Assembly: GCF_003946885.1 (NCBI RefSeq)
Contig: NZ_RWKQ01000001.1
Span: 22,542-58,057 of the forward strand
From: Specibacter cremeus
GTDB lineage: Bacteria; Actinomycetota; Actinomycetes; Actinomycetales; Micrococcaceae
DNA length: 35,516 nucleotides
Direction of reading: 5' to 3'
Both the position numbers and the translations under genes were made by a program. The notes below the pieces were generated by a model that did not search any database, was not told the DNA's origin, and was given only the letters and a program-made list of their open reading frames with translations. Below are positions 1 through 35,516 of this stretch, in pieces; the first letter of the stretch is position 1, and each line of letters begins with the position of its first letter.

Positions 1-868
1 AATCACCGGCCCTCGTGCTCCAGCCGCGCCGCCTGCGCCAGGCGCCGACGCCCCGGCAGGCCAGGTAGATCAGGAACGACAACGTGGTCACGTACGGGCT
101 GATCGGGATCCGCCCGCCGAGGGCCAGCAGGATGCCGCCGACCGTCGCGGCGACGGCGAACACCACGCTGAGCACCACGACCTTCCCGGGCGCGGCCGTC
201 ACCTGCAGCGCGGCGGCGGCCGGGGTGATGAGCAGGGCCAGCACCAGCAGCGCGCCGACCACCTGGATGGACAACGCCACGGAGATGCCGAGCAGGAACA
301 TGAACGCCAGCGACAACGCCCGCACCGGCACCCCGCGCGCCACGGCGATCTCCGGGTCCACGCTGGCAAACGTCAACGGCCGCCAGATGGCCGCCAACCC
401 GAGGATCACGAACAGCGCCACCAGCGCCAGGATGGACAGCTGCGTCGTGTCGACCGAGACGATCTGGCCGGTGAGCAGCCCGAATTTGTTCGCCGCCCGG
501 CCCTGGTACAGGGACAGGAACAGGATGCCCAGGCCCAGCCCGAACGGCATGATGACCCCGATCACGGAATTCCGCCCACGCGCCCGCACGCCCATGACAC
601 CCAGCAGCAGGGCCGCCAGCACCGACCCCACCAGCGACCCGGCGATCACGTCCACGCCGACCAGCAACGCGAACGCGGCCCCGGCGAAGGACAGTTCGGC
701 GATCCCGTGCACGGCAAACGCGAGATCGCGCATCATCACGAACGTGCCGACCAGTCCGCCCACGATCCCCAGCACGGCGCCGGCCAGGATCGAGTCGCGG
801 AACAGCGGCAGCAACTCGCCGTAGTTGGCGAAGTTCAGCACGGCGTTGGCGAAGTCGGGCCAGTTCAC
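1..868 (-). CDS. znuB: Metal (zinc-type) ABC transporter permease, partial at window edge
   Basis: Membrane permease of the ABC-3 family, which moves Zn2+ (or Mn2+) delivered by the neighbouring lipoprotein. The reading frame starts with GTG at 868; this GTG shares four bases (GTGA) with the stop of the ATPase gene, implying translational coupling. The N-terminus reads MNWPDFANAVLNFANYG, followed by hydrophobic segments and the family-typical stretch FAVHGIAELSFAGAAFALL. The frame is still open at base 1, after about 289 codons, close to the usual family length, so only a few C-terminal residues are missing. A longer-looking frame at 3-887 is an Arg/Gly-rich shadow and was not used. The metal is inferred from the candidate Zur boxes upstream of the operon; manganese cannot be excluded. 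Confidence 0.88.
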   Translation of the reverse strand, partial: MNWPDFANAVLNFANYGELLPLFRDSILAGAVLGIVGGLVGTFVMMRDLAFAVHGIAELSFAGAAFALLVGVDVIAGSLVGSVLAALLLGVMGVRARGRNSVIGVIMPFGLGLGILFLSLYQGRAANKFGLLTGQIVSVDTTQLSILALVALFVILGLAAIWRPLTFASVDPEIAVARGVPVRALSLAFMFLLGISVALSIQVVGALLVLALLITPAAAALQVTAAPGKVVVLSVVFAVAATVGGILLALGGRIPISPYVTTLSFLIYLACRGVGAWRRRRGWSTRAGD

Positions 869-1692
869 GGCTCGATGTCCACATCAACCGGGTGCCCGTG
901 GCCGGCCGTCTCCGGCACGCCGACCACCACGATCCGCCCGTTCGCGCGCACCACGTCGACGCGCGTGCCGTACAACTCGCTGAGCACCTCGGTGCGCATG
1001 ACCTGCTCCGGCGTGCCCACGCGGAACCCGCCGCCGGCCAGGTACAGCACCCGGTCCACGTGGTCCATGATCGGGTTGATCTCGTGGGTGACGAAGACGA
1101 CGGCGGTCCCGCCGGCCTTGGCCTGTTCGCCCACCAGCGCGCTCACCGCCTTCTGGTGGTTCAGGTCCAGGGAGAGCAGCGGCTCGTCGCACAGCAGCAC
1201 GTGCGGGCCGGTGGCCAGTGCCTGGGCGATGCGCAGGCGCTGCTGCTCGCCGCCGGACAGCATGCCCACCGGCATGTTCGCGTACTCCGTGGCGCCGACC
1301 CGGGCCAGCAGCGCGTCGACGGCGGCATGGTGGGTCCGGCCGCCCCGGCGCAGGCCCCAGCGGTGCCCGTCCAGGCCCAGCCCGACGAGGTCGCGGGCGC
1401 GCAGCGGCGTGTCCGGGGCGAAGTGCCTTTGTTGCGGCACGTAGCCGATGTGCCGGCTGCCGCGGTGGGCGTCCGCTCCCCCGACCCGCACGGTCCCGCG
1501 GGTGAGCGGCACCAGCCCAAGCAGCACCTTCAGGAAGCTCGTCTTGCCGCTGCCGTTGGCGCCAAGCACGGCCAGGAACTCCCCGGGCCGCACGTCCAGA
1601 TCGAGCCCGTCCCACAGCGTCCGCCGCCCATAACTCAACTGCGCATCCCGAAGTGATACCGCAGGCGGGGCCGCCGGAGGGGGTGTGGCCAT
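865..1692 (-). CDS. znuC: Metal (zinc-type) ABC transporter ATP-binding protein
   Basis: Cytoplasmic ATPase that powers metal import. All ABC motifs are visible: Walker A GANGSGKTS near residues 44-52, Q-loop in GYVPQQR, signature LSGGEQQRLRIAQ, Walker B VLLCDEPLLSLD, and the switch histidine in VTHEINP. At 275 aa it has the normal length. It lies 51 bp after the binding-protein gene and overlaps the permease gene by 4 bp, so the three form one operon (znuA-znuC-znuB). The ATG at 1692 has only a weak Shine-Dalgarno (GGAA). The C-terminal tail has a few histidines (GHGHP), common in metal transport ATPases. Function is secure; zinc as substrate is inferred from context. Confidence 0.92.
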   Translation of the reverse strand: MATPPPAAPPAVSLRDAQLSYGRRTLWDGLDLDVRPGEFLAVLGANGSGKTSFLKVLLGLVPLTRGTVRVGGADAHRGSRHIGYVPQQRHFAPDTPLRARDLVGLGLDGHRWGLRRGGRTHHAAVDALLARVGATEYANMPVGMLSGGEQQRLRIAQALATGPHVLLCDEPLLSLDLNHQKAVSALVGEQAKAGGTAVVFVTHEINPIMDHVDRVLYLAGGGFRVGTPEQVMRTEVLSELYGTRVDVVRANGRIVVVGVPETAGHGHPVDVDIEP

Positions 1693-1743
1693 GGGGGTGG
1701 GTTCCGATCTGTCAGGAGGCGATGGGCAGGGTGGACTGCAAGG

Positions 1744-2676
1744 CTACAGCCGTTCGAGGCTGGAGACGTTCGCGTCCATCCACTGCAGGTAATCCTGCCC
1801 TGCCGGCAGCGTTTCGGTGAAGTCGAGCACGGGCTTTCCGGCCGATTCGGCGGCCTTCTTCACCTCGGCCGTCTGCGGCCCCTCGGTCTGCGCGTTGTAC
1901 GCGAGGAAGCGCACCGCGGACGACTTGACCAGGTCGGTCGTCTCCTTCAGCACGAGCGGCGGCACGTCGGACCCGTCCTCGATGGCCTTGCTGTAGGCCT
2001 CGGGCGTCTTGTTCGAGTAGCCGGCCTCCTGCAGCAGGTACAGCGGAACCGGCTCGGTGATCGCCACCCCGGCGCCGCCGTCGTTCTTCTTTTTCAGCAC
2101 GGCCAGCCGTGACTGGAGCCCGCCCAGCGTCGCCTTGAACGCCGCGGCGTTCTTCGTGAACGTGCCGGCGTCGGCCGGGGCGATCGCGGACAGCCGGGTG
2201 GCGAGCGTGTCGGCCAGCGTGGCCATGGTCGGCAGCGAGTACCAGAGGTGCTCGTTGAAGTTGGGGGCGGCGGCGTCCAGGCCCGGCGTCGCGGCGACGG
2301 TGACGATGTCCTTCGCCGGCAGCACACCGGCGGCAAGGTTGGTGAAGAAGTCGTCGTAGCCGGCGCCGTTGGCCACGCCGAGGGCCGCCTTCGACACGGC
2401 CAGTTTGTCCTGCGCGGTCGCCTCGTAGGAGTGCGGGTCGGCCGCCGGATCCGTGATGATCGAGTGCACGTCCACCTTGGCACCACCCACCGCCGCGACG
2501 ATGCTGCCGTACACGTCGGTGGAGGCCACGACGCCGATGCGCCCGTCCGCGCCGACGCGGGAGGCGCCCGAGCCCCCCTGGGAGGCGGTGGCACCGCCAC
2601 AGGCGCTGAGGGCCACGGCGGTGGCCAGGGCCAGGCCGGCCAGGGCGGCGGGACGGGACAAGCGACGACGATTCAC
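1744..2676 (-). CDS. znuA: Metal ABC transporter substrate-binding lipoprotein (ZnuA-like)
   Basis: Extracellular lipoprotein of the cluster 9 metal-binding family (ZnuA/TroA). The N-terminus has basic residues, a hydrophobic segment and the lipobox LSAC, so it should be anchored through Cys26. Histidines likely to bind metal are in DPHSYE and NEHLWYS. The C-terminal lobe has no histidine; the usual third-ligand position appears as the acidic ITEPVPLY segment, as in other actinobacterial members. There is no His-rich loop. I chose the GTG at 2676 because GAGG (2682-2685) lies five bases before it; a GTG at 2682 overlaps that Shine-Dalgarno and is less likely. The gene leads the znu operon and follows two candidate Zur boxes. 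Confidence 0.88.
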   Translation of the reverse strand: MNRRRLSRPAALAGLALATAVALSACGGATASQGGSGASRVGADGRIGVVASTDVYGSIVAAVGGAKVDVHSIITDPAADPHSYEATAQDKLAVSKAALGVANGAGYDDFFTNLAAGVLPAKDIVTVAATPGLDAAAPNFNEHLWYSLPTMATLADTLATRLSAIAPADAGTFTKNAAAFKATLGGLQSRLAVLKKKNDGGAGVAITEPVPLYLLQEAGYSNKTPEAYSKAIEDGSDVPPLVLKETTDLVKSSAVRFLAYNAQTEGPQTAEVKKAAESAGKPVLDFTETLPAGQDYLQWMDANVSSLERL

Positions 2677-2698
2677 GGGCACCTCACGTGCGAGCTAA

Positions 2699-2713
2699 TG
2701 AGAACGATTACCA
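2699..2713. promoter_or_regulatory. Candidate Zur box 1 upstream of znuA
   Basis: TGAGAACGATTACCA is an imperfect dyad that resembles actinobacterial Zur operators of the type TGAnAAnGATTnnCA. It lies about 25 bp before the znuA start, a position suited to zinc-dependent repression. Seen directly: the sequence and its position. Inferred: the regulator. A Fur-family relative (Fur or Mur) is the alternative. Confidence 0.55.
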
Positions 2714-2739
2714 ATAGACTTCGTCCAGCATAACGCAGC

Positions 2740-2754
2740 TGGGAATCATTCGCA
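2740..2754. promoter_or_regulatory. Candidate Zur box 2 upstream of znuA
   Basis: TGGGAATCATTCGCA, read on the minus strand as TGCGAATGATTCCCA, is close to a perfect palindrome around GAATGATTC and fits the Fur/Zur superfamily pattern better than box 1. It lies 41 bp upstream of box 1 (about four helical turns), between znuA and the stop of the CNNM gene. Two boxes in such a short gap make zinc control of the operon more convincing. Confidence 0.55.
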
Positions 2755-2768
2755 TGTAGCCGGGACGG

Positions 2769-3824
2769 TCAGGCCTCGTGGTGGCGAAAGCGCATCTGCG
2801 TGGCGTCGCGGATCTCGCCGACGAGTTGCTCGATCACGTCCTCCAGGAACAGCACGCCGCGCGTCAGCCCATCCGCCGCCACAACCCGGGCCACGTGCGA
2901 TCCGGTGCGCTGCATGATGGCCAGCGCGTCCTCGATCTCCTCGTCGCCGGTCAGGTTGACCATGGACCGGACCCGGCCCTCGCCGATCGGCAGCTCATAG
3001 CGGTCCACCGGGATGGGCAGCACGTCCTTCAGGTGCAGGTAGCCGAGCAGGTTGTCCGTGTCGTCATGGAAGACAAACCGGGAGAACCCCGTCTTGCCCA
3101 CCGTGTGCTCGAAGTCGACGGGCGTGGCCGACGTCGGCAGTGTCACCAGATGCGCCAGCGGCACCATGATGTCCTCGGCCCGTCGGGTCGAGAACTCCAA
3201 CGCGCCGGTGATGAGTCCGGACTGGTCGTCGACCAGGCCGGACCGCGTCGACTCCCGCACGATCGACTGGACCTCCTCGAGCGTGAACGTGGAGGACACC
3301 TCGTCGCTCGGCTCGATCCCGAACAGGCGCACGATGTGGTTCGCCGACCAGTTCAGGCTCACGATGACCGGCTTGACCACCTTGCCGATGCCCACCAACG
3401 GCGGGGCCAGCAGCAGCGCCGCCTTGTCCGCCGCGGAGACGGACATGTTCTTCGGCACCATCTCGCCGAACGTGACGTGCAGGAACGTGACGAGCAACAG
3501 CGCCGCGACGAAGGACACCGGGCCCGAGACCGCGGAACCGATGCCCAGCGCGTCGAACGGCGCGGCCACCACATGGTGGATGGCCGGCTCGGCCACGTTC
3601 AGGATGAGCAGCGAGCACACCGTGATGCCCAGCTGCGAACACGCCAGCATGAGTGAGACGTTCTCCATGGCGGCCAGCGTCGTCCTGGCCCGGCGCGAGC
3701 CGGCCTCGGCCAGCGGTTCGATCTGGCTGCGCCGGGCCGTCATGATGGCGAACTCGGCGGCCACGAAGAAGGCGTTGCCGAGCAGCAGCACGACCAGCCA
3801 GGCGAAACCGGCCCAGGCGCTCAT
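2769..3824 (-). CDS. CNNM/DUF21 transporter with CBS pair, short form
   Basis: Membrane protein of the CNNM (DUF21, 'hemolysin' or CorC-type) family, linked in other organisms to Mg2+ or other divalent cation efflux. The DUF21 membrane domain covers roughly residues 1-180, with small hydrophobic segments (FAWLVVLLLGNAFFVAAEF) and the family motif ACSQLGITVCSL followed by FGEMVPKN. Two CBS motifs follow (about 205-335). At 351 aa it ends soon after the CBS pair and lacks the C-terminal CorC_HlyC domain present in its partner. Its ATG overlaps the partner's stop by 4 bp (ATGA), so both are made together and may form a heteromer. The same pair sits next to guaB1 in Mycobacterium (Rv1841c/Rv1842c). 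Substrate unknown. Confidence 0.87.
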   Translation of the reverse strand: MSAWAGFAWLVVLLLGNAFFVAAEFAIMTARRSQIEPLAEAGSRRARTTLAAMENVSLMLACSQLGITVCSLLILNVAEPAIHHVVAAPFDALGIGSAVSGPVSFVAALLLVTFLHVTFGEMVPKNMSVSAADKAALLLAPPLVGIGKVVKPVIVSLNWSANHIVRLFGIEPSDEVSSTFTLEEVQSIVRESTRSGLVDDQSGLITGALEFSTRRAEDIMVPLAHLVTLPTSATPVDFEHTVGKTGFSRFVFHDDTDNLLGYLHLKDVLPIPVDRYELPIGEGRVRSMVNLTGDEEIEDALAIMQRTGSHVARVVAADGLTRGVLFLEDVIEQLVGEIRDATQMRFRHHEA

Positions 3825-5155
3825 GCCGCGCTCCCGTCGCGCTCGTCGCCGGACGCGGGGGCCGGTTCGGGGATGAACCGGATCCTGTCGATGCGGCGCC
3901 GGTCCAGGCGGTCCACGACCAGGGTGCCGCCGTCGACCGCCACCGTGTCGCCGACCGCGGCCACGCGGCCGAGCATGGCCATCATGTAACCGCCCACGGT
4001 CTCGTAGCTGGATTCGTCGGGCACGGTCAGCGGCCCGATGCGCTCGGACACCTCGTCGGGGCGCATCAGGCCCGGGAAGTACCAGTCGCCGGTGGCGGCC
4101 TGCAGGATGCCCGGCTTGACCCGGTCGTGTTCGTCCGCGACCTCACCGACGATCTCCTCGACCAGGTCCTCGAGCGTCGTCACACCCGCCGTGCCACCAT
4201 ACTCATCGAGCACGACGGCCATCTGCAGGTTGCCCTCGCGCAGTTCCAGGATGAGCGAATCCAGGTGGATGGTCTCCGGTACGCGCAGCACGTCCGTCAT
4301 GATGGCGCCGGCCTCGATCGACGGGCGGCGCCGGAACGGGACGGACACCGCCTTCTTCAGGTGCACCACGCCACGGATGTCGTCCGAGGAGTCGCCGATG
4401 ACCGGGAACCGGGAGTAGCCGGTGCGCCGGGCGGCGTCGATGATGTCCTGCACGCTCGCCTCCGCGCCGATGGTCTCCATCCGGGTGCGCGGGGTCATCA
4501 CGTCGGCGGCCGTCTTGTCGGAGAAGCTGAGCGTGCGCGCCACGAACCGGGCCGTGCCGGCGTCGAGCGTGCCCAGGGCGGCCGAACGACGCACCAGGGA
4601 CGCCAGCTCGGCCGGCGAGCGGGCCCCGGAGATCTCCTCCTTGGCCTCCATGCCGAACAGGTGCAGCACCTTGTTGGCGACGCCGTTGAGCAGCAGCACG
4701 GCGGGCTTGACGAGGGCCGTGAACACCAGTTGCGGGCGGGCCACGAACTTGCCGACCTGCAGCGACCGGGCGATCGCCATGTTCTTGGGCACGAGTTCAC
4801 CCAGCAGCATGGACAGCAGCGTGGCCACGATCATGGCGACCACGAGGGCGGTCGCCTGCGCGGTGACGGCGTTGAGTCCGACGGCGGCGAACGGCTGGGC
4901 GAGCAGCGCACCGAGCGAGGGCTCGATGAGGAAGCCGGTCAGCAGCGTGGTCAAGGTGATGCCGAGTTGGCAGCTGGACAACTGGGTCGACAGGGATTTC
5001 AGGCAGCGCAGCAGGGATTCGGCGCCCTTGTCACCGTTGGCGACGGCGGCCTGGACGGTGCTTTGGTCAAGGGCGACGAGGGAGAATTCGACGGCCACGA
5101 AGAAGCCGGTGCCGAGGATGAGCACCAGGCCGGCGGCAAGAAGCAGCCATTCCAT
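3821..5155 (-). CDS. CNNM/DUF21 transporter with CBS pair and CorC domain, long form
   Basis: Full-length member of the CNNM family, 444 aa. Domain order: DUF21 membrane domain (about 1-190, with SSCQLGITLTTLLTGF and LGELVPKNMAIARS), CBS pair (about 210-335, with VMTPRTRMETI and VVLDEYGGTAGVTTLEDLVEEIVGE split over the two halves), then a CorC_HlyC domain (about 350-430, with VGGYMMAMLGR and a Leu-Asp-Arg-rich end). It is first in a two-gene operon with the short paralogue. The ATG at 5155 follows GGGGGAGAA at good spacing. The family is tied to Mg2+/Co2+ homeostasis; the old name 'hemolysin' is not functional evidence. The specific ion and direction of transport are not visible in the sequence. 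Confidence 0.88.
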   Translation of the reverse strand: MEWLLLAAGLVLILGTGFFVAVEFSLVALDQSTVQAAVANGDKGAESLLRCLKSLSTQLSSCQLGITLTTLLTGFLIEPSLGALLAQPFAAVGLNAVTAQATALVVAMIVATLLSMLLGELVPKNMAIARSLQVGKFVARPQLVFTALVKPAVLLLNGVANKVLHLFGMEAKEEISGARSPAELASLVRRSAALGTLDAGTARFVARTLSFSDKTAADVMTPRTRMETIGAEASVQDIIDAARRTGYSRFPVIGDSSDDIRGVVHLKKAVSVPFRRRPSIEAGAIMTDVLRVPETIHLDSLILELREGNLQMAVVLDEYGGTAGVTTLEDLVEEIVGEVADEHDRVKPGILQAATGDWYFPGLMRPDEVSERIGPLTVPDESSYETVGGYMMAMLGRVAAVGDTVAVDGGTLVVDRLDRRRIDRIRFIPEPAPASGDERDGSAA

Positions 5156-5420
5156 TACTTCTCCCCCGTTCCAGCCGGCCCGGCCCCGGGGAGGGGCGGG
5201 TTGCCGCGGGGGGTTCGCGCCGGTGGGGGGTGGTCGGCGCGGGCGCCGACCGGGGCGGAGGAAGTCGTACGGCGGGCACGTGTTCGGGGTTTGCCGGCGC
5301 GATCCGCGGCCACCTGCACGCGGCGCGGGCCGCGGGCGGGACGTTGGTGCCGGCCCCTAGATTTACTTTCCATAGGACTGCCAGTTTACATGTGGGCCCG
5401 GCCGGCCACGGTGGGGCCAC
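5156..5420. other. Intergenic region upstream of the CNNM operon
   Basis: No credible gene. Most of it is GC-rich, but 5359-5395 is a local AT-richer island (around TAGATTTACTTTCCATAGG) and is the most likely place for the CNNM promoter. I could not assign a convincing -35/-10 pair with standard spacing on the minus strand. Confidence 0.4.
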
Positions 5421-5439
5421 GGCCCGGCGGCAACGGGCC
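5421..5439 (-). terminator. Candidate hairpin terminator after gluconokinase
   Basis: GGCCCG-GCGGCAA-CGGGCC forms a perfect 6-bp GC stem with a 7-base loop, four bases beyond the gluconokinase stop on the minus strand. There is no U-tract, which is common for terminators in this group, so the call rests on stem and position. Confidence 0.5.
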
Positions 5440-5442
5440 CGG

Positions 5443-6006
5443 TCAGCCGTTGAGGACTGCCCGGATCCGCGCCACGGATTCGTCGAGGATGGCCGTCACG
5501 CCGGCGGCGATGTCAACGACGACGGCGGTCTCGTCCGGCTGCAGGGGTTCGAGCGTGGCCAATTGCGACTCGAGCAGTGCCGGCGGCATGAAGTGCCCGG
5601 ACCGGCCCTCAAGCCGGGCGCCGAGCACCTCGACGGTGCCGTCCAGGTGCAGGAAGATCGTGTCGGGCGCCTTGGCGCGGATCGCGTCGCGGTAACTGCG
5701 ACGCAGCGCCGAGCAGGCGATGACGACCCCGGCCGGCCCGGCGCCGGCCAATTCGTCACCGATGATGGACAGCCACGGCCACCTGTCCTCGTCGGTCAGC
5801 GGGGTCCCGGCGGCCATCTTCTGGATGTTGGCGAGTGGATGGAGCGAGTCGCCGTCCAGGAACGGGGCGTTCATGGCGTCGGCCACGAGGGCGCCGATGG
5901 TGCTTTTGCCGGACCCGGAGACCCCCATCACGACGACGCGGGGAACGGCATGTCCGGCCGACGCGGTGGGGTCGGGAACGTCGGGGCCCGGAGCGGTGGT
6001 ATCCAT
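5443..6006 (-). CDS. gntK: Gluconokinase
   Basis: Phosphorylates D-gluconate to 6-phosphogluconate for the pentose phosphate pathway. This is the P-loop (shikimate kinase-like) GntK family: Walker A GVSGSGKS near the N-terminus, then the family motifs [46 protein letters not shown] and [10 protein letters not shown] chose the ATG at 6006 (187 aa) because AAGGAG lies just before it and the family begins about here; a longer frame from a TTG at 6060 has no homologous N-terminus. It lies 80 bp after guaB1 on the same strand and may be co-transcribed. A close paralogue is fused to a glycoside hydrolase at 7921-10230. Confidence 0.93.
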   Translation of the reverse strand: MDTTAPGPDVPDPTASAGHAVPRVVVMGVSGSGKSTIGALVADAMNAPFLDGDSLHPLANIQKMAAGTPLTDEDRWPWLSIIGDELAGAGPAGVVIACSALRRSYRDAIRAKAPDTIFLHLDGTVEVLGARLEGRSGHFMPPALLESQLATLEPLQPDETAVVVDIAAGVTAILDESVARIRAVLNG

Positions 6007-6086
6007 GACTCCTTGTATATCAAGAGGCGTCTGGCTTGCCCAGCGTCGTCCGCCTGTCAACCAGGTTCACCCGGGCCCCACCAGCC

Positions 6087-7757
<1,671 letters not shown>

Positions 7758-7817
7758 AACTGGTGGACAGTAGATGTCGAAAATCCGGGCAAAACGAGCA
7801 TCTACCGCCCACCAGTT
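7758..7817. repeat. 60-bp near-perfect inverted repeat upstream of guaB1
   Basis: Outer arms AACTGGTGG (7758-7766) and CCACCAGTT (7809-7817) are perfect complements. A 3-base mismatch (ACA against CGC) follows, then inner arms GTAGATG (7770-7776) and CATCTAC (7799-7805), also perfect, around a 22-base loop that can add a TCG/CGA pair. The symmetry is exact in spacing. It is too long for a simple operator and has no U-tract, so a REP or MITE-like element, or a structured RNA or regulatory site, is possible. Its identity is not recognised. Confidence 0.7.
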
Positions 7818-7858
7818 CACAAACGAGCGGTTACGGTCCACTGGTTCGCCGGACACTG

Positions 7859-7905
7859 CACGGCGTGCCCCGCGGGACCCCCTGGGGGCCGCGGACCACG
7901 CCGTG
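7859..7905 (-). terminator. Strong nested hairpin terminator after the GK-GH3 gene
   Basis: Nested arms CACGGCG/CGCCGTG (outer), CCGCGG/CCGCGG (middle) and CCCC/GGGG (inner) make a very stable stem-loop starting 15 bases beyond the stop codon of the fusion gene. No U-tract follows. It marks the end of the transporter-manD-fusion operon and separates it from guaB1. Confidence 0.65.
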
Positions 7906-7920
7906 CGGGTACAACCGGTG

Positions 7921-10230
7921 TCAGAGCCGGGTGTCGAACGAGTCGCAGAACACGTTGTCGTTGAACGTGCCCTGGAACGCCGAGAGCCCCTGGATCTTCG
8001 CCACGGTCGCCCGGATGGCTTCGCGGGTGGCGGCGTGGGCGTGGATGGCCGTCTTGACCATGGGCACGTCGATGAGGTGGTTGGGCTGGTTCAGTGAGAC
8101 AAACACGGTGGGCACCTCGGTGGTGTACCACGGAATCTCCGCGGCCATCGGGGTGGACCACTTGATCCGAATGGCGGCCTCCTGGGCGAAACCCTTAACA
8201 TTGGCGAACACGAACGCGGCGTCGTACTTCTCCGGGTAGTCCGCCGTGCCCTCCTCGGCGATGACGGACATGAAGTTCACGCCCGCCTCCCCCGCGGCGG
8301 TTCGCTCGTCCGCGGTCCGGAACCGGTGGACCTCGAAGCCCGCCCGTTCCAGTTCCTCCTGCACCAGGTCGAGGTAGCCGAGGGGGTCGGCCCGGGTGAA
8401 GTCGGCGCCGCCGGAGATGCCGTACAGGCGGATGCGCTTGTGCGTGGCCGGGGTGATGGGCAGGTTGTGCGCCGTGTCCTTGACCAGCGTGACGGTCTTG
8501 TCCGCGATCTCCGCGGCCACGGCCACATGCGCCGGGCTGCCAATGGCGGCGAGGGCCTCCACCGGTGGCACCAGCTCGTCCCGACTCTTGCGGTGCAGGC
8601 CCAGGGATGCCTTCAGGGCCAGGATCCGGCGCAGGGCGTCCAGCAGCCGGGCCTCGGTGATGACGCCGTTGCGGTACCCGTCGAGCATGAAGCCGAAGTC
8701 CTCTTCCGGGTTGCGGAAGAACAGGAACATGTCGCAGCCGGCCGCGATGGCGGCCGGGACCAGGTCCCGGCGCTTCATGGCCGCCGTTATGCCGACCATT
8801 TGGGAGGCGTCCGTGAGGATCAGCCCGTTGAATCCGAGCTCGCCGCGCAACAGGTCGCCGAGCAGTTCCGGGGCCAGTGTGGCCGGCAGGATGTCCGCGT
8901 CCGCCATTCCCGGCCGGAAACGCCGGGACAATTCCGGGGCGCCGATGTGCCCCACCATGATGGACTGCACGCCGTGCCCGATCATTTCCCGGTACACGTG
9001 CCCGTACGTCGTGTTCCACTCGTCGTAGCCGAGCGTGTTGTAGGAGGTCACCACGTGCTGGTCGCGCTCGTCGATGCCGTCGCCCGGGAAGTGCTTGATG
9101 GCGCACGCGGTCGGGGATTCGCTGATGCCGTCGAAGTACTCCTTGGCCCGCTCCACCACCACCTCCGGCGTGTTGCCGAAGGCGCGGGTGGAGATGACGG
9201 TGTTGCGCCAGTTGTAGTGGATGTCCACGATGGGCGCGAACGCCCAGTTGCAGCCCAGCGCGGCGGTCTCGACGCCGGCCACCTGCCCCATCTTGCGGGC
9301 AATCGATTTGTCCGGGTGCGAACCGGCCTGCAAATGTGTCGAGACGAACGTGCCGTCGTCGCAGCTGCCGGCACCGCCCATCTCCGGGTTGGAGGCCACC
9401 AGCAGCGGCACCTTCGTCTTGGACTGGGCGTAGCGGATGTGCTCCTGCACGGCCGCCGACGGGCCGGGCCGGTACCGCATGCCGCCCACGTGGTACTTCT
9501 CCAGCACCTCGTCGAGATACACGGGCGAGTAGTCGTTGTTGTGGTTGATGAACAGCTGGCCGATCTTCTCCTCCAGCGTCATCGACTCGATGGTCGACTC
9601 CACCCAGGCGATGTCGGCGTCGGCCAGGTTGAACGGGGCGGCCCTGAGGTCGACCTCGCGCGCACCGGGCGCCATGGGGGCCGGTACGGCGGCGGAGGCC
9701 GTGGCGGGCCGCAGCGAGCCGAGGCCGACGACGGCGGCGCCCACCACCTCGGCGACGCGCGCCGCGATGTCCACCACGGTCCCGGACTCGTCCGCGCCGA
9801 GCGGTTCCAGCGTGGCGAGTTGGGAGTCCAGCAGGGCCGTGGGCATGAAGTGGCCGCTGCGGCCCTCCAGCCGGGCGCCGAGCACGTCGCGGCTGCCGTC
9901 CAGGTGCACGAAGACCGTGCCCGGGGCCTGGGCGCGGATGGCGTCGCGGTAGCCGCGCTTAAGGGCCGAGCAGGCCACGACGAGCCCGCCGCCGGTGCTG
10001 GCCAGCTCGTGGCCGACCATGGCCAGCCAGGGCCGGCGGTCGTCGTCGTCCAGCGGCGTTCCTGCGGCCATCTTGGCGACGTTGGCCACCGGGTGCAGGG
10101 AGTCGCCGTCGATGAATGGCAGGCCGAGCTCGTGGGCGACCAGCGCGCCGATGGTGGTCTTGCCGCAGCCGGACACCCCCATCACGACGACTTGGGGTGC
10201 AGGCGCCGCGGCGGTGGACTGCGGGCTCAC
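7921..10230 (-). CDS. Gluconokinase-GH3 glycoside hydrolase fusion protein
   Basis: One uninterrupted 769-aa frame joining two enzymes. Residues 13-165 are a complete GntK-type gluconokinase: Walker A GVSGCGKT (18-25), [27 protein letters not shown]. An Ala/Pro-rich linker (about 171-192) leads to a family 3 glycoside hydrolase: catalytic barrel about 205-545 with NagZ-like KHFPGDG (379-385) and DQH (390-392, possible acid/base dyad) and LTDASQM with candidate nucleophile Asp474; C-terminal alpha/beta domain about 575-769. There is no signal peptide, so it acts in the cytosol on imported glycosides. The GTG start overlaps the manD stop by 4 bp. No good ribosome site was found for a separate GH3 start in the linker. 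The glycoside substrate is unknown; hexosaminidase, glucosidase or glucuronide activity are all possible. Confidence 0.88.
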
Positions 10231-11456
10231 CAGTCGTGGACCGTTCCGTCGATGAGGCGGTTGTACGGCAGGTACGCCTGCTGGTACGGGAAGGCCGCGG
10301 CCGCCTCCTCGTTGAACTCGACGCCGATGCCAGGCGCCTCGCCCGGGTGCAGGTAGCCGTCCTTGAACGTCATGGACTGGTGAAAGACCTCGTTGGTCGC
10401 GTCCGAGTGCTGCATGTACTCCTGGATCCCGTAGTTGTGGATGGCCAGGCCGACGTGCAGCTGGGCGGCGAAGCCCACCGGGGAGATGTCGGTGGGGCCG
10501 TGGAAGCCGGACTTGACCTGGTACTGCGCGGCGAAGTCCATGACCTTCTTCAACGGCGAGATGCCACCGAAGTGGGTCGAGGCCGCCCGGACGTAGTCGA
10601 TCAGCTGTTCCTTGATCAGCGTCTGGAAGTCGTAGACCGTGTTGAAGACCTCGCCGATGGCCAGCGGCGTGGTCGTGTGGGAGCGGACCAGGCGCAGCGC
10701 CTCCTGGTTCTCGGCCGGGGTGCAGTCCTCCAGCCAGAACAGGTCGTACGGTTCCAGCGCCTTGCCGAGCTTCGCGGCCTGGATCGGCGTCATCCGGTGG
10801 TGGCCGTCGTGCAGCAGCGGGATTTCCGGGCCGAACTCGTTGCGCACGGCCTCGAACACGGTGGGCAGGTGGCGCAGGTAGGCACGGGTGTCCCAGTCCT
10901 CCTCCTGCGGGTAGGCGCCACGGCCGGCCGGCTCGTAGTCGTAGCGTTCACCGCTGGCCTGCGCCTGCGCGGCGACACCGTAGACGGCCTTGATGCCGGG
11001 GATGGCCGTCTGGACGCGGATGGACTTGTACCCGAGTTCCAGGTGCTCGCGGATCGAGTCGAACAGCTGCGGCAGATCGGTGCCCGAGGCGTGGCCGTAG
11101 GCGCGCAGCCCGTTGCGGGACGCACCGCCCAACAGCTGGTACACCGGCAGCCCGGCGATCTTGCCCTTGATGTCCCACAGGGCCATGTCGACGGCGGCGA
11201 TCGCGGCCATGGTGACCGGGCCGCGGCGCCAGTACGAGCTGCGGTAGATGAACTGCCAGGTGTCCTCGATGCGGTGCGGGTCGCGGCCGACCAGCAGCTG
11301 GGCCACGTGTTCCTTCAGGTAGGCCGCCGCCGCGAGTTCGCGCCCGTTCAGCGTCGCGTCGCCGATGCCGACCACGCCTTCATCGGTGGTGACCTTCAAC
11401 GTCACGAAATTGCGGGACGGACTGGTGACAAAGACTTCGGCGGAAACGATTTTCAC
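10227..11456 (-). CDS. manD: D-mannonate dehydratase, enolase superfamily
   Basis: Dehydrates D-mannonate to 2-keto-3-deoxy-D-gluconate, the third step of glucuronate breakdown. 409 aa, as usual for ManD. Enolase-superfamily Mg2+ ligands are visible as Asp217 (LLHDGHHR), Glu243 (WLEDCTP) and Glu269 (AIGEVF); other ManD signatures are [18 protein letters not shown] and [10 protein letters not shown] with His319. I chose the GTG at 11456, preceded by GGAAGG at eight bases, because the protein family starts with [10 protein letters not shown]; the open frame upstream to 11888 is Arg-rich shadow inside the transporter gene. It is the middle gene between the transporter and the kinase-hydrolase fusion. 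Some ManD-like enzymes act weakly on gluconate as well, so D-mannonate is likely but not proven. Confidence 0.92.
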
Positions 11457-11491
11457 GAGAAGTGCCTTCCGGTGTTCGGGGTGGGTGGGAA

Positions 11492-12985
11492 TCAGTGGGA
11501 CGGGGTCTCGGACGCCGGGCCGTCGGTGGGGCGCCGCACCGTCCCGGTCGTGTCGGCGGCGTCGGATTCGGCCGCCTTCAAGCGGGCGGTCTGGAGGCGG
11601 ATGACGCGGCGGTCGCTGATTTCGGCCACGATTTGCTTGTGTTTGGCGTCGGTCAGGGGGTAGGCGAGCATGGCGAGCAGGGCCAGGATGGCGAAGACCA
11701 TGGGCAGCAGGCCGGCACCGGCGCGGATGCCCAGCAGTGCGTGGGCGCTTTGCTGGCCGACGCCGGCAGTGTAGCCGCCCCAGGCGAGGGCGAAGGCGGC
11801 CAGCGCGCCGCCGACGGCCTGGCCGGTCTTGCGGGTGAAGGAGAACAACGCGTACGTGATGCCCTCGGTGCGGATGCCGGTCTTCCATTCACCGTATTCG
11901 ACGGTGTCCGCCTCCAGGGCCCAGACCACCATGCTGACCAGCATGACGCCTATCTGGGTGACGATGACGCCTGTGAACGCCAGCCACACCATGTTGGCAG
12001 GCGCGAGGAAGACGATCAGTCCGCCGGCAGCCATCAGGACCGTGGCAGCCAAGTACATCTGCTTCTTTCCGAAGGCCTGAACCAGTCGGGGCATGATGCT
12101 GGCCAGGCCGAAGGTCAGGACGATGTTGATGATGGACATGACGGCGTAGAGCTCCAGGGAGTGCAGCACGTCGCGGAAGTAGTAGATCTGGACGGTGCCG
12201 ACGGCCAGATAGCCGGTCAGGAACAGGAAGGAACTGATGCACAGCAGCAGGAGCGGCTTGTTCCCTTTCAAGGTGGCGAAGCTCTGCCTCATGGAGACCT
12301 TGGCAACCTCGCGGACAACGCGTTCCTTGGTGCTGAAGACCGTGAACATGTACAGGGCCGTGCCGACGACGGCGAAAATGATGGTCATCGTGGTGAACAG
12401 TGGCTGAAGGTGGGCCCCGTCCTTCATCAGCGGCGCGATGAAGATGCCCAGGAAGGAAGCGACGGCCACGCCGCCGATGGTGCGGGCGCTGGCCAATTTG
12501 GCGCGCTCGCCTGCATGCTGTGTCATGGCCCCGGCGAGGGAGCCGTAGGGGATGTTGACGAAGCTGTAGGCCAGGCCAAGCAGGGCGTAGCTGACATAGG
12601 CCCAGAGCAGCATGCCGGACTGGCCGATCTGCGGGATGGAGAAGGCGGCCACGCTGAGCAGCAGCAGCGGCACGGAACCGAACATGATGAACGGGCGGAA
12701 CTTGCCGAGCCTCTTGTGGTAGGTCCGGTCGACGACCCGGCCGGCGAGCACGTCGGAGAAGGCGTCAAAGATGCGCACCACCAGCAACAGCGTGCCGGCG
12801 GCCGCGGCACTGATGCCGGCCACGTCCGTGTAGTACAACAGCAGGAACATCGTGGCGGTGGTGAAGGCCAGGTTGTTGGCGGCATCCCCGGCGCCGTAGC
12901 CGACGATGCTGAGCTTGCGCAGTGGCCCTTGCGCATGCTGCGTGCCACCGGCAGCTGTTCCGGTCTTGTCCAGTGTCATGGTCAT
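11492..12985 (-). CDS. GPH-family glycoside/uronide:cation symporter
   Basis: Inner-membrane symporter of the glycoside-pentoside-hexuronide (GPH, MelB/UidB-type) branch of the major facilitator fold, about 12 hydrophobic helices. The family N-terminus [18 protein letters not shown] and the motifs [18 protein letters not shown] and [12 protein letters not shown] are clear. I chose the ATG at 12985 (MTMTLDK), six bases after AAGGAGCCC; a GTG at 13000 precedes that Shine-Dalgarno. It is the first gene of an operon with manD and the kinase-GH3 fusion, behind an operator and promoter at 13160-13199. The family takes up melibiose, xylosides or glucuronides with Na+ or H+; with uronate genes on both sides a hexuronide or uronate is the best guess. 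Confidence 0.9.
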
Positions 12986-13159
12986 CACGGGCTCCTTCAC
13001 CCATCCTCCGCACGGTGGCTGTCGCCATGCGGTGCGACGCGTTCCCGGCTCCGTCTTGCAGTGACTCTTGCAGTGAATCTTGCAGTGGGTACAGTGTCCG
13101 GGTTTCGCGTCAACAACCCCGTCCCGGCATCCTTGCCGGCTTGTGAGCTGTGTTACTAG

Positions 13160-13199
13160 TAGTTAACCAGTTGCAGCAACAATTGGCAACCGATTGCCA
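13160..13199 (-). promoter_or_regulatory. LacI-type operator A and promoter of the symporter operon
   Basis: Palindrome TGGCAACCGATTGCCA at 13184-13199. On the minus strand its distal half reads TTGCCA (13189-13184), a good -35, and TAACTA (13165-13160) sits 18 bp downstream as a -10. A repressor on the palindrome would therefore block RNA polymerase. A weaker relative (TTAACCAGTTGCAG) overlaps the -10 region and could be a second contact. The site is 199 bp from the symporter start. Confidence 0.8.
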
Positions 13200-13247
13200 G
13201 CAGTTTTTTGCGGCTTCCCGTGCTGGTCGTCCCCCGACGCGGAAGCA

Positions 13248-13273
13248 GCCCACCCGTGCGATGACGGGTGGGC
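13248..13273 (-). terminator. Hairpin terminator after uxuB
   Basis: GCCCACCCGT-GCGATG-ACGGGTGGGC is a perfect 10-bp stem with a 6-base loop, 17 bases past the uxuB stop on the minus strand. No U-tract. It separates the uxaC-uxuB operon from operator A and the symporter promoter. Confidence 0.7.
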
Positions 13274-13290
13274 CGGCTCCGAGGGATCGT

Positions 13291-14715
13291 TCAGGCGCCC
13301 AGGGCGCCGTCGGCGGCGGCCCGGGCGATGCCGTCGACCACGGCGCCGTTGGCCGCCAGGTCCGCGTCCAGGATGCCCACCAGGGCGCGCACGTCGTCGT
13401 TGCCCGGCAGCGCAAGGGCGGCGGCCAGGTCAGCGGCCGCCGCGTCGGCGATGGCATCCCCGGCACGGTTGGCCCGGCGCAGGAAGGCGATCCATGAGGC
13501 GATCATGCGCAGGGCGCCCGCGCCGCTGCGCCCTGCGGCGAGTTCCGCCGCCAGGACGGGCACGGCCCGCATGCGCAACTTGCTGGAACCGTCCATCGCG
13601 ATCTGGGCCAGGTGGTGCGCGATCCGGCCATTGCCGAATCGGCTCAGCAACGCGGCCCGGTACGCGGGAATGCCCAGGCCCGTCGCCGGAAGGTTGCGTT
13701 CGGCCTCATCCCAGAATTCCTCGATCATGGCCGCGCAGACGGGATCCGCCAGCGCCTGCGCCACGGTGCCGTGGCCACGCAGCTGCCCCGCATACGCCAT
13801 CAGGGAGTGGGCGCCGTTGAGCAGCCAGAGTTTCCGGTTCTCGAACGCCTCGATGTCGTCGACGAACACGGCCCCGGCGCTTTCCCAGTCGGGTCGCCCG
13901 GCCGGGAAGTCGCCGCTGAGCACCCAGTCACGGAACGGCTCCGTCACCACCGGGGCGGCGTCGCCAAAGTCCGTGGCCGCCGCCACCAGCTGGATTTCGG
14001 CATCCGTGGTGCGCGGCGTGATGCGGTCCACCGAGGTGCCCACGAAGCTGACGTTCGCGTCGATCCAGGCGCCCAGCCCCGCGTCGGCCGCCGCGGCGAG
14101 CGGGACGATGGCCGCGCGGGCGGCGGCGCCGTTGTGGGCCAGATTGTCGCAGGAGACGACGGCGATCGGCCCGCCCCCCGCGCGGCGCCGGGCGTCAAGC
14201 GCCTGCACCAGGCGCCCGGCGGCGGTCACCGCCCAACGCAACCCGCCGTCGTCGTTCCCCAGCGCCGCGGCCAGCAGGTCGATGTCGGCGGCGACGGCCG
14301 GGTTGGCGGTGTCCAGCCGGCCGGCCGCGTCCAGGTTGTAGGCCGCCTCCGTGATGGTCAGGGTGACGACGGCGGTGCCGGGGGACGCGACCAGGCGCGC
14401 GAGCGTGGCGACGTCCGCGCCGTCATGGGCCTCGACGATGCTGGTCACCAGCTCGAAGCTGTCGCCGTCCCCCGCCCGCTCGATGAGCGTATACAGCCCG
14501 TCCTGGGCGGCCAGCGTGAGCGCCGCGTCGGGGCGGCGGCCGGTGAAGGCGGCAATCCCCCACTCGGCGGCGTCGCCGGCGTGCTGCGTGTACCAGGCCT
14601 GGTGGGCGCGGTGGAACGCGCCCAGGCCCAGGTGGACGATGCGCACCGGCGCCGCCGGTCCGGCCTTCGCCGTGGCACGGGTCAACGGTTGGACGGAGGT
14701 GGACTGGGTGCTCAC
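13291..14715 (-). CDS. uxuB: Fructuronate reductase (D-mannonate oxidoreductase), mannitol dehydrogenase family
   Basis: NAD(P)H-dependent enzyme that reduces D-fructuronate to D-mannonate, the second step of glucuronate catabolism. It belongs to the polyol-specific long-chain dehydrogenase family, 474 aa. Visible: nucleotide-binding HLGLGAFHRAHQAWYT (near 28-43), SCDNLAHNG, SVDRITPRT, and the catalytic pattern K-x5-N-x2-H in KLWLLNGAHSLMAYAG; C-terminal signature RFGNGRIAHHLAQIAMDG. The GTG start shares GTGA with the uxaC stop, so the two are translated in tandem. Tagaturonate reductase or mannitol dehydrogenase would be alternatives, but pairing with uxaC and manD favours fructuronate. Confidence 0.88.
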   Translation of the reverse strand: MSTQSTSVQPLTRATAKAGPAAPVRIVHLGLGAFHRAHQAWYTQHAGDAAEWGIAAFTGRRPDAALTLAAQDGLYTLIERAGDGDSFELVTSIVEAHDGADVATLARLVASPGTAVVTLTITEAAYNLDAAGRLDTANPAVAADIDLLAAALGNDDGGLRWAVTAAGRLVQALDARRRAGGGPIAVVSCDNLAHNGAAARAAIVPLAAAADAGLGAWIDANVSFVGTSVDRITPRTTDAEIQLVAAATDFGDAAPVVTEPFRDWVLSGDFPAGRPDWESAGAVFVDDIEAFENRKLWLLNGAHSLMAYAGQLRGHGTVAQALADPVCAAMIEEFWDEAERNLPATGLGIPAYRAALLSRFGNGRIAHHLAQIAMDGSSKLRMRAVPVLAAELAAGRSGAGALRMIASWIAFLRRANRAGDAIADAAAADLAAALALPGNDDVRALVGILDADLAANGAVVDGIARAAADGALGA

Positions 14716-16136
14716 AGCTTGAAGGCCCTTCGGGGTGCGGCGTCGACGATGTCAACGATGATCTCGTGCGCGCGTGCTTCGCTGACGCGGCGTTCGGCGA
14801 CCAGGCGGGCCAGGAAGGCGGCCTCGACGCGGCGCGACGTATTGTGCCGTGCGGGGATGGAACAGAAGGCGCGGGTGTCGTCGATGAAGCCGGAGGACCG
14901 GGAGAAGCCGGCCGTCTCGGTCACCGCGGAACGGAACCGCAGCATGGCGTCCGGGGCGTCCAGGAACCACCACGGGGCGCCGATGAACACGGACGGGTAG
15001 AAGCCGGCCAACGGCGCGATCTCGCGGGAGAACACGGTCTCGTCGATCGTGAACGGGATGAAGTGGAAGCCGGCGGCCGTGCCGAAGTCCTCCAGCATGG
15101 GGCGCAACGCCTCGGTGTAGCTGACGGCGAATGGGATGTCGTGGCCGGTGTCCGCGCCGAAGCCGTTGAAGGTCGCCGTGTGGTGGTTGCGCAGCACGCC
15201 CGGGTGCATGGTCATGACGAGGCCGTCGCTGACGGACATGCGCGCCATCTGGTACATCATGTGCGCCTCGAAGACGTCCGCGTCGGCGGCCGTCGCCTCC
15301 CCGCGCCGGGCCTTTTCGAACAGGGCCGACGCCTCGGCCGGCTCGAGCCGGAGGGTCTGGGCCGTGCGGGATCCGTGGTCGGCGGACACGGCGCCGTGGT
15401 CCACGAAGTACTGGCGGCGGTTTTCCAGGGCACGGAGGTAGCCGGCGTGCCCGGTGAGTCCGTCGCCGGCCAACGAGATCAGCCTCTCGACGCGTTCGGC
15501 CCAGTCCGGCTGGCCGAACTTGATGTACGCGTCGGGCCGGAAGGTGGGCAGCACACGGCCGGGAAAGGAACCATCCGCGGCCAGCGCGGCGTGCGCGGCG
15601 AGGTCATCGAGCGGGTCGTCCGTGGTGGCCAGGACCTCGATGTTGAAGTCCGCGAACAGGCTGCGCGGACGGAAGGCCGGGCTTTGCAGTTTCGCGTCCA
15701 GCTCGTCGAAGAGGGCGTCCGCATGTTCGGCACTCGGTTCGCGGTCCAGCCCGAATACGTGCTGGAAGGAGTCCCGCATCCAGTAGCCGGAGGCGGTGCC
15801 GTCAAAGAGCGGCCAAGACATGCAGAAGTGGCGCCAGGTTTCGCGCGGTTCGACGGCGGTGGTGCCGCCCATGCGCAGCTGGTCCAGCGGGACGCCGCTG
15901 GCGTGGATGAGCCGGGTGACGTAGTGGTCCGGGGTGACCAGCAACGTTGCGGGGTCCGGGAAGGGCGTGTCCTGGGCCAGCATGGCGGCATCGACGTGGC
16001 CATGGGGGGAAATGATGGGCAGCTGCTCGACGTCGGCCAGCAGGGAACGGGCGATGTCCCGCGTTCCGGGATCGGCCGGCAGCAGGCGGTCGGGGTCGGC
16101 GGCCAGGGAAAGGGCGGGCGCGGTCGGATGTGACAT
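14712..16136 (-). CDS. uxaC: Uronate (glucuronate) isomerase
   Basis: Isomerises D-glucuronate to D-fructuronate (and galacturonate to tagaturonate) in the cytosol, the entry step of the pathway. Amidohydrolase-fold UxaC family, 474 aa. The metal-binding HxH is in IISPHGHVDA (His45, His47); other family stretches are DHYVTRLIHASGVPLDQL, RETWRHFCMSWPLF, MTMHPGVLRNHH, FHFIPFTIDETVFSREIAPLAGFYPSV (in parts) and GFIDDTRAFCSIPARH. First gene of a two-gene operon with uxuB (4-bp overlap), behind operator B. With ManD from the next operon it gives the full route from glucuronate to 2-keto-3-deoxygluconate. No KDG kinase or KDPG aldolase is in the window. Confidence 0.94.
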   Translation of the reverse strand: MSHPTAPALSLAADPDRLLPADPGTRDIARSLLADVEQLPIISPHGHVDAAMLAQDTPFPDPATLLVTPDHYVTRLIHASGVPLDQLRMGGTTAVEPRETWRHFCMSWPLFDGTASGYWMRDSFQHVFGLDREPSAEHADALFDELDAKLQSPAFRPRSLFADFNIEVLATTDDPLDDLAAHAALAADGSFPGRVLPTFRPDAYIKFGQPDWAERVERLISLAGDGLTGHAGYLRALENRRQYFVDHGAVSADHGSRTAQTLRLEPAEASALFEKARRGEATAADADVFEAHMMYQMARMSVSDGLVMTMHPGVLRNHHTATFNGFGADTGHDIPFAVSYTEALRPMLEDFGTAAGFHFIPFTIDETVFSREIAPLAGFYPSVFIGAPWWFLDAPDAMLRFRSAVTETAGFSRSSGFIDDTRAFCSIPARHNTSRRVEAAFLARLVAERRVSEARAHEIIVDIVDAAPRRAFKL

Positions 16137-16142
16137 AGATCA

Positions 16143-16181
16143 ATCGTGGAACACCCGATTCAATTTGTCAACCGGTTGCCA
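16143..16181 (-). promoter_or_regulatory. LacI-type operator B and promoter of uxaC-uxuB
   Basis: Palindrome TGTCAACCGGTTGCCA at 16166-16181, matching site A at 14 of 16 positions. On the minus strand one half is a perfect -35, TTGACA (16171-16166), with CACGAT (16148-16143) 17 bp downstream as a poor-to-fair -10. The uxaC ATG is only 7 bases beyond the -10, so the transcript would be leaderless or nearly so; the -10 choice is the weak part of this call. Confidence 0.72.
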
Positions 16182-16292
16182 TGAGTTGCCAAGCGCCTTT
16201 TGCGGCGCGGGCGGGTCCTGCCGATGGGGCCGGATGGCGCCAGCCCCGGGCCGGCCGGGCGATGGGGCCAGGCCGGGCGTGTTCCTGCGGGT

Positions 16293-17109
16293 TCAGCCGC
16301 GGCCGGCCCCCTCCCCCTCGCGCAGCGTGTCACGCCAGGAACGCAATTCCCGGGCGTCCCTGAGCAATTGTCCGGCGTTGTCGCCGGCCACGAATTCCAG
16401 CAGCAGGTCGATGGCCGGGGCACCGGATGCGGCCATGGCGCGCAATCGTTCCAACCAATCGTCGCGATGCGCGGCCAGCGGCAGCCTGGCGGCCTCGGCA
16501 TCCCATGAAAAGACGTGGACGGCGTCGAAGCGGCCGGCCAGCCGCCGGAGTTCGGCCAGGGCCGCCGCGGGGGCGATGCCGGGGCGCGGCTGCCAATAGG
16601 TGCGCACAGGCATGGCTCCTGTGTCCCGTGCGGCCGCGATGTCCTGCAGCAGCGCCAGGGTGGACCCGGCCGTGTCGGTCAACGTGTCCCGGTGGAATTC
16701 CAGATGCAGCACGATCCCCCGGGCGGCGGCCAGGTCTGCCGCCCGGGGCGATCCGTGCGGCGATGGCCCGCCGTTCCGCCACCGGCACATCGGCGGAACC
16801 GGCGCTGCCGGCCCACACCCTGATGCGCGGCGCGCCCAGGGCGGCGGCCGATTCGACGATGGGGGCAAACTCCTTGTCCGACCCCCTCCAATACGAGGCG
16901 TAACCCTCGATACCCAGGCCGGCGGCGGCGCACAACGTGCGGGCTTCCTCGGCCTGGGCGGCGTTGCCGGGCTGCACGTGCACATCGGCGCTCCACGAGA
17001 TCGTCTCCAGGCCCGCCCGGGCGGCGAGGGCCACGACGTCGACCATGGACATGGATCGAAACGTCACCGACATGAGTCCCGTGCTGAACAATGTCACGGC
17101 GGGCCTCAT
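16293..17109 (-). pseudogene. Frameshifted sugar phosphate isomerase/epimerase (TIM barrel)
   Basis: Two overlapping frames together make one xylose isomerase-like TIM-barrel protein. The N-terminal half (from ATG 17109: MRPAVTLFSTGLMSVTFRS to ERRAIAARIA) is intact up to about 16747; the C-terminal half (AADLAAARGIVLHLEFHRDT to the stop at 16293) is read one base out of phase. The break falls in the CCC/GGGG run at 16742-16748, where one extra base explains it. The repaired product would be about 271 aa, normal for the family. Either a recent inactivation or a homopolymer sequencing error. Beyond the break the first frame becomes Arg/Gly-rich and nonsensical. It follows the LacI gene and precedes operator B; function as for its paralogues at 19706 and 29357. 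Confidence 0.8.
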
Positions 17110-17259
17110 GCCCTGCCGACGGCGGCCGCGCAGGCCTCCGCCGCCCGATCTGCAGTGATGACCGTATCGACGGCCAATCGGTGCGACACCATGGATGGCG
17201 CCTTCGACGGTGCCGCAAGGGGCACCCGGCGCCCACCCGACCGCATCATGGCCCGGCGG

Positions 17260-18309
17260 TTACCGGCCCACCGGACCGGTGGAGCCGCGCAGCACCAGTT
17301 CGGTCACCAGCGAGGGGGACTCAAAGGCGGTGCGGGGCTGGTCCAGTTCCTCGAGGATGCGTTGCACGGCCGCAACGCCGGACTCGCGCAGCGGCGACTT
17401 GATGGTTGACAAGGGCGGCGTGGTGAAGTCCGAACCGAAGATGTTGTCAAAGCCGAGAATGCTCAGGTCCGAGGGAATCCGCACGCCGGCGCCCTGGAGC
17501 TCGCGCATGAGCCCGATCGCCATGAGGTCGTTGTAGCAAAAGACCGCGGTGGCGACACTGGCGCGCACCGCGGCCGCCGCCCGCCGCCCGCCGTCGAGCG
17601 TTGGGACGCCGGAAGCCACCACGGTGGCCGACATGCCGGACCAGTCACAGCGGGCCTTGATGCTCTCCCAGCGCCGGGCGGACATCCACGACCGCTCCGG
17701 CCCGGCGACATACGCCAGCGACGTGTGGCCGAGCGAGGCGAGATGACGCACCGCGTCGGTGACCCCGGCGTCGGTGTCGGCAACCAGGGAATCGACGCCC
17801 TCGACGCGCCGGTTGATGACGGCCGCCGGCTTTTGCGCCGCCAACGCCCGGATCTGCTCGTCGGAGAGCCGCGGGCTGGCCAGCACGATGCCGTCCACGG
17901 TCGCCAGCATGCGCTGGGCTGCGGTCAGCTCCCCTTCCGCGGACTCCGCCGACTCGGCGAGCACCAGCGTGTAGTCGCGTTCGGCGGCGGCCGCCTCGGC
18001 GCCGCGAATGACCTCGAAGAACGCCGGGTTGGTGATGTCGGAGACAATCAGGCCGATCGTGTTGGTGCGCCCGGTGGGCAGCGCCCTGGCAAAGACATTC
18101 ACCTGGTAGTGCAACTGCGCGGCGGCATCCTCGACCTTCTTCTGCGTCGTGGCGCTGACCCTGCCGGGTTTGCTGAGCGCCCGCGACACCGTCGACGGGT
18201 TCACGCCCGCCAGCGCGGCAATGTCGTAGATGGTCGGCGCCGTCCGGCCACCGCGCGCCTTGGCGACGGGCCGCGTTGCATCGTCGGCGATGTCCATGCT
18301 GTCGCTCAA
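17260..18309 (-). CDS. LacI-family transcriptional regulator 1
   Basis: Sugar-responsive DNA-binding repressor, 349 aa. The helix-turn-helix is TIYDIAALAGVNPSTVSRAL (about 26-45) with a hinge region ending NVFARALPTGRT, followed by a periplasmic-binding-protein-like effector domain (IGLIVSDITNPAFFEVIRGA, VAGPERSWMSARRW, ILGFDNIFGSDFTTPPLSTI). I chose the TTG at 18309: GGAGG lies exactly five bases before it; an ATG at 18297 has no such site, and the frame upstream to 18402 runs through a hairpin. It sits between the oxidoreductase at 18413 and the frameshifted isomerase. It is one of two candidates to bind the 16-bp palindromes in this window. Confidence 0.9.
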   Translation of the reverse strand: MSDSMDIADDATRPVAKARGGRTAPTIYDIAALAGVNPSTVSRALSKPGRVSATTQKKVEDAAAQLHYQVNVFARALPTGRTNTIGLIVSDITNPAFFEVIRGAEAAAAERDYTLVLAESAESAEGELTAAQRMLATVDGIVLASPRLSDEQIRALAAQKPAAVINRRVEGVDSLVADTDAGVTDAVRHLASLGHTSLAYVAGPERSWMSARRWESIKARCDWSGMSATVVASGVPTLDGGRRAAAAVRASVATAVFCYNDLMAIGLMRELQGAGVRIPSDLSILGFDNIFGSDFTTPPLSTIKSPLRESGVAAVQRILEELDQPRTAFESPSLVTELVLRGSTGPVGR

Positions 18310-18350
18310 ATGATCCTCCGGGACGATTCTCCAGATGCCATCGTAACCGG

Positions 18351-18386
18351 AGGCGGGGCCTGATATTCGCATATCCGGCCCCGCCT
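18351..18386 (-). terminator. Long hairpin terminator between oxidoreductase and LacI 1
   Basis: Arms AGGCGGGGCC (18351-18360) and GGCCCCGCCT (18377-18386) are perfect complements; after a single T/C mismatch an inner stem GATAT/ATATC closes on the loop TCGC. The 15 paired bases make one of the strongest hairpins in the window. It lies 26 bases past the oxidoreductase stop and likely ends the ABC-transporter operon; it could also attenuate LacI 1. Confidence 0.65.
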
Positions 18387-18412
18387 GGCACGGGTATCGC
18401 ACTGGTGTGCCG

Positions 18413-19579
18413 TTAGCCGCGCTGCGGGTACTTGCCCTCGTCGCCGATGCGCTTGTTCAGCAGTTGCAGGAACTCGTCCTCGTTAAAGTCGAGCGGCACC
18501 TCCTCGCCCTTCCAGCTGGAGAGGTGGATGGCGTTGGCGAGGCGGACGCCGTTGATGCCGTCGGAGCCCGGCGCCAGCAGCGGCGTGCCGTCCAGGACGT
18601 TGGCGGCGAAGTTCTCCAGCACGCCGGCATGCTGCGCACCCCAGGGCGAATCGAATTCGATGACCTCGGTGGTGAGGTACTCGTCCATGTCCAGCTGGCC
18701 CATGAACAGCCTGTGGACGTCGTCCATGCCCATGTTCTCGCTGATCTCGCGTTCCTTCTTCTTCAGCCGGGTGACGGTGGCGGTCTTGCTGCCCTCGACC
18801 ACGATCTTGCCCGCATCGCCCAGGATTTCAAACCGGTCGGTGCCGACCATGTCGTGCGTGGCGGTGACGAACGTGCCGGTGGCGCCGTTGCCGTAGTCGA
18901 CGACGGCGGTCACCTCGTCCTCGACGGCGATGTCGCGGCGGAAGCCGTAGGCGACCTTCGAGTAGACGGATTTCGGCACACCGCAGATCCACTGCCACAG
19001 GTCCAGCTGGTGCGGGGCCTGGTTGACCAGCACGCCGCCGCCCTCGCCGCCCCAGGTGGCACGCCACGCGCTCGAATTGTAGTAGCCCTGCGGCCGCCAC
19101 CACGTGGTGATGATCCAGTTTGTGCGCAGGATGGTGCCGATCTCGCCGCCGTCGACGATCTCCTTCAGGCGCTTGTACAGCGGGTTGTTGCGCTGGTTGA
19201 ACATGATGCCGAAGGAGAGCCCGGGCTTGGTCGCCGCGAAGTCGTTGAGTTCCCTGACCTGCTTCGTGTAGACGCCGGCCGGCTTCTCCACCAGCGCGTG
19301 GATGTCGCGTGACAGCGCGGCGATGCCCATTTCCGGGTGCAGGTAGTGCGGGACGCAGGTGACGACGGCGTCGACGTCGCCGCTGTCGAGCATGGCGATG
19401 TAGTCGTCATAGACGTGGACGCCGGGGTAGGTTGCCGACGCCGCCTCGCGCTTGGCGGGATCGGTGTCGGTGATGGCGCCGATTTCCATGTTGGGCACCA
19501 GGCCGTCGGTGATGAATTTGGCGTACATGCCGCCCTGCTGGCCGAGGCCGATGATGCCGAGGCGTAGTTTCTTGCTCAT
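18413..19579 (-). CDS. Gfo/Idh/MocA family oxidoreductase A
   Basis: NAD(P)-dependent sugar dehydrogenase-type protein, 388 aa. The N-terminal Rossmann fold has GLGQQG (11-16); the family active-site EKP is at 98-100 (ALVEKPAGVYTK); the substrate domain has GGVLVNQAPHQLDLWQW with the His/Asp pair typical of the family. No signal peptide. It follows the TIM-barrel gene at 19706 in the same direction, across a 126-bp gap filled with REP-like repeats. Such pairs carry out C3 oxidation of a glycoside followed by elimination in known systems (for example the DgpA/DgpB-C type C-glycoside pathway); inositol metabolism (IolG with IolE or IolI) is an alternative. Substrate unknown. Confidence 0.88.
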   Translation of the reverse strand: MSKKLRLGIIGLGQQGGMYAKFITDGLVPNMEIGAITDTDPAKREAASATYPGVHVYDDYIAMLDSGDVDAVVTCVPHYLHPEMGIAALSRDIHALVEKPAGVYTKQVRELNDFAATKPGLSFGIMFNQRNNPLYKRLKEIVDGGEIGTILRTNWIITTWWRPQGYYNSSAWRATWGGEGGGVLVNQAPHQLDLWQWICGVPKSVYSKVAYGFRRDIAVEDEVTAVVDYGNGATGTFVTATHDMVGTDRFEILGDAGKIVVEGSKTATVTRLKKKEREISENMGMDDVHRLFMGQLDMDEYLTTEVIEFDSPWGAQHAGVLENFAANVLDGTPLLAPGSDGINGVRLANAIHLSSWKGEEVPLDFNEDEFLQLLNKRIGDEGKYPQRG

Positions 19580-19616
19580 GTGTTCTGCTCCGTTTCGCAG
19601 CTGTTGTTCATGGTGT

Positions 19617-19701
19617 GGTCTCGACGAGCTCGACCACCGAACGGTGATTGAGCTTGTCGAAATCAGTCGGGACCACTGGTGATCGAGCCTGTCGAGATCG
19701 A
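19617..19701. repeat. Cluster of REP-like palindromic repeats
   Basis: Three copies of a short motif with core TCGACAAGCTCGACCACCG: a forward copy at 19617-19640, and inverted variants at 19643-19666 (GATTGAGCTTGTCGAAATC) and 19675-19701 (GATCGAGCCTGTCGAGATC). The copies can pair into a cruciform or mRNA hairpin between the isomerase and oxidoreductase genes. A fourth copy is at 26211-26235. This looks like an extragenic palindromic repeat family of the genome. Confidence 0.7.
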
Positions 19702-19705
19702 AGGG

Positions 19706-20566
19706 TCAGAAAAGGTCCCTGAAACCCATGCCGACCAGGTTGTCGTGGGAGGTCTGCAAGGCATCCCACACGGAACGCCCGTACAGTTCATCCTGCTCCA
19801 CCAGCAGGTACTGCGCTCCGGCGGCCTGGCTGTGTTCGATGATCGACGGGAAGTCGAGGTTGCCCTCGCCCACCTCGGCGAACTGGACCACGTTCTTGAA
19901 CTCCGCCATGAAGCCGGCAATATCGCCGGTCTCCAGCAGCCCGAACGCCGACTCGGGCAGTATGCCGATCCGGTAGTCCTTGAGGTGCACCATGGCCGTG
20001 CGTCCGGCGTACTTGTCGAGGGTGCGGACGGGGTCCAGGCCTCCGCGCTGGACCCAGTGGACGTCGATCTCCAGGCCCATGGCCGGGGAGTTCTCGTTGA
20101 TGATGTCTAGCATGTATTTGCCGTCGAACTTGGCAAACTCGATGTGGTGGTTGTGGTAGTAGAGGCTGATACCGTGCTCCTGCAGGCGCTCGGCATAGCC
20201 GTTGGTCTCCTTGGCGAAGTCGACGACGGCGTCGATCGACTTCATGGCCGGGAAGGGCAGCATGCCGATGCGCAGCAGTTTGGTGTCCAGCCGCTTGGCG
20301 TCGTCCACGATCTTGTCGAAGTCGTCCTTCAGCGATTCGCCGGGACGGCCCACCGGCTTCTCCATCATCACGGACAGCGAGGCGATGTCCATGCCGAGTT
20401 CGGTTTGGGATTTCTCCAGTTCCGCCACGTTTTCGGGGGTCATCGGGATCTGGGAGATCTCGACGGCGTTGTAGCCGATCGCGCTGACCTTGCGGAGCGT
20501 CTCAAAGGCGCCTACTTCAGCGAAGCTGTCCCTGAGCATCATCGCCTGCACACCAATTTTGGCCAT
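19706..20566 (-). CDS. Sugar phosphate isomerase/epimerase-like TIM-barrel protein A
   Basis: Xylose isomerase-like TIM barrel (AP_endonuc_2 fold), 286 aa. Likely divalent-metal site residues appear in SLYYHNHHIEF, GLEIDVHWVQRGG and HLKDYRIG, with a late acidic residue in YLLVEQDELYG. I chose the ATG at 20566, four bases after AAGGAA; the frame upstream to 20989 runs inside the ATPase gene and is shadow. It lies 76 bp after the ABC transporter operon and before oxidoreductase A, so it is probably part of that transcript. Members include IolE/IolI-type dehydratases and isomerases and the lyases that act on 3-keto-glycosides; which one this is cannot be told from sequence. Confidence 0.88.
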   Translation of the reverse strand: MAKIGVQAMMLRDSFAEVGAFETLRKVSAIGYNAVEISQIPMTPENVAELEKSQTELGMDIASLSVMMEKPVGRPGESLKDDFDKIVDDAKRLDTKLLRIGMLPFPAMKSIDAVVDFAKETNGYAERLQEHGISLYYHNHHIEFAKFDGKYMLDIINENSPAMGLEIDVHWVQRGGLDPVRTLDKYAGRTAMVHLKDYRIGILPESAFGLLETGDIAGFMAEFKNVVQFAEVGEGNLDFPSIIEHSQAAGAQYLLVEQDELYGRSVWDALQTSHDNLVGMGFRDLF

Positions 20567-20642
20567 GTCATTCCTTTCTTCGGCCGGGGCCCTGTGGGGC
20601 TCGTCCCGGCGGTCGTTCCAGACTGTAAATCTTGTGCGCGGG

Positions 20643-21533
20643 CTACGCAGAGATCGGGCTGGCTTCTTCCAGGCGTTGTGCATCCAGGAGCCGGTGCCGG
20701 TCATTGCGCCGCTTGGCCTGGCGGTCCGGGTCAGGCACGGGCGACGCCAGCAGCAGCCGCTGGGTATAGGGGTGTTCCGGGCTCCGCGTAACCACGTGTG
20801 CAGGCCCTTGTTCGACGATTTCACCGTGGTACATGACGGCGACGCGGTGGCTGATGTGCCGGACCACGTCGAGGTCATGGGAAACGAACAGGTAGGACAC
20901 GCCGGTGTCGCGCTGGATCTGCAGGAACAGGTCCAGCACCACGGCCTGGGTCGACAGGTCAAGAGCGCTGACGGGTTCGTCGCATACAATCAGCTTCGGC
21001 GACAATGCCAGGGCCCGGGCAATGGCGACACGCTGGCGCTGGCCGCCGCTGAACTCCCGCGGCAGGCGGTTGATGGCATCGGAGGGCAGGCCCACCTGGT
21101 CCAGCAGTTCGCGCACCCGTGCCCTGGCCTGTGCCGGGGACTGGCCCTGGACACCCAGCGGCTCGGCCAAGATGGAGCCAATTTCCATGGATGGGTTCAG
21201 CGAGGTGTAGGGATCCTGGAACACGACCTGAAGGTCCCTGCCCAGGCGCCGGCGTTCGGCGCGCGTGGCATGGCTGATGTCGTTGCCTTCAAAGGTGATG
21301 GTGCCGCGGGTGACAGGGGCCAGGCCCAGCACCGCCCGCCCCAGCGTGGTCTTGCCGGAGCCCGACTCGCCGACCAGGCCGAGGGTTTCCCCCGGCTTGA
21401 CGGAGATGTTGATGTCGGTCAGTGCCCGGAACGGCTTGCGCCGGAATCCCTTGAGCGGGTACTCAACGTCCAGGCCGGAAACGGTGAGCAGCTCGGCTCC
21501 GGAAGCGGCGCCATGATGTTTGGTGGTACTCAT
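20643..21533 (-). CDS. Dipeptide/oligopeptide-type ABC transporter ATPase (DppF-like)
   Basis: Second ATPase of an Opp/Dpp-family importer, 296 aa. Walker A GLVGESGSGKTTLGRA, Q-loop VVFQDPYTSLNP, signature FSGGQRQRVAIARAL, Walker B LIVCDEPVSALD, switch VSHDLDVV, and the family C-terminal stretch SPEHPYTQRLLLASPVPDP. Its start overlaps the stop of the permease-ATPase fusion by 4 bp. The subfamily transports peptides but also nickel, opines and oligosaccharides; sugar genes downstream suggest an oligosaccharide or glycoside here. Confidence 0.9.
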   Translation of the reverse strand: MSTTKHHGAASGAELLTVSGLDVEYPLKGFRRKPFRALTDINISVKPGETLGLVGESGSGKTTLGRAVLGLAPVTRGTITFEGNDISHATRAERRRLGRDLQVVFQDPYTSLNPSMEIGSILAEPLGVQGQSPAQARARVRELLDQVGLPSDAINRLPREFSGGQRQRVAIARALALSPKLIVCDEPVSALDLSTQAVVLDLFLQIQRDTGVSYLFVSHDLDVVRHISHRVAVMYHGEIVEQGPAHVVTRSPEHPYTQRLLLASPVPDPDRQAKRRNDRHRLLDAQRLEEASPISA

Positions 21534-23395
21534 CGGGCCATCTCCTTCTCGTCACGCTCGTCATTGCGTGCAGCGGCTTGCGCGGCTGGCATGCCAGCGG
21601 AAACCAGCATGGTCATGGGCTCCTTGTCTTCGAGCATCGAGGACAGGAGCTTTTGTGTATAGGGGTCCTTCGGGTTGCGAAGGATGTCGCGGACGTCGCC
21701 GTCTTCAACGAGCCGGCCGTTCTGCATCACCGCGACGCGGTCGCACAGGTCGGCGACGACGCCGAAGTTGTGGGTCACCAGGATCACGCCAACACCCAGG
21801 CGCTTTTGCAGGTCCCGGACCAGGTCCAGGACGTCCGCCTGTACGGTGACGTCAAGCGCCGTGGTCGGCTCATCGGCAATGATCAGGTCCGGTTCGCAGC
21901 TGATGGCCCCGGCAATGAGAACGCGCTGTGCCATGCCGCCGGATACTTCGTGTGGGTAGGCCTCAAATGTTTTCTCCGGGAAGCGGATGCCTACGTCGTC
22001 CAGCAGCTTCAGGGCGCGCTTGGTGGCCTCGGACTTGGAAATCTTCAGCACCCGCATCATGGGGGTGACGAGCTGGTAGCCGATGGTGAAGGCGGGGTCC
22101 AGGTTGCTCATGGGCTCCTGGGGGATGTAGGAGATCCGCTTGCCGCGGTATTCGCTCAGCCGCGTCTGGCTGACGCGGTCATCGGTGGGGGCCACCGTAT
22201 ACTTACCGTCGAATTGGATGCTGCCGCCCACAATGCGGGCTGCGTCCGGCAACAGTCCCAGGATGGAGAAGGCGGTCTGGGACTTGCCGGAGCCGGATTC
22301 GCCCACGATGCCCAGGACCTCCCCGCGATCAACATGGAAGGAGACGTCGTCCACAACCTTCTTGATGGAACCGTCGGCCTGGGGGTAGCCGACGCCGAGG
22401 TGGGAGACCTTGACCAGATGGTGTTCGGTGCCGGCCTCCACAACGGCTGAAAAGGTGCGGTCGGGGCGGCGCCGGACCGTGGCCAGGGAAGCCTGTGCAG
22501 TGTTGCCTCCGCGCTTGGGGGCCTTGATCTTCTCGGCGTCCTCGAGGGCATCGCGGATGGCGTTGGCCAGCAGCACCAGCGCGCCGATGGTCAGGCCGAT
22601 CGCCAGGGCCGGCCATACGAGCAGGAGCGGGCTGAGGTAGATGTTCTTGAAGCCCTCGTTGAGCATGACGCCCCACGTGGCCACCGACGGGTCGCCCAAC
22701 CCCAGGAACTCCAAGCCGGACTGGATGGCGATGGCCACCCCGCAGATCACGGCTGTCTGGATGATGATAGGGGCGCGCACCACGGAAAAGATGTGCCGGG
22801 ACATGATGGCGGTGTCGCTAAGGCCGGCCACGCGGGCGGCATCGACGTACAGCTCGTTGCGAACGGACTGGACGGCCGTGCGGGTCAGCCGGAAGTAGCC
22901 GGGCGCCATCAGGATGCCGAAGGCAACCATCGAGAGCCATACGGACGGCCCCAGGGCGGCCCGGACGGTCAGCAGCACGATGATGCCGGGCAGGCTCATC
23001 AGGACGTTGACCAGCCAGTTGGATACGCCGTCGAACTTGCCGCCGTAGTACCCGGCGACGAGGCCGGAGGGCAGGCCGATGGCGATGGCGACGGCGGCAC
23101 ACAGCAGTGCGGAGAGCAAGGTGGTCCGCGCGCCGAACACGAGCCGGCTCCAGACGTCGCGGCCCACGCTGTCGGTGCCGAGCAGGTTCACGGCGTCGCC
23201 GGATGCCAGGGTCTTGCCGATGTTGGCGAAGTTGGGGTCAAAGGAGGTCAGCACATTGGCCAGCACCGCCAGAACCACCATGAACAGCAGGACGACGACG
23301 GCCGACAGGCCCAGGGGGTTCTTCAGGATCTTCTTGATGACGTTGGAACGGACCACCGTCCCGCTCTGGCCGACGAGCTCGACTGGCACACTCAT
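21530..23395 (-). CDS. Dpp-type permease-ATPase fusion (DppC-DppD)
   Basis: A single 621-aa chain with two transporter parts. Residues about 20-290 are a DppC-type permease with six hydrophobic helices, the LLGTDSVGRDVWSRLVFGAR entry motif and an EAA-like loop (ELYVDAARVAGLSD). After a basic linker (about 291-325) comes a DppD-type ATPase: Walker A GESGSGKS (365-372), signature VSGGMAQR (484-491), Walker B LIIADEPTTALD (504-515), switch VTHNFG. Overlaps of 4 bp join it to genes on both sides. Fused DppCD proteins are known in actinobacteria, so the fusion is a family variant and not an assembly fault. It works with the DppB permease, the DppF ATPase and the lipoprotein of this operon. Confidence 0.9.
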   Translation of the reverse strand: MSVPVELVGQSGTVVRSNVIKKILKNPLGLSAVVVLLFMVVLAVLANVLTSFDPNFANIGKTLASGDAVNLLGTDSVGRDVWSRLVFGARTTLLSALLCAAVAIAIGLPSGLVAGYYGGKFDGVSNWLVNVLMSLPGIIVLLTVRAALGPSVWLSMVAFGILMAPGYFRLTRTAVQSVRNELYVDAARVAGLSDTAIMSRHIFSVVRAPIIIQTAVICGVAIAIQSGLEFLGLGDPSVATWGVMLNEGFKNIYLSPLLLVWPALAIGLTIGALVLLANAIRDALEDAEKIKAPKRGGNTAQASLATVRRRPDRTFSAVVEAGTEHHLVKVSHLGVGYPQADGSIKKVVDDVSFHVDRGEVLGIVGESGSGKSQTAFSILGLLPDAARIVGGSIQFDGKYTVAPTDDRVSQTRLSEYRGKRISYIPQEPMSNLDPAFTIGYQLVTPMMRVLKISKSEATKRALKLLDDVGIRFPEKTFEAYPHEVSGGMAQRVLIAGAISCEPDLIIADEPTTALDVTVQADVLDLVRDLQKRLGVGVILVTHNFGVVADLCDRVAVMQNGRLVEDGDVRDILRNPKDPYTQKLLSSMLEDKEPMTMLVSAGMPAAQAAARNDERDEKEMAR

Positions 23396-24333
23396 GACAC
23401 ACGCACCTTGGGGTTCAGCCAGCCGTTGATGAGGTCCACCAACAAGTTGACGATGATAACGATGATGACGGTGTACAGCACCACGCCCATGACGAGCGGG
23501 ATGTCGCCCATGCTGGTGGACTGCACTGCCAGCGCACCCATGCCGGGCAACGCGAAGATTTGCTCAATGATCACGACGCCGCCGAGCATGCCCACGAACT
23601 TCAGGCTCAGGACCGTCAGCCCGGCCGGGGCGGCGCTGCGCAGCACGTGCTTGAAGAGGATTTCCCACTCGGGGATGCCGCGGCTGCGCAGTGTGCGCAC
23701 GTAATCCCTTTCAAGCTGCTTGATGACTGCGCTGCGGATCTGCTGGGCGATGCTGGCGATTCCGTTGATGAGCAGGGCGATGACGGGCAGGGTCATGGAA
23801 GCCGCCCAGGCGTCTGCGCCGGAGTCCGGGGAGATGCTGCTGGTGGCCGGGAAAATCTTCAGGGTGATGGCAAATACGGAGACCAGGACGATCGCCAAAA
23901 CGAAGTCTGGAATGGCATCGCCTACGACGGCGGCACCCTGGACGAGCCGGTCTATCCAGCCGCGCTTGACGGCCGCGGCCATCCCCAGGAGGGTCGCCAC
24001 GATGGCAATGCACACTATCGAGACGATGACGAGGGTCAGCGTGATGGGCAGCCGGGTGGTGATGGCGCTGACCACGGGTTCGGAAGTGAACCAGGAGACG
24101 CCAAAGTCGCCGTGCAACGCGTTGCCGGCCCATTCGAAGAACCGGGTCAGCAGCGGCCGATGGAGTCCAAGCGCAATCTCCTTGGCCTGGACCTGCTCCT
24201 GGCTGGCGTACTCACCGAGGATGTTCCGGGCGATGTTGGCGCTGGAGAAGTACAGGAGGCAGTAGGTGAAGAAGGAGATGGCCACAAGCACCGAGATGCC
24301 GGAGGCAATTCGTTTGAGGATGAAGGAAACCAT
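23392..24333 (-). CDS. Dpp-type ABC transporter permease (DppB-like)
   Basis: Inner-membrane permease, 313 aa, with a first helix at the N-terminus (LKRIASGISVLVAISFFTYC), an extracellular loop containing the family stretch LGLHRPLLTRFFEWAGNALHGDFGVSW (in parts), then about five helices and the EAA loop RDYVRTLRSRGIPEWEILFKHV. The end has the typical LVDLINGWLNPKVR. ATG at 24333 follows GGAG by six bases. It lies 74 bp after the binding-protein gene and overlaps the fusion gene by 4 bp. It forms the pore together with the permease half of the fusion. Confidence 0.91.
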   Translation of the reverse strand: MVSFILKRIASGISVLVAISFFTYCLLYFSSANIARNILGEYASQEQVQAKEIALGLHRPLLTRFFEWAGNALHGDFGVSWFTSEPVVSAITTRLPITLTLVIVSIVCIAIVATLLGMAAAVKRGWIDRLVQGAAVVGDAIPDFVLAIVLVSVFAITLKIFPATSSISPDSGADAWAASMTLPVIALLINGIASIAQQIRSAVIKQLERDYVRTLRSRGIPEWEILFKHVLRSAAPAGLTVLSLKFVGMLGGVVIIEQIFALPGMGALAVQSTSMGDIPLVMGVVLYTVIIVIIVNLLVDLINGWLNPKVRVS

Positions 24334-24407
24334 GGGGTGCTCCAGGTGGAGGGATCAAGGGTGGGGAGGTGTGCCGGGGGCGGGGCCCGCCCCCGGCACG
24401 TGCGCCG

Positions 24408-25937
24408 CTACTTTGCGGGAGCGTAGTTGTAGATGGACGGCACGGCCTGCTGAAGCTCGGGCTGGACGTCAATCTTCTTGTTGCTGAAGTACATCTGGTT
24501 CAAACGGAACATGGGCACGAACCAGGCGTTCTTGGTGACGTTTTCGTTGACCTTCTTGGCCAGCTCGGCACTGTTCGCCCCGCCGTTCTGGACGGCCTTG
24601 ATCATCGCCGTCAGCTCCGGGTCCTCGTTCTTGAAGGGGTTGTACAACGCAGTGGTGGAGACCATCTGGTTGATGGCCACCCACGGCTCGCCCTGGTAGA
24701 GGTTGAAGGTTGCTGCGGCGTACTTCCCCGCAGCCATGTCGGAAACATAGTTGGCGTCCGGGATGGACTCGGTCTGCAGGGTGATGCCGACGTCGGACAA
24801 CTGCTGCTTGAACACGGCGTTGATCGGGTCGTAGCTCGCAACAGTCGGGATTTTCAGGGTGAATCCCTTGGGGTACCCGGCTTCGGCCAACAGTGCCTTG
24901 GCCTTGGCGGGGTCGTAGGGGTAGGTGTTGTCCAGCTCGGGGACATAGGCGCCGCTCTCGGGGCCGAAGACCTGGTCGGTAACGGTGCCCTCGTTCAGGT
25001 ACTGCTGCGCAAGGATCGTCTTGCGGTCAAAGGCGTAGTTCATGGCCTGGCGCACCTTGACGTTGGCCAAGGCGGGGTTGATCTTGCCGTCGCGGTCGTA
25101 AAGCAGAATGCCCTGCCAGTCCACCTGGCTCTTGTGGGGCACCATGCCGGCGCCTTCAGCCTGCTTGCCGGACTTGGGGTCCAGCAGTGCGGCGTCGACC
25201 TGCCCGGAGACCAGGGCGTTGGTGCGTGCCGTCAGGTCCACCAGGTACTTGATGGTGACCTTGTCAAACTTCTGCAGGTCCTTGTCCCAGTAGCCGGAGC
25301 GCTTGGTGAAGACGTACTGGGACCCCTTCACGGAGCTCTTGGCGTCGTAGACGTAGGGGCCCGAGCCGTCCGGAACGGTCTTGATGCCGTCCGTACCGAT
25401 CGCCTTGGGGCTCGCCTGAAGGCCCAGCGCCTGGGTCAGGTAGTAGCTGAAGGCCGGGTCGGGAGAATTCAGGGTGATGGCGATGGTGGAGGGGTCCACC
25501 ACGTCGACGCTCTTCATCGAGGCTGCCTGGTAGGCGTCAGTGCCCTTGGCTGCCTTGAAGTGGTCCAGGTTGGCCTTGGCGGCAGCGGCGTCGAACTTGG
25601 CTCCGTCGCTGAAGGTGACGTCCGTGCGCAACTTCAGCGTCAGGACGGTGTTGTCCTTGTTGTAGGACCACTCGGTGGCCAGCATGGGCACGAGCTTGCC
25701 GTCAGGCGCCCGGCGGATCAGGGAGTCATACACCGCCTGGTAGATCGGCATCCGGTGGCCGATGTGTGCATCCGTGGGGTCGAAGGTCTTCAAGTCTTGG
25801 AGGCTGGCCAGGGTGAGCGTCGTGGCGGCCGCGCCGCCACCGCCGCCGCTAGCGCTCGTGCCGCCGCCGCAGGCGGTCAGGGCAATGGCTGCGGCGGCAA
25901 GAACTGCCAGTGCCGAGGATTTTGGACCAAACTTCAT
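24408..25937 (-). CDS. ABC transporter substrate-binding lipoprotein, family 5
   Basis: Extracellular solute-binding protein of the SBP_bac_5 (oligopeptide/dipeptide/nickel) family, 509 aa. Signal peptide with lipobox LTAC (Cys23) and a Gly-rich tether after it. Family stretches: DPTDAHIGHRMPIYQAVYDSLIR, TLKLRTDVTFSDGAKFDAA, VRQAMNYAFDRKTI, LLAEAGYPKGFTL. First gene of the importer operon; AGGAG lies six bases before the ATG. Operator C and a promoter lie about 75-110 bp upstream. Family 5 proteins bind peptides, but several bind sugars or opines; the sugar enzymes in the same operon and the shared operator favour a glycoside or oligosaccharide ligand. That is an inference. Confidence 0.9.
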   Translation of the reverse strand: MKFGPKSSALAVLAAAAIALTACGGGTSASGGGGGAAATTLTLASLQDLKTFDPTDAHIGHRMPIYQAVYDSLIRRAPDGKLVPMLATEWSYNKDNTVLTLKLRTDVTFSDGAKFDAAAAKANLDHFKAAKGTDAYQAASMKSVDVVDPSTIAITLNSPDPAFSYYLTQALGLQASPKAIGTDGIKTVPDGSGPYVYDAKSSVKGSQYVFTKRSGYWDKDLQKFDKVTIKYLVDLTARTNALVSGQVDAALLDPKSGKQAEGAGMVPHKSQVDWQGILLYDRDGKINPALANVKVRQAMNYAFDRKTILAQQYLNEGTVTDQVFGPESGAYVPELDNTYPYDPAKAKALLAEAGYPKGFTLKIPTVASYDPINAVFKQQLSDVGITLQTESIPDANYVSDMAAGKYAAATFNLYQGEPWVAINQMVSTTALYNPFKNEDPELTAMIKAVQNGGANSAELAKKVNENVTKNAWFVPMFRLNQMYFSNKKIDVQPELQQAVPSIYNYAPAK

Positions 25938-26011
25938 CGTTGGCTCCTAATGGTTGAAAAGTAGACGTTTTGCCGATCGTGGTGAACGCCACCCGATGTG
26001 GCATACGTCTC

Positions 26012-26050
26012 ACAGTACTGGCGTTGGCAGCTTTTGGCAACCGATTGTCA
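26012..26050 (-). promoter_or_regulatory. LacI-type operator C and promoter of the ABC importer operon
   Basis: Palindrome TGGCAACCGATTGTCA at 26035-26050. On the minus strand the distal half reads TTGCCA (26040-26035) as -35, and TACTGT (26017-26012) lies exactly 17 bp downstream as -10. The leader to the lipoprotein ATG would be about 65 bases. Same geometry as sites A and D. Confidence 0.8.
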
Positions 26051-26083
26051 TAGAAGTTTGCTGAAGTTCCAGGCCATGGTTTC

Positions 26084-26116
26084 ATTGGGCCGAGATTCCT
26101 TGGAATTTCGGCCAAT
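26084..26116. terminator. Near-perfect hairpin upstream of operator C
   Basis: Left arm 26084-26099 (ATTGGGCCGAGATTCC) and right arm 26102-26116 (GGAATTTCGGCCAAT) pair along about 15 bases with one bulged G and one wobble around a TT loop. No U-tract. Before the IS element inserted, this hairpin lay about 125 bp beyond the stop of oxidoreductase B, so it may be the original terminator of that operon, now separated by the element. A regulator-binding dyad is the alternative. Confidence 0.5.
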
Positions 26117-26122
26117 GCGGAT

Positions 26123-26138
26123 CGGGAACCGATTGCCT
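26123..26138. promoter_or_regulatory. Degenerate LacI-type operator upstream of site C
   Basis: CGGGAACCGATTGCCT keeps the core of the operator (AACCGATTGCC) and matches site A at 13 of 16 positions. Its centre is 88 bp from that of site C. It could be an auxiliary site for DNA looping or a decayed operator. No promoter hexamers are evident around it. Confidence 0.4.
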
Positions 26139-26210
26139 GAGCGACCGAGCGTGGGGCATACGAGGTCCGTGCGGTGCATGCCGGGCGGCGAGTGCGGGAG
26201 GACTCGCGCA

Positions 26211-26235
26211 TGGGTCTCGACAAGCTTGACCACCG
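26211..26235. repeat. REP-like repeat copy next to the IS element
   Basis: TGGGTCTCGACAAGCTTGACCACCG (split here as TGGGTCTCGACAAG and CTTGACCACCG) matches the forward copy at 19617-19640 at most positions. It ends 5 bases before the CTAG target duplication of the insertion sequence. Confidence 0.65.
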
Positions 26236-26244
26236 ACGGACTAG

Positions 26245-26255
26245 GTGGGTGGTGT
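26245..26255 (+). repeat. Left terminal inverted repeat of the IS element
   Basis: GTGGGTGGTGT, preceded by CTAG. Beyond the first 11 bases similarity to the right end is patchy (a shared CG and scattered T residues). Confidence 0.8.
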
Positions 26256-26345
26256 TTTTCGTTTGGTGGCGTGGCGGTCAACGGGCGTGGGCTGTCTCCT
26301 TGGGAAAATTGAGGTGGACAGATTCCCGGAACTCAGGAGTGATCG

Positions 26346-28088
26346 ATGACGTTGGGTCTGGCGCCGACGCAGGGTGACCTGCTGCGTGGCACCGTCGGCT
26401 ATTGTCAGGGCTTGGTGCCGGAGGACTCGATTTATGCGGTGCTGCATCGGGAGTGCTTTAACCTCTTCCCGGACGGGATGTTCGCTGACCTGTTCACCGA
26501 TGTGGGCCGGCGCTCCGTGCCGCCGATGATCGTGGCGGTCGTGATGGTCCTGCAGCGGATCGAGGGCTGTTCGGACCGGGAGGCGGTGGACCGGTTCGCC
26601 TTTGACGCACGGTGGAAGTACGCCGCCGGCGGGCTGGCCTTTGACCATCCGGGGTTCGTGCACACGGTGCTGGTGGACATGCGGGCGCGCCTGGCCGCCT
26701 CGGATGCTCCGGACCGGATCTTTCAGGCGACCCTGGAGGCGGCGAGGGCTGCCGGGCTGGTGGGGCGCAAGCGGGTGCTGGATTCGACCCCGTTGTATGA
26801 TGCGGTCGCCACGATGGACACCGTGACGCTTATCCGCTCGGCAATCCGGGGCCTGCTGCGGGTCGCCGACGCGGGCCTGGAGGCCCGGCTGCGCGCCGTG
26901 CTCACCCGCGATGATGAGTATGTTTCGGCGGGGAAGCCGGTCTGCGCCTGGGACGATGCGGCCGCCCGGACGGAGGTCGTGGATGCGTTGGCGAAGGACG
27001 GGCACGCGGCCCTGGCCCTGCTTGACGGGCAGCAAGTATCGGATGTTGTGGCCCGGGTCGGGGAACTGCTGGCGACCGTTCTGGGCCAGGACCTGGATTG
27101 CGTGGACGGGGTGTTCCGCATTGCCCGGCGGGTCGCGAAGGACCGGGTGATTTCCACCGTCGACCTCGAGGCCCGGCACGGGCACAAGACCGCCGCGCGC
27201 GGCTTCGACGGGTACAAGGGCCATCTGGCGATCGACCCGGACAGTGAGATCATCACCGCGACCGATGCCACGGCCGGGAACACCGGCGACGCGGACCCGG
27301 CCGCCGGACTCCTCGCCGGCGAACTGGGCATCCCTGCCTCCCCGGATCCGGCGGATGAATCCGCAGGCCAGGACACGGAAAAGGACCTTGGCCAGGACAC
27401 TGGCGACGGCCACGACGGACCGGCCATCGAGGCCGGCGACGGCCACGACGAGCCCGCCCCGGATGCCGGCGACGAGGCCGGCCGGGGCGTGGACGGCGGC
27501 GGCGCCCGGGAGCAGGATCGTCTGGCCGTGTATGGGGATGCCGCGTACGGGGCCGGGGCGTTGCTGGTGGCGCTTGAGGCGGCCGGGGCTACCGTGATGG
27601 TGAAGGTTCAGCCGCCGGTGGCCCCGGGCGGGCGTTACGCCAAGGACCGTTTCACCGTCGACACCGCTGCCGGAACGGTGACCTGTCCCGCAGGGGTGAC
27701 CGTGCCCATCCGCCAGGCGAAGGCCGGCGGCGGAACCGCCGCCTTCGGTGCCGCCTGCGCGGCCTGCCCGCTGGCCGGCGCCTGCACGGCCTCCAGGTCC
27801 GGGCGGACGATCAGCATCGGCCCGTACGAGGCCGAACTGGTCAGGGCCCGCCACACACAACAGGATCCGGGGTGGCTGGCCGAGTACCGGGCCACCCGCC
27901 CGAAGGTCGAACGCAAGATCGGCCACCTGATGCGCCGCAAGCACGGCGGGCGCCGGGCAAGGGTCCGGGGCCTGGCCAAGGTAAAGGCCGATTTCTCCCT
28001 GCTGGCCGCCGCCGTCAACATCGCCCGGCTTGGCGTGCTCAAAATCAGCCGGATCGCCCCCTCCGCACCGGCGGTGGTCCCGGCATGA
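26346..28088 (+). CDS. IS1182-family transposase
   Basis: DDE transposase, 580 aa, intact. The N-terminal DUF772-like domain has LVPEDSIYAVLHRECFNLFPDG (in parts), SVPPMIVAVVMVLQRIEGCSDREAVDRFAFDARWKYAAG (in parts). Candidate catalytic acids lie in RVLDSTPLYDAV, LAVYGDAAYGAG and the late RPKVERKIGHL. A cysteine cluster AACAACPLAGACTAS is family-typical. Between the first and second catalytic blocks, at about residues 330-395, is an acidic Asp/Gly-rich stretch with repeated GDGHD units and little predicted structure. AGGAG lies six bases before the ATG. On the plus strand, against the surrounding operons. Confidence 0.92.
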   Translation: MTLGLAPTQGDLLRGTVGYCQGLVPEDSIYAVLHRECFNLFPDGMFADLFTDVGRRSVPPMIVAVVMVLQRIEGCSDREAVDRFAFDARWKYAAGGLAFDHPGFVHTVLVDMRARLAASDAPDRIFQATLEAARAAGLVGRKRVLDSTPLYDAVATMDTVTLIRSAIRGLLRVADAGLEARLRAVLTRDDEYVSAGKPVCAWDDAAARTEVVDALAKDGHAALALLDGQQVSDVVARVGELLATVLGQDLDCVDGVFRIARRVAKDRVISTVDLEARHGHKTAARGFDGYKGHLAIDPDSEIITATDATAGNTGDADPAAGLLAGELGIPASPDPADESAGQDTEKDLGQDTGDGHDGPAIEAGDGHDEPAPDAGDEAGRGVDGGGAREQDRLAVYGDAAYGAGALLVALEAAGATVMVKVQPPVAPGGRYAKDRFTVDTAAGTVTCPAGVTVPIRQAKAGGGTAAFGAACAACPLAGACTASRSGRTISIGPYEAELVRARHTQQDPGWLAEYRATRPKVERKIGHLMRRKHGGRRARVRGLAKVKADFSLLAAAVNIARLGVLKISRIAPSAPAVVPA

Positions 28089-28276
28089 GGGCCGGGAAGG
28101 TGCTTCCCGGACCCAGGCCGCCCCGGGAAGGGCCTCGCCGGCCCCCAGCCGCCCCCTGCAGGCCCGAAAATGGGTGCCGGCGGCAAAATCCGACCAAACC
28201 CCTGCGGCGCCGACCGTCCTCACAGCGCCGAAAAATTGACCCCCACCCGCAACGACGCAACATAAACAGCCGTTCG

Positions 28277-28287
28277 ACACCACCCAC
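28277..28287 (-). repeat. Right terminal inverted repeat of the IS element
   Basis: ACACCACCCAC, the exact complement of the left end, followed by CTAG at 28288-28291. Confidence 0.8.
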
Positions 28288-29295
28288 CTAGGAGACCCGC
28301 GCCACCGCATCCGGATAGCTCTGGCGGTATACGTCCTTGATGATCCGCAGTGTCTTCTGCGCCTCGGCCGGGTCAATCCAGAACGCGCCGTTCTGCCCCA
28401 GCTGCGCGTAGAAATCGGCGATGAGGAGCCGGTGCGAGACGCCCCAATAGTCCCGGCCGCCACTCTCGGCGCGACGCTCCGGGATCACCTCGACGCGACC
28501 GTCGGCATAGGTGACGGTCAGGTCCCCGCGCAGGCTCAGCGTCGCGGCCTCGGTCACGATGTCGACCGTGACGGGCGCATTGACGGCGTTGGCAAGCGTG
28601 GCATAAAAGACACTGCTGGCACCCGTGGCATGGGTCAGGACCAGTTCGGCCGTATCCTCCACATCGATGGTGTCGCCGAGCACGTGGGTGGCCGCGCTGC
28701 CACGGACGGCGGTGACATCGCCCACCAGCCATTGCAGCAGGTCGAGGGTGTGGATGGCCTGGTTCATCAGCAGCCCGCCACCGCCGCCCGCCCAGCTGCC
28801 GCGCCAGGGCCGGTTCCGGTAGTAGTCGGCACCGCGGTGCCACATGACGGTGCCGGAGCCGCCCAGCACCCGGCCCAACTCCCCCGTCGCCAACATCGCG
28901 TGCATGGCCTGGGCGGTGGCGTTGTAGCGGTTCTGGAAGCAGATGCCAATCCGCGCCGAGCTGCTTGCGGCGGCCTCAACCAGGCGCCGGCCCTCCTCGA
29001 GGGTGTTGGCCAGCGGCTTCTCGGCAATGACATTCACGCCGCGTTCCAGCGCGTCGACGGCCGGTTGCACGTGCTGGTTGTGCGGGGTGCAGACATGGAC
29101 GACGTCGGGACTCGCCTGTGTGAGCATCGTCATGTGGTCCTGGTACCCCGGCACGCGCCGGGTGGCCACGGCCGCGGACAACCGGTCCGGATCGGTGTCG
29201 CACACGGCCACCAGCTCGGCGCCGTCGATCGCGTCGATGGCGTCGAAGTGGACGGTGGAGACGTCCCCGCATCCAATAATGGCTACCCGTGGCAT
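28288..29295 (-). CDS. Gfo/Idh/MocA family oxidoreductase B
   Basis: NAD(P)-dependent sugar oxidoreductase-type protein, 335 aa. Rossmann motif AIIGCGDVS at the N-terminus, EKP at 92-94 (VIAEKPLANTLEEG), and GGLLMNQAIHTLDLLQWLVG with the family His/Asp. No signal peptide. I chose the ATG at 29295, five bases after GGGAG; a TTG at 29307 overlaps that site. It follows TIM-barrel gene B by 61 bp and forms a second isomerase-oxidoreductase pair like the one at 18413-20566. Its stop codon TAG lies inside the CTAG target duplication of the IS element, so the protein is complete despite the insertion directly after it. Confidence 0.88.
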   Translation of the reverse strand: MPRVAIIGCGDVSTVHFDAIDAIDGAELVAVCDTDPDRLSAAVATRRVPGYQDHMTMLTQASPDVVHVCTPHNQHVQPAVDALERGVNVIAEKPLANTLEEGRRLVEAAASSSARIGICFQNRYNATAQAMHAMLATGELGRVLGGSGTVMWHRGADYYRNRPWRGSWAGGGGGLLMNQAIHTLDLLQWLVGDVTAVRGSAATHVLGDTIDVEDTAELVLTHATGASSVFYATLANAVNAPVTVDIVTEAATLSLRGDLTVTYADGRVEVIPERRAESGGRDYWGVSHRLLIADFYAQLGQNGAFWIDPAEAQKTLRIIKDVYRQSYPDAVARVS

Positions 29296-29356
29296 GTGGA
29301 CTCCCAAGTTTCTTGTGCTGGCCGATTGTTCACCGTGTTCACGCCCGGCACCGGAA

Positions 29357-30205
29357 TCAGGCCAGCGTGGCGCCGAGGCGGTCGGTCATGGTGCGGAAGG
29401 CGCGTGCGGCCTCGCCGAACGCGCCGGGCCCGGAGAAGCCGCCCAGCTCGTGCGCGCTGGCCAGGTGGGGTTCGAGCGAGGCGAAACCGGCGTACCCGTC
29501 GGCGATGAGGGCGGCCAGCGTTTCCTCCAGTTCGCCGTCGCCCTGACCGGTGGGCACCACCTCGCCGCTGCCGGCGATGGCGTCCTTGACCTGCAGGTAT
29601 TCCAGGTACGGCCGGAGCATGGCGTAGGCGTCGGTGAACGGCCGGACGCCCACCTGGACGAAGTTGGCATTGTCCCACGCCGCGCGCAGGGCCGGGGAGT
29701 CCACCGTTTGCATGATGTCCAGGACACGCTCCGGGGTGTCTCCGTAGATGTCCTTCTCGTTCTCGTGCAGCAGCACCATGCCGGCCTTTTCGGCCTCCGC
29801 CGCAAGCAGTTTCATGCGCTCCATGACGGCATCGCGGATGTCCTCGAGCGTCTGCTGCGCCCCACGGAAGTAGGAAAAGATGCGGATGTAGCGGGTGTCC
29901 AGGGCCTGCGCCACGGAGATGATGCGACGCAGCCGGACCACCTCGTGGTCGGCCGGCAGGCCGACGTCGACCTTGCCGATCGGGCTGGCTACGGCGGAGA
30001 CCTTGAGCCCGGCGCCGTCGAGGATCTCCTTGAGCCGGGCCACCTGCACCGGCTCAAGCTCCACAACGTTCGTGCCCCACGCACTGCGAACCTCGATGTG
30101 GCCAGCCCCCAGGGCGAGCATGACGGCCGCCTGGACCGCCGGATCGGGGTCGATCTCGTCCCCGAAGCCGGAGAGCGTCCAGGTTGCGTGGTTGGCGTTG
30201 GACAT
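29357..30205 (-). CDS. Sugar phosphate isomerase/epimerase-like TIM-barrel protein B
   Basis: Xylose isomerase-like TIM barrel, 282 aa, cytosolic. Candidate metal or catalytic residues lie in VLLHENEKDIYGDT, ALRAAWDNANFVQVG, YLQVKDAIAGSG and ASLEPHLASAHELGG. I chose the ATG at 30205, five bases after a perfect GGAGG; the frame upstream to 30280 has no homologous look. First gene of a two-gene operon with oxidoreductase B, transcribed from the operator D promoter and divergent from LacI 2. Likely role: lyase, isomerase or dehydratase acting on the keto-sugar made by the oxidoreductase. The reaction is not determinable from sequence. Confidence 0.88.
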   Translation of the reverse strand: MSNANHATWTLSGFGDEIDPDPAVQAAVMLALGAGHIEVRSAWGTNVVELEPVQVARLKEILDGAGLKVSAVASPIGKVDVGLPADHEVVRLRRIISVAQALDTRYIRIFSYFRGAQQTLEDIRDAVMERMKLLAAEAEKAGMVLLHENEKDIYGDTPERVLDIMQTVDSPALRAAWDNANFVQVGVRPFTDAYAMLRPYLEYLQVKDAIAGSGEVVPTGQGDGELEETLAALIADGYAGFASLEPHLASAHELGGFSGPGAFGEAARAFRTMTDRLGATLA

Positions 30206-30301
30206 ACGGGCCTCCATACGATTCTTCAGCCGGGGTCGGCGGCTCGGGCTAGAGCAACACCTTGCGGTGTGACCGACCACACATGCTAATGCGTTACACC
30301 G

Positions 30302-30364
30302 AGCCTAGGGCATTCAGGCGAGTTTTGACAACCGATTGCCAAAATGTGGCAATGGTTCTATGGT
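30302..30364. promoter_or_regulatory. LacI-type operator D with divergent promoters
   Basis: Palindrome TGACAACCGATTGCCA at 30326-30341. Minus strand: TTGTCA (30331-30326) as -35 and TAGGCT (30307-30302) as -10, spacing 18 bp, driving TIM-barrel gene B and oxidoreductase B. Plus strand: TTGCCA (30336-30341) as -35 and TATGGT (30359-30364) as -10, spacing 17 bp, driving LacI 2. The two halves of one operator thus supply -35 boxes for both directions, so one repressor dimer would shut both. Confidence 0.75.
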
Positions 30365-30452
30365 GGCAGTGCAGGACAGTGTCGTCCATCACATCGATGT
30401 CCCTCGTGATTCTGCCCGCAACCTGCTGGATCCCTCCTAGGACGTGCCCATC

Positions 30453-31481
30453 ATGACTGTTCCCACAGGCGTTTCGCCGGACCGGCCCGCCACCATCCAC
30501 GACGTGGCCGCCCTGTGTGGCGTCGCGGCCTCCACCGTGTCCCGTGCCCTGTCGATGCCGGAGCGGGTGAATTTCCGCACCCGTGCCCGCATCGAGGCCG
30601 CGGCGGCGCAGCTGAACTACGTCCCCAACGCACAGGCCAAGGCGCTCAGTTCCGGACGCACCAAGGCCGTCGCCGTCCTCGTGGCCGACATCACGAACCC
30701 CTTCTTCTTCGACATCATCCGCGGCACGCAGCTCCAGCTCAAGGCCGCGGGCTACACCCAGTTGCTGGTGGACACCGAGGAGTCGGACGAGGTCGAGGCC
30801 ATCACGCTGGAGCAGTTGCGGCAGACCGCCGACGGCGTCATCCTGACCGCGCCCCGCCTCGGCGACGAGGCACTGGCCCGGGCCGCCGACAAGCTCCCCC
30901 TGGTCACCATCAACAGGGACATCCCCGGCATCCCCTCGGTCGTCCTCGACACGCCGACGGCGACGAACCAGGCGCTGGACCACCTGCTTTCCCTCGGCCA
31001 CGAACGCATCGCCTTCATTGCCGGGCCGGACGGCTCCAGCTCCAGCCAACGGCGCTGGGCGGCCTTGTCCGCCGCCGCGCAGGACCGTGGTGCCGACGTC
31101 ACCCGCCTGGGGCCGTTCGCGCCACGAACGTATTCGGGCGCCGCCGCCGCCGACGCCGCCGTGCACAGCGGCGCCACCGCGTGCATCGTCTTCAACGACC
31201 TCATCGCCATCGGCATGCTGCAACGCCTGCGCGAACGCGGTGTCCGCGTCCCCACGGACATGAGCATCGTGGGGTGCGACGACATCTTCGGCGCGGACTT
31301 CTGCAGCCCGCCGCTGACCACCGTCACCGCACCCGTGGAGCAGGCCGGCCGGGTGGCCGTGACCATGCTGCTGGGAAAGATAAATCCCGGCTACGGCGTA
31401 TCGCCGCGGCGTCATTCGGTGGTGCCGACCCACTTGACCATCCGGGCCTCCACCGGGCCGGTTCCCGCCGACCGGCCGTAG
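30453..31481 (+). CDS. LacI-family transcriptional regulator 2
   Basis: Sugar-responsive repressor, 342 aa. Helix-turn-helix TIHDVAALCGVAASTVSRAL (about 14-33), hinge NAQAKALSSGRT, effector domain with VAVLVADITNPFFFDIIRGT, FIAGPDGSSSSQRRW and SIVGCDDIFGADFCSPPLTT. It resembles LacI 1 along the whole length, including the GCDDIFG and GFDNIFG segments. Start: ATG at 30453 is preferred, with AGGA about ten bases upstream; a GTG at 30444 lies too close to that site. Divergent from operon B across operator D, which contains its own predicted promoter, so it is probably autoregulated and is the best candidate to bind the window's four palindromes. Confidence 0.9.
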   Translation: MTVPTGVSPDRPATIHDVAALCGVAASTVSRALSMPERVNFRTRARIEAAAAQLNYVPNAQAKALSSGRTKAVAVLVADITNPFFFDIIRGTQLQLKAAGYTQLLVDTEESDEVEAITLEQLRQTADGVILTAPRLGDEALARAADKLPLVTINRDIPGIPSVVLDTPTATNQALDHLLSLGHERIAFIAGPDGSSSSQRRWAALSAAAQDRGADVTRLGPFAPRTYSGAAAADAAVHSGATACIVFNDLIAIGMLQRLRERGVRVPTDMSIVGCDDIFGADFCSPPLTTVTAPVEQAGRVAVTMLLGKINPGYGVSPRRHSVVPTHLTIRASTGPVPADRP

Positions 31482-31683
31482 GGCAATCCCGCGCCGGACA
31501 AACCCTTCGGCGGAAAGTTCCCGACACACTGTGTGACTCACCTCGCAGATTGGCCGGGAGCCCGGTTAGCTCACTAGACTTGCACACGGTATGGGTTGCA
31601 TGTCGCCATACCACGACGATGCGCCGGGCGGACGATCCGTGCGACAGCGGGCCATTAGAACTCATGGAAGAGGCGTATTACAC

Positions 31684-34600
31684 GTGCCAGAGCAATCAAG
31701 TCACCGTCTACCGGAAGAATTTGGCGGAAACGAGTGGCTCGTCGATGAGCTGTACGAGCGGTACCAGGCGGACAAGAACTCGGTGGATTCCAAGTGGTGG
31801 CCGTTGTTTGCGGAGTTTGATTCCGATGCCGCGGCCGGCAACGGCCGGCACGCCAATCCGGTGACACGCGAGATCCCGGTCGTCCCCGCCGCCCCTGCGG
31901 CCACGGTTCCCCCCACGCCCGCGGCACCCCCTGTGGCACCGCCGTCGTCCGCTCCCCCGGCCCCGGCCGCCGCTCCCGCCGCCCGCCGCGCGGCCCCCGC
32001 CAAGGACGCCGCCCGTGACGGCACCACCCCGATCCCCGCCCAACTGCCCAAGACGGCACGGGACATGTCCGCCGCCGAGGAGTCCGTCACCACCGTGCTG
32101 CGCGGCCCCGCCAAGGCCATCGCCGCGAACATGATCACCAGCCTCGAGGTGCCCACCGCCACCAGCGTGCGCGCCATCCCGGCCAAGCTGCTGATCGACA
32201 ACCGCCTCGTCATCAACTCCAACCTTGCCCGCGCCCGTGGCGGCAAGGTCTCCTTCACGCACCTGATCGGCTACGCCGTGATCAAGGCGCTGGGCCAGTT
32301 CCCGTCGATGAACGTCTCCTACGACGAGATCGACGGCAAGCCGGTGGCCATCCAACACCCGCACGTGAACTTCGGCATCGCCATCGACATGCCCAAGCCG
32401 GACGGGTCGCGCCTGCTCGTGGTGCCGAACATCAAGCGCGCCGAGACCATGAACTTCTCCGAGTTCTGGCACACCTACGAGGACCTGATCAAGCGGGCCC
32501 GCAGCGGCAAGCTGACCGCCGACGACTATGCCGGCACCACCGTGTCGCTGACGAACCCGGGCGGCATCGGCACCGTGCACTCCGTGCCGCGCCTGTCCAA
32601 GGGCCAGGCGGCCATCATCGGTGTCGGCGCGCTGGACTACCCGGCGGACTCGCAGGGCTCCAGCCCGAAGATCCTGGCGCAGAACGCCGTCAGCAAGGTC
32701 CTGACACTGACCTCGACGTACGATCACCGCGTCATCCAGGGCGCGGGCAGCGGCGAATTCCTGCGGATCGTCCACCAGCTGCTGCTCGGCAGCCAGGACT
32801 TCTACGACGAGATCTTCGAATCGCTGCGCATCCCGTACGAGCCGGTCCGCTGGAGCACCGACCGGCAGGTCGACCCGGCCGACCAGATCAACAAGGTCGC
32901 CCGCATCCAGCAGCTGATCCACTCCTACCGCGTGCGCGGGCACCTGATGGCCGACACCGACCCGCTGGAGTACCGCCAGCGCAAGCACCCGGACCTCGAC
33001 GTGCTCACGTACGGCCTGACCCTGTGGGACCTGGACCGCGAATGGCCCACCGGCGGGTTCGGCGGCAAGACCAAGCTGCCGCTGCGCGACATCCTCGGCG
33101 TGCTCCGCGACGCCTACTGCCGCACCACCGGTGTCGAGTACATGCACATCCAGGAGCCGGAGCAGCGCGACTGGTTCCAGGATCAGCTCGAGCACCCGTA
33201 TTCGAAGCCCAGCCGCGAGGAGCAGCTGCGCATCGTCTCCAAGCTCAACGCCGCCGAGGCGTTCGAGACGTTCCTGCAGACCAAGTTCGTCGGCCAGAAG
33301 CGCTTCTCGCTCGAGGGCGGCGAGTCGCTGATCCCGCTGCTGGACTCGATCATCTCCGACGCGGCCGACGACGGCCTCGACGAGGTCGCCATCGGCATGG
33401 CCCACCGCGGCCGGTTGAACGTGCTGACGAACATCGCGGGCAAGACGTACGCCCAGGTGTTCCGCGAATTCGAGGGCGTGCAGGACCCGCGCAGCGTGCA
33501 GGGCTCCGGCGACGTGAAGTACCACCTCGGCACGGAGGGCACGTTCACCTCCGACGCCGGCAACGTCACGAAGGTCTACCTGGCCGCCAACCCCTCCCAC
33601 CTGGAGGCCGTCGACGGCGTCCTCGAGGGCATCGTGCGGGCCAAGCAGGACCGTCTGGACCAGGGCGAGAAGTTCCCGGTGCTGCCGATCATGGTGCACG
33701 GCGACGCCGCGTTCGCCGGCCAGGGCGTGGTCGCCGAGACGCTGAACCTGTCCCAGCTGCGCGGCTACCGCACCGGCGGCACCATCCACGTCGTGGTCAA
33801 CAACCAGGTCGGCTTCACGACGGCGCCGTCGTCGTCGCGTTCCTCGGTGTACTCGACCGATGTGGCGAAGATGATCCAGGCGCCCGTGTTCCACGTCAAC
33901 GGCGACGACCCGGAGGCCGTGGTCCGCGTCGCCGAGCTGGCCTACCAGTTCCAGCAGCGCTTCCACAAGGACGTCGTCGTCGACCTGGTGTGCTACCGCC
34001 GCCGGGGCCACAACGAGGGCGACGACCCGTCGATGACGCAGCCGCTGATGTACAACCTGATCGAGGCCAAGCGGTCCGTGCGCCGGCTGTACACGGAGGC
34101 CCTGATCGGCCGCGGCGACATCACCGAGGACGAGGCCACGCAGCTGCTGCGCGACTACCAGGAACGCCTGGAGCGCGTGTTCGCCGAGACGCATGCGGCG
34201 CAGACGTCGCCCATCCCGATCATCACCTCCGATTCGCAGGCCGTCTCCGACCTGGAACGCCCGATTGCCCAGCAGGCCGACGCCGGCTTCAACGAGCCGC
34301 GCTCGACGGCCATCTCCGCGGAGCTGCTGGCCCGCATCGGCGCCGCGCACACACGCATCCCGGAGGGCTTCACGGTCCACCAGAAGCTCATGGCGCTGCT
34401 CGAGAAGCGCGAGGCGATGTCGCGCGAGGGCCAGATCGATTGGGGCTTCGGCGAGCTGGCCGCGTTCGGGTCGCTGCTCGTCGAGGGCGTGCCGATTCGG
34501 ATGGCCGGGCAGGATTCGCGCCGCGGCACGTTCGTCCAGCGCCATGCCGTGTTCCACGACCGTGACAACGGCAAGGAGTGGACGCCGCTGCGCGAACTGA

Positions 34601-35457
34601 GCGACGACCAGGCGAAGCTGTGGATCTACGACTCGCTGCTGTCCGAGTACGCCGCCATGGCGTTCGAGTACGGCTACTCGGTGGAGCGTCCCGACGCGCT
34701 GGTCGTGTGGGAGGCCCAGTTCGGCGACTTCGCCAACGGCGCCCAGACGGTCGTTGACGAGTTCATCTCCTCCGCCGAGCAGAAGTGGGGGCAGCGTTCG
34801 TCGCTGGTGCTCATGCTGCCCCACGGCTACGAGGGCCAGGGCCCGGACCATTCCTCCGCCCGCATCGAGCGCTACCTGCAGCTGTGCGCGGAGAACAACC
34901 TGGTCATCGCAAACCCGACCACGCCGGCGTCGCACTTCCACCTGCTGCGCCGCCAGGCCTACAGCAAGCCGCGCAAGCCGCTGGTCATCTTCACCCCGAA
35001 GCAACTGCTGCGCCTGAAGGCGGCCGCGTCCAGCGTGGAGGACTTCACGCAGGGCACGTTCCGGACCGTCATCGGCGATGCCACGATCAGCGACGACACC
35101 GCCGTGGACCGGGTCCTGCTGGTCTCGGGGCGCATGTACTACGACCTGATCGCCGCGCGCGAGAAGGCGCAGGACACGAGGATCGCGATCGTCCGCGTCG
35201 AGCAGCTGTACCCGCTGCCGCTGGAGGAGATCAAGGCGGAACTGGCCAAGTACCCGAACGCCGACGTCGTGTGGACCCAGGACGAGCCCGCCAACCAGGG
35301 CCCGTGGCCGTTCATGGGCCTGAACCTGGCGCCCGAGCTGGACCGGAAGCTGCACCGCGTCTCCCGGCCGGCCTCGGCGTCCACGGCGTCCGGCTCCGCG
35401 AAGCACCATGCGGTCGAGGAGACCCTGCTGATCCGGCAGGCCTTCGAGCGCAACTAG
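31684..35457 (+). CDS. kgd: Multifunctional 2-oxoglutarate metabolism enzyme (alpha-ketoglutarate decarboxylase / dehydrogenase E1-E2)
   Basis: Central TCA-cycle enzyme of actinobacteria, 1,257 aa. Order: short N-terminal E1-like helix (GGNEWLVDELYERYQ), Pro/Ala-rich linker (about 60-115), E2-type acyltransferase domain with DHRVIQGAGSGEFL (His348), then the thiamine diphosphate-dependent E1 with GMAHRGRLNVL (near 571), the cofactor motif from GDAAFAGQG (673) to NNQVGF (706), and the transketolase-like C-terminus (ISSAEQKWG, LMLPHGYEGQGPDHSS). It lacks a lipoyl domain, as in the family. I chose the GTG at 31684 because orthologues start MPEQSSHRLPEEFGGNEW; GAGG lies ten bases before. In relatives it is inhibited by the FHA protein GarA/OdhI. 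A TAGACT at 31575-31580 is a possible -10; a CACAC-T-GTGTG dyad lies at 31525-31535. Confidence 0.95.
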   Translation: MPEQSSHRLPEEFGGNEWLVDELYERYQADKNSVDSKWWPLFAEFDSDAAAGNGRHANPVTREIPVVPAAPAATVPPTPAAPPVAPPSSAPPAPAAAPAARRAAPAKDAARDGTTPIPAQLPKTARDMSAAEESVTTVLRGPAKAIAANMITSLEVPTATSVRAIPAKLLIDNRLVINSNLARARGGKVSFTHLIGYAVIKALGQFPSMNVSYDEIDGKPVAIQHPHVNFGIAIDMPKPDGSRLLVVPNIKRAETMNFSEFWHTYEDLIKRARSGKLTADDYAGTTVSLTNPGGIGTVHSVPRLSKGQAAIIGVGALDYPADSQGSSPKILAQNAVSKVLTLTSTYDHRVIQGAGSGEFLRIVHQLLLGSQDFYDEIFESLRIPYEPVRWSTDRQVDPADQINKVARIQQLIHSYRVRGHLMADTDPLEYRQRKHPDLDVLTYGLTLWDLDREWPTGGFGGKTKLPLRDILGVLRDAYCRTTGVEYMHIQEPEQRDWFQDQLEHPYSKPSREEQLRIVSKLNAAEAFETFLQTKFVGQKRFSLEGGESLIPLLDSIISDAADDGLDEVAIGMAHRGRLNVLTNIAGKTYAQVFREFEGVQDPRSVQGSGDVKYHLGTEGTFTSDAGNVTKVYLAANPSHLEAVDGVLEGIVRAKQDRLDQGEKFPVLPIMVHGDAAFAGQGVVAETLNLSQLRGYRTGGTIHVVVNNQVGFTTAPSSSRSSVYSTDVAKMIQAPVFHVNGDDPEAVVRVAELAYQFQQRFHKDVVVDLVCYRRRGHNEGDDPSMTQPLMYNLIEAKRSVRRLYTEALIGRGDITEDEATQLLRDYQERLERVFAETHAAQTSPIPIITSDSQAVSDLERPIAQQADAGFNEPRSTAISAELLARIGAAHTRIPEGFTVHQKLMALLEKREAMSREGQIDWGFGELAAFGSLLVEGVPIRMAGQDSRRGTFVQRHAVFHDRDNGKEWTPLRELSDDQAKLWIYDSLLSEYAAMAFEYGYSVERPDALVVWEAQFGDFANGAQTVVDEFISSAEQKWGQRSSLVLMLPHGYEGQGPDHSSARIERYLQLCAENNLVIANPTTPASHFHLLRRQAYSKPRKPLVIFTPKQLLRLKAAASSVEDFTQGTFRTVIGDATISDDTAVDRVLLVSGRMYYDLIAAREKAQDTRIAIVRVEQLYPLPLEEIKAELAKYPNADVVWTQDEPANQGPWPFMGLNLAPELDRKLHRVSRPASASTASGSAKHHAVEETLLIRQAFERN

Positions 35458-35462
35458 TCCCC

Positions 35463-35507
35463 GGCGGCCCCCACTGCTCGCAGGCTCGCAGCGGGACCCT
35501 CGCCGCC
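35463..35507 (+). terminator. Candidate terminator after kgd
   Basis: Nested arms GGCGGC/GCCGCC, CCC/GGG and CTGC/GCAG form an interrupted stem starting five bases beyond the kgd stop. No U-tract. The loop and bulges are large, so confidence is moderate. Confidence 0.45.
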
Positions 35508-35516
35508 GTGGGCCCA

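Follow-up and report, generated by a model that had tools for sequence, protein, structure and literature searches.

Gluconokinases of the GntK/IdnK type, such as E. coli GntK (1knq) and 3t61, carry a P-loop and a set of further conserved motifs. These enzymes phosphorylate a 6-hydroxyl group. KDG kinases of the PfkB type (KdgK, model NF052444), which act on 2-keto-3-deoxygluconate (KDG), belong to a different family. The GH2 enzyme UidA is encoded in operons that also hold uidB and the genes of the glucuronate pathway. Among family 3 glycoside hydrolases (GH3), the N-acetylglucosaminidases NagZ and YbbD carry a KHFPG loop, and the His/Asp dyad of this loop occurs in NagZ hydrolases. According to PMC8950772, the GH3 phosphorylases Nag3 and BglP also use a His/Asp dyad, as their acid/base; PMC9730296 (citing Neun et al. 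2022) reports high activity on pNP-beta-glucuronide for the metagenomic enzyme SN243, and PMC12943147 names GH154 as well as GH1, GH30 and GH79 for glucuronidase-like activity.

Here, we describe a gene of Specibacter cremeus that joins relatives of two of these groups in one open frame. It lies in a stretch of 35,516 nucleotides, hereafter the window. Its kinase half shares the P-loop and all conserved motifs with the GntK/IdnK gluconokinases but is fused to a GH3 enzyme, lies behind manD in a KDG-producing operon, and has a second, stand-alone copy in the genome. The operon shares uidB and glucuronate pathway genes with the UidA operons, whereas it holds a GH3 in place of the GH2 enzyme. The GH3 half shares the His/Asp dyad loop and the colinear GH3 part, at 36% identity in the structural match, with BglX/BglP (5VQD/5VQE, AUG44408.1), but differs from it in its glucuronide operon, in the absence of a beta-phosphoglucomutase gene (pgmB) among the identified operon genes, and in its N-terminal kinase. 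A first-pass annotation, made from the sequence alone, knew of no described enzyme with this architecture, and our search of the open-access PMC literature likewise recovered no paper on a gluconokinase–GH3 fusion.

Architecture of the fused gene and its operon

The first-pass annotation had read the gene as a complete GntK kinase followed, after a linker, by a complete GH3 enzyme, and domain searches upheld both parts of that reading (Table 1). The open reading frame has no internal stop. Its kinase domain scores well above the curated TIGR01313 cut-off (113.75 bits), and the GH3 half passes the PF00933 cut-off and carries the Asp nucleophile motif in addition to the dyad loop. Beyond the PF00933 domain, the GH3 part runs on to the stop at 7921. 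The whole linker between the two domains spans about 35 residues; measured between two fixed motifs, its length is 37 residues in the window and 22–60 across related loci. An AlphaFold2 model built with 40 sequences (the window and its relatives) has moderate confidence (mean pLDDT 70.3, pTM 0.63) and shows two folded parts. The linker core is probably flexible, judging from its low pLDDT in this model, in which other stretches, some of them within the GH3 part, also fall below 50.

Table 1 Features of the fused gene and its neighbourhood in the window.
Feature	Position	Strand	Basis or remark
Stand-alone GntK-type gluconokinase, paralogue outside the operon	5443..6060	-	TIGR01313 179.0 bits
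Fused gene: GntK-type kinase, linker and GH3	7921..10230	-	769 aa, GTG start
GH3 N-terminal catalytic domain, residues 218-538	8617..9579	-	PF00933 184.1 bits (cut-off 27)
TDASQM, predicted nucleophile D474	8797..8814	-	aligns with BglX TDATQM
Loop with predicted Asp/His acid/base dyad	9055..9096	-	BglX comparison
Linker core, residues 172-190	9661..9717	-	pLDDT < 50 in model
Kinase domain, residues 14-163	9742..10191	-	TIGR01313 (GntK/IdnK type) 179.7 bits
P-loop GVSGCGKT, residues 18-25	10156..10179	-	inside kinase domain
manD, D-mannonate dehydratase	10227..11456	-	NF043051 683.6 bits (cut-off 550)
uidB-like glucuronide transporter, GPH family	11492..13000	-	NF007353 589.6 bits (cut-off 528)
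uxuB-like, mannitol dehydrogenase family, predicted fructuronate reductase	13291..14715	-	PF01232/PF08125
uxaC, glucuronate isomerase	14712..16136	-	NF002794 553.6 bits (cut-off 387)
LacI-family regulator, upstream neighbour of uxaC	17260..18402	-	PF00356/PF13377

The fused gene is the last of the operon uxaC-uxuB-uidB-manD-[kinase-GH3], which encodes the pathway from glucuronides through glucuronate to KDG. Its GTG start overlaps the manD stop (GTGA). The manD frame as listed, to 11888, was over-extended, and we placed its start by the model match. Three of the four upstream genes (UxaC, UidB-like and ManD) passed curated cut-offs, and the uxuB-like reductase scored 259.8 bits with NF011611, below the cut-off of 603. 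A LacI-family regulator lies upstream of uxaC in same-genus relatives as well as in the window.

Further upstream, on the minus strand at 18413-29307, a neighbouring cluster combines an Opp-type ABC transporter with GFO/IDH/MocA dehydrogenases and a TIM-barrel gene of the AP_endonuc_2 type. It may form a levoglucosan-like or 3-keto-glycoside module, and parts of it are again found next to uxaC in relatives from the same genus. The 621-aa frame at 21530-23395 (minus strand) is an apparent fusion too, with an Opp/Dpp-type permease domain in front of an ABC ATPase domain. Two very long frames overlap on opposite strands at 31591-35457 (plus) and 31708-35409 (minus); the minus frame has no NCBIfam match at 1e-10.

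The fusion is conserved in Micrococcaceae

We examined the best 80 of 100 confirmed related loci, two of which (L008 and L009) are contigs of one strain. The kinase and the start of the GH3 lie in one open frame in 67 of these 80 loci, do not in six, and lack an upstream kinase in seven. Among the six, five (L006, L022, L050, L062 and L068) have separate neat genes and L074 appears frameshifted. In 65 of the best 80 loci (two from one strain), the GH3 frame behind the kinase stays open for 1.5 kb or more; the GH3 frames are short in L061 and L078, both among the 67, and L079 ends early.

Across the family, the gene was found at E ≤ 1e-100 in 30 of 295 Micrococcaceae genomes. In 16 of these 30 the gene matches as a single stop-free span that begins no later than residue 13 and ends at residue 769, and in eight, all from the window's genus, it is split. 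The remaining six comprise one copy with a single stop (G258), one interrupted copy (G116) and four partial matches (G049, G133, G274 and G097). In the wider phylum, none of 395 other sampled genomes matched at E ≤ 1e-75, the host being the only match among the 396 drawn. A phage collection contained 23 records with weak matches to the GH3 of locus L075.

We then compared the region around the GH3 start in eight split loci with 69 other rows (the window, the 67 fused loci and the frameshifted L074), of which 67 were parsed (the window, 65 fused loci and L074; L026 and L069 were left out). In seven of the eight split loci, an AGGAG and an ATG or GTG are found four codons before a conserved GH3 VDL motif, and the eighth (L062) has a TTG start without AGGAG. 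This ribosome site and start were present in none of the 67 parsed rows, 59 of which contain no ATG anywhere in the 43 codons from −40 to +2. Some other Shine–Dalgarno-like site, mostly before GTG, was seen in 19 of the 67; AGGAG precedes a GTG at codon −20 in L042 and L052, and GGAG precedes an ATG in L051 and L057. The window has a single ATG in the region examined, without such a site. A separate translation start for the GH3 part, which the first-pass annotation had named beforehand as counting against a fusion, is not apparent in the sequence, although an internal start may exist.

The separate genes in eight same-genus genomes could suggest that a sequencing error merely deleted the stop between two genes. 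However, because 65 of the best 80 loci are fused and the ribosome site and start seen in split genes are missing from the fused ones, including that of the window, we reject assembly error as exceedingly improbable. The kinase–GH3 fusion is real, and it is a conserved Micrococcaceae architecture.

In the window's genus the kinase travels with manD and the GH3 with uidB

At least 5.5 kb of upstream sequence was available for 71 of the best 80 loci. Both manD and the kinase lie upstream of the GH3 in 64 of them, manD without the kinase in one (L075), and neither in six. Sorting all 80 by gene content, 35 carry the complete set including uidB and 19 the set without uidB; nine have less than 5.5 kb upstream; nine have uidB and a GH2 gene, with uxaC beyond the examined stretch; one (L012) has only manD and the kinase; L075 lacks the kinase; and six have no operon gene within reach. 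In L049, the only one of these nine loci whose GH2 gene was scanned, NCBIfam identifies that gene as UidA (878.9 bits, cut-off 544), which marks its operon as a glucuronide operon; the GH2 genes of the other eight are 75–96% identical to the L049 copy.

The window's genus allowed a closer comparison, with 23 genomes of which G019 and G020 were left out of the reading. A complete GH3 is present in 10 genomes, and uidB, uxuB, manD and the kinase adjoin it in all 10; uxaC is visible in nine, the stretch of the tenth (L062) beginning inside uxuB. Four genomes (G002, G008, G010 and G021) carry uxaC-uxuB-manD-kinase, with no uidB or GH3 in the 16–18 kb read, and a genome-wide search of these four did not find this GH3. 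Because of this distribution of 10 versus four genomes, we conclude that in the window's genus the kinase goes with manD and the GH3 with uidB. By a hand count, random labels would give the 10-to-4 split with a chance of 1 in 1001, a figure that treats related genomes as independent, which they are not. In seven further genomes (G004, G005, G006, G007, G015, G017 and G018), the region read, that around the stand-alone kinase, holds no full operon; in G006 it has uxuB-like and manD-like genes. In G005, where the operon is absent from this region, what remains of a GH3, about 110 aa of its C-terminal end, lies beside the stand-alone kinase (L160, 9197-9526).

Relatives and candidate substrate of the GH3 half

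By sequence, the GH3 half is closest among solved structures to BglX (5vqd, E 1.3e-114), with which it is colinear over the whole GH3 part, and the NagZ-type YbbD follows far behind (E 3.9e-41). Foldseek likewise ranked the BglX phosphorylase first among solved structures (5vqe, 36% identity, with a TM-score of 0.81 normalised by target length). The first-pass annotation had called this half NagZ-like. The KHFPG loop with its Asp/His dyad is indeed held in common with NagZ and YbbD, but the NagZ model NF003740 gave 107 bits, below its cut-off of 207, and we therefore rule out NagZ membership. In addition, the Asp of the YbbD motif IDQEGG is Asn in the window, as in BglX. SN243, which we take to be a GH3 beta-glucuronidase and presumably the protein of PDB entries 7zb3 and 8c7f, would be only a distant relative, since the window's GH3 matches those entries at an E-value of about 1e-9.

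The simplest role for the GH3 half would be the cleavage of beta-glucuronides. This assignment follows from the presence of UidB and the glucuronate enzymes together with the lack of any UidA above the cut-off in the host, where the best hit reached 112.6 bits (NF007538, cut-off 544). The loop of the window has the His/Asp dyad seen in the GH3 phosphorylases (BglP/BglX, Nag3), and with BglX as the nearest solved relative in both sequence and fold, the GH3 half might instead be a beta-glycoside phosphorylase of the BglX/BglP type that acts on a glucoside or glucuronide and releases a sugar 1-phosphate. On plasmids, pgmB lies beside or near the GH3 homologue in two of five annotated plasmid neighbourhoods, those of Melissococcus and Carnobacterium (L124 13538-14197 and L128 10670-11332), or two of the four Firmicutes plasmids read, which points to phosphorolysis of glucosides. 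The window's operon, however, has no pgmB-like gene among its identified genes, and we know of no route from glucuronate 1-phosphate to UxaC, so that we regard phosphorolysis as possible but rather unlikely.

The beta-glucuronide role also has to be set against the loci in which the GH3 keeps other company. It adjoins a UidA-type gene in nine loci and therefore need not be the glucuronidase; it occurs without an upstream uidB in 19 otherwise full operons of the best 80 loci; and in six loci no operon gene was found in the examined stretch. The GH3 half could thus act on something other than a glucuronide, for instance a rare or 3-keto glycoside, in which case its presence in the operon would be historical. 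The coexistence with UidA-type genes fits this idea, as does locus L080, where two GFO/IDH/MocA-type dehydrogenases and a third gene adjoin the GH3 and uxaC is absent from the stretch examined; L085 has the same layout (only L080 was scanned). Against it, uidB stands beside the kinase and GH3 in all 10 GH3-bearing genomes of the window's genus and is absent from the operon in the four without GH3, and we consider a non-glucuronide substrate unlikely. In both L080 (2751-5808) and L085 (2773-5830), from Okibacterium and Mycetocola, the GH3 is divergent to the three genes, and the third of these in L080 has no NCBIfam match.

A candidate KDG kinase

The first-pass annotation had proposed that the protein couples glycoside cleavage to phosphorylation of the released acid. 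GntK enzymes phosphorylate the 6-hydroxyl group; glucuronate has a carboxylate at C6 and no free 6-hydroxyl, whereas KDG has one. Because the operon context gives glucuronate as the product, direct coupling fails on chemical grounds if that is the acid released. The kinase half more plausibly acts four steps further down the pathway, on KDG.

The genomic setting agrees with such a role. The kinase is linked to a KDG-producing gene, and no KDG kinase of a known type was found in the host. In this genome (99.98% complete), NF052444 detected no KdgK at E ≤ 1e-25, E. coli KdgK used as a query recovered only a fructokinase-like PfkB protein (1.8e-7), and a search for DgoK gave nothing. A PfkB-type KdgK would fill the same step, but the kinase half itself is of the GntK type. 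Five of the seven PfkB hits in the host were scanned; their best matches were ribokinase, fructokinase, 1-PFK/hexose kinase and fructoselysine kinase models, mostly under the model cut-offs, and KdgK was absent from the matches at 1e-20. For the step after KDG phosphorylation, the host has a partial match to KDPG aldolase (68 bits, 105 of 196 positions) in a stretch that contains an N.

Extending the search to 34 genomes, none exceeded the KdgK cut-off of 400 bits. The highest scores were 344 bits in G227, 344 in G308 (apparently the genome of locus L007) and 321 in G104, with six others at 92–100. The KdgK-like genes of G227 and G104 share 44% identity with E. coli KdgK, and that of G227 follows an Eda-type aldolase. 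Some PfkB match to KdgK was present at 1e-12 in 120 of 295 family genomes, and a divergent KDG kinase could therefore be missed elsewhere. L075, a metagenome-assembled genome, is an exception to the context described above: its uxaC-uxuB-manD-GH3 operon lacks the kinase, and the genome has a single GntK outside the operon and no KdgK.

The kinase half could also be an ordinary gluconokinase, in an operon that handles gluconate or an aldonate released together with the uronic acid, the two halves being fused as mere neighbours. In favour of this, the nearest solved chains are gluconokinases (3t61 being closest, E 4.9e-48), TIGR01313 is well above its cut-off, and the P-loop, D(G/A)DxxHPxxN, CSALKRxYR and GHFM motifs are present in the window and kept in all 62 operon kinases of the main type. 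Operon and stand-alone kinases differ at 20 positions, none an invariant motif residue, so that the sequence does not show KDG specificity and no residue emerged as a convincing marker of it; Glu49, which lies within a motif, is found in 53 of the 62 operon kinases, and the window has Ala at this position, like the majority of stand-alone kinases. Yet a stand-alone GntK-type gene exists in the host; two or more GntK-type genes were found in all 12 fused genomes tested, and a single one in each of the four tested genomes without an operon kinase. The operon kinase, moreover, sits behind manD, whose product is KDG, does so without any GH3 in four genomes, and accompanies no other KDG kinase found in the host. 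A mere gluconokinase seems to us doubtful in the light of this distribution. In the open-access PMC literature, a search combining KDG kinase, glucuronate and Arthrobacter returned no relevant paper.

History of the fusion and of the kinase module

An origin by duplication of the stand-alone kinase at 5443 and subsequent fusion had been suggested in the first-pass annotation. The likeness it rested on is there, at 63% identity, but the split operon kinases of sister species, which are separate genes between manD and GH3, are closer (75–78%). The kinase tree groups the 5443 kinase with other stand-alone kinases in a distinct clade (18 rows, support 100/99) that excludes the fused kinase, which is placed beside the split operon kinases without firm support. 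These two results rule out a fresh duplication of the 5443 kinase. The kinases of G002, G008, G010 and G021, the genomes with operon but no GH3, also group with the split operon kinases (92/84). The fusion would probably have arisen when two neighbouring genes lost the stop and the ribosome site that separated them.

Fifteen fused loci carry a second type of kinase, which has a GVAGCGK or GVTSCGK loop and is set apart in the kinase tree by a branch of 2.67. The strict P-loop is found in 11 of these 15, and the other three motifs in 15, 15 and 14. The four without a strict GxxGxGK loop, among which L043 and L071 read GVTSCGKS, may differ in activity. Since the GH3 tree, inferred by a quick method, scatters the second-type rows and its well-supported branches force at least three changes, the kinase module was probably exchanged between two divergent types. 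Both L070 and L075 are nested among the fused loci in the tree, and so the kinase has probably been lost from them. In a 37-row tree, 26 fused rows lie on one side of a branch, with five split and four outgroup rows on the other (support 50/52), and a single clade of split rows was not rejected (p-AU 0.41), which fits either one or several fusion events.

A possible two-headed enzyme for glucuronide utilisation

We give an even chance to the fused protein being a two-headed enzyme of a glucuronide-utilisation operon, whose GH3 half opens beta-glucuronides and whose GntK-type half phosphorylates KDG. On the reading that we infer for both substrates and for the benefit of fusion, the UidB-like transporter would import a beta-glucuronide, and the GH3 half would cleave it in the cytosol to D-glucuronate (step 1). 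UxaC, the UxuB-like reductase and ManD would then convert glucuronate through fructuronate and mannonate to KDG, the GntK-type half would phosphorylate the KDG 6-hydroxyl to give KDPG (step 5), and KDPG aldolase would split the product. Because the two halves would serve the first and fifth steps, the gain from fusion would be 1:1 co-expression and not channelling between sites.

A broader proposal, which we advance tentatively and hold to be less than evenly likely, is that a GntK-type P-loop kinase took over the step of the PfkB-type KdgK and was joined to a GH3 enzyme from a new subfamily that cleaves beta-glucuronides (by hydrolysis or phosphorolysis), thereby linking the first and fifth steps of the pathway, and that the fusion was kept while the kinase module was exchanged. 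The fusion is readily testable because unfused sister genes occur in the same genus. The carriers are soil bacteria related to Arthrobacter. If the two-headed reading holds, these actinobacteria would use a relative of gluconokinase for the KDG kinase step that is otherwise missing from their glucuronate breakdown, and pathway predictions for a common group of soil bacteria would change. The reading would also assign a substrate to an uncharacterised clade of GH3 enzymes, namely the beta-glucuronides, among which are many conjugates of plants and drugs.
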